NCBI RefSeq assembly: GCF_000153465.1
Contig: NZ_CH672387.1
Location: 1,019,180 to 1,083,179 of the forward strand
DNA: 64,000 bases
From: Aurantimonas manganoxydans SI85-9A1
GTDB taxonomy: Bacteria; Pseudomonadota; Alphaproteobacteria; Rhizobiales; Rhizobiaceae
Direction of reading: 5' to 3'
The translations under genes and the position numbers were made by a program. The notes under the pieces are model-generated. The model was not told the DNA's origin and did not search any database. It was given only the letters and a program-made list of their open reading frames with translations. Position 1 is the first letter of the stretch, and the number at the start of each line of letters is the position of its first letter. Shown in pieces: positions 1-64,000 of this stretch.

Positions 1-673
1 CTATCTGGAAATCTCGCCCCGGACCTTCCCGATCCTGGTGCGGCAAGGCTCGCGCCTGTCGCAGATCCGCTTCCGCGGCGGCGAGCCGCTCTTGAACGAG
101 GCGGAACTGGCGGCGCTGCACGGCGAACAGGTGCTGACGACGGCGGCCGAGGCCAACATTTCCGGCGGCGGCATCGCCCTGTCGATCGATCTCGTGGGCA
201 ATCAGGACGGGCTCGTCGGCTATCGCGGCAAGCGGCATACGGGCGTCGTCGACGTCGACCGGCGCGGCGCCTATGCGCTGACCGATTTCTGGGAGCCCGT
301 GCTGCGCTCCAAGGCCGGCGAGCTGGTGCTCGACCCGGACGAATTCTACATCCTGGTGTCCAAGGAGGCGGTGCATGTGCCGCCGGCCTTCGCCGCCGAG
401 ATGACGCCCTTCGATCCGCTGGTCGGCGAATTTCGCGTCCATTATGCCGGCTTCTTCGATCCGGGTTTCGGCCATTCGGCGGCCGGCGGCTCGGGCAGCC
501 GCGCGGTGCTGGAGGTGCGCAGCCACGACGTGCCCTTCATCCTGGAGGACGGGCAGATCGTCGGCCGGCTGGTCTATGAGCGGATGCAGGCGCTTCCGGA
601 GAAGCTTTATGGCAGCGACCTGAAGTCGAACTACCAGGCCCAGGGGCTGAAGCTGTCGAAGCATTTCGTCTGA
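1..673 (+). CDS. dcd: 2'-deoxycytidine 5'-triphosphate deaminase, C-terminal part (5' end outside window)
   Basis: This is the C-terminal ~224 residues of a dCTP deaminase of the long form found in Rhizobiales. The enzyme deaminates dCTP to dUTP for thymidylate synthesis in the cytosol. The reading frame is open from base 2 to the left edge, so the GTG at 38 is internal and not the start. Visible family features are ISGGGIALSIDL, the segment FYILVSKEAVHVPPAFAAEM, the DPLVGEFRVHYAGFFDPGFG block that lines the nucleotide site, and a C-terminal tail ending in LSKHFV. The bacterial short form is about 190 aa and single-domain, whereas this family is a tandem ~360-aa version, so roughly the first 40% is missing here. 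It converges with the next gene. Confidence 0.85.
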   Translation, partial: YLEISPRTFPILVRQGSRLSQIRFRGGEPLLNEAELAALHGEQVLTTAAEANISGGGIALSIDLVGNQDGLVGYRGKRHTGVVDVDRRGAYALTDFWEPVLRSKAGELVLDPDEFYILVSKEAVHVPPAFAAEMTPFDPLVGEFRVHYAGFFDPGFGHSAAGGSGSRAVLEVRSHDVPFILEDGQIVGRLVYERMQALPEKLYGSDLKSNYQAQGLKLSKHFV

Positions 674-678
674 CGGCT

Positions 679-698
679 GGCGCGGTCGAAGCCGCGCC
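679..698. terminator. hairpin between convergent genes
   Basis: The arms GGCGCGG (679-685) and CCGCGCC (692-698) form a perfect 7-bp stem in the 32-bp gap between two converging genes. There is no T tract, so a terminator role is only suggested by position. Confidence 0.35.
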
Positions 699-705
699 GC
701 TGCCC

Positions 706-1245
706 TTAGGCGAGCGCTTCGCGGCGGTCGCGGCTGAGGCGCCAGATGGTGACGGCGTTGGTGGTCAGGACGAGGAGTTCGGCCAGCGCCGCCCCGACCG
801 AGCCGACGAGGACGTTGCTGGCGACCCAGCAGAGCGCTGCGCCGGCCAGAAGCAGGCGCATGGGAATGCCGTCGAGCATGAACATGGCGATGGTGCCCAG
901 CAGGCCCGCCGTGAGCGGAATGACGTCGAGCAGCCGCTCCCAGCTGATCCAGCTGACCAGTCCGGTCGCCGCGAGCATCGTCGCCATCACCGGCCAGCTT
1001 CCCTTGTAGCGCCGCGCCAGGAGGATGCGCAGGATGATCAGCGCGCTGATCGCGCCGGCGACCTTGGCGCCGAACAGGAAAAACTGCACCGCGAAGGCGA
1101 CATTGGCGAAGACCAGCAGCAGCAGCAGACGGTCGTCGCGCTTGCTGGCGAAGGCCATGATGCAGATGACCAGCGCGGCAAAGCCGGTCGCCTGACCGGC
1201 GATGAAGCGGAAATCCCAGAGCTCCAGTTGTGATCTCCCGATCAT
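706..1245 (-). CDS. YgjV-like inner-membrane protein
   Basis: A 179-aa polytopic membrane protein. After a short N-terminus (IAGQATGFAALVICIMAFAS) it has about six hydrophobic segments separated by short charged loops such as SKRDDR and ARRYKG. It ends in a basic cytosolic tail (WRLSRDRREALA). Length and the pattern of helices fit the YgjV-type inner-membrane family (Imp-YgjV), whose function is unknown. The start at 1245 has no clear ribosome-binding site, so translation could begin slightly further in. The assignment is by overall similarity, and another small DUF membrane family is possible. Confidence 0.65.
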   Translation of the reverse strand: MIGRSQLELWDFRFIAGQATGFAALVICIMAFASKRDDRLLLLLVFANVAFAVQFFLFGAKVAGAISALIILRILLARRYKGSWPVMATMLAATGLVSWISWERLLDVIPLTAGLLGTIAMFMLDGIPMRLLLAGAALCWVASNVLVGSVGAALAELLVLTTNAVTIWRLSRDRREALA

Positions 1246-1383
1246 ATGGGCGGCGGTCGAACGAAGCCGTCCGCCGGGTGTGAGAAGAAACTTCGGGCGG
1301 GGCCCTTGCAGCTATGGCTGGATGGGGCAGCGTCGCCTATATTGGTGTTCGACGGGCTGCGCGGTGCGCCAGGAGTAACATAT

Positions 1384-1545
1384 TCTCGGGGCCTTAGTCA
1401 TTCCTAGGGAGCTGTCCCTGCCTTGGCCCGTGGGCCTGGGGCACACGGCGCCCACCTACTCTGTAGGTTCCCGGGATCGACATCTCCATCGGCCGGGTGG
1501 CTCGTCACTTTCCACCCTTCTCCGGCCAGCCGACACGGCAGACCA
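1384..1545 (+). ncRNA. ssrS: 6S RNA
   Basis: The 6S RNA binds the sigma70 RNA polymerase holoenzyme and mimics an open promoter. The segment at 1446-1480, with CGGCGCCCACCTAC, a short loop, GTAGGTTC and CGGGATCG, matches the block I recognise as conserved in alphaproteobacterial 6S RNAs. The 5' part (TTCTCGGGGCCTTAG, then GGGAGCTGTCCCTGCC) also fits. It lies directly in front of 5-formyltetrahydrofolate cyclo-ligase, the neighbour of ssrS in many proteobacteria. The exact 5' and 3' ends are estimates. Confidence 0.78.
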
Positions 1546-1596
1546 CTTTTCTTCCGTCGCGAAATCGTCCACCTCTGCCCGGCAGGGGGAGAGCCG

Positions 1597-2178
1597 ATGA
1601 ACGATGCGAAAGAAGCCAAGGCAAGCCTGCGCCAGGCGGCACTGGCCCGGCGGGACGCGATGCCGGAAGACGTCCGGATCGAGGCGTCGCTCGCCGTCGC
1701 CGATCGCTGCGCCGAGCTCCTGCCGATCACGCCGGGCATGGTCGTCTCGGGCTTCCTGCCGATCCGCTCCGAAATCGATATCCGTCCCTTGATGATGCTG
1801 CTGGCCGACCGCGGCGCGCGCCTCTGCGTGCCGGCAATCGTCGACGGCCGTCTGCAGTTCCGTCATCTGGTGCGCGGGGCGCCGCTGGAGCCGCAGGGCT
1901 TCGGCACCTATGCGCCGGGTGCGGAAGCGGCTGTGCTCGACCCCGAACTGATGCTGGTGCCGCTGGCCGTCTTCGACCGGCAGGGCGGCCGGATCGGCTA
2001 TGGCCGCGGCTATTACGACAGCGCCATCGCGGCGCTGACGCAGAAGGGCGCGCCGCCGATCCTGGCTGGCGTCGCCTTTGCCGTGCAGGAGGCGGAGGCG
2101 GTGCCGATGGAGCCCCACGATATCCGCCTGCCGATGATCGTCACCGAGCGCGAGACGATCCGCCCCGACGCGGGCTGA
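1597..2178 (+). CDS. 5-formyltetrahydrofolate cyclo-ligase
   Basis: A 193-aa enzyme (EC 6.3.3.2) that converts 5-formyl-THF to 5,10-methenyl-THF with ATP, so it recycles folate in the cytosol. The start ATG at 1597 follows a purine-rich GGGGGAGAG site. An upstream in-frame extension would run through the 6S RNA and was rejected. The N-terminal helix (KASLRQAALARRDAM) supplies the basic residues of the family. The signature GGRIGYGRGYYD near residues 128-139 is the phosphate and substrate loop. Length is typical. The 6S RNA directly upstream probably shares its transcript, as seen in other proteobacteria. Confidence 0.92.
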   Translation: MNDAKEAKASLRQAALARRDAMPEDVRIEASLAVADRCAELLPITPGMVVSGFLPIRSEIDIRPLMMLLADRGARLCVPAIVDGRLQFRHLVRGAPLEPQGFGTYAPGAEAAVLDPELMLVPLAVFDRQGGRIGYGRGYYDSAIAALTQKGAPPILAGVAFAVQEAEAVPMEPHDIRLPMIVTERETIRPDAG

Positions 2179-2694
2179 TCAGCGCCGGTTCTTCTGGCGG
2201 CCGAGGATCAGCGCCCAATAGGGCTCGCCATCGGCGCCGGTCGCCGCGGCAAAGCCGATCTCGGTGACATTGGCGTTGAGCAGATTGCGGCGATGGCCCG
2301 GCGAGCGCTTCCAGCCGGTGATGACGGCCGGCGTCGAACGGTAGTTCCAGCCGATATTCTCCGACACCGCCGCCCAGTCATAGCCGAAGGAGGCGACCCG
2401 GTTGGGCAGGGCGCCGTCCAGGGAGTGGCTGAGATTGCCCCTGGCGGCCATGGCGCGGGCCTGCCGCTCGGCGGCCTTGCCGAGCACCGGGTCGAAGCGG
2501 ACGGCGCCGAGGCCGTTCTCGGCGCGGAAGGCGTTGATCGTGGCGAGCGCGACATTGCGGTCGACGCTGATCTCGCGGGTCGAGCCGACATCGACCGAGC
2601 CGGGCGAGCCGACACAGGCGGCCAGAAGCGCGATGGGCAGCAGCGCCAGAAGGCGCAGGACGGGAGCAAGAAGCGTGCGGCGGACGAAGGTCAT
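2179..2694 (-). CDS. CAP/SCP-domain lipoprotein
   Basis: A 171-aa exported protein. The start at 2694 gives MTFVRRTLLAPVLRLL followed by a hydrophobic stretch and the lipobox LLAAC, so it is probably a lipoprotein with Cys near residue 27. An upstream in-frame ATG would add 39 arginine- and proline-rich residues before the signal peptide and was rejected. The mature part is a CAP (SCP/PR1-like) domain: AFRAENGLGAVRFDPVL, then SHSLDG with the cavity His, then VSENIGWN, then GWKRSPGHRRNLLN and ending WALILG. Many bacterial CAP proteins have no known activity. It converges with the cyclo-ligase gene by one base. Confidence 0.85.
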   Translation of the reverse strand: MTFVRRTLLAPVLRLLALLPIALLAACVGSPGSVDVGSTREISVDRNVALATINAFRAENGLGAVRFDPVLGKAAERQARAMAARGNLSHSLDGALPNRVASFGYDWAAVSENIGWNYRSTPAVITGWKRSPGHRRNLLNANVTEIGFAAATGADGEPYWALILGRQKNRR

Positions 2695-3121
2695 GGCGTC
2701 TGGTCTGTCCTGTCGGTAGCGGCGCGCGATCGGGGGAGGCGCGGCAGGCGGTCGGCGGCCCTGCGCCCAACGGGACGCAGATGCACGATGATGACGGCGG
2801 GGATTGCTCACCGAAATCTGAAGGTCGTCGGCCCCGCCGGCATGTCGGCACGGCTATTAACCGCGCCCGGCCGGCGGCAGCGGCGAGACATGGGCCTCAT
2901 GCCTCCGCAATCTGGCGGTTTTTCGACCGGCCGGCGCGACGATGTTGCGCAGGGGCGGGCGAGGGCGGCACTGTTGCCGGCGCGCGACCCCCGCATTGCG
3001 GGATGCCGCGGCCGAGTTGACGGGGCGGGCGGCATGGGCCAAGCGGATCGCTGCCGGTTTGTCGTCAGGGGCGGGCCGGCGCGGCGCGAGGCCGCGGGAC
3101 AGACAGCGACAGGCGAGCGCG
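2695..3121. other. 427-bp intergenic region between divergent genes
   Basis: This region separates the minus-strand CAP lipoprotein from the plus-strand phosphoesterase, so it must hold both promoters. Several GC-rich open frames cross it but none has a ribosome-binding site or recognisable protein content. I see no RNA gene or repeat. Confidence 0.5.
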
Positions 3122-3943
3122 ATGCGATTTCTCTTTCTCGGCGACATGGTCGGCCGCTCCGGACGGACCGCCGTCTTCGACAGGCTGCCCGGCCTGATCT
3201 CCGACTGGAAGCTCGACTTCGTCGTCGTCAATGGCGAGAACTCGGCCGGCGGCTTCGGCATTACCGAGGAGATCTTCGAGCGCACGCTGGAGGCCGGGGC
3301 CGACGCGGTGACCACCGGCAACCACGTCTGGGACCAGCGCGAGGCGCTGGCCTTCGCCGGACGGCAGGACCGCTTCATCCGGCCGGCGAACTATCCGGCC
3401 GGCACGCCCGGCCACGGCTCGGGCCTGTTCGAGGCGAAGAACGGCGCGCGGGTGCTGGTCGCCAACATCATGGGCCGGGTGTTCATGCATCCCGATCTCG
3501 ACGATCCCTTCGCCTGCGCCGACAATCTGGTCTCGGCCTGCCCGATGGGCGAACAGGCCGACGCCATCATCATCGACTTCCACGCCGAGGCGACCAGCGA
3601 GAAGCAGTGCTTCGGGCATTTCCTCGACGGGCGGGCGAGCGTCGTGGTGGGCACCCATACCCATGTGCCGACCTCCGATCACCAGATCCTCGTCGGCGGC
3701 ACCGCCTACCAGTCCGACGCCGGCATGTGCGGCGACTACGATTCCTCGCTCGGGATGGAGAAGGAGGAGCCGCTGAACCGCTTCGTCACCAAGGTGCCGC
3801 GCGGCCGCTTTGACGCGGCGCAGGGGCCGGCGACGATCGCCGGGCTGGCGGTGGAGATTTCCGACCGCACCGGCCTCGCCGAGAAGGTTGCGCCGGTGCG
3901 CATCGGCCCGCGGCTCGCCGAGGCGGTGCCGGACTTCTGGTAG
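3122..3943 (+). CDS. YmdB/TIGR00282-family metallophosphoesterase
   Basis: A 273-aa cytosolic enzyme of the calcineurin-like metallophosphoesterase superfamily. The start ATG at 3122 gives MRFLFLGDMVGRSGR, with the first metal ligand Asp8. Further metal and phosphate residues are visible in NGEN (37-40), GNHVWDQ (66-72) and GTHTHVPT near 175. Family members such as B. subtilis YmdB hydrolyse 2',3'-cyclic nucleotides and affect development and motility; the role in alphaproteobacteria is not established. Length is typical. The longer frame opening at 2942 only adds unlikely arginine-rich sequence. Confidence 0.88.
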   Translation: MRFLFLGDMVGRSGRTAVFDRLPGLISDWKLDFVVVNGENSAGGFGITEEIFERTLEAGADAVTTGNHVWDQREALAFAGRQDRFIRPANYPAGTPGHGSGLFEAKNGARVLVANIMGRVFMHPDLDDPFACADNLVSACPMGEQADAIIIDFHAEATSEKQCFGHFLDGRASVVVGTHTHVPTSDHQILVGGTAYQSDAGMCGDYDSSLGMEKEEPLNRFVTKVPRGRFDAAQGPATIAGLAVEISDRTGLAEKVAPVRIGPRLAEAVPDFW

Positions 3944-3973
3944 CCGCCTTCTGGTCGCCGCAATGCGTAAGGG

Positions 3974-4363
3974 TCAGCTGCCCGGATTGCGGCGCGAGGT
4001 CGCGCGGGGCCCGAGCCGATCGAGCGCGTCGGCATTGTCGCGTCCCCAGGCGTAAAGCAGTTCGACCGGCTCGACGAAGCGCTGGCCGAGCCCCGTCAGC
4101 CTGTATTCGACCGCCGGCGGAACCGTGCCCTCGACATGGCGGGTGACGAGGCCGCTCGCCTCCATTTCGCGCAGGGTCTGGGTCAGCATCTTCTTGGAAA
4201 TGCCCGGGAGGCTGCGATGCAGGACGCCGTTGCGCGCCCGACCGGCATGGCGGGCATGAAGCGTGTGCAGGATCATGCTCGTCCATTTGGTCGCGAACAG
4301 TTCGAGCACCCGGCGCGGGGCGCAATCCTCGCGCCACGCTGCATCGTCGGTACCTGGTTCCAT
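3974..4363 (-). CDS. HxlR-family transcriptional regulator
   Basis: A 129-aa winged-helix DNA-binding protein. The start at 4363 gives MEPGTDDAAWREDCAPRR with the single conserved cysteine near the N-terminus. The domain follows as VLELFATKWTSMILHTL, then LHRSLPGISKKMLTQTLREM (recognition helix) and GLVTRH...VEYRLTGLG, the typical HxlR order. Cys at this position is often the sensor of electrophiles or oxidants in the family. It is divergent from the reductase gene at 4462, and HxlR proteins usually control the adjacent divergent gene, so the 98-bp intergenic region probably carries its operator. Confidence 0.88.
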   Translation of the reverse strand: MEPGTDDAAWREDCAPRRVLELFATKWTSMILHTLHARHAGRARNGVLHRSLPGISKKMLTQTLREMEASGLVTRHVEGTVPPAVEYRLTGLGQRFVEPVELLYAWGRDNADALDRLGPRATSRRNPGS

Positions 4364-4461
4364 GCTGGTTACCCTCTGGTGCCTATGTCCCGGATTGGTT
4401 CCGTCTAGTTGGTTCGGCCGGCGCTGCCTAGGTGATGGGCCGAACAGGAATGGAGACGACC

Positions 4462-5529
4462 ATGACCAAGACCGCACTTGTGGTGGGCACGACGGGAATC
4501 CAGGGAAGCGCCACGGCCGAGCGGCTCGTTGCCGAGGGCTGGACGGTCTACGGCCTCGCCCGCAATCCCAAGCCCCAGGACGGCGTCACGCCGATCGCAG
4601 CCGATCTTCTGCAGCCGGAGGCGCTGGCCCGCGCTCTCGACGGCCTTCGCCCCGACACGGTCTTCCTGACCACCTGGCTGCGGCAGGCCACGGAAGCCGA
4701 GAACATTCGCGTCAATGCCCTCATGCTGCGCAATCTCTTCGAGGCCCTGCGTCCGTCGCGCTCGGTGCGCCATGTCGGGCTGGTGACCGGCCTGAAGCAT
4801 TATCTGGGGCCCTTCGAGGCCTATGGCAAAGGCAGCCTGCCGCAGACGCCGTTCCGCGAGGAGCAGGGCCGGCTCGACGTCGCCAACTTCTACTACGCAC
4901 AGGAGGACGAGGTCTTCGCTGCCGCCGAGCGCGACGGGTTCACATGGAGCATCCACCGCCCCCATACGGTGATCGGCAAGGCGGTCGGCAACGCCATGAA
5001 CATGGGAACGACCCTCGCCGTCTATGCCGTGCTCTGCCGCGAGACCGGCCGGCCCTTCCGCTTTCCCGGATCGGCCGCGCAGTGGAACGGCCTCACCGAC
5101 ATGACGGATGCCCGCCAGTTGGCGGCGCATCTGCTGTGGGCGCAGGCAACCCCGGCCGCCGCCAACGAGGATTTCAACGTCGTCAATGGCGACGTCTTCC
5201 GCTGGAGCTGGATGTGGTCGCGCCTCGCCGGATGGTTCGGCCTCGAGGCGGCTCCCTTCGACGGAACGGAAAAGCCGCTGGAGACACAGATGCAGGACGA
5301 TGCGGCGTTGTGGCGGCAGATTGCGGAGCACGAAGGGCTCGTCGAGCCGGATCTCGCGCGGCTTGCATCGCCCTGGCATACGGACGCCGATCTGGGACGG
5401 CCGATCGAGGTCGTGACCGACATGTCGAAGAGCCGGCGCATGGGCTTTCCCGGCTATCAGCCGACCGATGATGCGTTCTTCGACCTGTTCGAGCGCCTGC
5501 AGGCCGACCGCATCATTCCGACGCGCTGA
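4462..5529 (+). CDS. PRISE-type NAD(P)-dependent reductase (progesterone 5-beta-reductase-like SDR)
   Basis: A 355-aa extended short-chain dehydrogenase. The start at 4462 has GGAG six bases upstream; ATGs at 4432 and 4450 are less well placed. The N-terminus holds the Rossmann motif VVGTTGIQG (residues 7-15). The segments TGLKHYLGPFE and NFYYAQED carry the Lys and Tyr of the atypical active site of progesterone 5-beta-reductase/iridoid synthase-like enzymes, and WSIHRPHTVIG, NAMNMGTTLAVYA and FNVVNGDVFRW follow in family order. Such enzymes reduce enones. The natural substrate here is unknown. Divergence from an HxlR regulator suggests induction by an electrophile. Confidence 0.85.
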   Translation: MTKTALVVGTTGIQGSATAERLVAEGWTVYGLARNPKPQDGVTPIAADLLQPEALARALDGLRPDTVFLTTWLRQATEAENIRVNALMLRNLFEALRPSRSVRHVGLVTGLKHYLGPFEAYGKGSLPQTPFREEQGRLDVANFYYAQEDEVFAAAERDGFTWSIHRPHTVIGKAVGNAMNMGTTLAVYAVLCRETGRPFRFPGSAAQWNGLTDMTDARQLAAHLLWAQATPAAANEDFNVVNGDVFRWSWMWSRLAGWFGLEAAPFDGTEKPLETQMQDDAALWRQIAEHEGLVEPDLARLASPWHTDADLGRPIEVVTDMSKSRRMGFPGYQPTDDAFFDLFERLQADRIIPTR

Positions 5530-5637
5530 TCCGGCCACACAGGACGCGGCCCCACGATCTGGAAGACGGCTGGCGCGAAGGCGGGCCGGCGGGCCGATCG
5601 CGGTGACGGATGGAAGACGCGGCGGGCTTCGCCGCGC

Positions 5638-6447
5638 CTAGACGCCTTCCAGCACCACCACCGTCGGTGCGCCCGGCAGTGTCTTCACCGACACCGTCAG
5701 GCTGGGTTCGGCGCGCCGCTCCACGGCGAAGCCGGGCATGCGGTCGAGGAAACGCTCGATCGGGCCGGCGAAGCGATGCATCGGCAGGACGATGGACGAG
5801 CGCAGGCGGTCGGCGATCTCGCCCATGCCCTCCTGGCTCATGGTCATGCCGCCGTCCACCGGCACCATCAGGACGTCGAGCCGGCCGATGCGGGCGTAAT
5901 CCTCGTTGGTGAGCTGGTGGTGCAGATGGCCGAGATGGCCGATGCACAGGCCCGCCACCTCGAAGATGAAGATCGAATTGCCGTCCGCCTCCATGCCGCC
6001 CATGGAGCGTATGTCGGTCGGCACGTTGCGCACATAGAGGTCGCCGACGGTCAGGGCATGTTCGGCCGGGCCGCCCTCCGGGTTCCAGCCGAGCAGCACA
6101 TGCGGGATCGCCGGGTCGGGATAGGGCGTGTTGTGGGACGAATGCGCCTTGTTCATCGTGACGATGTCCGGCATCGCGCCGCCCGCATAGCCGGCATAGT
6201 CGGTAGCCGCGACGACCCCGCCGGGGCTCTCGATCAGGTAGGTCGCGTGGGAGACATAGGTGATCGTCACCTCGTCCGACGTTGCGGCAAAGCGCCGGGC
6301 GGCCGGGCTGTCCATCGCGACATAGGTCGCCCCCGGCAGGCTTTCGGCCATGGCGATGCAGGTGCTCGGCACCATCTGGGCGGCGGCCGGGGCAGGCGCC
6401 AGGGCAAGGCCGGCGAGAAGCGCGGCGAGGGCGACGAGGCGGTTCAT
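5638..6447 (-). CDS. periplasmic MBL-fold metal-dependent hydrolase
   Basis: A 269-aa exported protein with a clear signal peptide (MNRLVALAALLAGLALAP, cleavage after APAAAQ or nearby). The rest follows the metallo-beta-lactamase fold of the UlaG-like branch: VTITYVSHATYLIES at the first strands, KAHSSHNTPYPDP as a variant of the HxHxDH metal loop, and GHLGHLHHQLTNEDYARIG with another pair of histidines, then DVLMVPVDGGMTM and IVLPMHRF. The first metal motif is not canonical, so metal content and activity are uncertain. It lies 31 bp downstream of the TPR gene and is probably co-transcribed with it. Confidence 0.8.
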   Translation of the reverse strand: MNRLVALAALLAGLALAPAPAAAQMVPSTCIAMAESLPGATYVAMDSPAARRFAATSDEVTITYVSHATYLIESPGGVVAATDYAGYAGGAMPDIVTMNKAHSSHNTPYPDPAIPHVLLGWNPEGGPAEHALTVGDLYVRNVPTDIRSMGGMEADGNSIFIFEVAGLCIGHLGHLHHQLTNEDYARIGRLDVLMVPVDGGMTMSQEGMGEIADRLRSSIVLPMHRFAGPIERFLDRMPGFAVERRAEPSLTVSVKTLPGAPTVVVLEGV

Positions 6448-6478
6448 GGGCGGGCTCCGGGTCGGCTGGACGGGCGGG

Positions 6479-7108
6479 TCAAAGCTCGATCCCCCCGGGC
6501 GCGGCGGGCGTTTCGCGCGCCTCGGGCACGATCATCGCGCGCTCCTTGAGGAAGGGATGGATCGCCACGGCCTCGCGAAGCTGGGTCTGGGCGAGACGGA
6601 AGCGGCCCTGGCGCATGAGGATGATGGCGCGGCCGGACATGGCGGCGAAGTGCCTCGGCTCCAGCGCGATGGCGCGGTCGACATCGGCCAGCGCCCCGTC
6701 GAAATCCTCCTGCAGGAAGCGCACGAAACCCCGCTGGTTGAAGGCCTCGGCATAATCGGGGGCGGCCGCCACGGCGGCGTCGAGAAGAGCGCGGGCGCCG
6801 GCGAAATCGTAGCTGCCGCGCCGGTCCATGGCCGCTTCGACGAGGCGGCGGGTGGCGGCATCGGGCGCGGCTTCCATCCAGTGCCGCCAGATGGCGGCTT
6901 CGGCGGCGCGGCCCTCGGCCTCGGTGGCGGCGTTCTTCAGCGCGGCGAAGAGGTGGGCTTCGGTCAGGCGGTAGGAGCGCTCGGGTTCGGCCGGCGGCAG
7001 GGCGCGGTCCTTGCCCGGCGCAGCGGTGTCGGCCAGGGCCGGGACGGCCGCGGCGAGGACGAGGGCCGCCCAGAGGGCATAGCGGAACAGCGCAGCGCGA
7101 TATCGCAT
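6479..7108 (-). CDS. exported TPR-repeat protein
   Basis: A 209-aa protein with an N-terminal signal sequence (ALWAALVLAAAVPALADTAA). The central part has tetratricopeptide-like helix pairs: FAGARALLDAAVAAAPDYAEAF, NQRGFVRFLQEDFDGALADV and FAAMSGRAIILMRQGRFRLA, with the final helix ending in AVAIHPFLKERA. TPR arrays mediate protein contacts, and the partner is unknown. It is first in a likely two-gene operon with the MBL hydrolase, which suggests a common periplasmic task. Confidence 0.8.
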   Translation of the reverse strand: MRYRAALFRYALWAALVLAAAVPALADTAAPGKDRALPPAEPERSYRLTEAHLFAALKNAATEAEGRAAEAAIWRHWMEAAPDAATRRLVEAAMDRRGSYDFAGARALLDAAVAAAPDYAEAFNQRGFVRFLQEDFDGALADVDRAIALEPRHFAAMSGRAIILMRQGRFRLAQTQLREAVAIHPFLKERAMIVPEARETPAAPGGIEL

Positions 7109-7276
7109 GGTCGCGTTCTCCCCTGACCGTCGGCGCGGCAGCAGCAGGGGCGATCGGGCGCCGACGGTTCGAGGCTACCCCGCCGGCGCCAGAAGCGAAA
7201 TCAACATGGCGTCATCAAGCGGCTGTCGCCGCGGGCGAAGCGCAGGAGGGGACGCGGGAGCAGGGCTGCGAGGCGT

Positions 7277-7792
7277 CTATGCGCCGTCGGCGGGGCGGAC
7301 CATCTCCTGCCAGCGTGCGATCAGCGCGGTGAAATTGTCGGCCGGCGCCTGGGGATAATCGAGTTCGTCGGGGCCGATGGCGACGAAGGGCTGGCGCGAG
7401 GCGGTCCAGATGTGGCCGGCGGGGACCAGCCAGCTCGTGTCATCGAGGGTGCCGGCCTTGATGTTGACCCGGCCGGGATTGCCCTCGGAGCGGTGCTGGA
7501 TGCGCACGCCGCAATCGGGGCAGAAATCGCCGAGCCGCACCGCGCCGCTGTCGGCCATGCGCCGGGTGGTCGCCATCTCGCCGCGGATGACGAGGCTGGC
7601 GGGATCGACGCGCAGGCTTTCGCCATAGGCGCTGGAGGTCTGCCGCTGGCACTCGGTGCAATGGCACAGATAGAAGACCTGCGGCGCGGCACGGATCTCG
7701 TAGCGCACCCTGCCGCACTGGCAGCCGCCGGTCAGCGGCAGGGCCGGAAGGGTGGTCCTGCGGTTCGCGGAAGCCTCGGGGGCGTTGGACAT
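7277..7792 (-). CDS. GFA-family (CENP-V/GFA domain) zinc protein
   Basis: A 171-aa protein with the GFA fold, which binds two zinc ions through cysteines. The motifs are in order: [12 protein letters not shown], then [19 protein letters not shown], then [13 protein letters not shown]. The domain starts about 20 residues in, after a flexible N-terminus. The family name comes from glutathione-dependent formaldehyde-activating enzyme, but most members have unproven functions. It is divergent from yebC with 79 bp between start codons. Confidence 0.9.
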
Positions 7793-7871
7793 GGAAAACC
7801 TCGTTCTGGACGTTTGCCGCCCGATTTTTTATATGTCGCGCAATTCTTCCGCATTGATAGACAGGTTCGCC

Positions 7872-8621
7872 ATGGCCGGCCACTCACAGTTCAAGAACAT
7901 CATGCATCGCAAGGGCCGCCAGGACGCGGTCCGATCGAAGATGTTTTCCAAGCTCGCCCGCGAGATCGTGGTGGCGGCCAAGTCGGGCCTGCCGGACCCC
8001 TCGATGAACGCGCGGCTGCGACTGGCGATCAACAACGCCAAGGCGCAGTCGATGCCGAAGGACAACATCGACCGGGCCATCAAGAAGGCCTCGGGCGGCG
8101 ATTCGGAGAATTATGACGAGGTCCGCTACGAGGGCTACGGCCCGGGCGGCGTCGCGATCATCGTCGAGGCGCTGACCGACAACCGCAACCGCACCGCCTC
8201 CAACGTGCGCTCCTGCTTCACCAAGGCCGGCGGCTCGATGGGCGAGACCGGCTCGGTGTCCTTCATGTTCGATCATGTCGGCGAGATCGTCTATCCGCTG
8301 TCGGCCGGCGACGCCGACACGGTGATGGAAGCGGCGATCCTGGCCGGCGCCGACGACGTGATCTCCGACGAGAACGGCCACACCATCGTCACCGCCTTCG
8401 AGGATATCGGCGACGTGTCGACGGCGCTCGAGGAGTCGCTGGGCGAGGCCGAAAGCGTGCGCCCGACCTGGCGGCCGCAGACCGGCACGCCGGTGGACGA
8501 GGACAAGGCCGAGAGCGTGATGCGGCTGATCGGCAATCTCGACGACGACGACGACGTGCAGAACGTCTACGCCAATTTCGAGGTCGACGACGAGGTGATG
8601 GCGAAGCTGTCGGCTGCCTGA
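7872..8621 (+). CDS. yebC: YebC/PmpR-family protein
   Basis: A 249-aa cytosolic protein of normal length for the family. It begins with the signature [19 protein letters not shown] at 7872, and the 40 upstream in-frame residues are not family-like. The conserved stretch [15 protein letters not shown] follows near residues 70-84, and [20 protein letters not shown] near 93-112. YebC/TACO1-type proteins are annotated as transcription regulators, but recent work on the family also places members in translation of difficult (polyproline) sequences. In many proteobacteria yebC lies just before ruvC; here the two are separated by about 1.9 kb holding two other genes. Confidence 0.93.
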
Positions 8622-8811
8622 GCCAGGCTGGCGCCCCGTCCGTGACAGGTGGCGGCCTGCGGCGACGTAGATCGCCCGGTTGCCGCTCGTCCTGCGGCAC
8701 GGTGGCCGTCCGGGGGGTAAATGGCCCCGTCCGGCGGCCGCTCTTCCCTCACGACTGCGTGTTCTCGGGCGCCGTCTGGCTGCAAACCCCGGTCCACCGG
8801 GCTTTGCGGCG

Positions 8812-8826
8812 TTAACCATTTGTTAA
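8812..8826. promoter_or_regulatory. candidate CtrA box
   Basis: TTAA at 8812-8815 and TTAA at 8823-8826 are separated by exactly 7 bases, the full CtrA consensus of alphaproteobacteria. Another TTAA follows at 8831. It lies about 60 bp before the methyltransferase start codon at 8889, so the gene may be cell-cycle controlled. Confidence 0.6.
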
Positions 8827-8888
8827 CGATTAACGCGACGTCACTTAAGGGAAAGTCCTACATCGACGTGGGAAACAGGAACCACGTC

Positions 8889-9608
8889 ATGCAGATTTCA
8901 GCCTATCTCGGGGCCCTTCGCCGTCGCTCGGACCCCTATGTCGACGATACCAGCCTGGAATTCCAGTTCCGCGCCAAGCGCTTCGTGCGCATCCGCAACC
9001 TGATCGACGCCGTTCTGGCCGAGCAGGAGCGCTGCGAGATCGTCGATCTCGGCGGGACGGAAAAATACTGGGCGGTCGCCGGCGACTATCTCGACCGGCG
9101 GCGCGGGCGGGTCTTCGTCACGCTGGTCAATACCGAGCCCCAGGTCGTGGCGCGGCCCGACCAGTTTCGCGCCGTGCGCGAAAGCGCCAGCGACCTGACT
9201 CTGTTCGACGGCCGGGGCTTCGATCTGGCCCATTCCAACTCGGTGATCGAGCATGTCGGCTCGCGGGCCAACATGCGGGACTTCGCCCTGAACATGCGCC
9301 GGCTGGCACCACGCTATTACTGCCAGACGCCGAATTACTGGTTTCCGTACGAGCCACATTTCCGCACCGCCGGCTTCCAGTATCTGCCCAAGGCGGTCCG
9401 GATCGCCATGCTGCAGCGCTTTGCGCTCGGCTTCTTCGATCGCATCGAGGATTTCGAGGACGCACGCAACGTGGTGCGCGACCACGATCTGATCGGCCGG
9501 CGGCAGATGGCGGCGTTCTTCCCGGATGGCGAGATCTCCTACGAGACCGTCCTCGGCTTACGCAAATCGGTGATCGCGACCCGGGACGCGGGCGCACGGG
9601 ATTCCTAG
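8889..9608 (+). CDS. class I SAM-dependent methyltransferase
   Basis: A 239-aa protein. The start ATG at 8889 has AGGAA about 7 bases upstream. It shows a methyltransferase core: EIVDLGGTEKYW near residue 48 as motif I, a second acidic turn, and FDLAHSNSVIEHVGSRANMR as the post-motif region typical of small-molecule or sugar/lipid methyltransferases. It continues YYCQTPNYWFPYEPHF, which is not a nucleic-acid methyltransferase motif. A substrate cannot be named. The gene stands alone, preceded by a perfect CtrA box and followed by a stem-loop, so it looks monocistronic and perhaps cell-cycle regulated. Confidence 0.8.
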   Translation: MQISAYLGALRRRSDPYVDDTSLEFQFRAKRFVRIRNLIDAVLAEQERCEIVDLGGTEKYWAVAGDYLDRRRGRVFVTLVNTEPQVVARPDQFRAVRESASDLTLFDGRGFDLAHSNSVIEHVGSRANMRDFALNMRRLAPRYYCQTPNYWFPYEPHFRTAGFQYLPKAVRIAMLQRFALGFFDRIEDFEDARNVVRDHDLIGRRQMAAFFPDGEISYETVLGLRKSVIATRDAGARDS

Positions 9609-9615
9609 CTCCCGG

Positions 9616-9641
9616 TTCGCCGCCCGCCATCCGGCGGCGAA
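9616..9641 (+). terminator. stem-loop after methyltransferase gene
   Basis: TTCGCCGCC (9616-9624) pairs perfectly with GGCGGCGAA (9633-9641) eight bases after the stop codon. There is no strong T run, so the efficiency is doubtful. Confidence 0.45.
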
Positions 9642-9783
9642 GTAGAACGCGCGCGCTGGGCGTTCCTCTGAAGCAACCGGCATCCGTATGGGCGGGCGGC
9701 GGCAGACTGTGTCGCGCGTTCTGGAACAATGGCGGGCTCTCTCCGTTGATTCGGTGAATTCGAACGCCAGAGAGGAGGCTCTC

Positions 9784-10275
9784 ATGAAGTATATTGCAGC
9801 CACTGCGACCGCCATCATCTTCGCCGCGACGCCCGCTATCGCGCAGGACACTGCTGGCACACCGGCCACGACGCCGATGGCCTCGGAAGATACTGCAGCG
9901 GCCGACTGGGCGCAGCTGATCCGAACCCGCGACATCGTGGGTGGCGCCGTCTACACGACCAACGAAGCCCATGACGAGGGCTCCTGGGGCGACCGTAACG
10001 ACTACGCCTGGGGCCGTTCGGGCTATGACGCGGTCGGCAGCGACTGGAACCAGATCGGCGAGATCGAGGACGTTGTGCTTGATCGGTCGGGCAACCTTGC
10101 CGGCGTCGTCGCCGAAGTGGGCGGCTTCCTCGACATCGCCGACAAGCACGTCATGCTGCGGGTCGGCGACGTCGATCTCGTCCCGGTCGACGACCAGTCC
10201 TACGCGTTCATCACGCGGTTATCCGAGGAAGAGCTCGAAGGCCGTCCGGGTGTCGATGAAGCCTGGTGGAACTGA
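9784..10275 (+). CDS. exported PRC-barrel domain protein
   Basis: A 163-aa protein with a signal peptide (MKYIAATATAIIFAATPAIA). After a Thr/Ala-rich linker it has a PRC-barrel-like domain: DWNQIGEIEDVVLDRSGNLA, then VVAEVGGFLDIADKHVMLRV and VDLVPVDDQSYAF. PRC-barrel proteins of this exported type are common in Rhizobiales and often linked to stress or envelope conditions, with no defined biochemical role. The start at 9784 is preceded by AGAGAGGAG, a strong ribosome-binding site. A good terminator follows. Confidence 0.85.
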   Translation: MKYIAATATAIIFAATPAIAQDTAGTPATTPMASEDTAAADWAQLIRTRDIVGGAVYTTNEAHDEGSWGDRNDYAWGRSGYDAVGSDWNQIGEIEDVVLDRSGNLAGVVAEVGGFLDIADKHVMLRVGDVDLVPVDDQSYAFITRLSEEELEGRPGVDEAWWN

Positions 10276-10330
10276 GACGTCTCGCCTGACCGGCGACGCT
10301 TGAGCCGGAGCTGATCCGGTGCAATTCGAA

Positions 10331-10366
10331 GGCCCGTCGCGGGAAACCGCGGCGGGCCTCTTTCTT
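10331..10366 (+). terminator. Rho-independent terminator
   Basis: GGCCCGTCGCGG (10331-10342) pairs with CCGCGGCGGGCC (10347-10358) through one G-T wobble, with a GAAA loop region and then TCTTTCTT. It ends the PRC-barrel gene. Confidence 0.85.
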
Positions 10367-10511
10367 GGGTGCCTCGTTTCGGTGAGGGAACGGCGCCTCA
10401 CGCGCAGTGAGCTGTGCGGCTCCCGGTGATCAAGCCCGTTTCGTTTTTGGTTTGTTCACTTTTCGTCTTCTCAATGGCACCTGATTCGGCTAGTCGGAGA
10501 GGGTTAACGAA

Positions 10512-11030
10512 GTGTTGCAGGAGCGGACCATTCGCATCATCGGCATCGATCCCGGCCTGCGCCGGACCGGCTGGGGCATCGTCGAGACGCTCGGCAATTC
10601 GCTGCGCTTCGTCGCCAGCGGCACGGTGATGTCGGACGGAAAGATGGATCTCGCCTCGCGGCTGCGCACGCTCTACGAAGGGCTGACCGACGTGATCCAC
10701 GCGCAGCAGCCCGACGAGGCGGCGGTGGAGCAGACCTTCGTCAACAAGGACGCCGTTGCCACGCTGAAGCTCGGGCAGGCCCGCGGCATCGCCATGGTGG
10801 TGCCGTCGCTGGCCGGGCTGCCGGTCGCCGAATACGCGCCCAACGCCGTGAAGAAGGCGGTGATCGGCGTCGGCCATGGCGAGAAGAAGCAGATCCACAT
10901 GATGGTGAAGGTGCTGATGCCCAAGGCGACCTTCGACACGGACGACGCCGCCGACGCGCTGGCGATCGCCATCTGCCACAGCCATCACCGGCAGTCGGCC
11001 CAGTCGCGGGCGCTGCTTGCCGGCCTGTGA
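10512..11030 (+). CDS. ruvC: Holliday junction endonuclease RuvC
   Basis: A 172-aa crossover-junction endodeoxyribonuclease that cuts Holliday junctions as part of RuvABC. The GTG start at 10512 gives a short extra N-terminus before [16 protein letters not shown], which holds the first catalytic Asp (residue 13). VEQTFVNKD carries the catalytic Glu, and [16 protein letters not shown] the C-terminal acidic pair. It is followed 151 bp later by ruvA and then ruvB, the usual ruvCAB order of alphaproteobacteria. Confidence 0.95.
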
Positions 11031-11181
11031 GTGCGCGCGCCGATCCGTCTGCCCGTCGCGGTCCGCGTCCTGTACGGCCAGCCGGGACTGTCGGCGATGA
11101 TGCGCCGATCGTGGTAAGCGACGGCTTCGGCATTCATCATCGGATGGCCAGCTTCGATTCCCACCGCCTGGAGACGCATTC

Positions 11182-11802
11182 GTGATCGGCAAACTGAAGG
11201 GCACCGTCGACGAGATCGGCGAGGACCACGTCGTCGTCGACGTCCACGGCGTCGGCTATGTCGCCTTTTGCGGCGCGCGCACCCTGGCGGCGCTGCCGGG
11301 CGAGGGCGAGGCGGTGGTGCTGTTCATCGACACCTATGTGCGCGAGGACATGCTGCGGCTCTACGGTTTTGCGACGCGGGCCGAGCAGGACTGGTTCCGG
11401 CTCCTGCAGATGGTACAGGGCGTCGGCGCCCGGGTGGCGCTGGCGGTGATCGGCACGCTGTCGGCCGGCGACCTCGCCAATGCGGTGGCGCTGCAGGACA
11501 AGGCGATGGTCGCGCGCGCACCCGGCGTCGGCCCGAAGGTCGCCGCCCGGATCGTCGCCGAGCTGAAGGACAAGGCGCCGGCCTTCTCTGGCGCCGGCAG
11601 CGACGAGAGCCTGGGGCTGAAGCGCGACATCGGTGGCGGCACCGCCGCCGCGCCGGTGGCCGATGCGGTCTCGGCGCTGGTCAATCTCGGCTATCCGCGC
11701 GACCAGGCGGCCGAGGCCGTGGCGAAGGCGCTGAAGGATGCCGGCGAGGCGCCGGACAGCGCGAAGCTGATCCGGCTGGGGCTGAAGGCACTGAGCCGCT
11801 GA
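11182..11802 (+). CDS. ruvA: Holliday junction DNA helicase subunit RuvA
   Basis: A 206-aa protein that binds the four-way junction and loads RuvB. Domain I is the OB fold ([20 protein letters not shown]...). Domain II has the two helix-hairpin-helix motifs ([20 protein letters not shown] and [19 protein letters not shown]). Domain III ([21 protein letters not shown]) contacts RuvB. The ATG start gives a standard length. Confidence 0.96.
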
Positions 11803-11953
11803 GACGCCGAACGGCGCAACCGGGGCTCCGGGCTGAGCGCGGGCCGAGCGGTTTTGACATGACGGCGCCGAACGGCCATTGCGGAACCTGCCCGCGACCG
11901 GCCGCGCCTCTGGTTTTGCAGGCAGATTGTCCCATCGCGACGGAACGGCCCTT

Positions 11954-13000
11954 ATGAGCGACGCCCGCCTGATCACTCCCGAGAAGCACGGCGAGGACAT
12001 CGACGCGACCCTGCGGCCGCAGCGGCTGGACGATTTCGTCGGCCAGGCGGCGGCGCGGGCCAATCTGAAGATCTTCATCGAGGCGGCGAAGAATCGCGGC
12101 GAGGCGCTGGATCACGTGCTGTTCGTCGGCCCGCCGGGGCTCGGCAAGACGACGCTGGCGCAGATCATGGCCAAGGAGCTCGGGGTCAATTTCCGCTCGA
12201 CCTCTGGCCCGGTGATCGCCAAGGCCGGCGATCTGGCGGCGCTGCTGACCAATCTGGAAGAGCGCGATGTCCTGTTCATCGACGAGATCCACCGGCTGAG
12301 CCCGGCGGTGGAGGAAATCCTCTATCCGGCGATGGAGGATTTCCAGCTCGACCTGATCATCGGCGAGGGGCCGGCGGCGCGCTCGGTGAAGATCGACCTG
12401 TCGAAATTCACCCTGGTCGCGGCGACGACGCGGCTGGGCCTGCTGACGACGCCGCTGCGCGACCGCTTCGGCATCCCGGTGCGGCTGAATTTCTACACGG
12501 TGGCGGAGCTGGAGCACATCGTCACCCGTGGCGCGCGGCTGATGCGGCTGCCCATGGCCGAGGACGGCGCCCGCGAGATCGCCCGCCGGGCCCGCGGCAC
12601 GCCGCGCATCGCCGGCCGGCTGCTGCGCCGGGTGCGCGACTTCGCCGACGTCGCCGGGGCGGCGACGGTGGACCGCAAGGTCGCCGACGAGGCGCTGTCG
12701 CGGCTGGAAGTGGACAGTCTCGGCCTCGACCAGCTCGACCGACGCTATCTGGAACTGATCGCGATGAATTTCGGCGGCGGGCCGGTGGGTATCGAGACCA
12801 TTGCGGCAGCGCTGTCGGAGCCGCGCGACGCCATCGAGGACATCGTCGAGCCGTATCTCCTGCAGCAGGGGTTCCTGCAGCGCACCCCGCGCGGGCGCCT
12901 GCTGACCCAGCGGGCCTTCGCCCATCTGGGGCTGGCGGTGCCGAGCACCTATCAGGGATCGCAGGCGAGCCTGTTCGAGGACGGCGCCGACGCCGAATGA
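11954..13000 (+). CDS. ruvB: Holliday junction branch-migration ATPase RuvB
   Basis: A 348-aa AAA+ motor of the RuvAB complex. The start at 11954 gives [20 protein letters not shown]; the 25 residues upstream in the same frame are not family-like. Walker A GPPGLGKT is at residues 59-66 and the Walker B DEIHRL at 110-115. The sensor region [19 protein letters not shown] and the C-terminal winged helix ending in the family-like tail ([17 protein letters not shown]) are present. Confidence 0.97.
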
Positions 13001-13010
13001 GGCGGATGCG

Positions 13011-14471
13011 TCAGGCGGGCGCCGGGTGGTGCCCGGTGTCCAGCCGCGCCATGCGCTCGCCGTCGGGCACCGGATAGGCGAGGCGATGGGCCGGATGGTC
13101 GAGGGTCGCCGCCAGATGCGCGGCGCGGGCCTCGACCACGGCGAGGGCGGCGCCGTCGAGACCGAGACGCGAGAGACCCATGAAGGCGTCGCACTGGCGG
13201 CGCAGCGCCGCGATGTCGCGCGGCCGCGTGGCGGCCGGGGCGATCTGCTCCAGACAGGCGAGGTAATGCTCGCCGGCGATCATGTCGGTGGCCGCGTACT
13301 GGCGCAGATGGCCGAAGGAATATTCCAGATATTCGGCGAAGCTGCGCGGCAGGTCGATGACCCGCAGCTTGCCGTCGCTGTCGACATGCAGCGGATCGGC
13401 CTTGCCGCGTCCGACCATGCGGGACATGGCGGCGGTCAGCCAGTCCATGCAGGTGATCGCGGTGAAGGGGTCGTTGACGCCCGGCGACAGCGCCCGCCCG
13501 GCGATCTCGACCAGTTCGTCGACGAGGAAGACCTGGTCCTGATGCGGGCTGCGCTGGTTGCCGCAGGCGATGGAGGCGACGAGGGCGGTGCGGGTCTCGT
13601 CGGTCACGCGCTCGCTTGGCCAGGCATGGAAGATCACCTTGCCGGGATGCACGAACATGCCGGTCCGGCAATTCATCCGCACCACGATGTCGGCCTTCTG
13701 CGCCGCCTCGATCAGGGTCTCGTGGTCGATGATCTGGAGATAGCCGCTGCGGTCGGAGACGATCTCGGCATAGGGCACGGTCGCCGCCGCCTCGTCGATG
13801 TCGTCGCCGAAGCAGGGCGGCACCTGCCACAGGAGGCCGGCCGGCTGGGCTTCGCCGGTCGCCTCGCCGTCCTCCACGTCGCCGCGGACCGGGAAGGCCT
13901 TCTCGATCTGCTTGCACAGCGCCTCGCCGATGCCGGCGATGACGTTGGAGATGTGGATGTTGGACGGGACGTGGTGGATGAAGAAGATCAGCACGCCGAT
14001 CGATCCGATGGCCAAGATGATGGCGCCGAAGATCGCGATGTTGGGCACGAACATCGCGGCATAGACGTCGTCCTCGCCGCCGTCGCGGACGCTGCGCAGC
14101 ACCAGCATGGAATAGATGAAGGTCGCGACGAAGACGCCGAGGGTGATCTGGTTGCCGCGATCGTTCATGAAATTGGTCAGGAGCCGCGGGCCGTAGCTGC
14201 CGGAGGCGAAGACCACGGTCGCCATGGTAACCGAGAAGACGGTGCCGGCCACCCCGATCATCGAGCCGCCGATGGCGCTGAGGATGGCGCGAGCCCCGTC
14301 CGGCTGGGTGGCGTAGAAGAATGGGCTCTCGCCGAAGGCGTCGAGCGGGACCCGGGCGTCGATCTCGATCAGGACGAAGGCGAGAACCGCGGCGCTGATC
14401 GCCATGATCGAGGGGATGAACCAGTAGCTTGCGACGACGCGCTGGTAATATTGCTGGATGAACGCACGCAT
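13011..14471 (-). CDS. DUF2254 membrane protein
   Basis: A 486-aa protein with four N-terminal transmembrane segments: around YWFIPSIMAISAAVLAFVLI, ILSAIGGSMIGVAGTVFSVT, TLGVFVATFIYSMLVL and NIAIFGAIILAIGSIGVLIF. A long soluble C-terminal half follows, with the conserved stretch SPGVNDPFTAITCMDWL. This order matches DUF2254, a family without established function. The start at 14471 has GAGGAG five bases upstream; a 51-aa extension in the same frame was rejected. It converges with ruvB by 10 bp. Confidence 0.85.
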   Translation of the reverse strand: MRAFIQQYYQRVVASYWFIPSIMAISAAVLAFVLIEIDARVPLDAFGESPFFYATQPDGARAILSAIGGSMIGVAGTVFSVTMATVVFASGSYGPRLLTNFMNDRGNQITLGVFVATFIYSMLVLRSVRDGGEDDVYAAMFVPNIAIFGAIILAIGSIGVLIFFIHHVPSNIHISNVIAGIGEALCKQIEKAFPVRGDVEDGEATGEAQPAGLLWQVPPCFGDDIDEAAATVPYAEIVSDRSGYLQIIDHETLIEAAQKADIVVRMNCRTGMFVHPGKVIFHAWPSERVTDETRTALVASIACGNQRSPHQDQVFLVDELVEIAGRALSPGVNDPFTAITCMDWLTAAMSRMVGRGKADPLHVDSDGKLRVIDLPRSFAEYLEYSFGHLRQYAATDMIAGEHYLACLEQIAPAATRPRDIAALRRQCDAFMGLSRLGLDGAALAVVEARAAHLAATLDHPAHRLAYPVPDGERMARLDTGHHPAPA

Positions 14472-14645
14472 CGCGGCTCCTCGGGTCGGGCGAGTGCAGA
14501 TATGGCCCGCGCGGCCCGGCACAAGCACCAGGCCGCCATTGGCGCGTGAATCGGGGACGATCGGCGCCCCGAGCCGGGGGGAGGCGCGGGGACCGGCCGC
14601 TTCGTCAGCAGCCGATCCGGCCAAGTGGTGGCTGGACGCGCCGGG

Positions 14646-14876
14646 TCAGCCGGCCGGCGGGTAGGGATCGTTGCCGTAGGTCCATTCCGTCTGCCACTGG
14701 CCGTCGCTGCCCTGCACCAGGACCTGGGAGTCGGTGCCGCTGTCGTGCATCTTGTGGGCCGCGTCGCGGGCAGCCTCCATCGCCTCCGCCTGGGTGTCGT
14801 AGGGCGTGTCCTTGTCGTTGTGACGCACTTTCCAGCCGTCGCCATCCTTCAGGACGTAATAGCGTTCGCGTGCCAT
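14646..14876 (-). CDS. DUF2188-type small protein
   Basis: A 76-aa protein starting MARERYYVLKDGDGWKVRH. It has the pattern of DUF2188: an N-terminal beta hairpin with a WKV core, an alanine-rich helix (TQAEAMEAARDAAHKM) and a C-terminal strand (QVLVQGSDGQWQTEWTY). Function is unknown. The start codon at 14876 is preceded on its strand by GAGGAGAGCGGC. A longer frame opening at 15101 crosses intergenic sequence and was rejected. Confidence 0.82.
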   Translation of the reverse strand: MARERYYVLKDGDGWKVRHNDKDTPYDTQAEAMEAARDAAHKMHDSGTDSQVLVQGSDGQWQTEWTYGNDPYPPAG

Positions 14877-15126
14877 GCCGCTCTCCTCGAAATCGGGTCT
14901 CTCGTGCTGGCGAAAGCTAGCGAGGCACGGCGAGGCGGGAAGGCGGGTCTGAGCAGGACAACGATGACGCGAAGGCTGTTCACACGCATGTTGCGCTGGT
15001 AGAATTCCCTTACGGAACACTCTGCCGGCCACGGGATCACCTGTTGCAGGAGCGTGACGCTGCCGGCGGCCTGAGGTCATGGGCGTGCGAGGCGTTCCCA
15101 CGACCAGGCATCAACGGGAGGACGGC

Positions 15127-16791
15127 ATGACCCATCGAACGATCGCCCGATCGCTGCTTGCGGCCACTGTGTTGCTGGCGGCCGGCGCTGAGGCGCAGGG
15201 ACAGGCGGCGGCGCCGAACCAGATCCAGCAGGCGAGCCTGTTCCGGGCCGACGTGCGGGACCGGCCGGGCTGCGAGCCCACCGCCGCGAACGGCACGGTG
15301 ACCTGGCCCGAGGCGATCGGCAATCCGGCGGTGAGCTGTCCCGACGCCTTCGGCTGGACGTCGTTCCTGACGGCGGTCGAGCAAGCGTTCTGGACATGGG
15401 GCACCGACCAGACGATCTGGATCGACGACCCGAAGGCGATCTGCGGACGCGAGGGCTCGCCGGCGGATTGCTGCGACCCGGCGGTGTTCGACGAGACGCC
15501 GCCGCTGGGCGAGGCGCCGCCGGCCGGCTGCCCGTACTATCCGCCGGACTGGACCAATCCGCCGCCGATCATCGTGGCGCGGCCAAGCCCCAGCCACACC
15601 CACGACTTCCTGGAACGGCTCGATCCGGCACGGGTGCTGCGCCAGGAGGAGGCGGAGATCGTGTTCCGCAACCGGCCGTTCGTGCGCTACACCCTGGCGC
15701 AGAACCTCTACAACAAGGAGAGCCTGGGCGCCCGCTTCACCGCGATGCAGGACTGGGTGAACGTCAATGCGCCCTACAACAACGCGGCGCTGGCGATCGA
15801 CTATCCGACCGACGCGGTGATGTTCAAGGTCGACTTCCTCAGCCAGTCGCTGATGCTGGAGAACGGCCTGATCCGGGGCGAGGACGACGGCGGGCGAACG
15901 CTCGACCCGCCGAACAATCCCGACGCGCCCTATGTCACGATGCTAATCGAGGAGACGCTGGCGCCGGGCGACGAAGAGCCGGAACTCTACTACCTCGTCG
16001 CGGTCACCGCGGCGTCGAAGGCGATCCCGACCTGGCACTGGTACGCCATCGAGCATGTCGGCAATCTCGGCCGCTGCGATTTCACCGGTTGCAACGATGC
16101 CTACGGCTACAGCGCCGCCGGCGTGACGGTGGACGGCGAGAGCTTCGGCCAGAACTACATTCCGCCGAAGACCGAGAACTCCGAGGACGCCACCCTGGAC
16201 ATCGTCTTCGACCTGGGCACGCCCTACACGCCGGAGGAGACCGGCGAGCGGATCACCCCGGCGCTGGACGGCCTGATGGCCGCCATGGGCATTGGCACGG
16301 GTGACGGGCCGCAGGATCCGGACACGCCGTCGGCGGCCGATCCGGCGTGGCGCAGCTACCGGCTGAAGGCCTCGCAGACGGAGTTCGTCACGGCGACGGG
16401 CATGCCCACCCATGCGGGCCAGTCGATCACGGAAGGCGGCTTCGTCAACTCGGCCTCCTGCATGACCTGCCATTCCCAGGCCGGGCCGGACGCGACCGGC
16501 AATCCCGGCGTGCCGGGGATCGGCGCGACCAACGACCTCAATCTGTTCGGGCTGAGCCAGACGGTGAACGGCGCGCCGGACCCGGACTGGTTCCATGCCA
16601 CGGGCACGAACCAGATGCGGGTCCTGCCGATGGACATGGTCTGGGGCATGCTGAACGCGAGCTGCGTCGCGCCGAAGGGCAAGACCGGGCTGTGCGAGAC
16701 CTATGAGGGCGCGCAATTCTCGCCGCCCGGACGCCCCCATGCGGCGCCATCCGCACCGGCAAGGGCTACATCCGGCAGGCCCGCGCGCTGA
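15127..16791 (+). CDS. exported protein with one c-type haem motif
   Basis: A 554-aa protein with a signal peptide (SLLAATVLLAAGAEAQG). I do not recognise the family. It has many cysteines (PADCCDP, GCPYYPPDW, RCDFTGCNDAYG) and a single haem attachment site SCMTCHSQA near residue 449, followed by Met-containing sequence (NQMRVLPMDMVWGM) that could supply the sixth ligand. This suggests a periplasmic cytochrome-like or haem-domain enzyme. The last ~18 codons (from about 16738) have poor wobble GC, while the +1-shifted frame reads with all-GC third positions, so a frameshift near the CCCCC run at 16733-16737 is possible. The stop lies just before a strong terminator. Confidence 0.7.
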   Translation: MTHRTIARSLLAATVLLAAGAEAQGQAAAPNQIQQASLFRADVRDRPGCEPTAANGTVTWPEAIGNPAVSCPDAFGWTSFLTAVEQAFWTWGTDQTIWIDDPKAICGREGSPADCCDPAVFDETPPLGEAPPAGCPYYPPDWTNPPPIIVARPSPSHTHDFLERLDPARVLRQEEAEIVFRNRPFVRYTLAQNLYNKESLGARFTAMQDWVNVNAPYNNAALAIDYPTDAVMFKVDFLSQSLMLENGLIRGEDDGGRTLDPPNNPDAPYVTMLIEETLAPGDEEPELYYLVAVTAASKAIPTWHWYAIEHVGNLGRCDFTGCNDAYGYSAAGVTVDGESFGQNYIPPKTENSEDATLDIVFDLGTPYTPEETGERITPALDGLMAAMGIGTGDGPQDPDTPSAADPAWRSYRLKASQTEFVTATGMPTHAGQSITEGGFVNSASCMTCHSQAGPDATGNPGVPGIGATNDLNLFGLSQTVNGAPDPDWFHATGTNQMRVLPMDMVWGMLNASCVAPKGKTGLCETYEGAQFSPPGRPHAAPSAPARATSGRPAR

Positions 16792-16800
16792 CAACGAAAA

Positions 16801-16834
16801 GGGCGCGCCCGGCTCATGCCGGGGCGCGCCCTTT
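16801..16834. terminator. bidirectional terminator between convergent genes
   Basis: GGGCGCGCCCGGC (16801-16813) pairs with GCCGGGGCGCGCCC (16818-16831) with one bulged base. It is flanked by AAAA on the left and TTT on the right, so it can act on both converging transcripts. Confidence 0.85.
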
Positions 16835-16887
16835 CGACGACGGTGGGGCGATGGGGCCGGCTGGCCCCAAAGCCGCGGGACGACGGG

Positions 16888-19071
16888 CTAGAGCTTGCCG
16901 ATCGAGAAGAACAGCGTCTCGCCGGAGGAATCGTCGACGCCGTCATTGTCGGTGACCGCATAGGCGGTGCCGTCGCCAGCGATGGTGAAACCCTCGATCT
17001 TGTCGACGACATAGCCGCCGGTGGCCTTCAGGTCGGGCAGGAAGTCGTGGACCTCTTCCTTGGTGACCGTCGGCAGCTCGCCGCCGAGCGGTGCAGGCTT
17101 CAGGTCGGTTTTGGCGACCCGGTAGAGCTTCTTCAGCCGGGCGGCGTTGCCGATCTGGTTGTCGCGCTCGAGAACGTAGAGCCAGTCGCCGTTCGCGGTG
17201 ATCTCCGACAGGCCGACCCAGCCCTTTTCGGCGCTTTCCAGCGGGTAGCGGACGGCGCTCCATTCCTGCGAGGCCGGCTTGTAGGCCAGGAGCTTCACGG
17301 TGCCCTTGGCATCGTCCTCCCATTCGCGCTGGATGGCGACCCAGAGGGTCTCGCCGTCCATGGTCACGCCCTCGGCGCCGAAGCGCGTGGAACCGGCGAC
17401 GAGCGCCTCGGGGAAGGGGACTTCCTCGGTGATCGCCCCTTCGCCATCCACATGCAGGAGCTGGTGCGGCACGTCCTTGTCCGGATTGCCCTCGCTGGCG
17501 AGCCAGAAGCCACCCGCGCCATCGGCGGTGATGCCCTCGAGGTCGAGCGCTTCGGCCGGCTTGCCGTCACGGGTGACGATCATCTTGGCGGTGATGCGGG
17601 CCGGCTTGCCCGACGCGTCGATGGTGAAGATCGCCGGCTGCTTCTTGTAGAAGCTGTCGCTGACCGCATGAAGCGTCGTGGCGCTGTCGGCGTCGGCGGC
17701 AAGGCCCGAAAGGGCGCCCCAGCCGACCGGGCGGCCGTCGGCATCGTCTTCGGAGACGATTATCGGGTAGGCGTTCTCGCCCTCGCCGCGCTCGTAGATC
17801 ATCACGTGGGAGCGGGCGCCGCCGTCCTCGACGAGATCGGCTTCGTTGGAGGTGACCAGCAGGTTGCGCGACGGGATGGCGATGGCGCCCTCGGGGGCGA
17901 TGCCGGACGGCAGGAGCTGGGTGAAGACCGGATCGCCGTCGCCGAGCCTGTAGACGCCGACGGCCGAGCCGCGCTCGGACAGGACGAAGGCGTAGGTGGT
18001 GCCGTCGAAGGTCGCGATCTCGAGACCCTCGGGCTCGACGCCCTTGGCGTCGGAGCGCTTGTCCGGATAATGGCCGGCGCGGATGACCTCGTATTCGAAG
18101 GACGGGCCGGATTCCCAGGCGACGCTGCCGTCCCGGTTCCAGACGGTGAAGGAACGCGAGCCGCCCTCATAGTCGCCCTCATTGGCGGAGATGAAGTGGT
18201 CGTTGTCGATCCACTGGACGGTGTCGGGCTCGCGCTTGCGGCCGGCCTGGCTGCCGGTGAAGGCAAGTCCGCGGTCGTCCTCTGTGTCGATGCCGTCGAG
18301 ATCGACGGCGCCGGCGGAAAAGTCGGCGATGACTTCGCCGGTCGCCGCCTCGACGATGGCGAAGTGGTTGTTCTCCTGCAGCGAGACGACGATCTCGCCG
18401 GCCTCGTTGAAGTCGACATATTCGGGCTCCGGATCCTCCGGCGCGATGTCGGCGAGGCCGGTCAGTTCGATTTTCGTCAGGGAGGCGCAGTCCGGCACGC
18501 CGTCGGCCAGCTTGACCACCGCGAGAAAGCCGGCCGGCATCTGCGGCAGGGCGCCCTCATCGAGGTCTTCGTCGCGCTCGTTCTCGATGGCGATGGCGGC
18601 ATAGGCGCCATCCTTCGAGACTGCGACGGAATCGGGCTGGCCGCCGAGATCGCAGGAGGCCGTCTCGGCCTTGGCGGCGATGTCGATCACGGCCAGGCGG
18701 CCCGACGGCGCGGTGTAGCTCGGCGAGGTGTTGACGCCGACCAGAACATTGCGGCCGGCCACCGCCACGGAGGTGGGCTCGCCGTCCATCGACAGGAAGC
18801 CGCCGGGCTGCGGGGCTTTCGGATCGGTGATGTCGATCAGGCCGATGCCGCCGGCCGGGCTGTCGGAGTAGATCAGGGTGTTGCCATCGGTGCTGGCCGC
18901 GATGATCTCCGAGGAGGTTTCGGTCTCGGTGGGCATGTCGGCCGGCAGGTTGCGGGCGACCGGGAAGGCGGCGATGCGCCGGAACACCGGCTCGGCCATC
19001 GCGGTGGCCGGCGCGGCGAGCGCGCTGGTGGCGAGAAGGGCGGCGAGGCTGAGGCGGAGCGGCGAAATCAC
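16888..19071 (-). CDS. exported phytase/esterase-like beta-propeller protein
   Basis: A 727-aa secreted protein with a signal peptide (LSLAALLATSALAAPATAMA). The first half has repeating beta-propeller blades (LIYSDSPAGGIGLIDITDP, GRLAVIDIAAKAETASC and so on). The second half matches the 'esterase-like activity of phytase' domain: DLEGITADGAGGFWLASEGN, RFGAEGVTMDGETLWVAIQ and YVVDKIEGFTIAGDGTAYAVTDNDG. Related proteins are annotated as phytase-like or alkaline-phosphatase-like, and the substrate is not certain. No obvious metal-binding cluster could be assigned by eye. It converges with the haem-motif gene. Confidence 0.82.
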   Translation of the reverse strand: MISPLRLSLAALLATSALAAPATAMAEPVFRRIAAFPVARNLPADMPTETETSSEIIAASTDGNTLIYSDSPAGGIGLIDITDPKAPQPGGFLSMDGEPTSVAVAGRNVLVGVNTSPSYTAPSGRLAVIDIAAKAETASCDLGGQPDSVAVSKDGAYAAIAIENERDEDLDEGALPQMPAGFLAVVKLADGVPDCASLTKIELTGLADIAPEDPEPEYVDFNEAGEIVVSLQENNHFAIVEAATGEVIADFSAGAVDLDGIDTEDDRGLAFTGSQAGRKREPDTVQWIDNDHFISANEGDYEGGSRSFTVWNRDGSVAWESGPSFEYEVIRAGHYPDKRSDAKGVEPEGLEIATFDGTTYAFVLSERGSAVGVYRLGDGDPVFTQLLPSGIAPEGAIAIPSRNLLVTSNEADLVEDGGARSHVMIYERGEGENAYPIIVSEDDADGRPVGWGALSGLAADADSATTLHAVSDSFYKKQPAIFTIDASGKPARITAKMIVTRDGKPAEALDLEGITADGAGGFWLASEGNPDKDVPHQLLHVDGEGAITEEVPFPEALVAGSTRFGAEGVTMDGETLWVAIQREWEDDAKGTVKLLAYKPASQEWSAVRYPLESAEKGWVGLSEITANGDWLYVLERDNQIGNAARLKKLYRVAKTDLKPAPLGGELPTVTKEEVHDFLPDLKATGGYVVDKIEGFTIAGDGTAYAVTDNDGVDDSSGETLFFSIGKL

Positions 19072-19201
19072 GGCGGCGGTTCCTTTTGCTTGACGTGGAT
19101 GGGGCGTCTATGAGGTCGGCCTGTTACAGAGGCGTGACACAGTGCAGGGACGGGGCGGGCGACCGGCGCGCGCCGCGTCGGTGATGCGAAAGGAGCTGGC
19201 G

Positions 19202-19648
19202 ATGACCGATGGACTGGCCGGACGGCTGACCGAAGACGGCCACGCGCTCGACGTGCGCATCTATTTCGAGGACACCGACTTTTCCGGCGTCGTCTACCAC
19301 GCCCGCTATCTGCACTTCCTCGAGCGGGGACGCTCGGACTTCCTGCGGCTGAAGGGGATCGGCCACGGCGAACTGATGGACGGGCGCTACGGCGCGCCGA
19401 TGGCCTTTGCCGTGCGGCACATGGACATCGACTTCCTGCGGCCGGCGCGGATCGACGATGTGGTCACGGTGACCACCCGTACGGCGCTTCTGGGCGGCGC
19501 GCGGATCGTCCTTGCGCAGCGGATCACCTGCGGCGACGCGGTGCTGATCGAGGCGAAGGTGAAGGTCGCGGTGATCTCCCCCGGCGGCAAGCCGATGCGC
19601 ATGCCCAAAGAGATGCAGGCTCTGCTGCAGCCCGCCGCCGAGGCGTGA
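19202..19648 (+). CDS. ybgC: acyl-CoA thioesterase YbgC of the tol-pal cluster
   Basis: A 148-aa hot-dog-fold thioesterase. The start at 19202 follows AAGGAG with 7 bases spacing. The catalytic signature is VRIYFEDTDFSGVVYHARYL with the Asp of DTDFSG, followed by FLERGRSDFLR. YbgC hydrolyses acyl-CoA and associates with phospholipid-synthesis proteins at the inner membrane in E. coli. As in most proteobacteria it opens the tol-pal cluster, with tolQ 247 bp downstream. Confidence 0.93.
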   Translation: MTDGLAGRLTEDGHALDVRIYFEDTDFSGVVYHARYLHFLERGRSDFLRLKGIGHGELMDGRYGAPMAFAVRHMDIDFLRPARIDDVVTVTTRTALLGGARIVLAQRITCGDAVLIEAKVKVAVISPGGKPMRMPKEMQALLQPAAEA

Positions 19649-19673
19649 GGTGCGGGCCGGCCCGGCGCGGGCG

Positions 19674-19689
19674 GTAACGGCTCGTTAAC
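19674..19689 (+). promoter_or_regulatory. partial CtrA-like box before tolQ
   Basis: GTAA at 19674-19677, a 7-base spacer and TTAAC at 19685-19689. The first half deviates from the TTAA-N7-TTAAC consensus by one base. It lies in the ybgC-tolQ gap, about 210 bp before the tolQ start. Confidence 0.35.
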
Positions 19690-19895
19690 CCTACCGGTGC
19701 ATCAATGACGCGAATCGGATTTGAGCCGAACCACGCCATTCTTTCACCGGATTCGCTTGTGAAAGGGCATCAGGGGTTTACGCGGCCGAATGGCCGAATT
19801 TGCTGCATGTCGGGGCCGATATGGGCGGGACGGTGCCGAAAGGCGCGCACCCGCTGCGGGCTGCCGACGGTTCCGAATATCGAGGATGACTGGGA

Positions 19896-20612
19896 ATGGA
19901 CGCTGACGTCGTTCAGGGAACGCTACACGCCGCCGGTTCGGTGTCCCTCTGGGACCTGTTCTGGCAGGCCGGCTTCATCGTGAAGCTGGTGATGATCGGG
20001 CTCATGGCTGCTTCGGTCTGGACCTGGGCGATCATCATCGACAAGTCGATGCGCTACGGCCGGTTCCGCCGCCAGCTCAACAAGTTCGAGAGCAATTTCT
20101 GGTCCGGCCAGTCGCTGGAGGACCTCTATCACAACCTGTCCGAGCGCAAGACGTCGGGCATGGGCGCGTTGTTCGTCGCGGCAATGCGCGAGTGGAAGAA
20201 GTCGTTCGAGAAGGGCGCCCGTTCGCCGCTCGGTCTGCAGACGCGGATCGACAAGGCGATGGACGTGACCCTGGCCCGCGAGATGGACGAGCTGGAATCG
20301 CGGCTCGGCTTCCTCGCCACCATCGGCTCGGCGGCCCCCTTCGTCGGCCTGTTCGGCACGGTCATCGGCATCATGACCTCCTTCCAGGCGATCGCCGGGT
20401 CGCAGCAGACGAGCCTTGCCGTCGTGGCGCCGGGTATCGCGGAAGCGCTGCTGGCGACCGCCATCGGCCTCGTCGCCGCCATCCCCGCCGTCATCGCCTA
20501 CAACAAGCTGTCGGCCGATGCCGGCAAGCTGGGCATGCGGCTGGAATCCTTCGCCGACGAGTTCTCCGCGATCCTGTCGCGGCAGATCGACGAGAAGCTG
20601 TCCTCGCGCTGA
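19896..20612 (+). CDS. tolQ: Tol-Pal system proton channel subunit TolQ
   Basis: A 238-aa inner-membrane protein of the ExbB/TolQ/MotA family. It has three transmembrane segments: the first near FIVKLVMIGLMAASVWTWAII, and two after the large cytosolic loop, FLATIGSAAPFVGLFGTVIG and AIGLVAAIPAVIAYN. With TolR it forms the pmf-driven motor that energises TolA and constricts the outer membrane during division. Overall length and motifs are standard. Confidence 0.96.
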   Translation: MDADVVQGTLHAAGSVSLWDLFWQAGFIVKLVMIGLMAASVWTWAIIIDKSMRYGRFRRQLNKFESNFWSGQSLEDLYHNLSERKTSGMGALFVAAMREWKKSFEKGARSPLGLQTRIDKAMDVTLAREMDELESRLGFLATIGSAAPFVGLFGTVIGIMTSFQAIAGSQQTSLAVVAPGIAEALLATAIGLVAAIPAVIAYNKLSADAGKLGMRLESFADEFSAILSRQIDEKLSSR

Positions 20613-20655
20613 GCGCGTGAAACGCCGGTCCGTGCGACCGGGAAGGGAATGACAG

Positions 20656-21105
20656 ATGGGCATGTCTGCCGGAACCGGGCGTTCCAGCGGGTCGCGACGC
20701 GGTCGGGGCCGCGGCCGCCGTCAGCCGATGAGCGAGATCAACGTCACGCCGATGGTCGACGTGATGCTGGTGCTGCTGATCATCTTCATGGTCGCGGCGC
20801 CCCTCCTGACCGTGGGCGTGCCGATCGAGCTGCCGGAGACCCAGGCCAAGGCGATGAATTCGGACACCCAGCCGATCACCATCTCGGTGAATTCGGACGG
20901 CGAGGTCTATCTCAACGACACGGTGATCCCGATCGACGAGGTCGTGGCCAAGCTGCAGGCCGTGGCCAAGGCCGGCTACGAGGAGCGCATCTTCGTGCGC
21001 GGCGACCGTTCGGCCGATTACGGCACGGTGATGCGCGTCATGGCGCGGATTTCGGCCGCCGGCTTCCGCAACATCGGTCTCGTGACCGATCAAGAAAACG
21101 CTTGA
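20656..21105 (+). CDS. tolR: Tol-Pal system protein TolR
   Basis: A 149-aa ExbD/TolR-family protein. A short basic N-terminus (GSRRGRGRGRRQPMSEINVT) precedes one transmembrane helix, VDVMLVLLIIFMVAAPLLTVG, that carries the proton-path Asp of MVDVMLV. The periplasmic domain follows (VPIELPETQAKAM ... RISAAGFRNIGLVTD). It lies 43 bp after tolQ and works in the same motor complex. Confidence 0.96.
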   Translation: MGMSAGTGRSSGSRRGRGRGRRQPMSEINVTPMVDVMLVLLIIFMVAAPLLTVGVPIELPETQAKAMNSDTQPITISVNSDGEVYLNDTVIPIDEVVAKLQAVAKAGYEERIFVRGDRSADYGTVMRVMARISAAGFRNIGLVTDQENA

Positions 21106-21121
21106 GCGAAACCAGCTTTCG

Positions 21122-22195
21122 ATGAAGTCCGGCGTCGTCCTTTCCACCCTTCTGCACGGAGCGGTCCTGACCTGGGGCCTGTGGTCCCTGTCGGCGCCCG
21201 AGCCGCTGCAGATGGCGCCGGTGGAATCGCTGCCGGTGGACCTCGTGCCGATCGAGGAATTCTCGCAGTCGGTGATCGGTGCCAAGGACGCGCCGGTCAC
21301 CGAGACGCCGGCGCCCAACCCGACCGAGACGCCGCAGACGCTGCCGATGCCGGCCGAGAATGTCGGCGACAACGAGACCGATCTCGCCACCCCGCCGACG
21401 CCGATCAAGCGCCCGACCCCGACCGAGCAAGCGGCCGCCGCCCAGCCGTCCGAGCCGACGCCCCCGACGCCGGAGCCCGAACCCGCGCCGGAGCCGGAGC
21501 CCGCGCCCGCGCCGACCCCGCCGGAGCCGCAGCCCGAGCCCGAGCCGACGCCGGAACAGCCCGCCGAAGTGACGCCGCCGCAGCCCGATCCGGTCGAGCA
21601 GGCGATCGCCGAGGCCGAGGCCGCGCCGGAACCCGATCCCGTGCCGCAGAACGTGCCGGTGCCGGCGACCAAGCCGAAGCCACCGGCGCCCGCGCCGAAG
21701 GTCGCCGAGACCAAGCCGGTCGAGACGAGGAAGCCCGAGCCGACCAAGAAGGCCGAAACGCGCACGCCCGAAGAGAGCCAGTTCGACGCCGACCAGATCG
21801 CCGCGCTTCTGAACAAGGAGAAGTCGGCGGGCGGCGGCGCCAAGCGTTCGGACCAGCAGGCCTCGCTGGGCACCGATCGTCAGACCGGCGGCAAGCTTTC
21901 GCAGAGCGAACTCGACGCGCTGCGCGGGCAGATCCAGCGCTGCTGGTCGCCGCCCTCGGGCGTGTCGGAAGCCGGTTCGCTGCGGATCTCGATCCAGATG
22001 CGGCTCGATCCGTCGGGCGAGCTGGAAGCGCGGCCGCAGATCATCGGCGGCGGCGGCGGCTCGATGATCGAGCGGGTGGCGGGCGAAGCGGCATTGCGCG
22101 CCGTGCAGCGCTGCGCGCCCTACAATCTGCCGGCCGAGAAGTACGACACCTGGGCCGACGTCGTGGTCAATTTCGATCCGAGCCAGATGTTCTGA
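21122..22195 (+). CDS. tolA: Tol-Pal system protein TolA
   Basis: A 357-aa protein that spans the periplasm. One N-terminal membrane anchor (VVLSTLLHGAVLTWGLWSL) is followed by a long Pro/Glu-rich region, roughly residues 60-225, with PEPEPAPEPEP-type repeats in place of the alanine-rich helix of enteric TolA. The C-terminal domain (LDALRGQIQRCWSPPSG ... ALRAVQRCAPYNLP) contains the conserved Cys pair and contacts TolB and Pal. The Pro-rich linker is normal for rhizobial TolA. Confidence 0.93.
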   Translation: MKSGVVLSTLLHGAVLTWGLWSLSAPEPLQMAPVESLPVDLVPIEEFSQSVIGAKDAPVTETPAPNPTETPQTLPMPAENVGDNETDLATPPTPIKRPTPTEQAAAAQPSEPTPPTPEPEPAPEPEPAPAPTPPEPQPEPEPTPEQPAEVTPPQPDPVEQAIAEAEAAPEPDPVPQNVPVPATKPKPPAPAPKVAETKPVETRKPEPTKKAETRTPEESQFDADQIAALLNKEKSAGGGAKRSDQQASLGTDRQTGGKLSQSELDALRGQIQRCWSPPSGVSEAGSLRISIQMRLDPSGELEARPQIIGGGGGSMIERVAGEAALRAVQRCAPYNLPAEKYDTWADVVVNFDPSQMF

Positions 22196-22439
22196 TGGCG
22201 ACGGTGCGGCGACCCGGTTTCGACCATGATCCGGCCGCGGGATCGCCGGTCCAAACGCAGGCCGACCGGTCGCCGTTGCGGCAGGACGCCATACAATCCC
22301 CCTATTGGATGGTAGGAAGCGGACGAGGGAAGATCGATTCCCCGGCCCAGCCTGCCGGGGGATTTTCCGTACCAGTTCAAACAGGAGCGGCGCGGCCAGA
22401 CGGCCGGCGCAGGTCTCCGACCGCAGTTGAAGGTCTGAC

Positions 22440-23750
22440 ATGAAGATGATCATCAAGGGCGCGCTCGTGATCGCAATGGCGATCTCCGGCGCTTTCGTGG
22501 CACTGGCACCGGCCGCCGCGGCGGTCGAGATCGACGTGACCCAGGGCAATGTCGAGCCGCTGCCGATCGCCATCACCGACTTCCAGTCGGCCGACGGCAT
22601 CGGCAAGCAGATTTCCGACGTGGTCCAGGCCGACCTGAAGCGCTCCGGCCTGTTCGCGCCGATCGACCGGGCGGCCTTCATCCAGTCCGGGCTGACCACC
22701 GACACGACGCCGTCCTTCAAGGACTGGACCGTCATCAACGCCCAGGCGCTGGTGGTCGGCCGGGTCTCGCCGGAGGCCGACGGCCGGCTGCGCGTCGAGT
22801 TCCGCCTGTGGGACACCTTCGCGGGCCAGCAGCTCGACGGCCAGCAGTTCTACACCAATCCGGAGAACTGGCGCCGGGTCGCCCACATCATCGCCGACGC
22901 GATCTATGAGCGGCTGACCGGCGAGAAGGGCTATTTCGACACCCGCATCGTCTTCGTCGCCGAGAGCGGCACCAAGGACAAGCGGGTCAAGCGTCTCGCC
23001 ATCATGGACCAGGACGGCGCCAATCTGCGCTATCTGACCGACGGCAGCGAGCTGGTGCTGACGCCGCGCTTCTCGCCGAGCCGCCAGGAGGTCACCTACA
23101 TGTCCTTCGGCAATGGCGAGCCGCGGGTCTACCTGCTGCAGCTGGAGACCGGCCAGCGCGAGATCGTCGGCAACTTTCCCGGCATGACCTTCTCGCCGCG
23201 CTTCTCGCCGGACGGCCAGAAGGTGATCATGAGCCTCCAGCAGGAGGGCAACGCCAACATCTACGCCATGGACCTGCGCTCGCGGGCGACGACCCGGCTG
23301 ACCTCGACCACAGCCATCGACACCTCGCCGTCCTATTCGCCGGACGGGCGCCGGATCGTGTTCGAATCCGACCGCGGCGGGCGCCAGCAGCTCTACGTGA
23401 TGGGGGCCGACGGCTCGGGCCAGCAGCGCATCTCGTTCGGCGACGGCTCCTATTCGACCCCGGTCTGGTCGCCGCGCGGCGACCTGATCGCCTTCACCAA
23501 GCAGAGCGGCGGCCAGTTCCAGATCGGCGTCATGCGGCCGGACGGTTCGGGCGAGCGCATCCTGACCTCGGGCTTCCACAACGAGGGGCCGACCTGGGCG
23601 CCGAACGGCCGCGTCGTGATGTTCTTCCGCGACCAGCGGGGCGGCGGCGGACCGCAGCTCTATTCGATCGATCTGACCGGCTACAACGAGCAGAAGATCC
23701 CGACCCCGAGCTACGCCTCGGACCCGGCCTGGTCGCCGTCGCTCGAATAG
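22440..23750 (+). CDS. tolB: Tol-Pal system beta-propeller TolB
   Basis: A 436-aa periplasmic protein with signal peptide ([20 protein letters not shown], cleaved after APAAAA or nearby). The N-terminal domain ([20 protein letters not shown]) is followed by a six-bladed propeller with repeating motifs such as [33 protein letters not shown] and [19 protein letters not shown]. TolB binds Pal and TolA and regulates outer-membrane tethering. It begins 244 bp after tolA; that gap holds no gene I recognise. Confidence 0.96.
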
Positions 23751-23987
23751 GGCCGCCGCGAGGCCAGCCCCGGGCAAGCCCGGGGCCCGATTATGGCGTG
23801 AATGTTGCGGAAATGCCGCAACATGGCGGAAACCGGGCGGGTGCCCGGCGGCGGCCTCATTCGGGCGATAATTCAACGGGATGAGCCGCGTCGGGCGCGC
23901 CGAAGCGCCGCCGTTTTTACGTGTCGTTAAGTGGCGTCAGGGTAAACGTCGCGTAACCCAAACCTATCGTTTTCAAAGGAGCTGGCC

Positions 23988-24521
23988 ATGCGCCGGAGCA
24001 TTTTCGGGGTGAAGAGCCGCATCGCATTCGCCGTCGTCGCCAGCCTGGCGGTCGCTGGCTGCGCCAGCAAGAAGGACGCCCTGCCGGACAACGCGGCAGG
24101 TCTCGGTCTGAACGGGGCCAACGGCGCGAATGGCGCCTATGGCAGCGCGACGCCGGGCTCGACCCAGGACTTCACCGTCAATGTCGGTGACCGGGTGTTC
24201 TTCGACACCGATTCGACCTCGCTGCGGGCCGACGCCCAGCAGACGCTGACCCAGCAGGCGCGCTGGCTGAACCAGTATTCGCAGTACTCGATCGTGATCG
24301 AGGGCCATGCCGACGAGCGCGGCACCCGCGAATACAACCTGGCGCTGGGCGCACGCCGCGCCGCCGCGACCCGCGACTACCTCGTGCAGCAGGGCGTCCC
24401 GGCCAACCGGATGCGCACCATCTCCTACGGCAAGGAACGTCCGGTCGCCGTCTGCGACGACATTTCGTGCTGGTCGCAGAACCGCCGCGCCGTCACCGTT
24501 CTGAGTGGCGCCGGCAGCTGA
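23988..24521 (+). CDS. pal: peptidoglycan-associated lipoprotein Pal
   Basis: A 177-aa outer-membrane lipoprotein. The signal ends in the lipobox AVAGC with Cys25 lipidated. A glycine/asparagine-rich linker (NGANGANGAYGSA) leads to the OmpA-like domain: RVFFDTDSTSL, VIEGHADERGTREYNLALG with the peptidoglycan-binding Asp and Arg, and RRAAATRDYLVQQGV. It binds peptidoglycan and TolB. Confidence 0.96.
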   Translation: MRRSIFGVKSRIAFAVVASLAVAGCASKKDALPDNAAGLGLNGANGANGAYGSATPGSTQDFTVNVGDRVFFDTDSTSLRADAQQTLTQQARWLNQYSQYSIVIEGHADERGTREYNLALGARRAAATRDYLVQQGVPANRMRTISYGKERPVAVCDDISCWSQNRRAVTVLSGAGS

Positions 24522-24705
24522 TCGGCCTGAGGGATCGTCGCCGGTTCGCTTTGCGACCGGCGGCATCCACGGCGAAAGCGGGGCGCTGCCCAACTTTGGC
24601 CGAACTGCCTCGTTCCATGCTAGGAAACCGCGCCGTCGCTGCTCGAACCATTGCGTTCGCGCCGCGGCGGCCATTGCCGTTTCCAGCCGTCGAGGAACTG
24701 TGTTC

Positions 24706-25653
24706 ATGATGTTTCGACAAACGATCCTTGCCGTATCGGCGCTGGCCCTGATGGGCACCGCGACCGGCGGGGCGTCGGCCTTCGAATTGCCGGGGCTCTT
24801 CGGCGAGTCCTCGCCGGGCGCAGCGCGCCAGGCGCCGGCCGAGACGCGAACCGCCCCCGTGCGCATGGCGCAGGCCGGCGACGTCAGCGTGCGCATCAAC
24901 CAGCTCGAGGAAGAGGTCCGCCGGCTGAATGGCCGGGTCGAGGAGCTGAGCTTCCAGCTGCTGCGCACCCAGGAAGACATGCGCAAGCAGCTCGAGGACA
25001 ACGAGTTCCGCTTCCAGCAGCTCGAGGGCGGCGGCGGCGGTGCGGCGGGCACCTCGGTCAACGAGCAGCGCGGCGACGCCGGATCGGCCATGCCCGAGCA
25101 GCCCGGCGACAGCCAGCAGGCCGCGACAGGAGACGACATCGGTCGTCTCCTGGAGGATGGCGAACTTGCCACCGGGGCGCTCGACACGACCAATCTGCAG
25201 ACCGGCGTGCCCGGCCTTGGCGACAGCGCGCCGTCGGGCGGCTCCGAGACCGTCGCAGCGATCACGCCGGGCGGGCAGGGCGAGACCTACGACCTGGCCT
25301 ACAACTACCTCCTGGCCGGCGATTATCAGCTCGCCGAGCAGGCCTTCCGCCAGTATGCCCAGACCTATCCGACCGCCGCGGATGCGCCGGACGCGCGCTA
25401 CTGGCTGGGCGAGAGCCTGTACCAGCAGCAGAAATTCGCCGACGCGGCCGAAGTGTTCCTCGAAGCGCAGAAGAGCGCGCCGGAGAACGGCAAGGCGCCG
25501 GAGATGATGCTGAAGCTGGGCATGTCGCTGGCCAAGCTCGACAATCGGGAAACCGCGTGCATCACCTACAAGGAAGTGGCCAAACGCTACCCGCAGATGA
25601 GCAGCAACGTGCGCAAGAAGCTGGCGAGCGAGGAAAAGTCGGCCAACTGCTGA
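24706..25653 (+). CDS. cpoB: cell division coordinator CpoB (YbgF)
   Basis: A 315-aa periplasmic protein. The start at 24706 (tandem ATGATG, GAGGAA 8-13 bases upstream) gives a signal peptide ending GGASA. A trimerising coiled coil follows (SVRINQLEEEVRRLNGRVEE and onwards). The C-terminal TPR domain has YDLAYNYLLAGDYQLAEQAF, ARYWLGESLYQQQKFADAAE and ENGKAPEMMLKLGMSLAKL. In E. coli CpoB links peptidoglycan synthesis with outer-membrane constriction through TolA. It closes the tol-pal cluster. Confidence 0.93.
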   Translation: MMFRQTILAVSALALMGTATGGASAFELPGLFGESSPGAARQAPAETRTAPVRMAQAGDVSVRINQLEEEVRRLNGRVEELSFQLLRTQEDMRKQLEDNEFRFQQLEGGGGGAAGTSVNEQRGDAGSAMPEQPGDSQQAATGDDIGRLLEDGELATGALDTTNLQTGVPGLGDSAPSGGSETVAAITPGGQGETYDLAYNYLLAGDYQLAEQAFRQYAQTYPTAADAPDARYWLGESLYQQQKFADAAEVFLEAQKSAPENGKAPEMMLKLGMSLAKLDNRETACITYKEVAKRYPQMSSNVRKKLASEEKSANC

Positions 25654-27041
25654 CACCTGCAGCGGACCGCCGCGGCCTGCGCCTGGGCATTCCCCGCGCC
25701 CGGCCCGACGCCGCGCCGTTCGACCGGCTCGCCCTTGCCGAGCTCCTGACCCATTCGCTTCATCAGGCGGCCGCCCTGACAGGCTCCCGCGACCGCGCGA
25801 TCCTTGCCGTGTCAGGTGGCCCCGATTCGCTGGCGCTGGTTCTCGCGGCCATCGCCCTGCAGGGCACCGCGGCGCTGCCGCAGACCCGATTCCACATCGC
25901 CACCGTCGACCACGGCCTGCGCGACGCTTCGGCAGCCGAGGCGCGCTACGTCGCGGGCGTTGCGGCCCGCTTCCGTATCAGCCACGAAACGCTGCGCTGG
26001 GACGCGCCGGCTCGGACCGGCAACATTGCGGCGGCGGCCCGCGAGGCCCGCTACGCGCTGCTATCCGATGCGGCCCGGCGCTTCGGCGCGACAGTGATCC
26101 TGACCGCCCATCACGAAGACGACCAGTGCGAGACCCATCTGATGGCGCGCGAACGCGGCGCCGGGGTCGTCGGGCTGGCAGGCATGCGCCCGGTGCGGTC
26201 GCTGGCGTCGGATCTCGTCCTGGCGCGGCCGTTCCTTGACGTGGCGGGCGACCGGCTGAAGGCAAGCGTGGCGGCGCATCGCCTGCCGGCCGTCGCGGAC
26301 CCGACCAACGACGATCCGGCGTCGCGCCGGGTGCAGCTTCGCCGGCAGATCGCGGCGGGCGCGCTGGACCGGGACGCGCTGCGGGCGCGAATCGCGGGCC
26401 ATCGATCGGAGCGCGACGCGCTGGAGGCCGGGCTCGGCGACGCCATCGCCGCGATGCAGGCGGCGGGTGAGCTTCGCCTGACGGACGCCGGCACGCTGGA
26501 GATCAGCCGGAATGCGCTGCGGCGCCTTGGCGACGATGCGGCGTTCACCTTCCTGCAACGCGCCGTCGCGGCGGTCGGGGGCAGGGGGCACGGTCCCGAG
26601 GGACCGGCGACGATCCGGCTGCTGGATGCGCTGCGCGGCAAATCGGATGCGGCCCGCACGCTGGCCGGGGTGCGGGCTGTGCCCGGCGAAACGATCACCC
26701 TGATGCGCGAATACGGGCGGGCCGGGATCGCGGGGCTGGCGGCGACGGCGGGAGACCTGGTCTTCGACGGTCGCTTCGTGGTGGATGCCGGTGCCGGGCC
26801 CTCACATTCCGGGGCGCGGCTCGTGGCCTTCGGCGATCTGGGGCGCGGCAATCCGGTCGAGAAGACCTTGCCCGTGCTCGTTGCCGGCGATAGCCTTGTC
26901 GCCATCCCCGCACAGCTCGGCGGCAAGGTCGCCGCGGGAACGCCGCTGCTGGCGATCCGGTCGCTCGTCGGCTGGAGCCTGACCCGCGATCTGCCGCCGC
27001 CAACGGACGACCGGGCCGGGCCGAGTGCAAAGCCGCGGTAA
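25557..27041 (+). CDS. tilS: tRNA(Ile)-lysidine synthetase TilS (start uncertain)
   Basis: An N-type PP-loop ATPase that adds lysine to C34 of tRNA-Ile(CAU), which makes the anticodon read AUA. The PP-loop is ILAVSGGPDSLALVLAA, and further motifs are FHIATVDHGLRD, RTGNIAAAAREARYALL and LTAHHEDDQCET. The frame is open far upstream. The only ATG/GTG/TTG start before the PP-loop in a reasonable place is GTG at 25557, which overlaps cpoB by 97 bases and gives a long N-terminus. Family length suggests translation really begins around 25,640-25,700, where the frame offers only CTG codons. So the coding region is sure and the first ~50 codons are not. Confidence 0.85.
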   Translation: MHHLQGSGQTLPADEQQRAQEAGERGKVGQLLTPAADRRGLRLGIPRARPDAAPFDRLALAELLTHSLHQAAALTGSRDRAILAVSGGPDSLALVLAAIALQGTAALPQTRFHIATVDHGLRDASAAEARYVAGVAARFRISHETLRWDAPARTGNIAAAAREARYALLSDAARRFGATVILTAHHEDDQCETHLMARERGAGVVGLAGMRPVRSLASDLVLARPFLDVAGDRLKASVAAHRLPAVADPTNDDPASRRVQLRRQIAAGALDRDALRARIAGHRSERDALEAGLGDAIAAMQAAGELRLTDAGTLEISRNALRRLGDDAAFTFLQRAVAAVGGRGHGPEGPATIRLLDALRGKSDAARTLAGVRAVPGETITLMREYGRAGIAGLAATAGDLVFDGRFVVDAGAGPSHSGARLVAFGDLGRGNPVEKTLPVLVAGDSLVAIPAQLGGKVAAGTPLLAIRSLVGWSLTRDLPPPTDDRAGPSAKPR

Positions 27042-27168
27042 CCACCCTGCGCCGCCAACCGGTGCAAATTGCCGCAAAACCGCCTGACCTTGTTGGCAAG
27101 AAGGGGGGCAGCACCTATCTTTGAGCCAATCGTCCTCGTGACTTCGGGCGTCCATTCCAGGAAGATCG

Positions 27169-29106
<1,938 letters not shown>

Positions 29107-29148
29107 TCACTCGGGGTCCGCTCCGGCGGGATCGCAAGACAGTCTAAG

Positions 29149-29182
29149 GGAGCGGCCTCACGGCCGCTCCTCCTTTTTTTTT
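29149..29182 (+). terminator. Rho-independent terminator after ftsH
   Basis: GGAGCGGCC (29149-29157) pairs perfectly with GGCCGCTCC (29162-29170) and is followed by TCC and nine T residues. This is the strongest terminator in the window. Confidence 0.92.
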
Positions 29183-29396
29183 GCGGGGTCGGCATCAGCC
29201 GCCGCGTACACCGGCGGGGTTGCAGGCAACGTCTCCGCAATCCATTGATGCGAGAGTATGACGACAGGGAACGGCGCAGCGCGCTCGTCCCGGTCCGCGA
29301 GACCGTCCATGACGGCGTCCGGGCCGGGCGACGCCGCGCGCGGCAGCCGCCACCGGACGGACGGTCCGGCAGAACAGGAACAGACGGGGTCAGGTG

Positions 29397-30743
29397 ATGA
29401 GCAGACGCTATTTCGGCACGGACGGCATTCGCGGCACGGCCAACCGGCACCCGATGACGGCCGAGGTCGCGATGCGGGTCGGCATGGCGGCGGGCCTGGT
29501 CTTCCAGCGCGGCTCCTACCGGCACCGTGTCGTGATCGGCAAGGATACGCGGCGCTCGAGCTACATGATCGAGAACGCCATGGTGGCCGGCTTCACGGCG
29601 GCTGGAGTCGACGTGTTCCTGCTCGGCCCCATGCCGACCCCGGCGGTGGCCATGCTGACCCGGTCGCTGCGCGCCGATATCGGCGTGATGATCTCGGCGT
29701 CGCACAATCCGTTCGAGGACAATGGCATCAAGCTGTTCGGGCCGGACGGCTACAAGCTTTCCGACGAGCTGGAGCTGCGCATCGAGGCGCTGCTCGACGA
29801 GGATCTGACGCCGCGGCTGGCGACGGGTGACGGCCTCGGCCGGGCCAAGCGCATCGATGGTGTCCACGACCGCTATATCGAGGCGGCCAAGCGGACGCTG
29901 CCGCGCGAACTGTCGCTGGAGGGCGTGCGCGTCGCCATCGACTGCGCCAACGGTGCGGCCTACCGGGTGGCCCCTGATGTCCTGTGGGAGCTCGGCGCGG
30001 AGATCGTCAAGCTGGGCGTCGATCCGGACGGTACCAACATCAACCGCAATTGCGGTTCGACGGCGCCGGCGGCGCTGATCGAGAAGGTCAAGGAAGTGCG
30101 GGCCGACATCGGCATCGCGCTCGACGGCGATGCCGACCGCGTGCTGATCGTCGACGAACGCGGCGAGGTGGTCGACGGCGACCAGCTGATGGCGGTGATC
30201 GCCGAGAGCTGGGCAGAGGACGGGCGCCTGGCGGCCGGCGGGATCGTGGCGACAGTGATGTCCAATCTCGGCCTCGAGCGCTTCCTGTCCGATCACGATT
30301 TGCAACTGGCGCGCACGGCGGTCGGCGACCGCTATGTCGTCGAGCACATGCGCCAGCACGGCTACAATGTCGGCGGTGAGCAGTCCGGCCACATCGTCCT
30401 GTCGGATTTCGGCACGACGGGCGACGGCCTCGTGGCGGCGCTGCAGGTGCTGGCGGTGGTTCAGCGCAAGGGCGGCACCGTGTCGGAGGTCTGCCGCCGT
30501 TTCGAGCCGGTACCGCAGATCCTCAAGAACTTCCGCTATTCGGGCGGCGCGCCGCTGGAGCGCCAGCGCGTGCAGGACGCCATCAGCGCCGGGCGCGATC
30601 GCCTCGGCGAGGGCGGGCGCCTGGTCATCCGCGCCTCGGGGACGGAACCGCTGATCCGGGTGATGGCCGAGGGCGACGATCGCGGGCTGGTCAACGCGGT
30701 GGTGGACGACATCCTCGGCGCGCTCCAGCAGACCGCAGCGTAA
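29397..30743 (+). CDS. glmM: phosphoglucosamine mutase GlmM
   Basis: A 448-aa enzyme converting glucosamine-6-P to glucosamine-1-P for peptidoglycan and LPS. It begins [13 protein letters not shown]. The phosphoserine loop [11 protein letters not shown] places the active Ser at residue 102. The metal loop is [14 protein letters not shown], and the sugar and phosphate loops are [12 protein letters not shown] and [16 protein letters not shown] three bases earlier could also start it. It follows ftsH behind a strong terminator, so it probably has its own promoter. Confidence 0.96.
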
Positions 30744-30872
30744 GGTAAGGTCACCAAGTTCTGAAGGCCGGCTATTCCTTAAACTTCGTATTAACCATTC
30801 CGATTTACCGTCTTCGTTAAGGTAACGGCGTCTGCCAATCCCGGCCGCCGGATCGAATCGGAGATGAGAGCA

Positions 30873-31877
30873 ATGAAATCTCGCCTTTTGACGACCGTGG
30901 CATTGATCGGCGCGGTCTCATCCTTCAGCAGCTTCGCCAAGGCCGCCGACATCATCGAGGAGCAGCCCTACTTCCCGCCGCCGGCCCCGGTGATCGTGGA
31001 AGAAGTCGCCACGGGCGGCTGGTACCTGCGCGGTGACGTCGGCTACGTCTTCAAGTCCAAGACCGACGGCTATTACGACTTCTACAACATCGGTAATACG
31101 TCGCCCGAAGCGTATGACGATGATTGGGTCCGGGGAATTGACAGCACCGAGCACTACGACGAGATAAGCTTGAAGAACTCGGCCAACTTCAGCATTGGCG
31201 CCGGCTACCGAGTCAGCGATCACTTTCGCACGGATTTGACTGTCGACTACATGCGGACTGGTGTAAGCGGTTCGAGCAAGTGTGCCTATCTCGTCGAGAT
31301 CGGGTACGGTCTTGACCCGACGAATAACAATTGCCGCTACGATGACTCTTCGCGGGCGTCGATCTGGACTACGATGGCCAACGCCTACGTTGACGTCGGA
31401 ACCTATGGCAAGATCACGCCCTATATCGGCGCGGGTCTTGGCTTTGCCCACGTCAAATACGATGACATGAACAACACCATTTCCTGCGATGGCGGCCTCT
31501 GCGGCAGCGAGACGAGCATCTACAAGGGCGTCCACAAAGGCGAATCTTCCTGGCGTTTTGCCTCGTCCCTCATGGCCGGTGCCAGCGTCGACATCACCCA
31601 CAAGCTAAAGTTCGACGCTGGTTACCGCTATACCCGAATCTCGAGCGGCGACGCCTTCGCCTTTGACGAGCAAGACCGCAGCTTCGGCGCTTCCGGCGTC
31701 CAGGGCAGCGACAACGGCTTCAACATCCACGCCGTGCGCGCCGGCCTGCGCTACGAGTTCGGCGGTGGGGGCGGCGGCTTCGGCAAGGGCAAGGGCAAGG
31801 GCGTCGAGCCGATCTACGCCTCGACCCCGCTCTACGAAGAGCCGGCGCCGATCTACGAAGAACCGATCTACAAGTAA
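30873..31877 (+). CDS. Omp25/Omp31-like outer-membrane beta-barrel protein, with C-terminal tail
   Basis: A 334-aa exported protein with signal peptide (LLTTVALIGAVSSFSSFAKA). The barrel pattern is WYLRGDVGYVFKSK, SANFSIGAGYRVSDHFRTDL, YVDVGTYGKITPYIGAGLGF, KLKFDAGYRYTRISSGDAF and HAVRAGLRYEF, as in the porin-family opacity-like proteins of Rhizobiales. The barrel should end at RYEF, but about 37 more residues follow: Gly/Lys-rich, then repeated PIY and EEP motifs ending PIYK. Such a tail after the terminal aromatic is unusual. Internal codons are less GC-rich than in neighbouring genes. An alternative start is ATG at 30864. Confidence 0.85.
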   Translation: MKSRLLTTVALIGAVSSFSSFAKAADIIEEQPYFPPPAPVIVEEVATGGWYLRGDVGYVFKSKTDGYYDFYNIGNTSPEAYDDDWVRGIDSTEHYDEISLKNSANFSIGAGYRVSDHFRTDLTVDYMRTGVSGSSKCAYLVEIGYGLDPTNNNCRYDDSSRASIWTTMANAYVDVGTYGKITPYIGAGLGFAHVKYDDMNNTISCDGGLCGSETSIYKGVHKGESSWRFASSLMAGASVDITHKLKFDAGYRYTRISSGDAFAFDEQDRSFGASGVQGSDNGFNIHAVRAGLRYEFGGGGGGFGKGKGKGVEPIYASTPLYEEPAPIYEEPIYK

Positions 31878-31906
31878 GCTGGCCGGCAACGGCCGTGCAT
31901 GAGACG

Positions 31907-31935
31907 GGCCGCTGCCTTCGGGCCGCGGCCTTTTT
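31907..31935 (+). terminator. Rho-independent terminator
   Basis: GGCCGCTGCC (31907-31916), TTCG loop, GGCCGCGGCC (31921-31930) with one mismatch, then TTTTT. It ends the first porin gene. Confidence 0.8.
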
Positions 31936-32008
31936 CGTGCGCGCAGTCGCGGCGGTCATCGCCTTGGCGATCGTAACCTTCGTAAAGGTTTACGGTTAAG
32001 AAACAGGG

Positions 32009-32023
32009 TTAATCGGGCGTTAA
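32009..32023. promoter_or_regulatory. candidate CtrA box
   Basis: TTAA at 32009-32012 and TTAA at 32020-32023 with exactly 7 bases between. It lies about 85 bp before the second porin start codon in an AT-rich stretch with further TTAA words, so cell-cycle control is possible. Confidence 0.55.
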
Positions 32024-32106
32024 TCTTTGTGCGGCAGGATCGGGTGAGACGAGGGGTGCGGTGCCGCACTTCTCGTGAAGCAAAGACTGCAACGGGAAGC
32101 GGCTCC

Positions 32107-32955
32107 ATGAACCTTGCAACCAAACTGATGGCCAGTGCCGCGCTGATCGGCTTCACCATGCCGGTGGCGAGCGCCGCCGACCTTCCGCCCATCTACGAGA
32201 CCCCGATCTACCAGGACGTGCCGGAAGTGCAGCCTGTCGAGATCGGCAGCGGCTGGTATCTGCGCGGCGATGTCTCCTACGATTTCCAGTCCGACGTCGA
32301 CGTCAACGGCAGCGGATACCGCCCGGACTTCGCTGACGGATTCGAGCTGAATGGAGCGGGCTCCTTCGGCGTCGGCTTCGGCTACCAGTTCACCGATTAT
32401 TTCCGCGGCGACCTGACCGCGCGCTACTGGTCGGCCGATCTCGACGGCGGCGACCGGATCGGTGCCTGCTTCGACAGCGCGACTGCGTCCGGTGGCGCCG
32501 GCGGCCAGGCCTTCTGCGATTCCACATCCGGCGCCAGCGCGACCGGCCTGGAACTGATGGCCAATGCCTATGCCGATCTCGGCACCTTCGTCGGCTTCAC
32601 GCCGTATGTCGGCGCGGGTGCCGGTGCGGTGAAGGTCAAGTACGACGACGTCAACGTGTCTGATGGCTGCACGCTTGCTGGGGCGGCCTGCGTCGGAAGC
32701 TTCTACAACAGCGAGGGGGCCTACGACGGCGGCTCAAGCTGGCGCTTCGCCTACTCGCTGATGGCCGGTGTCTCGTACGACATCTCGCGGAACCTGAAGG
32801 TCGATCTCGGCTACCGCTTCCTCGATGTCGATGGCGGGGACGCCTACAGCTATTCGGGCGATGTCGCGGCGAACGGCCAGCTTGGCCTCAGCGCCGAGGA
32901 TGACGGTTTCCAGCGCCATTCGGTCCAGGCCGCGATCCGCTATTTGCTCTGGTAG
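32107..32955 (+). CDS. Omp25/Omp31-like outer-membrane beta-barrel protein
   Basis: A 282-aa paralogue of the protein at 30873. The start at 32107 gives a signal peptide (LMASAALIGFTMPVASA) and a Pro/Tyr-rich mature N-terminus (PPIYETPIYQDVPE). The barrel shows WYLRGDVSYDFQSD, FGVGFGYQFTDYFRGDLTAR, YADLGTFVGFTPYVGAGAGA, SWRFAYSLMAGVSYDISRNL and ends QAAIRYLLW with the terminal aromatic expected for BAM insertion. Unlike its neighbour it has no C-terminal extension. Role: an abundant outer-membrane structural or porin-like protein. Confidence 0.88.
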   Translation: MNLATKLMASAALIGFTMPVASAADLPPIYETPIYQDVPEVQPVEIGSGWYLRGDVSYDFQSDVDVNGSGYRPDFADGFELNGAGSFGVGFGYQFTDYFRGDLTARYWSADLDGGDRIGACFDSATASGGAGGQAFCDSTSGASATGLELMANAYADLGTFVGFTPYVGAGAGAVKVKYDDVNVSDGCTLAGAACVGSFYNSEGAYDGGSSWRFAYSLMAGVSYDISRNLKVDLGYRFLDVDGGDAYSYSGDVAANGQLGLSAEDDGFQRHSVQAAIRYLLW

Positions 32956-32982
32956 GCGACACGTCACAACAAGTTCATGGAC

Positions 32983-33014
32983 AAACGGCAGGCGCCTTGC
33001 GGGGCCTGCCGTTT
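32983..33014 (+). terminator. terminator-like stem-loop
   Basis: AAACGGCAGGC (32983-32993) pairs with GCCTGCCGTTT (33004-33014), a perfect 11-bp stem about 30 bases after the second porin gene. Confidence 0.8.
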
Positions 33015-33070
33015 GTGCGTTCGGGGCAGGGACGGGGCGGGGGACGGGCGGGCGCGCGGCCCGAATGTGC

Positions 33071-33099
33071 TTGACGGGTGCCGGCCGCAGGAGTAGCGC
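33071..33099 (+). promoter_or_regulatory. candidate promoter of serC
   Basis: TTGACG at 33071-33076, a 17-base spacer and TAGCGC at 33094-33099. The predicted start of transcription near 33105 coincides with the first base of the structured leader. The -10 match is weak. Confidence 0.5.
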
Positions 33100-33103
33100 C
33101 ATT

Positions 33104-33154
33104 CGCGGGACACGCCTCCCCAACGAGGCGCTTCTATCTGTGAGGGTAGCTTAG
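33104..33154 (+). ncRNA. serC leader (candidate alphaproteobacterial serC RNA motif)
   Basis: The 5' leader of serC holds CGCGGGACA, a perfect hairpin CGCCTC (33113-33118) / GAGGCG (33125-33130), then CTTCTATCTGTGAGGGTAGC up to the start codon. This arrangement agrees with the serC RNA motif known from alphaproteobacterial serC leaders, as I remember it. It probably regulates serC, but the ligand or mechanism is not established. Confidence 0.65.
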
Positions 33155-34330
33155 ATGGCACATACCGCGAAGCCGGACCTGCGTCCGGCCAATCCCCGTT
33201 TTTCCTCCGGCCCCTGCGCGAAACGACCCGGCTGGTCGCTCGACGCACTGAACGATGCCGCGCTCGGTCGCTCGCATCGCGCCAAGGTCGGAAAATCCAA
33301 GCTTCAGCAGGCAATCGACGAGACCCGTGAGGTTCTCGGCGTGCCGGACGACTACCGCATCGGCATCGTGCCGGCGTCGGACACCGGCGCGGTCGAGATG
33401 GCGATGTGGTCGCTGCTCGGCGCCCGCGGCGTCGACATGCTGGCCTGGGAATCCTTCGGCGCCGGCTGGGTGACCGACACGGTCAAGCAGCTCAAGCTCG
33501 ACGATGCCCGCGTCTTCGAGGCGCCCTATGGCAAGATCGTGGATTTCGCAGAGGTCGATTTCGACCGCGACGTGGTCTTCACCTGGAACGGCACGACCTC
33601 CGGCGTGCGCGTGCCGAACGGCGACGCGATCCCGGCGAGCCGCGAAGGCCTGACGATCTGCGACGCGACCTCGGCGGCCTTCGCCCAGGACCTGCCCTAC
33701 GACAAGCTCGATGTGGTGACCTTCTCCTGGCAGAAGGTGCTCGGCGGTGAAGCGGCGCACGGCGTCCTGATCCTGTCGCCGCGCGCCGTCGAACGGCTGG
33801 AAAGCTACAAGCCGGCCTGGCCGCTGCCGAAGATCTTCCGCATGACCAAGGGCGGAAAGCTGATCGAGGGCATCTTCAAGGGCGAGACCATCAACACGCC
33901 GTCGATGCTGTGCGTCGAGGACTATCTCGATGCGCTCGGCTGGGCGAAGTCGATCGGCGGCCTGCCGGCCCTGAAGGCACGGGCCGACGCGAACCTGGCG
34001 GTCATCGAGAGCTTCGTCGACACGCATCCCTTCCTGGCGTTCCTGGCCGCCGACACGGCGACCCGGTCCAACACGTCGGTCTGCCTGACCTTCGCCGATC
34101 CGGCCGTGGCCAATCTCTCCGACGATGCGCAGAACGCCTTCTCCAAGGCGGTCGTCTCGCTCCTGGAGAAGGAGGGCGTCGCCCTCGACATCGGCGCCTA
34201 TCGCGATGCGCCGGCGGGCCTGCGGATCTGGTGTGGCGCGACGGTCGAGACCTCCGACGTCCTGGCGCTGATGCCGTGGATCGAATGGGCCTTCGAGACC
34301 CAGAAGGCCGAGCTCGCCAAGGCAGCCTGA
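33155..34330 (+). CDS. serC: phosphoserine aminotransferase SerC
   Basis: A 391-aa PLP enzyme (EC 2.6.1.52), second step of serine synthesis and also used in pyridoxal synthesis. It begins with [14 protein letters not shown]-like sequence ([16 protein letters not shown]), and the PLP lysine is in [15 protein letters not shown] near residue 194. The family form is the alphaproteobacterial/archaeal-like one. The start codon sits at the end of the structured leader. serA follows 248 bp later. Confidence 0.95.
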
Positions 34331-34391
34331 TCCGGTCGCGGATCGTTCCCTTCCCTGATGGGGGAGGGATGTCTGCTCCGGGCTCGAAGGG

Positions 34392-34492
34392 CGAAGGATC
34401 CGGGACGGAGCGTCGCGCAGCGAGCCTCGTTCAGGCCTCTTGCGACGCGTCGCCCGATCCTTCGGACCATCCTCGCCCGCATGTGGGCGAGG
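34392..34492. repeat. complex inverted-repeat element in the serC-serA gap
   Basis: CGAAGGATC (34392-34400) is repeated inverted as GATCCTTCG (34456-34464), with the palindrome GCGACGCGTCGC at 34442-34453 between them. A separate hairpin CCTCGCCC / GGGCGAGG (34471-34478, 34485-34492) follows. This cluster resembles a small mobile palindromic element (REP/MITE-like), but I saw no second copy in the window. Confidence 0.5.
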
Positions 34493-34578
34493 GGCGGCGG
34501 CCTCGTTCCAGTTCACAGCATTCAGTGTTTTCGCGACGCCGGACCACCGCGTCGCTCATCAATCAAAGGACCATTCCC

Positions 34579-36186
34579 ATGGCACCTCGCGTTCTCGTTT
34601 CCGACAAGCTTTCCAAGACTGCCGTCCAGGTCTTCACCGACCGCGGCGTCGAGGTCGACTACATGCCGGATCTCGGCAAGGACAAGGACAAGCTGCTCGA
34701 GATCATCGGCCAGTATGACGGCCTTGCCATCCGCTCGGCCACCAAGGCGACCGAAAAGCTGATCCAGGCGGCGACCAATCTGAAGGTCATCGGCCGCGCC
34801 GGCATCGGCGTCGACAATGTCGACATCCCGGCGGCCAGCCGGAAGGGCATCATCGTGATGAACACGCCCTTCGGCAATTCCATCACCACCGCCGAGCACG
34901 CCATCGCGATGATGTTCGCGGTGGCCCGCCAGCTTCCGGCCGCCGACGCCTCGACCCAGGCCGGCAAGTGGGAGAAGAACCGCTTCATGGGCGTCGAGAT
35001 CACCGGCAAGACGCTGGGCGTGATCGGCTGCGGCAATATCGGCTCGATCGTCGCGACCCGCGGCGTCGGCCTGAAGATGCGCGTCGTCGCCTTCGACCCG
35101 TTCCTGTCGCATGAGCGCGCCGCGCAGCTCGGCATCGAGAAGGTGGAGCTCGACGAGCTGCTCAAGCGCGCCGACTTCATCAGCCTGCACACGCCGATGA
35201 CCGACAAGACCAAGGGCATCATCAACGCGGCGGCGATCGCCAAGATGAAGGACGGCGTGCGCATCATCAATTGCGCCCGCGGCGGTCTCGTCGTCGAGGC
35301 CGATCTCGCCGAGGGGATCAAGTCAGGCAAGGTCGCCGGTGCCGGCGTCGACGTGTTCGAGACCGAGCCGGCGACGGATTCGGTGCTCTTCGGCCTGGAG
35401 AACGTCGTCTGCACCCCGCATCTGGGCGCATCGACCTCGGAAGCCCAGGAGAACGTCGCGGTGCAGGTCGCCGAGCAGATGTCGGACTATCTCGTCCGCG
35501 GCGCGGTCTCCAACGCCATCAACATGCCGTCGATCACCGCCGAGGAAGCGCCGATCCTGACGCCCTTCGTCAAGCTCGCCGAGATCCTCGGCGGCTTTGC
35601 CGGGCAGGTCACCGAGGAGCCGATCACCTCGGTCGAGATCCTCTATGACGGCACGGTGGCCGGCATGAACACCAATGCGCTGACCAGCGCGGCGCTGTCG
35701 GGCCTGATCAAGAGCCAGGTGTCGGACGTCAACATGGTCTCGGCGCCGATCATGGTGAAGGAGCGCGGCATCCACGTGACGGAATCGCGCCGCGACCAGT
35801 CGGGCGTGTTCGAGACCTACATCAAGCTGACCGTGACGACGGAGACGATGACCCGTTCGGTGGCCGGCACGGTGTTCTCGGACGGCAAGCCGCGCTTCAT
35901 CCAGATCAAGGGCATCAACCTCGATGCCGAGGTGGGCCAGCACATGGTCTACACGACCAACAACGACGCGCCGGGCATCATCGGCCTTCTGGGCACGACC
36001 TTCGGCGCCGCCGGGGTCAACATCGCCAACTTCCAGCTCGGCCGTAACCGTCCGGGCGGCGACGCGATCGCGCTGCTGTATCTGGATTCGCCGATGCCGG
36101 AGGACCTGTTGAAGACGGTGCTCTCCCATAAGGAGATCATCAGCGCCAAGCCGCTGCGCTTCGACGTTGCCGAAGCGACCGTCTAA
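34579..36186 (+). CDS. serA: D-3-phosphoglycerate dehydrogenase SerA
   Basis: A 535-aa enzyme, first step of serine synthesis, of the long form with an intervening domain and a C-terminal ACT domain. The start at 34579 (after AAAGGA) gives MAPRVLVSDKLSKTAVQVF. The NAD site is GVIGCGNIGS near residues 148-157, catalytic Arg is in NCARGGLV near 231-238, and His in CTPHLGAST near 279-287. The ACT domain (DAPGIIGLLGTTFGAAGVNI) probably senses serine. The frame is open far upstream through serC, but that part is only a shadow. Confidence 0.96.
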   Translation: MAPRVLVSDKLSKTAVQVFTDRGVEVDYMPDLGKDKDKLLEIIGQYDGLAIRSATKATEKLIQAATNLKVIGRAGIGVDNVDIPAASRKGIIVMNTPFGNSITTAEHAIAMMFAVARQLPAADASTQAGKWEKNRFMGVEITGKTLGVIGCGNIGSIVATRGVGLKMRVVAFDPFLSHERAAQLGIEKVELDELLKRADFISLHTPMTDKTKGIINAAAIAKMKDGVRIINCARGGLVVEADLAEGIKSGKVAGAGVDVFETEPATDSVLFGLENVVCTPHLGASTSEAQENVAVQVAEQMSDYLVRGAVSNAINMPSITAEEAPILTPFVKLAEILGGFAGQVTEEPITSVEILYDGTVAGMNTNALTSAALSGLIKSQVSDVNMVSAPIMVKERGIHVTESRRDQSGVFETYIKLTVTTETMTRSVAGTVFSDGKPRFIQIKGINLDAEVGQHMVYTTNNDAPGIIGLLGTTFGAAGVNIANFQLGRNRPGGDAIALLYLDSPMPEDLLKTVLSHKEIISAKPLRFDVAEATV

Positions 36187-36233
36187 AGGCCTGAGAGCAG
36201 GATCGCGGCGCCCCGATTCTGGCGGGGCGTCGC

Positions 36234-37145
36234 TTACGCCTCGCTCGCCTTGCGGGCGCGGGCGGCGCCCCGCTCGGCGAGCATGATGCCGCCGAGGACG
36301 AAGGTGAGGGCGGCCACGTGATAGGCGTGCAGTTCCTCGCCGATGATCAGGACCGCCAGGATGGCGCCGAAGATCGGGACGAGATTGACGAAGAGATTGG
36401 CCCGGTTGGGGCCGATCAGCTCGATGCCGCGGATATAGAGAACCTGCGCCAGCAGGGACGGGAAGATGGCGGTATAGAGCGCCGCGGTCATGCCGGACGT
36501 GTCGGGCAGCTGGGTATGGCCCATGGCCCATTCGATTCCGGCCAGCGGCACCGAGACGACGAGGGCGGACAGGGCGAGGACGAAGATCGTCGAGCGCCAG
36601 TGCAGCTTCGGCTTGAAGCGCAGCGCCACCGTGTAGCCGCCATAGATCAGCACCGCGAGCATCATCAGTGCGTCGCCGCGATTGAGATCGAGGGCGAGCA
36701 GGGCGGACAATTCGCCGTGAGAGGCGGTCAGGGCGACGCCGACGAGGGTCAGGCTGAAGCCGATGATCTGGAACAGCGTCACGCCGGTGCGGAACAGAAG
36801 GAAGTTCGCCACGAAGACGATCAGCGGCATGGCCGACTGCTCGATGGTGACGTTGATGGCGCTGGTATAGTTCACCGCCAGGTAGAAGATGGCGTTGAAG
36901 CAGGTGAAGCCGATCGCGCCCAGGCCGAAGAGGAAGGGCAGGTTGCGCCGGATCTCCGGCCATTCGCGGCGCACGTCGCCCCAGGCGAAGGGCGCCACGA
37001 ACAGGCAGGCCAGCGTCCAGCGGATCAGGGTCAGAAGCATCGGCGAGACGTGGCCGACGGCCAGCTTGCCGGCGATGGCGTTGCCGGCCCAGAACAGGGC
37101 GACGGTGCCGAGGACGAGATAGGCGTTACGGAAATAGGACGTCAT
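36234..37145 (-). CDS. EamA/DMT-superfamily transporter
   Basis: A 303-aa inner-membrane protein with ten predicted helices in two EamA repeats. The first begins YLVLGTVALFWAGNAIAGKLA with the typical start of these exporters, and the second near LMMLAVLIYGGYTVALRF. The C-terminus ends GGIMLAERGAARARKASEA. DMT members export metabolites or amino acids; the substrate cannot be predicted. It converges with serA (a short GC-rich inverted repeat lies at 36209-36229) and is divergent from purA. Confidence 0.88.
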   Translation of the reverse strand: MTSYFRNAYLVLGTVALFWAGNAIAGKLAVGHVSPMLLTLIRWTLACLFVAPFAWGDVRREWPEIRRNLPFLFGLGAIGFTCFNAIFYLAVNYTSAINVTIEQSAMPLIVFVANFLLFRTGVTLFQIIGFSLTLVGVALTASHGELSALLALDLNRGDALMMLAVLIYGGYTVALRFKPKLHWRSTIFVLALSALVVSVPLAGIEWAMGHTQLPDTSGMTAALYTAIFPSLLAQVLYIRGIELIGPNRANLFVNLVPIFGAILAVLIIGEELHAYHVAALTFVLGGIMLAERGAARARKASEA

Positions 37146-37372
37146 GCTTCGCGTTTACGCGCGCGAGGACGATGCGCCTAGAGGGGCGGATAAAATAAGG
37201 TTCGCTGACGAGTGGCGCGGCCGGCATTTCGCGCCGCCACGCAGCTTGCATGTCGGGCCAAATTGTCGGAAGTCCGCCGCAGGACCGCCTCGCTTCGTGC
37301 CGGGCGCTTGACTATAGTCCGCGCGCCTTCGGCAGCAGGGTGCGGGGCGAACATTCGCGAGAAGGACATATC

Positions 37373-38668
<1,296 letters not shown>

Positions 38669-38719
38669 AGTCCCGGCGCCGGCGCACCCGAAATCAAGAC
38701 GAGTGAGTGACTGCGATCC

Positions 38720-40705
38720 ATGGCGGATTTGAGCGGCGTACTTCGCAAGACCATCGATGGCCTGCCACGCGCAACGCCGCAGATGCGAGCGAAGGTCTAC
38801 GAGAAAGCCCGCGCGGCGATCCAGCGGCAGATCCAGGCGGCCAATCCTCCTCTTGCCGAGGAGGTTGTCGCCGCACGCCAGTCGGCGCTCGAGGACGCCA
38901 TCGCGCGCACCGAGCAGCATTATCTCGACCAGGGCGCCGAAGCGGATGGCGACGCTGGCGAGCCAGCGGCAGCGGCCGCGCCACTGGCCGCGCCGGTCGC
39001 AGCGCCGCCCGCGTCTGCGCCTGCCGATGCGCCGGCAGCAGCTTCGAAGGAGATGTCCCCGCGGTCCGACCTGCGACCGTCCGAGCCGCCACGGCCGCAG
39101 ACGCCGCCGGCCGAGCGCCCGCGCGCGCCGCAGCCGGACAGCCGCATCGAACCGTCCTTCGACGGTGGACGCCCAACTGCTGATGCCGCCGGCGGGGCCA
39201 ACACGCATTCGGCCTGGGAGCGTGAGACGCCCGCCACCCCGACGCCGTCCGCGACCAAGCCGCAGGGGGCCGGCGCCGGCGCGGCTTCGCCGGCAAGGCC
39301 GGGACCGGCCAAGGATGCCGGGCGCAGCGATCCGCCGCCTTTCTTCCCGGTCTCCGCGGAAGAGCCCGAGGGCGGGGCCCGTCCCGCCGCCGTGGGGGCA
39401 CCGTTCATCGTGCCGTCGCAGGAGAGCGGTCGCGATGGTCCCGCCGTTGCCGGGACGGACGATGCCCATGACGACGAGGACCGGCTGCCGGCCGGCATCC
39501 GCTCGGACGACGACCTGATCCCCGCTGCCGACCTGACCGCGCCGCGCTACTCCGCGCGCCAGCGTCGCAAGTCCGGCGGTGCCGGCAATCGCGGTGCGAT
39601 CACGGCCGTTGCCGCCGTGCTGATCCTCGGCGGGCTGGGAACGGCCGGCTGGATGTATCGCGAGGACATCCAGGCGATGCTGGTCGATCCGGCCGGCCTG
39701 GAGACGATCGCCACGAATAACGCCGACGGCACGCCCGCGCCGACGCCGACAGACGAGGCCGGGACCGGCGTCGCCGCGGTCGATCCGGCAGCCGAAACGC
39801 CGGACGCCGAGGGCGAGACCGCGCCGGAGACCACGACGCCCGCGCGGGAATCGACGCGGCAGTTCACCCAGAGGTTGCTGCCGGACGGCACCGAAGTCGA
39901 CGAGGGCCCGGCCGAGGTCGCGCCGAACGCCTTCGACGAGGGCACGAACATCGCCGCCGCCTCGCCGGTGGAGACGCCGGACCTCTCGGGCAGCCCGACC
40001 GTTGCCAGCGAAATCGGCGAGAATCCCGAAGTCGTTGGCGCGCCAGCGGAGACGCCAGCCGAGACCGCGGCGGAGACGCCCGACGCCGCGCCGGCCGAGG
40101 ATGCGGCCGCCGGGGAGACCGAGGTCGCCGCCGTCGATCCGTCCGAGGACGGGGTGGGCGTCGCGCAGGACGCGGTGTTCTACCAGGAGCGCACCGAGAC
40201 GGTGCCGGGCACGCAGGAAAGCGGCGACGTCGTCTGGTCGGTGGTCAATGAGTCGCCGACAGAAGGGCAGCCGCCCGAGCCGGCGATCCGGGCCGAAGCC
40301 GAGATTCCGGACGAAAACCTGAAGATGACCATGACCATCCGGCGCAATGCGGACCCGACGCTGCCGGCCAGCCATGTCATCGAGCTGCTGTTCACGACGC
40401 CGGAGAACTTTGCCGGCGGCAGTGTCGCCAACGTTCAGCGGCTGGCCCTGAAGCCCTCCGAGCAGGCGCGCGGCGAGCCGCTGATCGGGGTCGCGGGCAA
40501 GATCTCCGACGGCTTCTTCATCATCGCCCTGAACAATCTCGAACAGGCGATGCAGAACAACATGGCGCTCCTGCAGAACGAGCAGTGGATCGATATTCCG
40601 ATCGCCTATGCCTCGGGCCGCCGAGCGCTGATGTCGATCGAGAAGGGCGTGCCGGGTGACCGGGTGTTCAAGGAAGCGATCGAGGCCTGGAAGGCCAAGA
40701 CCTGA
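38720..40705 (+). CDS. conserved single-pass membrane protein of unknown function
   Basis: A 661-aa protein. The N-terminal ~75 residues (MADLSGVLRKTIDGLPRATP, then a helix with RQSALEDAIARTEQHYLDQG) form an alpha-helical domain. A long low-complexity Pro/Ala-rich cytosolic region follows, to about residue 285. Then comes one transmembrane segment (AITAVAAVLILGGLGTAGWMY), a periplasmic Ala/Pro/Glu-rich linker, and a folded C-terminal domain from about residue 480 (VVWSVVNESP ... RVFKEAIEAWKAKT). It sits 51 bp after purA. Proteins with this arrangement next to purA occur in Rhizobiales, but I cannot name a function. Confidence 0.7.
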   Translation: MADLSGVLRKTIDGLPRATPQMRAKVYEKARAAIQRQIQAANPPLAEEVVAARQSALEDAIARTEQHYLDQGAEADGDAGEPAAAAAPLAAPVAAPPASAPADAPAAASKEMSPRSDLRPSEPPRPQTPPAERPRAPQPDSRIEPSFDGGRPTADAAGGANTHSAWERETPATPTPSATKPQGAGAGAASPARPGPAKDAGRSDPPPFFPVSAEEPEGGARPAAVGAPFIVPSQESGRDGPAVAGTDDAHDDEDRLPAGIRSDDDLIPAADLTAPRYSARQRRKSGGAGNRGAITAVAAVLILGGLGTAGWMYREDIQAMLVDPAGLETIATNNADGTPAPTPTDEAGTGVAAVDPAAETPDAEGETAPETTTPARESTRQFTQRLLPDGTEVDEGPAEVAPNAFDEGTNIAAASPVETPDLSGSPTVASEIGENPEVVGAPAETPAETAAETPDAAPAEDAAAGETEVAAVDPSEDGVGVAQDAVFYQERTETVPGTQESGDVVWSVVNESPTEGQPPEPAIRAEAEIPDENLKMTMTIRRNADPTLPASHVIELLFTTPENFAGGSVANVQRLALKPSEQARGEPLIGVAGKISDGFFIIALNNLEQAMQNNMALLQNEQWIDIPIAYASGRRALMSIEKGVPGDRVFKEAIEAWKAKT

Positions 40706-40794
40706 CGCGCATTGCCCGCCGTGCCTGACCGCCGCCGCGCCTGACGGCGGGGACGGTTGCGGGCCGCGGCATCCGCAGGAAGTGCATCCTACGA

Positions 40795-40829
40795 AAAGGG
40801 CCGGCCCGCGGATTGCGGACCGGCCCTTT
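40795..40829. terminator. bidirectional terminator between convergent genes
   Basis: AAAGGGCCGG (40795-40804) pairs with CCGGCCCTTT (40820-40829), with A residues on the left and TTT plus CTTTATTTT on the right. It serves the plus-strand membrane-protein gene and the minus-strand rpoH. Confidence 0.88.
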
Positions 40830-40853
40830 CTTTATTTTCGCTGATGCCTCCGG

Positions 40854-41765
40854 TCAGGCGGCAGGCTGCTCGACCGTGCGCAGCGCCCGGTTGGTCGCGT
40901 CGGCGGTGTCGCGCACCGCCTTCTGGACCTTCTCGAAGGCGCGTACCTCGATCTGGCGCACCCGCTCGCGGCTGATCTCGAACTCGCCGGAGAGGGTCTC
41001 CAGCGTCAGCGGATCCTCGGCGAGGCGGCGGGCCTCGAAGATCCGGCGTTCGCGATCGTTGAGCACGCCCATGGCCTGCTGCAGCATGCCGCGACGCTGG
41101 TCGAGCTCGTCGTTGCGGGCGAGCAGGTCTTCCTGCGTCTCGCTGTCGTCGACCAGCCAGTCCTGCCACTCGCCGGATTCGCCCTCGGTGGCGCGCAGCG
41201 GCGCGTTGAGCGAGGCGTCGCCGGACAGGCGGCGGTTCATCGACACGACTTCCTCGTCCGACACGCCGAGATTGGTCGCGATCTGCGAGACCTGATCGGG
41301 GCGCAGATCGCCCTCGTCCAGCGCCTGAATGCGGCTCTTCATCTTGCGAAGATTGAAGAACAGCCGCTTCTGGTTCGCCGTGGTGCCCATCTTCACGAGG
41401 CTCCAGGACCGCAGGATGTATTCCTGGATCGAGGCCTTGATCCACCACATGGCATAGGTGGCCAGACGGAAGCCGCGCTCCGGATCGAAGCGCTTGACGG
41501 CCTGCATCAGGCCGACATTGCCTTCCGACACGACTTCGCCGATCGGCAGGCCGTAGCCGCGATAGCCCATGGCGATCTTGGCGACGAGCCGCAGATGGCT
41601 GGTGACGAGCCTGTGCGCCGCGTCGCGGTCGTCATGTTCCGCGTAACGCTTCGCCAGCATGTATTCTTCCTGCGGCTCCAGCATCGGGAACCGCCGAATC
41701 TCTTCCAGATACCGGCTGAGGCCGGCTTCGCCCGAGGAGATGCTCGGGAGATTGGCTTGGGCCAT
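40854..41765 (-). CDS. rpoH: RNA polymerase sigma-32 factor RpoH
   Basis: A 303-aa heat-shock sigma factor. The start at 41765 gives MAQANLPSISSGEAGLSRYL; an ATG twelve bases upstream in frame is also possible. Region 2 has GNVGLMQAVKRFDPERGFRL and ATYAMWWIKASIQEYIL. The RpoH box is TANQKRLFFNLRKMKSRI. Region 4.2 has LSGEFEISRERVRQIEVRAF. Many alphaproteobacteria have two RpoH paralogues, and which one this is cannot be said. Its stability is normally controlled by DnaK/DnaJ and FtsH. Confidence 0.95.
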   Translation of the reverse strand: MAQANLPSISSGEAGLSRYLEEIRRFPMLEPQEEYMLAKRYAEHDDRDAAHRLVTSHLRLVAKIAMGYRGYGLPIGEVVSEGNVGLMQAVKRFDPERGFRLATYAMWWIKASIQEYILRSWSLVKMGTTANQKRLFFNLRKMKSRIQALDEGDLRPDQVSQIATNLGVSDEEVVSMNRRLSGDASLNAPLRATEGESGEWQDWLVDDSETQEDLLARNDELDQRRGMLQQAMGVLNDRERRIFEARRLAEDPLTLETLSGEFEISRERVRQIEVRAFEKVQKAVRDTADATNRALRTVEQPAA

Positions 41766-41950
41766 ATGTGCGCCCTCCATCGTTGCAGACGACCGCTTTT
41801 CGCGAAAGCCGGTCGGTGTGCGGGCCGCCTGCGCCTGCCCGCACCTTTCAGATATGGGGATTACCCCGGCCGATTGCACGGCAAAATCATGGGATCAGCG
41901 CGCTGAACGATCTGTTCGCGAACGCTCACCAATGGCCTCGGCAACGGGTC

Positions 41951-42985
41951 TTACCCTGTAGAAATCCCGAAGGCGGCGCACAGTTCCACCATATCGGCCG
42001 GCAAATCGGCCTGGAACGCCAGATCCTCGCCGGTGACCGGGTGCACGAAGCCGAGACGGAAGGCGTGCAGGGCCTGGCGATCGAAGCGCTCGACGACATG
42101 GCGGGCGTCGTCCTCCAGCCGCCGCGACTTGCTGCGGAAGCCGGCGCCATAGACGTCGTCGCCGACGAGGGGATGGCCGATATGCGCCATGTGGACGCGG
42201 ATCTGGTGGGTGCGGCCGGTTTCCAGCACGCATTCGACCAGCGACGCGATGCCGTCGTCCAGCATCGAGGCCTTGACCAGATTGAAGCGGGTGACGGCAT
42301 GGCGGGCGTCGGCGCGGTCGGCGGCGACGACGGCGCGCTTGACGCGGTCGGTGGTGGAGCGGCCGAGCGCCGCGTCGATCGTGCCGCTGGGGCGCAGCGG
42401 GACGCCCCAGACCAGCGCCAGATAGGCGCGCGACAGGCGGCCGTCGCGGCCATGGGCGGCGAACTGGTCGGCAAGGCCCTGATGCGCCGCATCGGACTTG
42501 GCCACCACCAGCAGGCCGCTGGTGTCCTTGTCGAGACGGTGGACGATACCGGGCCGCTTGACGCCGCCGACGCCGGAGAGGCTGTCGCCGCAATGGTGGA
42601 TCAGCGCGTTGACCAGCGTGCCGGTCCAGTTGCCCGGACCCGGATGGACGACGAGGCCGGCCGGCTTGTCGATCACGACAAGGTGCTCGTCCTCGAAGAC
42701 GATGGTCAGCGGAATCGGCTCGGGCAGGGGCTCGGGATCGGACGGCGGCGGAATGTCGACGGCGACGATCTCGCCCGCCACCAGCTTGCGCTTGCCGACG
42801 GTGACGGTGACGTCGTCGACGGTGACCTGGCCGTCGGCGATCAGGGCCTGGGCGCGGCTGCGCGACAGCGCGCCGTCGCTGGCGGCGGCGACGAAGGCGT
42901 CGAGCCGGATGCCGGCCCGGTCGTCCTCGACCAGAAAGCGGCTTGTGTCGGCGGCTTGCGGCCCTGTAGGAGCGATGTCGACCAT
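41951..42985 (-). CDS. RluA-family 23S rRNA pseudouridine synthase
   Basis: A 344-aa enzyme with an N-terminal S4 RNA-binding domain (GIRLDAFVAAASDGALSRSRA) and the pseudouridine synthase core. The catalytic Asp is in GIVHRLDKDTSGLLVVAK, preceded by VIDKPAGLVVHPG. The element LETGRTHQIRVHMAHIGHPL is also typical. Organisation matches RluD-type enzymes, which modify helix 69 of 23S rRNA, but RluC-like specificity is possible. The start at 42985 was chosen because further upstream sequence is not family-like. It lies 185 bp upstream of rpoH on the same strand. Confidence 0.92.
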   Translation of the reverse strand: MVDIAPTGPQAADTSRFLVEDDRAGIRLDAFVAAASDGALSRSRAQALIADGQVTVDDVTVTVGKRKLVAGEIVAVDIPPPSDPEPLPEPIPLTIVFEDEHLVVIDKPAGLVVHPGPGNWTGTLVNALIHHCGDSLSGVGGVKRPGIVHRLDKDTSGLLVVAKSDAAHQGLADQFAAHGRDGRLSRAYLALVWGVPLRPSGTIDAALGRSTTDRVKRAVVAADRADARHAVTRFNLVKASMLDDGIASLVECVLETGRTHQIRVHMAHIGHPLVGDDVYGAGFRSKSRRLEDDARHVVERFDRQALHAFRLGFVHPVTGEDLAFQADLPADMVELCAAFGISTG

Positions 42986-43102
42986 CACAGTGCCCGATCC
43001 GCTGGAGTGACAGGCATTTTGATCCCTCTCAATGCGGTGTCCCGTCCCGAGGTCAGATGCATCCTTCGGGACGATGCCGCCGCCAGACCGACCGGACGCG
43101 CC

Positions 43103-43441
43103 ATGAGCATCGAGGACAACGACGACACCGAAAAGCCGCTCGACCCGGCGACCGAACGGCTGCGGCGCAAGATGGTGCGGCTGCTGGTGGTCTCGATCGG
43201 GATCATGACGATCGGGCTTATGGCCGTGCTGGCGGCCATTGTCTACCGCACCATGGGCGGGCCGGGGCCGCTGGAGGGCATCGAGACGACCATCGCGCTG
43301 CCGGCGGGCAGCGAAGTGCTGGAAAGCTCGCTCGACGGCAAGCAGGCGCTCCTGCGCGTTCGCAACGGGTCCGAGGTCTCGCTGTACCTTGTGTCGCTCA
43401 CCGACGGCAGCATCACGGCCCGCTACGCGCTGCCGCAATAG
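43103..43441 (+). CDS. small single-TM membrane protein (DUF6476-like)
   Basis: A 112-aa protein beginning MSIEDNDDTEKPLDPATERL. One membrane helix (MVRLLVVSIGIMTIGLMAVL) is followed by a basic-poor periplasmic domain with ETTIALPAGSEVLESSLDGK and VSLYLVSLTDGSITARYALP. The position divergent from the RluA-type gene and the sequence pattern agree with a conserved alphaproteobacterial family that I believe is DUF6476; function is unknown. The start is an ATG at 43103. Confidence 0.8.
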   Translation: MSIEDNDDTEKPLDPATERLRRKMVRLLVVSIGIMTIGLMAVLAAIVYRTMGGPGPLEGIETTIALPAGSEVLESSLDGKQALLRVRNGSEVSLYLVSLTDGSITARYALPQ

Positions 43442-43467
43442 TTCGCAGAATTTGCCCGATGTCCCCC

Positions 43468-43496
43468 TTGCATCGAGCAAATCGCCCGGTTATATC
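43468..43496 (+). promoter_or_regulatory. promoter of tRNA-Glu
   Basis: TTGCAT (43468-43473), a 17-base spacer and TATATC (43491-43496). Transcription would start near 43504, eight bases before the mature tRNA. Confidence 0.75.
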
Positions 43497-43511
43497 CTCG
43501 CTCACCAGCAA

Positions 43512-43586
43512 GCGCCCATCGTCTAGCGGTTAGGACGGCGCCCTCTCACGGCGCAAACAGGGGTTCGATTCCCCTTGGGCGTACCA
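43512..43586 (+). tRNA. tRNA-Glu (anticodon CUC)
   Basis: A complete cloverleaf. The acceptor stem is GCGCCCA with TGGGCGT (one G-U pair), the D arm is GTCT...GGAC, and the anticodon stem is GCGCC/GGCGC. The loop CTCTCAC has anticodon CTC at 43545-43547. The T arm is AGGGG-TTCGATT-CCCCT, and CCA is encoded. It marks the border between core genome and the defence island. Confidence 0.97.
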
Positions 43587-43788
43587 CTTGTCTCGCGACA
43601 CATAGTTTGCTGATTCACCCCCAAAGAACGCATTTCTTCCCGCCTGACGGGAAAATTCCTCGCATAACGTGCAACGGTCGGGCGGCTGTTGTTTTCCTGC
43701 CTGCCGAGAACGGATTCCTTGGCAGGTGGGGTCTGGGATACGTACTTAGACAGAGCGAATAGTGATTCTGATTTCTCTGGGCCGGGAA
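43587..43788. other. tRNA-island junction sequence
   Basis: About 200 bp without a gene, of clearly lower GC than the left side. It holds two stem-loops, TTCCCG/CGGGAA (43637-43653) and CCTGCC/GGCAGG (near 43699-43726). These could terminate the minus-strand Hsp70-like transcript but lack good T runs. No integrase remnant or tRNA direct repeat was recognised. Confidence 0.4.
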
Positions 43789-45675
43789 TCAGCCGGTCCG
43801 ACATTCAACCCTTCCCAGGCATGATTCGATCGGGCCATCGGCCATGATCACCGAAATCGATCGTCCACAATGCACACAAGGCTGGTAGAACAGCCTTTCC
43901 TCTCGCTGCCGCGGTGAGGCTGTGTCCGAACGAGTGTCGAAGTGATTCGGCTTGTATCTATCTACGAGATCGCCCGGAACCACTCGCCAATACGGGTCTG
44001 TTCGGTTATCCCCCTTCACGTCCAGTGCCACGTTCGTACGCTGAGCCAAATTCACATCCCGGACTCTGATCAAGTCAGGCCCGACAGACGGCTTCTTTGA
44101 CGCCGGTGGGAGCGGTTCATCCTCTTCATCGTCGAGGTCTGGTCGGTCTATCGGCAGCGAAAGAGCAAAATCGAGATCGTGAAACTCGATCTGCTGGGTA
44201 TCCTTTCGCCCCAGAGAGCGAAGAACGGCCTTGGCAACGTAATCATGGTCGATCTCTAGATTGCAGGTAACTCGCTCGATCAATGGGTTTGCTTTTGGAT
44301 CCACGGCAACACTGACAGAGTGCAGCGTAACCCGGGGAGCGGTGGAGGGCACCCGTCCGGGGGCAACCGGTTTGGCAAACTCTATGCAAGCCACGCCTTC
44401 CGTTGGATCGGTACAGAACAGCCTTGAATTCGGCGCCGATAAGACCTGGCCTTCCATCGGCAGTTCCGTCCCAGCGGGAACAAGGGTGTGATAGGTGCCT
44501 CTACCGGAACTGTCGGCGCTGAGAATTTCGATGGGTTTCGACAGGCGAAGCCGAAGGGCGTCGTGAGCGATCCAAGCGGCACCTTCCGAGATAATCCTGT
44601 CACCGTTCGCAGGAGCGTTGTACCGACCCGGGAAATACTCCGCGAGGGCGTTTCGGATAGCGGGCATGTTCACCATCCCACCTGTTGCGAGGCAAAGAGC
44701 AACGTCCTGGCTTTCGAGCCCAGCTTTTTCCAGGATCGCGTTCACCAGCGCCAATCCACGGTTGACGATCTGCCGGCTGGCGTCCTCAAACTCCTCGATC
44801 GTAATCGTCTGAACTAGGTTCCGCTCCGGGCCTGGCAGGTTGAGGTAGTCCCTGACAATGATTCGACCGGTTGTCGTGCCAGGCTGAGACAAGGCAATCT
44901 TCAGCTTCTCGCACTCGGCCAGAAGCTTCGCCCCCATCCCGGGATGCTCGAGGGAAACAACATCGTCGATGTCCCGTGCCTGACCATGTTTCGCCCGAAT
45001 CAGGTTCCGGAGTCGCTCGTCAAACCGGTCTCCACCTACCTCGTTGTCGCCGAGACTCTCGATCTGGTGGATCGTTCCGCCCTGGATGCGGCAAAGCGTC
45101 AGATCGAGGGTCCCACCGCCCCAATCGAAGACAAGCATGTTTCGATCGCCCATTCGGGCGACCTCACGTGCGAAGTTGTCCAGTGATCGAAGATGAGCGT
45201 ATAGCGCCGCGACGGGCTCATGGACGAACTGGACGACGCCAATGCCAGCCTTGCTCGCGGCTGCGCGCAAGGCTCGTCTTTCAGGGCCGCCGAAGTTGAC
45301 GGGGATCGTCATTACAGCCTGGCGAACATTGGCGCCGTCCCGTCCTTCGCGTGATCTGGAGGCATCCTTGACGAGGTACCGCAGAACCTCTGCAATCGCG
45401 TCCGAGGGATCGATCGATCGGCCGTCGACCAATATCGGTGTGCCTTGACGCAGATGCATCTTGGGCGATCGCACGAAGCCGGGAGGGGCGCCGCCTTCGT
45501 CAAGGTCCAAGCTGTTTCGCGCATCGGTACCGACAACAACCTCAGTACCGCGGTACCAGAGGACCGAAGGGTGCGGCCTGGTCTCGTGATTGAGCAGATG
45601 GAGCGCCCGCTTGTTACTGATCCTGGTAATCAGACTGTTCGTCGTGCCGAAATCAATACCGTAAATTTCGCTCAT
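43789..45675 (-). CDS. divergent Hsp70/DnaK-like ATPase with C-terminal cysteine cluster
   Basis: A 628-aa protein. The nucleotide-binding domain has the actin-fold motifs: GIDFGTTNS at residues 6-14, IPVNFGGPERRALRAAASKA at 124-143, FDWGGGTLDLTLC at 183-195, and LATGGMVNMPAIRNAL about 150 residues later. A beta-domain like the Hsp70 substrate-binding half follows (LVPAGTELPMEGQVL, CIEFAKPVAPGR). In place of the helical lid there is an acidic linker (DEEDEPLPP) and a C-terminal segment with Cys600, Cys603, Cys619 and Cys625, which could bind zinc. It is not housekeeping DnaK. It overlaps the preceding coiled-coil gene by ATGA and ends the island's minus-strand genes. Function is unknown; a chaperone-like defence role is inferred from context. 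Confidence 0.85.
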   Translation of the reverse strand: MSEIYGIDFGTTNSLITRISNKRALHLLNHETRPHPSVLWYRGTEVVVGTDARNSLDLDEGGAPPGFVRSPKMHLRQGTPILVDGRSIDPSDAIAEVLRYLVKDASRSREGRDGANVRQAVMTIPVNFGGPERRALRAAASKAGIGVVQFVHEPVAALYAHLRSLDNFAREVARMGDRNMLVFDWGGGTLDLTLCRIQGGTIHQIESLGDNEVGGDRFDERLRNLIRAKHGQARDIDDVVSLEHPGMGAKLLAECEKLKIALSQPGTTTGRIIVRDYLNLPGPERNLVQTITIEEFEDASRQIVNRGLALVNAILEKAGLESQDVALCLATGGMVNMPAIRNALAEYFPGRYNAPANGDRIISEGAAWIAHDALRLRLSKPIEILSADSSGRGTYHTLVPAGTELPMEGQVLSAPNSRLFCTDPTEGVACIEFAKPVAPGRVPSTAPRVTLHSVSVAVDPKANPLIERVTCNLEIDHDYVAKAVLRSLGRKDTQQIEFHDLDFALSLPIDRPDLDDEEDEPLPPASKKPSVGPDLIRVRDVNLAQRTNVALDVKGDNRTDPYWRVVPGDLVDRYKPNHFDTRSDTASPRQREERLFYQPCVHCGRSISVIMADGPIESCLGRVECRTG

Positions 45676-46976
45676 CGCCCCATCTCCTCGATCATTGCCT
45701 GGATCTGGCGAATTCGCTCGTCGGCGGCATCCATGGCTTCTTTGCCCACACCAGACGTTTCCTCGGCGGCGATCGCGACGGCGTCCGCAGCATCGGATAC
45801 GAAGTCACCGACCCGTTTCAGTCTGACCCGGAAATCTGCCTTCAACTGCTCAATGTCGTTTCCTGCGTGCTGGTCGGCGTTGCGTGCCTCTAGTCGCGTC
45901 TGATCCAGAAGCGCGGCCATATCCTCTTTTTCACGCTCCAACCCCGTGAGCTTCTGGCTCAATTCGGCATTGCGAGCTTCTTCCCGATCGAGACGTGTCC
46001 GAAGATCCGTTTTCTGATTTCGCTCGTCATCCCGTGCGGCCACTGCACTCCGAACTCGGTCTTCAGCCATGGCAAGTGCCGTGACTGCGGTGCGAAGTTC
46101 CGACATGGTGCCGCGAGTAATCGCTCGCCGAATTCGAACCTCGGCCTCATTCGGCTTCTCGACGTAGAGGTGCTTAAGAACATCGACGACCGGAAGCACT
46201 TCAAGGCCTCGCTTCTCGATCAGCCATGCGATCCCGAGTCGCAGATCAGTCTCCAAGGATCTCGCTGATTGCCGATCTTCGTCACTTTCCGTCAATCGGC
46301 CGACACCTGCGATGAGGCGACGAAGAATTTGCGTGGGGGGCGCCGAAAACAGATCAATCTCTCTGCCAACGATCGCCGAGGTTCTCAATCGTACATAAGG
46401 CCAGACCCAAGCTTCCACTGCTGGTGCGGACGACGCGTTGTTTGCCAGCACCCAAAGCCGGCTCCCGTCAGGGTCGTTTGACCGCTGTGCAGCCTCTGCT
46501 ACCTGAGTATCATCGTGATCGAAGCGCCGTTTATTGGCTGCTTTCAACGCTTTCAGGAATGCTGCGATGTTTACTTTTTCCGGACCGAACCAAGCCGCCA
46601 GAAGAGGCTCTACCCGAGTCTTCTTCTCACTTCCTGTGGCGTCCGCGTCGGTCTGAACCGCCTTGCTCGAAGAACCTTCATCGAGGCTATCGCTATTCGC
46701 CTCAATGTCGTTGGCCACGGCACCATCCAGCTCGGCAACCATTTCCATTTCGCTGCCTGGACGCGGCCCGTTCCGAACCGCTGTTTCCTCTTCTTCCGGC
46801 GCAGCTTTGGTTGGGCGGCGCTTATCGGTATCCTTCAAGAGGGGCTTGGTGCTATCTGGCCGCTCCGCAGCGAAGTCGGCTGCAATCTCATTCTTCCGAC
46901 TGGCATTCTGCCGAGACGACTTTCGCTTCCTGCTCATTTCGCGGTGACGGTTCTTCGGAGCCGTTTTATCGTTCAT
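45672..46976 (-). CDS. coiled-coil protein of the Hsp70 cassette
   Basis: A 434-aa protein I cannot assign to a family. The start at 46976 overlaps the upstream gene by 4 bases (ATGA). A basic, disordered N-terminus (NRHREMSRKRKSSRQNASRK) and acidic linker extend to about residue 125. A folded helical region follows (VEPLLAAWFGPEKVNIAAFL ... SRLWVLANNASSAPAVEAWV). A coiled coil runs from about residue 291 to 385 (AEDRVRSAVAARDDERNQKT, NAELSQKLTGLEREKEDMAA). The tail ends with another helix (AADERIRQIQAMIEEMGR). The long coiled coil before a small C-terminal part is reminiscent of GrpE-type nucleotide exchange factors, and its overlap with an Hsp70 gene would fit, but this is only inference. 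Confidence 0.75.
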   Translation of the reverse strand: MNDKTAPKNRHREMSRKRKSSRQNASRKNEIAADFAAERPDSTKPLLKDTDKRRPTKAAPEEEETAVRNGPRPGSEMEMVAELDGAVANDIEANSDSLDEGSSSKAVQTDADATGSEKKTRVEPLLAAWFGPEKVNIAAFLKALKAANKRRFDHDDTQVAEAAQRSNDPDGSRLWVLANNASSAPAVEAWVWPYVRLRTSAIVGREIDLFSAPPTQILRRLIAGVGRLTESDEDRQSARSLETDLRLGIAWLIEKRGLEVLPVVDVLKHLYVEKPNEAEVRIRRAITRGTMSELRTAVTALAMAEDRVRSAVAARDDERNQKTDLRTRLDREEARNAELSQKLTGLEREKEDMAALLDQTRLEARNADQHAGNDIEQLKADFRVRLKRVGDFVSDAADAVAIAAEETSGVGKEAMDAADERIRQIQAMIEEMGR

Positions 46977-48106
46977 GCGTTTGCACCTGCCATGTGTCCG
47001 GCCGCCCACTTCTCGAAGGGATAGATTCCGGCGATCTGCGTCAGAGGCTCCTGAGCCTTGTCTTTTCGTCGGAATCGAAGCGCAGTGACCGCCCAGAACG
47101 CAAGCACCTTCCTGCGATCGCGGAGGTCGAAATTCCGACTGGAGGAGACCTCTCGGCACTCTTCCTCTATCAGGTCGCTCCAACGATCGTAGTTTGCGAA
47201 CCGCTTCGCCATTTCGAGCATTCTGCTCGTCCCATGATCAACGGGACATGGTATCCGCGGAGGGGCGACGCCCCGAACCTCAGCGGGCGACGAGTGGGAT
47301 TTCCCGGCAAGCATGTCCGAGGCGATGTCCAGATCGGCGAAGCCGCTCGACCCAGTCAGCGCGCTCAGGTCATTGAGCATGAACGAAGTGATCGTGGAAA
47401 TCAGACGGGCGAGGGGCCGATCGAAATTCCGGAGTGCCTCGTAGGCCCGGGCAAGTCGCTCAGGATATTCGGAGAACGCCGTCACTTGGCCCTCACCTGG
47501 GTTTTCCTTCAGGAGCAGGCCGAGCGTGTAGAGGTAGAGTCCCTCGGCGTAACTCTTGCCAATCGCGGAGCAGCGCGCATCTTCGACGAACAACCGCATG
47601 TTCGTCTTCGTCATGCCTCTGCCGCGAACGTGTTCCTCGAAAGCGTTTTCGATCGCGATGAGGGCCTGCTCATCTGCAATGCGGAAATCGAGGCGATACT
47701 CGCTTTCGGTTGGCATCATGTTGGGCTGGCAGCCATTCGCGAGCCGCACCCGGACATGCCTATCCCGAAGTCCTTCAAGAAGAAGGGGCAGATCGCTCCT
47801 ATCGACCTTCATCCAGGCCTGGCCGTCGACTTCAATCGCTGTGTCAGTCACATTTGCCAGCGCAAACATTGCTCGCCCGCGGACCTTCACTTCTCGAGGG
47901 CACTCCTGAGAGTTGAGAAAAAGGACCGGCCGCTCCTGCCGGTGCTGGTTCGCTACGTGCAACTGCCGGGCACCTGCACTCGGGAAGGCGGATTTACAGA
48001 ACGGACAGATGAACGACGGCTTCACAGACCCGCCCGGGGCCGCGGTACGGTCTATACGCTCAAGAACTGCATCCAGCGTGTCTTCGAAGACGTATGTGAT
48101 ACCCAT
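46973..48106 (-). CDS. C2H2-finger protein, first gene of the Hsp70 cassette
   Basis: A 377-aa protein of unknown family. After a short N-terminus it has a C2H2-type finger, Cys34-x2-Cys37-x12-His50-x4-His55 (CPFCKSAFPSAGARQLHVAN). The rest is mixed alpha/beta: LNSQECPREVKVRGRAMFAL, then a DSDLPLLLEGL-like helix, a region with YRLDFRIADEQALIAIENAF, and a mostly helical C-terminal half ending FEKWAAGHMAGANA. The finger suggests binding of nucleic acid or of a partner protein. A promoter-like sequence lies just upstream, so the three-gene cassette may be expressed apart from BREX. Confidence 0.75.
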   Translation of the reverse strand: MGITYVFEDTLDAVLERIDRTAAPGGSVKPSFICPFCKSAFPSAGARQLHVANQHRQERPVLFLNSQECPREVKVRGRAMFALANVTDTAIEVDGQAWMKVDRSDLPLLLEGLRDRHVRVRLANGCQPNMMPTESEYRLDFRIADEQALIAIENAFEEHVRGRGMTKTNMRLFVEDARCSAIGKSYAEGLYLYTLGLLLKENPGEGQVTAFSEYPERLARAYEALRNFDRPLARLISTITSFMLNDLSALTGSSGFADLDIASDMLAGKSHSSPAEVRGVAPPRIPCPVDHGTSRMLEMAKRFANYDRWSDLIEEECREVSSSRNFDLRDRRKVLAFWAVTALRFRRKDKAQEPLTQIAGIYPFEKWAAGHMAGANA

Positions 48107-48139
48107 CGTACAGCCATAACCGAATCATCACTCGGATTG

Positions 48140-48169
48140 ATTGTAACGCTTGCTGCCTATATCCGTCAG
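48140..48169 (-). promoter_or_regulatory. candidate promoter of the Hsp70 cassette
   Basis: On the minus strand CTGACG (48169-48164), an 18-base spacer and TACAAT (48145-48140). The -10 ends 34 bases before the start codon at 48106. It lies in the 137-bp gap behind the BREX operon. Confidence 0.5.
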
Positions 48170-48243
48170 GTGTCGGCCATTATCGTTCAACATCGCGATT
48201 GCGCGGTTTCGCATTGCGGCCCGCGGCTAACTGGAAGCCGGTT

Positions 48244-48675
48244 TTAGCCTCCAGCCGATTGTGATGGGGTCGGAATGCTGTGTGCTTTGAATTGTCCGGT
48301 TTCGTCGTCGAATTCCACGATCTTCATGAGAACCCTCGGAAGTGGATGAGCGCTCGCGATTTTCCGAGGCCTCGCTTTAGTGTCTTCCGCAGTCGCGACC
48401 ACCACGCGGACGACTCCGCCTAGTTTGGCAAGTGCAAGCCTGATGTATTCACGTCGTTCGGAATTGCCGGGTCGGTTCACCTCGTCGGCAGCCTCCCATG
48501 CCGAATCGTCGTAGGAGTATGTCTTTGTCGCCTTGTCGAAGAGGAGCTTATCCTTCCAGAATGTGAGAACGACCAAGCTGTCGTCCGTTGCTTTTGCAGA
48601 CCAACTCCAACGGACGTTCTTCAATTTTACACCGTAGGACCCAAAGGCTTCCGTCTTGTTCATGATCGCACTCAA
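48244..48675 (-). CDS. 143-aa unknown protein at the end of the BREX operon
   Basis: The start overlaps the brxL stop by 4 bases (ATGA), so it is translationally coupled to BREX; an internal ATG four codons later is an alternative. It is a small single-domain protein with mixed strands: FGSYGVKLKNVRWSWSAKAT, DSLVVLTFWKDKLL, a basic helix NSERREYIRLALAKLGGVVR, then VRVVVATAEDTKARPRKIAS and a C-terminal acidic strand. I recognise no catalytic motif or family. Coupling suggests an accessory BREX role such as regulation or an added effector. Confidence 0.75.
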   Translation of the reverse strand: MSAIMNKTEAFGSYGVKLKNVRWSWSAKATDDSLVVLTFWKDKLLFDKATKTYSYDDSAWEAADEVNRPGNSERREYIRLALAKLGGVVRVVVATAEDTKARPRKIASAHPLPRVLMKIVEFDDETGQFKAHSIPTPSQSAGG

Positions 48676-50732
48676 TTCAGCCCCAATGCTTTGAAGGCGG
48701 CGTCGACCGGATCCGAAAAGAACGACGTCTGGAATTTGGTGAACAATTCCGCTGGGATCGTTGGGATGTCTGCAGCACTGGCCATCGGGATCAGGATTTT
48801 CTTTGCCCCGCTGTCAAAAGCCATCTGGAGCGATTCGGCGAGATCCTGAACCGGCACTACGCTGCCGCCGAGACTCATATCGCCCAGGATCACCATCTGA
48901 CCTTGCACCGGCTTCTTCAGGATGCCCGAGCAGAGGGCCACGAATCCCGCGAGGGTGATAGCCGTCGGGGCCCCTGCATTGTGTAGCTCCACGGTGTGGA
49001 CGTGGACATCGTGGTCACTCGGCCGAGTGCTCGCGCTGATCCGACCCGCATTCGCCTTGAAGAAATCAAAGGCAATCCCGAGCGCCTCCTTGGCTTTCTG
49101 GTTTGATCCCAGGCCGGACACGGTGAACTTCCCGCTGCCGGTCGTTGTCTGCACCTCCAGGCGATACAGGCTACGGTGGCCCGACTTCGCCCCAGCGGCG
49201 ATCGTGTGGAGCGTCCCGGGATTCATTTGGCTTTCCGGGATCAGCTTCCCGCCACCCTGTTCGGGCACGCTCACGAAAGTCTCCTCCAGCGTCTCGTTAT
49301 CGAGATAGGAGAAGTGAACGTCGTAGAACTCCATGCCGCCGATCTTCTTCAGCTGCTCCTTTACCCTCCGGCGGGCTTCGAGGGCATATTCGAGGCAGCG
49401 GCGGACAGCTTCCTTGTCGTAGTCGGCGCTGGGATGGAGAAGCTTCAGGAGTCCCGAAACCGTGCGACGGACAGCAATCGTGTCCCGCTGGTTCAGATTG
49501 TTGCCGAGCTTGAAATAGTGGTCGATCGCGTCGGAGAAGTTCCTCTTCCGCATCTCCCTCATGTACTCAGCCAGGTAATCGGTGATGAGGCCGAACCGGT
49601 TGGTGAAGAATTCCGGGCGCATCTTCGGAATCTCCCAGCCGGGGATATAGGCGTGGAAGCGATCGAAGAACGCGGAATCGATCATTGCCTCGGGGAACGG
49701 CGCCAGGAGGTGGCTGGTCTTCACCAGCGTATCGACGGGCTGGTTGATGTTGCCGACGAAGACCATCGACGCCGAACCGGCCACTGACTCTCGCCCGCGG
49801 ACAAAACTGCCCGACGCCATGAAGTCCTTCATGATCTGGACGCCATCCTTGTCCTTGAAGCTGATGCCGGCAACCTCGTCGAACGCGACGACGTCCCACA
49901 TGCCGACGAGCCCCACGACCCGGCTGGCCATGTTATAGAAAAGGTTCGCAACGGTCGTCTGGCCGCCCGACACCAGAATGCTGTTCGGGCTGCATTCCTT
50001 ATAGACGTGGCTCTTGCCGGTGCCGCGAGGGCCCAGTTCGCAGCAATTGTAGTTATTTTCGACGAACGGTATGAGACGGGAAAGGAGGTGCCATTTCACC
50101 CGGTTATCGAAGTTCGATGGCTCCATGCCCGTCGATCGCAAGAGGACGTCGAGCCACTGCTCCTCAGAGAAGTGAGAGCGTCCCTCAAGAAGCTCCGGCA
50201 TATCCATGTTCGGCATCTGGATCGGCTTCAGATCCGAGATCGAGAACGGCGAGGACTTTGAGCCCTCCTCGTAGAGGTAGTGCATGGTCACGATGCACCA
50301 GATCCCGCCCGAGAGGAGCTTTTCGTATCTGCGGACGTCGGCGCTGGAGATGAAGGCGTCCTTCACTCCGAGATTCGAGAGCAGTGCTTCGTACCGGTCC
50401 TTCTTCTCGTTGAGCTTGACGGTCACCTTGTCGATGACCTTGAAGCTGCCCCGCTCCTTGATCGTCGATTTGATCTTTTCGGCCTCGTCCGGGCGGACGT
50501 AGTTCTCCGAAAGGATACGCTTCACGCTCTCCAGGCCATCGCGGATCGTCGCCTCGTCGTCGGACGCGCAGTACATGCCGAGCAGGTACTCGAGCACATA
50601 GACCGGGACGTTCGCACCTTCCTTCAGGAGCTTGGTCAGATCCTTGCGGACGACCTTGCCACCGAAATGCCGAACGACGAGTTCGTCGACCTCAGTCGAA
50701 GTCGCGGGCGATGGCGAGATCGATAATGACAT
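48672..50732 (-). CDS. brxL: BREX protein BrxL (AAA+ with Lon-like C-terminus)
   Basis: A 686-aa core protein of type I BREX. The N-terminal part (VVRHFGGKVVRKDLTKLLKE, VYVLEYLLGMYCASDDE) is typical of BrxL. The AAA+ domain has Walker A GPRGTGKSHVYK near residues 233-244 and the Walker B-like VVAFDEVAG near 281-289. The Lon-like C-terminal domain carries GDMSLGGSVVPVQDLAESLQ near residue 620. The Lon catalytic serine motif GPSAG is replaced by GAPTA, and the Lys region GGLKEK by QDLAES, so peptidase activity is doubtful. The start at 50732, with AGGAG upstream, overlaps pglZ by 41 bases. Confidence 0.95.
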   Translation of the reverse strand: MSLSISPSPATSTEVDELVVRHFGGKVVRKDLTKLLKEGANVPVYVLEYLLGMYCASDDEATIRDGLESVKRILSENYVRPDEAEKIKSTIKERGSFKVIDKVTVKLNEKKDRYEALLSNLGVKDAFISSADVRRYEKLLSGGIWCIVTMHYLYEEGSKSSPFSISDLKPIQMPNMDMPELLEGRSHFSEEQWLDVLLRSTGMEPSNFDNRVKWHLLSRLIPFVENNYNCCELGPRGTGKSHVYKECSPNSILVSGGQTTVANLFYNMASRVVGLVGMWDVVAFDEVAGISFKDKDGVQIMKDFMASGSFVRGRESVAGSASMVFVGNINQPVDTLVKTSHLLAPFPEAMIDSAFFDRFHAYIPGWEIPKMRPEFFTNRFGLITDYLAEYMREMRKRNFSDAIDHYFKLGNNLNQRDTIAVRRTVSGLLKLLHPSADYDKEAVRRCLEYALEARRRVKEQLKKIGGMEFYDVHFSYLDNETLEETFVSVPEQGGGKLIPESQMNPGTLHTIAAGAKSGHRSLYRLEVQTTTGSGKFTVSGLGSNQKAKEALGIAFDFFKANAGRISASTRPSDHDVHVHTVELHNAGAPTAITLAGFVALCSGILKKPVQGQMVILGDMSLGGSVVPVQDLAESLQMAFDSGAKKILIPMASAADIPTIPAELFTKFQTSFFSDPVDAAFKALGLN

Positions 50733-53286
50733 GCTGACTCAACTCCTGAACCTTGGTCTCGGCGTTCCGGACGACGAGGAAAAATCGCTGCGACTTATCG
50801 AACGCCGTCCCGGCCAGAGTCAGCCGAACGGTCTGCTTCCAGTCTTCCGACATCGTCGGCGTCTTGCTGTCGAACGTGACCTTCTGGATATCCGAGACCG
50901 GACGCCCGTCGGAGCCGACGATCGCGACAGTAACACTCATCGGACGAACGCGGTCGGAGACGGGCTCGGTCTGCATAAGGTCGAAGCTGCGACGCGGCGT
51001 CGTGATCCGGTTATTCGCGCCGAGGACGGTGATCTGCACCGGCCGGGACTTTACGTCGTTCGCATCCTTGTCTTTCGAGTAGGCGATCCGCAGGACCGGC
51101 ACACAAATTTCCTGGAGCATGGCGCCGCCGTGAAGGAAGCGGGCACCCCCCATGAAGTGGAAGCGGGACGTGCCCTTCGGAACCCAGAACTCAGTGTCGT
51201 CGCGGACGTCCGAAGTGCGCGAGAGAGGAGCGGACCAAGCACCTGGATGCGATCCGAGCTTCGCGCCCACGTAATAGCGCTTCTTCGCCAAGACGACGCC
51301 TTCAGGCTTGTCCTCGACCGCGTTCTTGTCGACGCTGGTCGGAGGGCTCTCCTGGTAGAGAAATCCGTGGTCTGCGGTGACGAAGAGGTTCGTTCCGTTC
51401 AGGCTGCCGAGAATACGGATCGCCAGCGACGTGATGTCGTTGATCGTCCTGCGGACGGCGTCGAATGCTTTTTCCTCATCGCCGCCGTCGGCCGTCTTGT
51501 CGATGTGGTTATGGTAGACGTAGACGACCTTGTTCGACCTGAGGAAGCGACGCCCCTCGTCGACGGACATCGCATGAAGTTCCTCCGCGCCGATCACGCC
51601 ACCGCCGTGCTTCGCGAGGATTTCGCCACGGTTCTTCATTCCACTCGAAGACTTCCCGTCCACGGTGACGACCCCGCCTGAAAATGCGAGATCCTTGTGG
51701 GGAAGAAGCGAGGCCATGCCGAGCGCGGTAAAGGATGGAAGAACACCCAGCTGCGTCGTCAGCTTCGCTTCCATGCGATCGCGGCTGTTTATCTGGTCCG
51801 CGAGTTCCTTTGCGGCCTCAAAGCGGAAGGCATCGCTGATGATAACGATGGCCCGCTTGTCGTCTTCTTGCACGATGGGAGCAATCCGCTTCTCGTAGAA
51901 GCGCGACTGTCTTGGCACGCCGGAGATCTGCCACTTCGAGCTGATCATCTCTGCCGCGAATGGGCCCCAGGCGGTCGCCAGCTTCGCGACGTATCCGTTC
52001 CCATAGACGTCCTCGACCTTCTGGCGAAGCGTCTTGAGGATATCCCATCCCTGCCTCTCGACCTGATCCGCAGCTTCGCAGAAATGGCGGTAGAGCTGAT
52101 CGAACCGATACAGGTCGGTTTCGTAGGCCTGCCAGAACTCCTCGACCGTCTCGAACGAAAAGCCTGAGGCGTAGGCGCCGCGCAGACTGAAGAGGCGCGC
52201 CGCGTACTCCAACGCGTCGTATGTCCGCGCATAGGCCTTGCGAGGTGCTGTGTCACCCAGGCTTTCGTTGGCCCAGTACCCGTCCTTCCGCCGACGGCAC
52301 AGGGAAGCGACTTCCTCGACGTCGACCGCGGTATCGGTGTCGATGATCCGATTCCGGAGGCCGGAGGCGAGCCGCCGCTCGATCAGAGAGAACGTGCGTG
52401 TGTCTTCGAGATATTCGGGATCGACCGAACCGACATGATCCCCTAGCTTGATCGCGTTAGAGACCGCATCGGAAAGCCTATCGAAGCTCGAATGCCGGGC
52501 GTGACTGTCCTGCCACTGTGCCACGCAGACGGCGGTGTTCGACGTACCTTGCCCACGAAGCTTCAGGTGCTCGAGCGCCTTAGGCGTTTTGCCATTCAGC
52601 TTTCGCGTGAAGTCGGTGACGAGAAGACGGATCAGGAGGTTTCCGAGCGAGGGACGTGGATCAGCAAATCCGAACACCGCATCGACCTGTCTCCAGAAGG
52701 ACTCCTCGACATCGTACTTCGCGAATTCGCTGAAGACCTCCGGTGGGCGGGAAATGTCGGACTGGTCCGGGAAGGCATCGAAAATCGCGATGACGATGCC
52801 GAAGAAGTCGGCGTTGTCCAGCCGGAGCAGGTTCGCCATGATCTTCCGATCGATATCGACCTCGTTGTCCTTCGGCGAGACGAAACGCTTGAACCTTGTC
52901 AGGCGCTCGCGGCTCGCGAAAAACTTGGCTCGCTGCGCGATATGATCCCGCAGGGCCGGCGTATGTAGGCCGAGATCCTCAAGGATATGGGTCGAGCGAT
53001 CCGCAGCGAAGCCCTTCGCGTAGAGGCGGATGTCGAGAAGCCAATCGTCGGCCGGTTCCGGCCGAGACTGATCCTCATAGACCAGGAACCGAGAATCGGC
53101 GGCGCCGGCGGCGATCGCCAGTTTCGCTTCGAGAGCCGGCGATCTCGACACCCTAATGACCGTCGCGCCACCCACGTCGAGCGACGACAGCACATCCTCG
53201 AATTCTCTTTCTGGATCGGACCAGAAGACGACCTTGTTCTCAGCGAGGAACCGGCTGAGCGCGACCTGGATGCGATCGGTATCCAT
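50692..53286 (-). CDS. pglZ: BREX type I phosphatase-fold protein PglZ
   Basis: An 864-aa protein with an alkaline-phosphatase-superfamily core, the hallmark gene of BREX systems. The metal and nucleophile region is IVIISDAFRFEAAKELADQI near residue 475-495, and the second metal site is LFVTADHGFLYQ near 633-644. The N-terminal half (SDPEREFEDVLSSLDVGG, EDQSRPEPADDWLLDIRLYA) is the PglZ type A helical region. It probably hydrolyses phospho-bonds, but the physiological substrate in BREX is not known. Its start overlaps the pglX stop by one base. Confidence 0.95.
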   Translation of the reverse strand: MDTDRIQVALSRFLAENKVVFWSDPEREFEDVLSSLDVGGATVIRVSRSPALEAKLAIAAGAADSRFLVYEDQSRPEPADDWLLDIRLYAKGFAADRSTHILEDLGLHTPALRDHIAQRAKFFASRERLTRFKRFVSPKDNEVDIDRKIMANLLRLDNADFFGIVIAIFDAFPDQSDISRPPEVFSEFAKYDVEESFWRQVDAVFGFADPRPSLGNLLIRLLVTDFTRKLNGKTPKALEHLKLRGQGTSNTAVCVAQWQDSHARHSSFDRLSDAVSNAIKLGDHVGSVDPEYLEDTRTFSLIERRLASGLRNRIIDTDTAVDVEEVASLCRRRKDGYWANESLGDTAPRKAYARTYDALEYAARLFSLRGAYASGFSFETVEEFWQAYETDLYRFDQLYRHFCEAADQVERQGWDILKTLRQKVEDVYGNGYVAKLATAWGPFAAEMISSKWQISGVPRQSRFYEKRIAPIVQEDDKRAIVIISDAFRFEAAKELADQINSRDRMEAKLTTQLGVLPSFTALGMASLLPHKDLAFSGGVVTVDGKSSSGMKNRGEILAKHGGGVIGAEELHAMSVDEGRRFLRSNKVVYVYHNHIDKTADGGDEEKAFDAVRRTINDITSLAIRILGSLNGTNLFVTADHGFLYQESPPTSVDKNAVEDKPEGVVLAKKRYYVGAKLGSHPGAWSAPLSRTSDVRDDTEFWVPKGTSRFHFMGGARFLHGGAMLQEICVPVLRIAYSKDKDANDVKSRPVQITVLGANNRITTPRRSFDLMQTEPVSDRVRPMSVTVAIVGSDGRPVSDIQKVTFDSKTPTMSEDWKQTVRLTLAGTAFDKSQRFFLVVRNAETKVQELSQHVIIDLAIARDFD

Positions 53287-56200
53287 CAGCCCTCGTCCTT
53301 CGTGCCACAGACCAGCTTCGTCGCGGCGAGGAGGTCGCCAAACCTGCTGTAATTGACCTTCACGCCGTCATCGAGATCGAGCGCGATCCGTTCTTCGGCC
53401 ACGTGCCGAAGATTGGCTTCGAAACGATCGAGTTCAGCCTTCTTGGCTTCAAGAACGGCAAGTTCCTTCGTGCGAGCTTTCATTTGAGCGCTCGACAGAT
53501 CTCCCCGAGAAATTTCGCCCTCGATCGTCTGGATTCGATTCTGCATCTTGGTTTGAAGTGGAATGACATATTCGGCCCGCATGCGGCCGAGGGTACTTTC
53601 GTTGTACCGATGCAGATAGACGAGACACTCGAAAGCGCGCTCCTTCCCGGACGAAAATAGCCAATAGATCGGCCGGTTCTTGTATGTTCTCAGATGGTCC
53701 TTAAAGAATGCTCGGGAAATATATTTTCGGATCGTCTCCGAAGCGGACGTCTTGCTTTTCGGTTCGAGCGAGTCTGCGACGAAATCGAGGTCCCCGCCGA
53801 GCCTCTCTTCGCCGAACGTCAGTCGAAGGAAATCGATGAAGCGCGTTGTTGCGTCATCAGGGAACCACTCGACGTCGGTGACCGGAACGATGCCATCGTC
53901 GTCAGCATGAAAACCGCCGTACCTACTCGGATCAAATCCGACGTTTCCGGCATTGGCGTAAACGAGCCCCGGCTCGGCCACCGAGTATCGTCCCATCATG
54001 CAGCCGACGGCATAAGAGATGAGTTCGCGGATCGTGTCCCGCTGCTGGAGGTCCTTCCGCTCATCTTCCGTCCCCTTAACGCCATAGCGATAGGCGGGGT
54101 TACAGGTGAGCGTGATCTCCTCGATCGGCACTTCGGCAGTCAGCTCGTCCTGCAGTCCGTAAGCGTCAATGAAGATGCGATTGTTCTCTTCCTCCAACCG
54201 CTGCATCTCGTCAGTCATGGACTGCCAATGGTCGCGGAGCGTTGCGTAGCTGTCCTCCATCGTCTCGCCGCGGTGAGCGAGTGAGAGCAGCGGGAGCGTG
54301 GTGAAATCCCAGGAGGTTTCGTAGGCGTCCCAGTCGGCGCGGGCATATGAAACGAGAGCCGTTGCCGGTGCAACTTTCGGCAACACAGCCTTGGGAAAAA
54401 GTGCCGCTCCGATATCGCCCGGCTGAAAGTTGAGAGTTGGCGACAGGAACTCAAGATACCTGCTCATCACAGTGGAATTTAAGAAAGCTCCGAATTTCCA
54501 AAGATCAGAATCAGCGAAAAGTGTGCAGCCGCCGTTGTCGAAGACTGCACCCTTCGGTGAATATCGAGCAGAAAATCCACCCGACGAAACGGTAGTCCAG
54601 GTGAAACCTTCTTCAAAGAAGTGCTTGCTATTCCGAATGGTCGGCTTTTTCTTTTTCCAAGTGAGGCGGCTCTTGACTTCCGATCCGTTGCCCTCCCAGT
54701 TTAGGACAATGTCCCTATTGCCATACCAGCGACGAAACTCTCCACCTTTATTATAGGGGACCCACCTGCGGCCTTGTTCCTGTCCTCCCGTTAGATCAGC
54801 GCGGTCTTGGGAGACTTCGTGCCAGAATCTCAGGAAATGTTCATTCTCGCCCGTATCCATTCCTTTCCTCGGCGCAGAAATGTCCTTTAAGAGTTCGCCG
54901 CTGGAATAAAGATCACGTTCCTTTTCGCTAATCCAATATGCGAAAATAAGGCCCGGGATCTTGCGAAACTCCTCCTGCGATAGGGGGAAATAGCCAACAT
55001 CCCGATCTAAGAAGAGGTCACGAATTGTTTCGGGTTTGCGAACGTCGACATGTCTTTCGAAAAGACGGCGGTACGTGCCCTTGTGTCCTGGAAAATGCTG
55101 CCTTTTCGACACTACAAATGCAACGCTGCCGAAGTCGGAGCCAAAGATGCCTCGACCAAGCTGCAAAAGCGATTCAACTGTTAGGTGGTTTATCAGTTGG
55201 CGTCGAGTGTCTTCAAATGAACTTAGGAACATCCAAGACGGAAGATTGATCATCCCCCATTTACCATTTTCTAAACAAAGGATCGACGCTCGGTCCATGA
55301 AACACGTCATGAGATCGGAATAGTGGTTGGGATAGTGTTCCTTGGCCCAGTTAACCAGCTTCCCATTCATTCCCTTCCCGCCCATATACGGCGGGTTGGC
55401 CACCACCACATGATACTTCGGCGACAGCGCCTCGGCCATGCGCAGCACGGCCACGACGCGCTCCTGCACCTCTTTCAGCAGCAGATCGCCGCCGAATTCC
55501 CGCGCCTCGACCACCCGCAGCGTCTCGGCCGGATCGCGCAGCTTCGGCACGATCAGCGAGCCAAAGTTCTTCGCCTGCTCGAACTGACCCAGCGTCTCGC
55601 CCAGCTCGTCCGTAAATAAGTTATTGCCCACCACGGCGGAGACGTCCCGCATCTCCGTTTCGGTGAAGACAATGTCCTCCAAAACGCAAATCTGCGGCTC
55701 TGCTGAACGTGTGAAGAACCGGCTGTCCTGCACTCGAGCTTTCATCGTCAGCGAAAAGGCTGCAAGCGCCCCAGCGCGGTCATCGATCTCGATACCCTGA
55801 AGGTTCTTCTCGATAATAAGCGCCGGGATGTCGCGAGCCCGGTAACCGGCCTCTTCGTAGATCATGTACAGGAGGTCGAAGGCGTAAGTCAGCATGTGGC
55901 CAGAGCCGCAGGCGGGATCGCAGACCTTAATCTCCTCGGGAGAACCGATCTTCAGGAAATCGGTCTCAGGCTCCTCAGGCGCGATGTAATAGTCCATCTT
56001 CTCGGCGAGCCTCGAAGATGGATTGTTCAGAAGCCAGAGCCGACCGAGTGAGTTCTCGACCAGATATCGCACGATCCAGTGGGGCGTGAAAAGCTGCGTG
56101 GCGGCCGGGATGTTTGCCGCAGTGATCTTGATGTTTTTCTTCTTCAGCTTGTCGAAAACGTCATCTTTCTTTTCGGAGATGTAGAACTGGTACAGCCAGC

Positions 56201-56831
56201 CGATGACCTCGACATCCTGCCAAGAGGCTGTGTCCGAGTTCTGCACGAGCTTGCGGATGAGGCCGTCTGTCGCGAGCAGATTGTCAGGCAGCAGAAGTTC
56301 GGTTGCATCGCCGATCTTCTCGAACATGAAGCCCATGGTCTCGCTGAGGGCATTGCACTGGGCGATCAGGATCGCTCGATAAAGCTTTTCTTCGTAGTCA
56401 CCGGCGATCTTCATCTCGCGGACGCTGTTGATCGGAAGCCGCGGCAGGTTCAACAGCTCGGCGTTGACAAGAGCCTCAGGGAGCGTTCCGCCGGCCGTGC
56501 CGGGCCCGACGATCTGGAAACCATGATCGAGATATTCGTGCAGCTCCATGAATCGAAGCGCGACAAGGCGATTGAACCATGTGTAGGCGATCCCCTCAAT
56601 CGCTTGATCGAAACCTTCGGTTTTCACCTTGGAGATGAGGGCGTCGCGCTGCTTCCCGAACGTCTTGTCGTAGGCCGTACCGCCTACGACGAAGACGTCG
56701 CCCTGCCGCTGCGCCTCGACGATGCCGCCGGCGGTGATTCCGATTCGAGCCGCCCGCTCCATGACGGCCTTGCGGAAGTCCTTGCGTGCCTGCGGTGCGT
56801 ATGCCTTCAGGCGGGAAAGATCAACGCTCAT
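53286..56831 (-). CDS. pglX: BREX type I adenine-N6 methyltransferase PglX
   Basis: An 1181-aa DNA methyltransferase that methylates adenine in a non-palindromic motif to mark host DNA, and is also needed for exclusion. SAM motif I is DPACGSGHMLTYAFDLL near residues 304-320, and the catalytic motif NPPYMGG near 478-485. The target-recognition part follows from about residue 497 to 800 (54,430-55,340). A hand count of one line of that segment (54601-54660) gives 40% GC, against 73% for a line at 55501-55560 in the same gene. The C-terminal helical tail (AEYVIPLQTKMQNRIQTIEG) completes the family. It starts 17 bases downstream of the brxC stop. Confidence 0.96.
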   Translation of the reverse strand: MSVDLSRLKAYAPQARKDFRKAVMERAARIGITAGGIVEAQRQGDVFVVGGTAYDKTFGKQRDALISKVKTEGFDQAIEGIAYTWFNRLVALRFMELHEYLDHGFQIVGPGTAGGTLPEALVNAELLNLPRLPINSVREMKIAGDYEEKLYRAILIAQCNALSETMGFMFEKIGDATELLLPDNLLATDGLIRKLVQNSDTASWQDVEVIGWLYQFYISEKKDDVFDKLKKKNIKITAANIPAATQLFTPHWIVRYLVENSLGRLWLLNNPSSRLAEKMDYYIAPEEPETDFLKIGSPEEIKVCDPACGSGHMLTYAFDLLYMIYEEAGYRARDIPALIIEKNLQGIEIDDRAGALAAFSLTMKARVQDSRFFTRSAEPQICVLEDIVFTETEMRDVSAVVGNNLFTDELGETLGQFEQAKNFGSLIVPKLRDPAETLRVVEAREFGGDLLLKEVQERVVAVLRMAEALSPKYHVVVANPPYMGGKGMNGKLVNWAKEHYPNHYSDLMTCFMDRASILCLENGKWGMINLPSWMFLSSFEDTRRQLINHLTVESLLQLGRGIFGSDFGSVAFVVSKRQHFPGHKGTYRRLFERHVDVRKPETIRDLFLDRDVGYFPLSQEEFRKIPGLIFAYWISEKERDLYSSGELLKDISAPRKGMDTGENEHFLRFWHEVSQDRADLTGGQEQGRRWVPYNKGGEFRRWYGNRDIVLNWEGNGSEVKSRLTWKKKKPTIRNSKHFFEEGFTWTTVSSGGFSARYSPKGAVFDNGGCTLFADSDLWKFGAFLNSTVMSRYLEFLSPTLNFQPGDIGAALFPKAVLPKVAPATALVSYARADWDAYETSWDFTTLPLLSLAHRGETMEDSYATLRDHWQSMTDEMQRLEEENNRIFIDAYGLQDELTAEVPIEEITLTCNPAYRYGVKGTEDERKDLQQRDTIRELISYAVGCMMGRYSVAEPGLVYANAGNVGFDPSRYGGFHADDDGIVPVTDVEWFPDDATTRFIDFLRLTFGEERLGGDLDFVADSLEPKSKTSASETIRKYISRAFFKDHLRTYKNRPIYWLFSSGKERAFECLVYLHRYNESTLGRMRAEYVIPLQTKMQNRIQTIEGEISRGDLSSAQMKARTKELAVLEAKKAELDRFEANLRHVAEERIALDLDDGVKVNYSRFGDLLAATKLVCGTKDEG

Positions 56832-56847
56832 ACTCTACAGTTCCCGG

Positions 56848-59800
56848 TCAGCGGATTTCGATGCGTTCGTTCTTGGAGACGGCTTCGGAGAGTCGCGATC
56901 TCAGGCGGTCAATGAAGTCGTCGACCTGCGCCTGGCTTTCGAGGTAGCCATCTGCGGAGACGAGGCTTGCCGGCTGAATGACCCGTTTCGGCTTGAATAC
57001 CACCACCGGAGGTTCCGGTAATTTTCCGTACGGCACGCCGCCCTCAGGACCCCCTCCAACCGTTTCGGGCTGCCTGACGGGCTCCGCCACCTTCATTACC
57101 GAGTTGCCGATCATCTCGAAGGCATCATCATAAGCTTCCCGCGCTTCGGTCTGCGCCATGAAGATCGCAGAGATGCTCGGGCTGGTCTCAATCCGCTTGC
57201 GGATGGTCTGGATCGGATGGAGGGAACGGTTGCGCAGATCCGACCCAGACGAAACATCGTCCAGCTCCGCCTTGATCTTCGCGATCAGAGGATCGACGAT
57301 CCCGTAGGCATGATTCCGGCGCTTCTCGAGCAAGATCCGGTTCGCCTCGGTCACTGTTGCGATCAGCGCCGATGCATCCTGTATCCGGGAGTAGGGAGCT
57401 TCGAGCGCCAGGATGTCCTTGATCGACGTCAGAGCCTTGGCGGCCGCCTCGTCCTTTTCGATCTCCTTTTCGTTGACGGCGAAGTCCATGACGGCCTTTC
57501 GCATAAGGTCCCAAGCGGGCCGCTGCGACGAATGGAAGTCGGACAGGTCCTCGTAGTCTTCGAAGAGGCCGGTGAGGTCAGCCTTCGCGGTGACGAAGGC
57601 CTCGATTAGCTCGTAGCTGCCACGCTTCTGCATGATCGGAGCAATGATGCCCTCGATCTCCGCGATCGCCGATTTACCTGGAAACTCGCCGTCGTCGGCG
57701 AGCGCGCCCCAGGACTTCAGGTTGTCCTGCCAGTTCGTCAGGTTCAGCCGGATGTCCTCGGCGATCGCGTCCTCGCCGACGCCCGGCATCCGGCCGAAGA
57801 TGTCCTTCGCCAGCTGGCGAGCGCTATGAAGCGTTGTCTCGTCGAGCATCTTGCGTCGCTGGATGACGATCTTGCGCCATTTGTTCTGTCCCTCGATCTC
57901 GGACGCAAGCTGGCTGCGGTCGAGGCGCTCGCTGTTCATCAGCAGGTCCGCGGAACCTCGCCGGAATAGCTTGACAACAAGGAGCGCGGTTTCCCGCAGA
58001 CCCCAGCCGTAAGGCCGCTTGTTGAAGTGCTCGGCTATGTCGAAAAGGATGGGCTGCTTGCTCTGCTTTTCGATCAGGCCGACATGGTCGAGAACTTCGT
58101 CAAGAGCCGCTTTGTTCGGATCCTCGTCCTTCAGGTCGAGTGTGTCGTCGGAGGTCGCGAGGATGACCTTCGCGTCCCGGATCGGGTCCTCGGAGAGGTG
58201 AACGAGAAGCCCGATCTTTTTGAAGGTGTTGGCTATGTAATAGTCGAGCGCCTCGACGACGATGGCGTCCGCGGTCGTCGCCTTCGGATCGAGCCGCCGG
58301 CCGTTGACGTAGATGCGAGCGTCGCGGATCAGCGCCTCGATCGTCTGGTGGAGACGCTTCCGCCTCTCGGTGTTCTCGTGCTGGCGCGCCCGGACGATCC
58401 GCTTGACGGATTCCGACTGCGTGCCGTCCATCTTCTGCGTCGCGTATTTCTCGACCTTGAGATAGTCGTAGACGTCGCGAGCGAGGTCCTTCTCATTGCC
58501 GAGGACGACGAGCACCTCGTCATGACTGCGCATGGTGACCGTCGCATCGGCGAAGTCCTCATAGTTGTCAGCGAGAGGGGTGACGATCTTGAGAGGAATC
58601 GCCTTGTCTTTCAGCGCCGAACGCGGTGCATCGTCGACAAAGCGCATGACATCGAGATTACTCTTGATCGGCTTATAGGTGAAAAGCCCCCGGTCGACGC
58701 TCTGCAGCGTGTCATCGAAGATAAGATTGCCGAGCAAGCTGGTCTCCTCGCCCGGATTCAGCCTGATCGCCTTGATCTCCTTGCCAATGTCGCGCTCTTC
58801 GTCGGTCAGAAAGAAGAAGTTCTCACCGTTCCGGCTGATCAGTGTCTCGCTTTCGAGGCGGCGGAGGCTGGCCTCGATTGCCTTACGAAGCGCGACGCGG
58901 TCCGCGTCGATCCTGTCGAGGAACAAGGTGACGAGATTGTCGACGTTGCCGCTGATCTCGTCGACGTAGCGAATGAGAAACAGCGTTTTGAGAACCTCGG
59001 AGTCGAAGGGCTCGAGCGACGGGTTCGTCCGAACGCCGTTGATGGCGCGCCGGACGATGTCCTCCAGGAAGCTCTCGATTGCCGGGTAGAAGAAGTGAAG
59101 CGGGATAAGAGCACCGACAGGCTTGGAAGCACTGTAAACGGCAGCCGTCTGGAAGGCATCCAGCATCGAACGCTCCCCCTTGGCGAGGTGCGCTCCGGTC
59201 ATGCCGTGGGTGCGGCTCGCATCGAAGATCTTCTGGACGAGCTGGAACTGGTAGGGAATGAACGGATAATGGCGGACGAAATCGTCCTCTCCGTCGAAGG
59301 AACGAAGGGTCATCCGGTTGTCGCGGAAGGTGACCTGGTGGCGAAGGATCTCGCCATTCATCCCGAAGTTGGTTTTCAATTCATCCTTCGCCGGCTCGGT
59401 CTTGCCGAGAAGGCGCCGTTGGATCACTTCGTCCGCGTGAGATCCCGACAGCGAGAGGCGAGCCTTGAACCGACCCTGAATCTTGGAGAAGTCTTCCTCG
59501 ACGGTGCTCCGCATCTCGCCCAAGATCGCTTCGATGTTGGCTTGCGACGTGACAACGACCCATGCACCGCCCTTGCAGACCGTTCCAAGATTCTCGGTGA
59601 TGGTCTGCAGATTCAGCATCATTTTGCCGTTTCTGCCAATGAAGCCGCCGATTTCGTCGGCTAGGAAAACGATACGGTGATCTGGGCCTTGGCGGTCCAG
59701 ATACTCCGCGACCCAGTGCGCGAAGTTCTCCGGAGTTGGCTGGAAATCCTTTTCGTACTTGTCGAGCCATTCGCCAGCTTCGGTACGGGGTTTCCCCAAA

Positions 59801-60468
59801 ACCTCGGCGATTGCTCCAATCAGTGCATCCTCATGGAATCGGACGGCGCTACGCTCCTCGATCCAGGGAGATCCAGTCTCTTTTTCAAAGGCGGCCTTGA
59901 ACGCCTCGTACTTCCCCTTTCGCTCCAGGAAGCGTTCCATGTCTGCGATGTAGGGAAAATCAGCGCAGTAGCCGAGCTTCTCGTTGAACACCCGAATGAA
60001 GACCTGGAGGATCGCACGCTCGTCGTTCGACGACGCCTTGCTGTCGACGTTGAAGAGCACGACATCCGTTGGAATGCGGGTCGCCTTCTCGATGTCGGCC
60101 GCGAACATCGGGTCGACGATCTTCGTCCTGAAGAAATCGAGCGCGGTCTTTGAAACCCCATCCTGCTCCACCGATCGGTTCTCGAGGAGGTAGGAAATGA
60201 TCTTGATGAAATGCGACTTTCCCGACCCGAAGAAGCCGGACACCCATACACCGTTCCGGCACGCTGCGTCGCCGCTCCGGCTCAGGGTTTCCGGGGCGAG
60301 GTAGGCGGACAGGAACTCACGCATATAGCGATCCAGCTCCTGCGTGATGACGTATTCATCAAGCTCCTGCCAAACGCTCTTGGCGTCATCCTGATCGGCT
60401 TTGATGACGCCGTTGATCTGACGGTCGATCGGACGGACGAAAAGGTCGGCGATGTTCATGGATGTCAT
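56848..60468 (-). CDS. brxC: BREX P-loop ATPase BrxC
   Basis: A 1206-aa ATPase required for BREX in known systems. Walker A is GFFGSGKSHFIKIISYLL near residues 77-94. RIVFLADEIGGFIGRNGKM near 266 looks like the Walker B region. A central part has FIPYQFQLVQKIFDASRTHG, then a long helical C-terminal half including GVRTNPSLEPFDSEVLKTLF. The N-terminus is MTSMNIADLFVRPIDRQING. It overlaps brxB by 4 bases (ATGA). Length agrees with BrxC/PglY of type I. Confidence 0.96.
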   Translation of the reverse strand: MTSMNIADLFVRPIDRQINGVIKADQDDAKSVWQELDEYVITQELDRYMREFLSAYLAPETLSRSGDAACRNGVWVSGFFGSGKSHFIKIISYLLENRSVEQDGVSKTALDFFRTKIVDPMFAADIEKATRIPTDVVLFNVDSKASSNDERAILQVFIRVFNEKLGYCADFPYIADMERFLERKGKYEAFKAAFEKETGSPWIEERSAVRFHEDALIGAIAEVLGKPRTEAGEWLDKYEKDFQPTPENFAHWVAEYLDRQGPDHRIVFLADEIGGFIGRNGKMMLNLQTITENLGTVCKGGAWVVVTSQANIEAILGEMRSTVEEDFSKIQGRFKARLSLSGSHADEVIQRRLLGKTEPAKDELKTNFGMNGEILRHQVTFRDNRMTLRSFDGEDDFVRHYPFIPYQFQLVQKIFDASRTHGMTGAHLAKGERSMLDAFQTAAVYSASKPVGALIPLHFFYPAIESFLEDIVRRAINGVRTNPSLEPFDSEVLKTLFLIRYVDEISGNVDNLVTLFLDRIDADRVALRKAIEASLRRLESETLISRNGENFFFLTDEERDIGKEIKAIRLNPGEETSLLGNLIFDDTLQSVDRGLFTYKPIKSNLDVMRFVDDAPRSALKDKAIPLKIVTPLADNYEDFADATVTMRSHDEVLVVLGNEKDLARDVYDYLKVEKYATQKMDGTQSESVKRIVRARQHENTERRKRLHQTIEALIRDARIYVNGRRLDPKATTADAIVVEALDYYIANTFKKIGLLVHLSEDPIRDAKVILATSDDTLDLKDEDPNKAALDEVLDHVGLIEKQSKQPILFDIAEHFNKRPYGWGLRETALLVVKLFRRGSADLLMNSERLDRSQLASEIEGQNKWRKIVIQRRKMLDETTLHSARQLAKDIFGRMPGVGEDAIAEDIRLNLTNWQDNLKSWGALADDGEFPGKSAIAEIEGIIAPIMQKRGSYELIEAFVTAKADLTGLFEDYEDLSDFHSSQRPAWDLMRKAVMDFAVNEKEIEKDEAAAKALTSIKDILALEAPYSRIQDASALIATVTEANRILLEKRRNHAYGIVDPLIAKIKAELDDVSSGSDLRNRSLHPIQTIRKRIETSPSISAIFMAQTEAREAYDDAFEMIGNSVMKVAEPVRQPETVGGGPEGGVPYGKLPEPPVVVFKPKRVIQPASLVSADGYLESQAQVDDFIDRLRSRLSEAVSKNERIEIR

Positions 60469-61055
60469 TCTGATCCTTCGGAGTCACTCACCAGCCGGAA
60501 GGCGCGGTAGTAGGCGCTGTGCGGCGTCGCATCGAAGAGACGGAGGTACTGGCCGTCGTAGCGACCAGGATAGAAGAAGACGATCGGCACGTGACCGGTC
60601 CGCGAATGAAGCGTGTTCATGAGGCTGTGCGTCCGCACCAGCGGATAGGAGGCGCCGACGCCAGTCACGAGGACGAAGCTGCAAGATTCGATCGAAATCG
60701 ATTTGATGAACGCATCGGCGATACGCTCAGGGTCCATCTCGGCGGCGAGTGCCTTCGAGACTGCCGCATTACCCTTGTTCTTCTGCATCTCGATCGCCCG
60801 GTCGAGAAGACGCCGTCCCTCAAGCATCGTCTTGACGAGATCAAGGAGGTCGACGTGACAGGCCTTGACCGTGGACGCGTCGCTATTCAGTCGCCGCAGT
60901 AAATGATTGACGTGCTCACGGACTCGCAGTTCGTCTGCGGGCGGGTAGTCGAATATCCAGTAGGGGATGTCGCCACCAAGTTGACGCCCTGTCAGAAATT
61001 CCTTGGACGTGATTTTGGCCTGAATTGCCCCAAGGCGCTGCTCAAGATTGTTCAT
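60465..61055 (-). CDS. brxB: BREX protein BrxB (DUF1788)
   Basis: A 196-aa protein with the DUF1788 pattern: MNNLEQRLGAIQAKITSKEF at the start, WIFDYPPADELRVREHVNHL, SCSFVLVTGVGASYPLVRTH and HVPIVFFYPGRYDGQYLRLF near the end. BrxB is a core type I component of unproven biochemistry. It overlaps brxA and brxC by 4 bases each. Confidence 0.95.
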   Translation of the reverse strand: MNNLEQRLGAIQAKITSKEFLTGRQLGGDIPYWIFDYPPADELRVREHVNHLLRRLNSDASTVKACHVDLLDLVKTMLEGRRLLDRAIEMQKNKGNAAVSKALAAEMDPERIADAFIKSISIESCSFVLVTGVGASYPLVRTHSLMNTLHSRTGHVPIVFFYPGRYDGQYLRLFDATPHSAYYRAFRLVSDSEGSE

Positions 61056-61681
61056 GCCGACACCCGAATCCGCTCTAGGGCGCGGTCGTGATGCCAGGCC
61101 TTCAGGTTCTTGATGATGGACGGATCAATGCCAACGGGCCGGAGAAGATTACGCCGGCCGCCTGTCAGGAAGCCAACTTCGTGAAGGATGCGGAAGGCGG
61201 TGTCGCCAAGCTTGTCAATCGTGGAGATTTCCCAACGCGGCATCCGCGGATCGACGTCGTGGCATCGCTCGACATAGTCGATCCAGATCCGACGAGGGAG
61301 ATCGGAATGGAGGACGCGGAAGCGGGCGCGGACCACGGGAAGGAAATCAGCCAGAAGCGGGCTGTGCTCGATCGCGGCCGCAAACAGAGCCTGGGTCGCA
61401 ACAGTTGACGGACCCTCGACGATGAGCTGCCAAAGCTCTGAGTTCGTCGACTGCAGACGACTGCGGATGAGATTAGCCTGCCGGATCGCGGTCGACGGGG
61501 ATCGCTTCTGCAGGATGTTCTCCTGCTCGATCTTCCGACGCCATTCTTCCTTGCCGACACCATCGATCAGCAGGCGAGCGACACGCCGGCTTTCTGGCAG
61601 CATCAGAGCGCCGCCTGCGATGTCAGCTTTATAGAGAGGCGCTTCCACAGAATCGTCGATCCATATCGGTCGGTTATGCAT
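61052..61681 (-). CDS. brxA: BREX protein BrxA (DUF1819)
   Basis: A 209-aa protein of the DUF1819 family. After a short N-terminus come YKADIAGGALMLPESRRVAR and EWRRKIEQENILQKRSPSTA (DNA-binding-like helices), then LWQLIVEGPSTVATQALFAA and DLPRRIWIDYVERCH. BrxA homologues bind DNA and are small helical proteins. It overlaps the upstream regulator gene by 8 bases. Confidence 0.95.
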   Translation of the reverse strand: MHNRPIWIDDSVEAPLYKADIAGGALMLPESRRVARLLIDGVGKEEWRRKIEQENILQKRSPSTAIRQANLIRSRLQSTNSELWQLIVEGPSTVATQALFAAAIEHSPLLADFLPVVRARFRVLHSDLPRRIWIDYVERCHDVDPRMPRWEISTIDKLGDTAFRILHEVGFLTGGRRNLLRPVGIDPSIIKNLKAWHHDRALERIRVSA

Positions 61682-61877
61682 TCGTACTTCCTGGAACGTC
61701 CTGGCTTTTCGGCATCTGCAAATGTTCCCGAACCAATTCCTCGACGATCTCGTAGACGTGACACCGTCGATCGAGAGCGGCCTTTTTGAGAGCCAGTTTC
61801 AGATCTGGGTCGAGGTAGAGAAGTATGCTCTCCCGCCCGTCCACTCGACCTTTTGCTCCACCCCGATTTTCCGCCAT
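61674..61877 (-). CDS. ribbon-helix-helix-type regulator upstream of brxA
   Basis: A 67-aa protein (start at 61877; ATGs further upstream would add up to 32 residues of poor quality). The core SILLYLDPDLKLALKKAALD followed by VYEIVEELVREHL is the strand-helix-helix arrangement of small RHH (CopG/MetJ-type) DNA-binding proteins. It overlaps brxA by 8 bases, so it is the first gene of the BREX operon and may autoregulate it. BREX loci more commonly carry WYL-domain BrxR regulators, so an RHH protein in this position is less usual. Confidence 0.7.
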   Translation of the reverse strand: MAENRGGAKGRVDGRESILLYLDPDLKLALKKAALDRRCHVYEIVEELVREHLQMPKSQDVPGSTNA

Positions 61878-62299
61878 CGCCACGTTTCCGCTAATCTGGA
61901 TATCTAGCGATCTTGCAATCATGCATGATTCGCCGCCTGACACCACCGACAAAGACCCCTGTTTACGCGTCACACCAATCTATTCCAAGGTATGCTTAAC
62001 AATCGCTGCGAGTTGCGCTTCTTAGGACACAACCCCTGGAATCGCTGATGCTGCGAAACATCGGATGCTCATAAGGAAGCGTTTACCTTGCCGTCTCATT
62101 CCGTTCGGTAGTGCGCGATCACGATAGATGAGGGACTTGCGAACTCCAATCCGTTCTGCATATGTCCCGCCATGACGAACGCGACGCTCATTCTGCTGTC
62201 GGCCGCGAAACCCGTGGCCATCACCCGCCGGGGTTAGACGACATCGTCCTCCGGCGCTGACAGCGTTTGCCGCCATGGCGCGGCACCGGAGCGACCTCC
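61878..62299. other. divergent intergenic region between BREX operon and the next operon
   Basis: Apart from the palindrome at 61917-61930, no element is clear in these ~420 bp. A 41-codon minus-strand frame at 62096-62221 starting MATGFAADSRMSV has no ribosome-binding site or family I know. The promoters of both operons must lie here, but none is convincing by eye. Confidence 0.4.
61917..61930. promoter_or_regulatory. candidate operator of the BREX operon
   Basis: AATCATGCATGATT is a perfect 14-bp palindrome, 40 bases before the proposed start of the RHH regulator. A dimeric RHH protein commonly binds such a site. The location is right for autorepression. Confidence 0.5.
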
Positions 62300-62947
62300 A
62301 TGATTTCCGACTTGCCTATCCGCCTTCCGAGAGAGGGCGGCCTCGCCGCGCATTCCGATCCCGTCGATCTTGGCCGGATCCGCCGCAAGGCATTCACACG
62401 CCGTTATCTGCCGACGGGCACCGTCCGCTGCGTCGGCCTTCCGCTGTTCCGATCGTCGCTGGCCCGCGACCTTGGGCTGCTCCTCGATCTCGATGATGAG
62501 GTCGAAGCCTGGCAGTGCCTGCCGCGTGCCTTCGACTTTGTCGATGGCGACGGCGTGATCCTCCAGCATGTGCCGGATTTCCTCGTTCACTATGCATGCG
62601 GATCGGAGGTTCTCCTCGATGCCAGTCTGGATGGGTTGGCGCCGATCGACGCGTCCATCGCGTGGAGTGCCATCTGCGAGAGCGATATCCGGGCGGAGCC
62701 CGCCATCTCCAATGCCCGTGAGATGCTCCGGTATGCCCGGAGAATGGTGCCCTTGGGCGATCGCATCCAGCTGGTCGCCCACCTCGAGGACGCGGGATCG
62801 GCGACCCTCGTCGAGGCCGCCGCCGGCATGCGCGAATCCGCCGAGCCGATCGGCGCCGTGATCGCCATGGTGCTGCAGCGGGTCATCCGGATCGACTGGC
62901 GCGAACAGCGTCTCGGCCCTGACAGCCGCGTGGAGCCGGTCCGATGA
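62300..62947 (+). CDS. TnsA-like N-terminal-domain protein
   Basis: A 215-aa protein (start at 62300; ATG at 62267 would add 11 residues). The central part resembles the catalytic domain of TnsA-type endonucleases: SSLARDLGLLLDLDDEVEAW, then LQHVPDFLVHYACGSEVLLD. In active TnsA the first motif has a Glu in the place of this Ala, and the strand after PDF ends in a Lys; both appear absent here, so it may be inactive or only structurally related. The C-terminal helix (AIVMVLQRVIR-like) follows. The stop overlaps the next ATG, so it is coupled to the AAA+ gene. Confidence 0.55.
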   Translation: MISDLPIRLPREGGLAAHSDPVDLGRIRRKAFTRRYLPTGTVRCVGLPLFRSSLARDLGLLLDLDDEVEAWQCLPRAFDFVDGDGVILQHVPDFLVHYACGSEVLLDASLDGLAPIDASIAWSAICESDIRAEPAISNAREMLRYARRMVPLGDRIQLVAHLEDAGSATLVEAAAGMRESAEPIGAVIAMVLQRVIRIDWREQRLGPDSRVEPVR

Positions 62948-64000
62948 GTGCGGGGCGCGGCAAGTTCCGCGGCCTGAAGGAACGGACTTTCGACGGAACG
63001 TCAGGCGACGAACTTACGGCAAAGGAGGCGAAGGAAGCCCAGGCTGAGGTCGATCGGGAGATCGACGACCGCCTCGCCAAGCTGTCGCCGGCGACGCGCC
63101 TGCTCTTCGATCGCATTCGCCCTGCGATCACCGATGCCCTGGTTCGCCGCGTCGAGGGGCGAAAGCCGGCTTTCGTCATCGTGCGCATTGCATCGCCAGA
63201 ATGGCGCCATTGCACCTTCGAGGCCGTCGCGATGGCGCTGGAGGACGCAGTCCGGACCGAGTTCATGCTCTACGGCGTCCGGTACCAGCATGTTCCCGGT
63301 GACGACTTCGGGGATCGCGCCTGGCAACGCAAGAAGCCGGCGGACAAGACGCAGCACGTGCTCTCGATCCTGTCGACCGGCATCACCATCGTCGCGCTGT
63401 CCATCGGCGAGGAGCTGGACGGCGCGGTCTCGGCGATCGCCGATCTGGAAATCGACCTGTCGCGGATCGAGGCGAGCGAACTGGAGGCAGCGGTTCGGCG
63501 CGCCTTTCCCGAATCCACGTGCCCGTGGCCGGAGAACATTGCGGTCTCCAAGATCGAGCCGCGGTGGATCGACCTTGCGGTGGGACGGTCGGCATCGACC
63601 GAAGAAGCATTCCGGATGATCGCCGCGATCCTCGGTCGTCAGGAGCCGGCGTCAGGCGGGGTTACGGCGCCCAGGCTCGAGGATCTGCATGGCTATGGCG
63701 AGGCCGGCCAGTGGGGGCGCCGCCTCGTCGCGGCGCTGAAGGATCATCAGGCCGGTCGGATTCCCTGGACCGACGTCGACGCCGGCGCGCTGCTCGTCGG
63801 CCCGCCGGGCACCGGCAAGACGCTGTTCGCGAGTGCATTGGCCCGGTCGGCGGATGTCGCCTTCTTCCCGACCTCGTATTCGGCCTGGCAGGGAACCGGC
63901 GAGGGGCATCTGGGCGACGTCGTCCGGGCGATCCGGAAGTCCTTCTCGGAAGCGGCGGCCAATACGCCGTGCATCATCTTCGTCGACGAGGTCGACTCGG
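62944..64000 (+). CDS. AAA+ ATPase (3' end outside window)
   Basis: 352 codons are visible. The frame is open to the right edge without a stop. An N-terminal region of about 250 residues of no known family (MSAGRGKFRGLKERTFDGTS, WRHCTFEAVAMALEDAVRTE) precedes the AAA+ core. Walker A GPPGTGKT is at about residues 286-293 and Walker B CIIFVDEVDS begins near 343. The spacing and the sequence FFPTSYSAWQGTGEGHLGDV are like those of FtsH/Cdc48-type ATPases, so the missing part could include a protease or second domain. It starts at ATGA overlapping the TnsA-like gene. Confidence 0.85.
   Translation, partial: MSAGRGKFRGLKERTFDGTSGDELTAKEAKEAQAEVDREIDDRLAKLSPATRLLFDRIRPAITDALVRRVEGRKPAFVIVRIASPEWRHCTFEAVAMALEDAVRTEFMLYGVRYQHVPGDDFGDRAWQRKKPADKTQHVLSILSTGITIVALSIGEELDGAVSAIADLEIDLSRIEASELEAAVRRAFPESTCPWPENIAVSKIEPRWIDLAVGRSASTEEAFRMIAAILGRQEPASGGVTAPRLEDLHGYGEAGQWGRRLVAALKDHQAGRIPWTDVDAGALLVGPPGTGKTLFASALARSADVAFFPTSYSAWQGTGEGHLGDVVRAIRKSFSEAAANTPCIIFVDEVDS

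Follow-up and report, generated by a model that had tools for sequence, protein, structure and literature searches.

Why does an Hsp70 gene lie beside a BREX operon, joined to genes for a zinc-finger protein and a coiled-coil protein, and what might such a trio do there? The locus was studied in a 64,000-nucleotide stretch of the Aurantimonas manganoxydans SI85-9A1 genome, here called the window. As the original prediction described, all three genes are on the minus strand in one order with successive 4-base overlaps: the Hsp70 gene (43789 to 45675, 628 aa), the coiled-coil protein gene (45672 to 46976, 434 aa from ATG) and the finger protein gene (46973 to 48106, 377 aa). The open frame of the coiled-coil protein extends upstream past its ATG to a TTG at 47183. 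The placement of the trio between a BREX set and a tRNA was also found to be right. A tRNA-Glu (CTC) gene, the attachment site of an integrative element, occupies positions 43512 to 43586 on the plus strand, and a type 1 BREX system, with brxL, pglZ (type A), pglX, brxC, brxB and brxA by rising coordinate, occupies 48672 to 61681 on the minus strand. Between brxL and the trio lies a minus-strand open frame of 143 aa (48244 to 48675), of which no copy was found in the other trio loci using phmmer.

Two other features had been taken as signs of a separate cassette, and these did not hold. The promoter-like sequence ahead of the trio (48140 to 48169, minus strand) exists, but it is at chance level, one such site being found in the region before the trio against 1.8 expected from shuffled sequences. 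The GC content, calculated in steps of 2 kb, is 0.55-0.60 over positions 44001 to 62000 and 0.66-0.71 to the left. Since the low GC is common to the trio and BREX, it does not set the one apart from the other.

The trio sits close to one end of a 54.6-kb integrative element, just within the boundary at tRNA-Glu. The element was recognised by its integrase gene, by direct repeats of 49 bp and by the corresponding site being empty in a sister genome. The left, attL-like repeat is found at 43540 to 43588 and has an exact second copy at the window-equivalent positions 98125-98173. Elsewhere, two copies of the trio are carried by conjugative plasmids, a recombinase gene adjoins the trio at locus L039, and recombinase or integrase genes adjoin it at L009 and L012 (assigned by eye). 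The finger protein has one match in the plasmid collection and none in the phage collection, the coiled-coil protein has no match in the plasmid collection, and the Hsp70 gave 26 records in the phage collection, with less than 30% identity in the 15 that were listed. Judged by these surroundings, the trio has a mobile setting, and in the window it is cargo of the integrative element. The same element, plasmids and recombinases would fit a role in stress or in the upkeep of mobile elements, e.g. in their replication or transfer, with the defence genes merely as island-mates. We consider this improbable, as element maintenance would not predict insertion within operons of BREX and DUF499 systems, at a site where defence genes are found elsewhere.

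A family of 29 loci was gathered via the Hsp70. All three genes were present in one order and on one strand in 29/29 loci, from hosts belonging to Proteobacteria, Actinomycetota and Chloroflexota. At one locus (L036) the trio is found among metabolic genes with the Hsp70 in two frames, as judged by eye. The divergence matrices of the three proteins were compared in 24 of the 29 loci, resulting in Mantel correlations of 0.949 (finger-Hsp70), 0.912 (coil-Hsp70) and 0.951 (finger-coil), where the maximum of the null distribution was 0.363 (2000 permutations each). By this measure the trio is one unit with shared inheritance and conserved order. The recurrence of the trio near defence genes in other genomes was thus borne out, with all 29 loci complete and 18 of them by defence systems. 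This recurrence supports the proposal of a separate cassette, often near defence genes, from which the promoter, the GC content and a GrpE-type exchange factor had to be dropped.

The Hsp70-like ATPase was correctly recognised in the original prediction. The window protein matches Pfam HSP70 at 6e-45, and limits taken from alignments give an ATPase domain at about residues 1-375, a substrate-binding-like beta domain to about 505, and a tail. Residues D8, T11, T12, N13, K72, E153, D184, T189 and D191 are kept in 29/29 rows, and we take the catalytic residues among these to be the equivalents of DnaK K70, E171, D194, T199 and D201. This conservation suggests that the protein would hydrolyse ATP. 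The family profile aligns with DnaK chains up to about position 491-524 of 597, covering the beta domain, and none of the 60 matches listed extends past profile position 524, so that the similarity to DnaK apparently stops about where the lid starts. The tail has no clear similarity to the helical lid of DnaK and ends in a zinc-ribbon-like cysteine cluster (43801 to 43878, minus strand) composed of a CxxC at residues 600-603 and cysteines 619 and 625. C600 and C603 were found in 27/27 covering rows, and C619 in 23/27.

The identification of the C2H2 finger was likewise correct. The finger (47942 to 48007, minus strand; CX2CX12HX4H) is formed by C34, C37, H50 and H55, each invariant in 27/27 rows, and is placed N-terminally of the body of the 377-aa protein. 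A 25-row profile of the family matches solved C2H2 fingers (best 8e-19), and matches to DUF7410 (residues 34-55) and zf-Di19 (31-59) were seen below the Pfam cut-off.

The coiled-coil protein has a single Pfam coiled-coil match, below cut-off. An AlphaFold2 model (mean pLDDT 74) divides it into a low-confidence part (1-118), a predicted helical domain (about 120-290), a helix (291-405) and an end helix (410-433). It had been thought of as an exchange factor, but a GrpE relative is not supported by profile comparison, where hhalign gave probabilities of 1.6%, 5.2%, 1.9% and 0.9%. It may still be an adaptor, or an exchange factor of a different type. In comparison with the DnaK-DnaJ-GrpE machine, the Hsp70 of the trio belongs to the same ATPase family, has invariant catalytic residues and matches DnaK through the beta domain. 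The differences are that similarity ends near the lid start, where a Cys-rich tail follows, that Pfam reported no J domain for any of the three proteins, and that the coiled coil is not recognised as GrpE by profiles. The host genome encodes its own GrpE as well as further Hsp70 matches.

CoCoNuTs resemble the trio in that Hsp70-like domains occur with coiled coils in restriction operons, there together with McrBC homologues, and BREX is among the systems named in CoCoNuT superoperons, according to the parts of PMC11090510 considered here. An Hsp70 of the CnuD type would bind RNA, hydrolyse ATP poorly and direct a restriction system to foreign RNA, and the McrB/McrC-like genes that adjoin the trio in three loci would agree with this. 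However, such neighbours were assigned in only 3/29 loci, and the same parts of that paper link CnuD and CnuCD to McrBC homologues that have an NxD GTPase; for CnuD, HEAT-like repeats are mentioned and the Walker A-like motifs are called degenerate. Set against this description of CnuD (PMC11090510), the trio differs in being three separate genes, one of them for a finger protein, and in the intact ATPase residues of its Hsp70, and a Pfam scan found no HEAT repeats in the window Hsp70. The residues invariant in 29/29 rows speak against a degenerate ATPase, and a CnuD-type function is improbable.

A restriction or defence system adjoins the trio in 18/29 loci (labels partly by eye): 7 BREX, 5 DUF499/DUF1156, 3 McrBC-like, 1 type III CRISPR-like (by eye) and 2 plasmids, which are near-identical and bear methyltransferase-helicase-GIY-YIG genes. 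The remaining 11 loci are without an assigned partner system. BREX genes were found near 7/29 family loci and 0/67 other Hsp70 loci, counts obtained with the window's own proteins as queries, to which distant BREX is invisible. In 5 of the 7 BREX loci (L010, L029, L030, L034, L037) the trio is found between pglX and pglZ, and in L029 and L034 this gap holds other genes as well. In L024 and L025 it lies between the ATPase and methyltransferase genes of DUF499/DUF1156 operons, with overlapping or closely spaced genes.

The gap between pglX and pglZ has variable contents in BREX operons with type-B PglZ, being either empty or occupied by Schlafen/AlbA-like genes, by GmrSD or by the trio. Because the gap is filled elsewhere by GmrSD or Schlafen/AlbA-like genes, the trio occupies a site that other defence genes use; unlike GmrSD, which is a restriction endonuclease family, the trio has no recognised nuclease. 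BrxU is a further defence gene nested in BREX operons. A single clade was rejected for BREX-linked rows (p 3e-5) and for DUF499/DUF1156 rows (p 6e-5). As the BREX rows do not form one clade, the cassette changes partners. BrxL and Hsp70 distances within BREX loci are still correlated (r 0.63, 6/5040 permutations), so this change is not free.

These positions might also be expected of a dedicated chaperone that assembles, holds or resets the restriction complexes of its partner (BrxC-PglX-PglZ-BrxL, DUF499-MTase-helicase or McrBC) and has no antiviral action itself. The BrxL-Hsp70 correlation and the lack of a recognised effector in the trio speak for it in the same way as the insertion inside five BREX operons and in L024 and L025. 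On the other hand, the partner families differ, the place in the operon varies, 11/29 loci have no assigned partner, and at L031 BrxL is 74-76% identical to that of the other five type-B loci, yet the Hsp70 is just 38-40% identical to theirs. Among ten PglZ-type-B genes in 9/369 genomes, a sample centred on G473 (the genome of L037), the trio was found beside the G473 gene and beside 0 of the other 9 (two cut by contig ends). This excludes the trio as a BREX core component in this sample and counts against a dedicated chaperone too, a role that we regard as rather unlikely.

At E 0.01, 0 families of PADLOC-DB 2.0.0 were found for each trio protein. The neighbour set comprised 91 of 97 proteins, at most two per side, from 27 loci (excluding the window locus and L006); the six left out were four from L041, one from L009 and one from L026. 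This set matched 235 families; BREX models, DUF1156 and methylase models (Hma-like and others) made up most of the best 25. The control set consisted of 95 proteins from 28 of the 55 other Hsp70 loci L046-L100 (alternate loci), and the best 25 of its 182 matched families included DrmA, GajB, Dnd/Ssp and Leo models. As the control loci also match defence models and hence are not neutral, no enrichment ratio is claimed.

Nor was a description of the trio found in the literature search, which covered main texts of papers in PMC. One paper, PMC3710099, was found to mention Hsp70 together with PglZ or with DUF499, and its single Hsp70 mention concerns sacsin. BREX type 1 and the BREX-related Type-1 BR systems are frequent operon partners of the trio. 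The part of PMC12839542 considered does not list the trio as a component of these systems, and hsp, dnak, chaperone and C2H2 occur 0 times in the main text of that paper.

The explanation we favour, with slightly less than even confidence, is that the trio is a mobile, obligate private Hsp70 machine, an exchangeable accessory beside or inside DNA-targeting immune operons that adds its own layer of defence. We infer the defence role, the ATP hydrolysis, the client and the part of each protein from sequence. The module would ride in defence islands and plug into BREX, DUF499/DUF1156 or McrBC operons. The finger protein would pick the client through its variable body, with the zinc finger perhaps gripping the surface of a protein or nucleic acid. 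The coiled-coil protein, with its long helix, may dock on the Hsp70 as a co-chaperone, and the ATP-hydrolysing Hsp70 would capture the client and then remodel it. The likeliest client would come from the phage, either a protein or a nucleoprotein complex on DNA that is entering the cell or being replicated, and the module would thus contribute its own defence layer on top of the neighbouring restriction system. No nuclease, toxin or other effector was recognised in the trio proteins, which counts against this explanation and is unusual for a self-standing system. The 11 loci with no assigned partner, among them L036 with its metabolic neighbours, the non-neutral PADLOC control, the BrxL-Hsp70 correlation and the unsupported GrpE kinship also weigh against it.

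Immunity of a self-standing kind, with the private Hsp70 machine as the weapon, with no need of nuclease or toxin, and in the form of a plug-in for unrelated restriction families, is conceivable though rather unlikely. The finger protein would then mark phage nucleoprotein, and ATP-driven Hsp70 binding would strip, unfold or trap the target. Chaperones are known in the role of host factors borrowed by phages or immune sensors. The bNACHT25 system similarly requires a chaperone for phage detection, but it borrows host DnaJ, according to the part of PMC12169576 considered, whereas the trio cassette supplies its own Hsp70.

If true, immune accessories would gain a new kind, a private Hsp70 machine that moves among BREX, BREX-related systems and McrBC. 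The small number of genes (three), together with the invariance of the catalytic residues and of the finger ligands, would provide a simple genetic handle, by which one may ask whether chaperone action restricts phages or activates restriction complexes. The trio also raises the question why BREX operons have exchangeable gene slots, and it points to a putative, unnamed chaperone-based part of bacterial immunity.

The three minus-strand genes encode the finger protein (46973-48106), the coiled-coil protein (45672-46976) and the Hsp70 (43789-45675), and their called coordinates bear out the successive 4-base overlaps read earlier from the sequence. The placement of the trio between BREX and a tRNA also stands, with type 1 BREX genes, among them a type A PglZ, on the right and tRNA-Glu on the left. 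A 143-aa open frame (48244-48675) lies to the right of the trio. The original prediction also gave the cassette its own promoter-like sequence and a lower GC content. The promoter-like site occurs at chance frequency; GC is indeed low over the trio, but equally low over BREX.

Counted from its tRNA end, the trio is the first cargo of a 54.6-kb integrative element in tRNA-Glu. This assignment is based on exact 49-base repeats, an empty site and an integrase gene. The repeats lie at 43540-43588 (3' end of the tRNA-Glu gene) and, on the same chromosome, at 98125-98173 in window numbering continued beyond the window end (G000:C1:1117304-1117352, G000 being the window's own genome). G295, a sister genome, shows the empty site: its left flank, at 97% identity, and its right flank, at 93%, join at a single 49-base copy. 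A gene with a phage integrase domain (96643-97974, continued numbering) lies just inside the right repeat. BREX is part of the same element, and close to it stand, in a row, genes for proteins with Mu-transposase-C, TniB and TniQ domains (L133:2173-7444, continued numbering 66173-71444), which we take to be a Tn7/Tn5053-like transposon.

A family of 29 trio loci was assembled from the window, two plasmids, five loci from viral-contig scans with Hsp70 alignments (L008-L012) and at least 21 loci from a genome scan with the Hsp70 (L021-L041), all scan loci having at least 35% identity. The 59 other loci kept by the genome scan have at most 31% identity, except for a short segment of L074 at 39%. 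Profile searches found the finger and coiled-coil genes in all 29 loci in the same order and on the same strand, so that the trio does recur as a set in other genomes. This count includes imperfect loci and, as the loci were picked via Hsp70, it means that the family Hsp70 was never seen without the other two genes. The distance matrices of the three proteins are in close agreement (24 of 29 loci).

Among the imperfect loci, L012 and L039 have a finger gene truncated where the contig ends, and the Hsp70 stops early near a contig end in L011, comprises just 257 aa in L039 and is split over two frames in L036. The near-identical Paenarthrobacter plasmids L005 and L006 have the finger gene split in two around an IS3 copy, and their cassette may be decaying. 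Searched against plasmids, the finger protein gave one match, on a Paenarthrobacter conjugative plasmid with an Hsp70 gene nearby and a coiled-coil gene in between. Behind the actinobacterial trios of L005 and L032 comes a fourth gene, some 450 aa long (L005:17220-18560, L032:6898-8262) and by eye a coiled coil with flanking parts; the L032 copy had no Pfam match. A second, more distant clade (L042, L043, L045) likewise contains a finger homologue, along with a middle gene recognised by eye. The cassette is rare: a phylum sample of 398 genomes yielded it twice, in the window's own genome and in that of L037. Taken alone, the finger protein was found in the own genome only in a class sample of 289, as was the Hsp70 among 100 relatives.

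Neighbouring BREX genes, searched for by phmmer with the BREX proteins of the window as queries, were found in 7 of the 29 loci (the window, L010, L029, L030, L031, L034, L037), and the same queries gave none in 67 other Hsp70 loci. Other neighbours were labelled by eye from start sequences, with supporting Pfam tallies (DUF1156 4, DUF499 3, McrBC 2, over 91 neighbour proteins). They comprise DUF499/DUF1156 genes (L023, L024, L025, L027), DUF1156 with a helicase (L033), McrB/McrC-like genes (L008, L021, L022) and, by eye only, RAMP-like type III CRISPR genes (L028); on plasmids L005 and L006 the annotation gives methyltransferase, helicase, GIY-YIG and DUF262 genes. PMC12839542 treats DUF499/DUF1156 systems as Type-1 BREX-related systems. 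The expected proximity to defence genes elsewhere is thus seen in 18 of 29 loci, with labels partly by eye. The remaining 11 have no assigned system (L009, L011, L012, L026, L032, L035, L036, L038, L039, L040, L041); among these, an AbiEii-like AAA gene is present in L038 and a pair of dynamin-like GTPases in L041.

Other Hsp70 loci stood out as well. In L047, L050, L052, L065, L068 and L094 a different Hsp70 is followed by two large genes, possibly a second defence-linked cassette; L050, L052, L068 and L094 were among the PADLOC controls, where DrmA-like and GajB-like helicases appear in the tallies. On a contig from a viral collection (L013:6617-11907), a coiled-coil gene, a 491-aa Hsp70 and a UvrD-like helicase (by eye) follow one another and form another Hsp70 cassette. 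In archaeal L056, L057, L061, L062, L079 and L090 the gene before the Hsp70 matches a GrpE profile in its first part, and again further on as a coiled coil.

In L010, L029, L030, L034 and L037 the trio sits in the pglX-pglZ gap (PglZ named by eye and by PADLOC tally), with extra genes in the gap of L029 and L034. This gap was surveyed in a sample centred on G473, the genome of L037, picked as a trio carrier, where 9 of the 369 genomes carry PglZ type B, with 10 genes in all. The gap is empty in L148, L150 and L151. In L149 Pfam identifies a Schlafen/AlbA gene and an AAA-domain companion in it, and L153 and L156 each have a gene there that is Schlafen/AlbA-like by eye. GmrSD fills it in L155 (Pfam), and the trio does so in L154, the locus of G473 itself, on the contig of L037; L152 and L157 are interrupted by contig ends. 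The gap is a variable slot of PglZ-type-B BREX. Since none of the nine PglZ-type-B genes other than G473's own (two of them cut by contig ends) has the trio beside it, and the gap is otherwise empty or differently filled, the trio is one of several inserts and no part of the BREX core.

For the Hsp70 tree we used 26 sequences, omitting L036, L039 and L006, and partner labels were set before the first tree was viewed. In this tree, which contains long branches, a single clade was rejected both for the seven BREX rows (p 3e-5) and for the five DUF499/DUF1156 rows (p 6e-5). The nearest relatives of the window Hsp70 are L008, L021 and L022 (McrBC-like), L023 (DUF499) and L011 (nothing assigned). 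The cassette thus changes partners, yet exchange is not free, because BrxL and Hsp70 distances still correlate across the seven BREX loci (r 0.63, 6 of 5040 permutations). Several PglZ-type-B systems have related trios, and L031 and the window stand apart; L031 and the other five type-B loci are 74-76% identical in BrxL and 38-40% in Hsp70.

The Hsp70 catalytic residues, named by equivalence to DnaK, show no variation in 29 of 29 rows. Similarity to DnaK extends across the beta part of the substrate-binding domain, ending by profile position 524 (best 60 rows), and the tail has CxxC in all 27 rows covering it. The C2H2 ligands of the finger protein are invariant (27 of 27 rows), as are F173, Y186, N245, D290, D330 and K333 in its body. 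The AlphaFold2 model of the coiled-coil protein, built on 25 of 29 rows (mean pLDDT 74, pTM 0.53), starts with a low-confidence N-terminus (1-118); a helical domain modelled with confidence (120-290) comes next, then a helix of 115 residues and an end helix. It had been suggested as an exchange factor, but GrpE kinship was unsupported in profile comparisons. No PADLOC model matched any of the three proteins at E 0.01.

The trio is an obligate, co-inherited and mobile Hsp70 unit with invariant ATPase residues, found beside or inside several restriction-type systems. No description of it was found in the abstracts or passages covered from the CoCoNuT, BREX-related-system and bNACHT25 papers (PMC11090510, PMC12839542, PMC12169576) or from PMC3710099. 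That the trio acts as chaperone of its partner system is a reading we keep close, as no effector was recognised in it and it is tightly inserted within operons. We favour a module with an action of its own, since its partners differ, as does its place in the operon, and since other defence genes occupy the same gap. We infer that the trio would be a defence accessory, in which the finger protein may choose a client that the trio would remodel.
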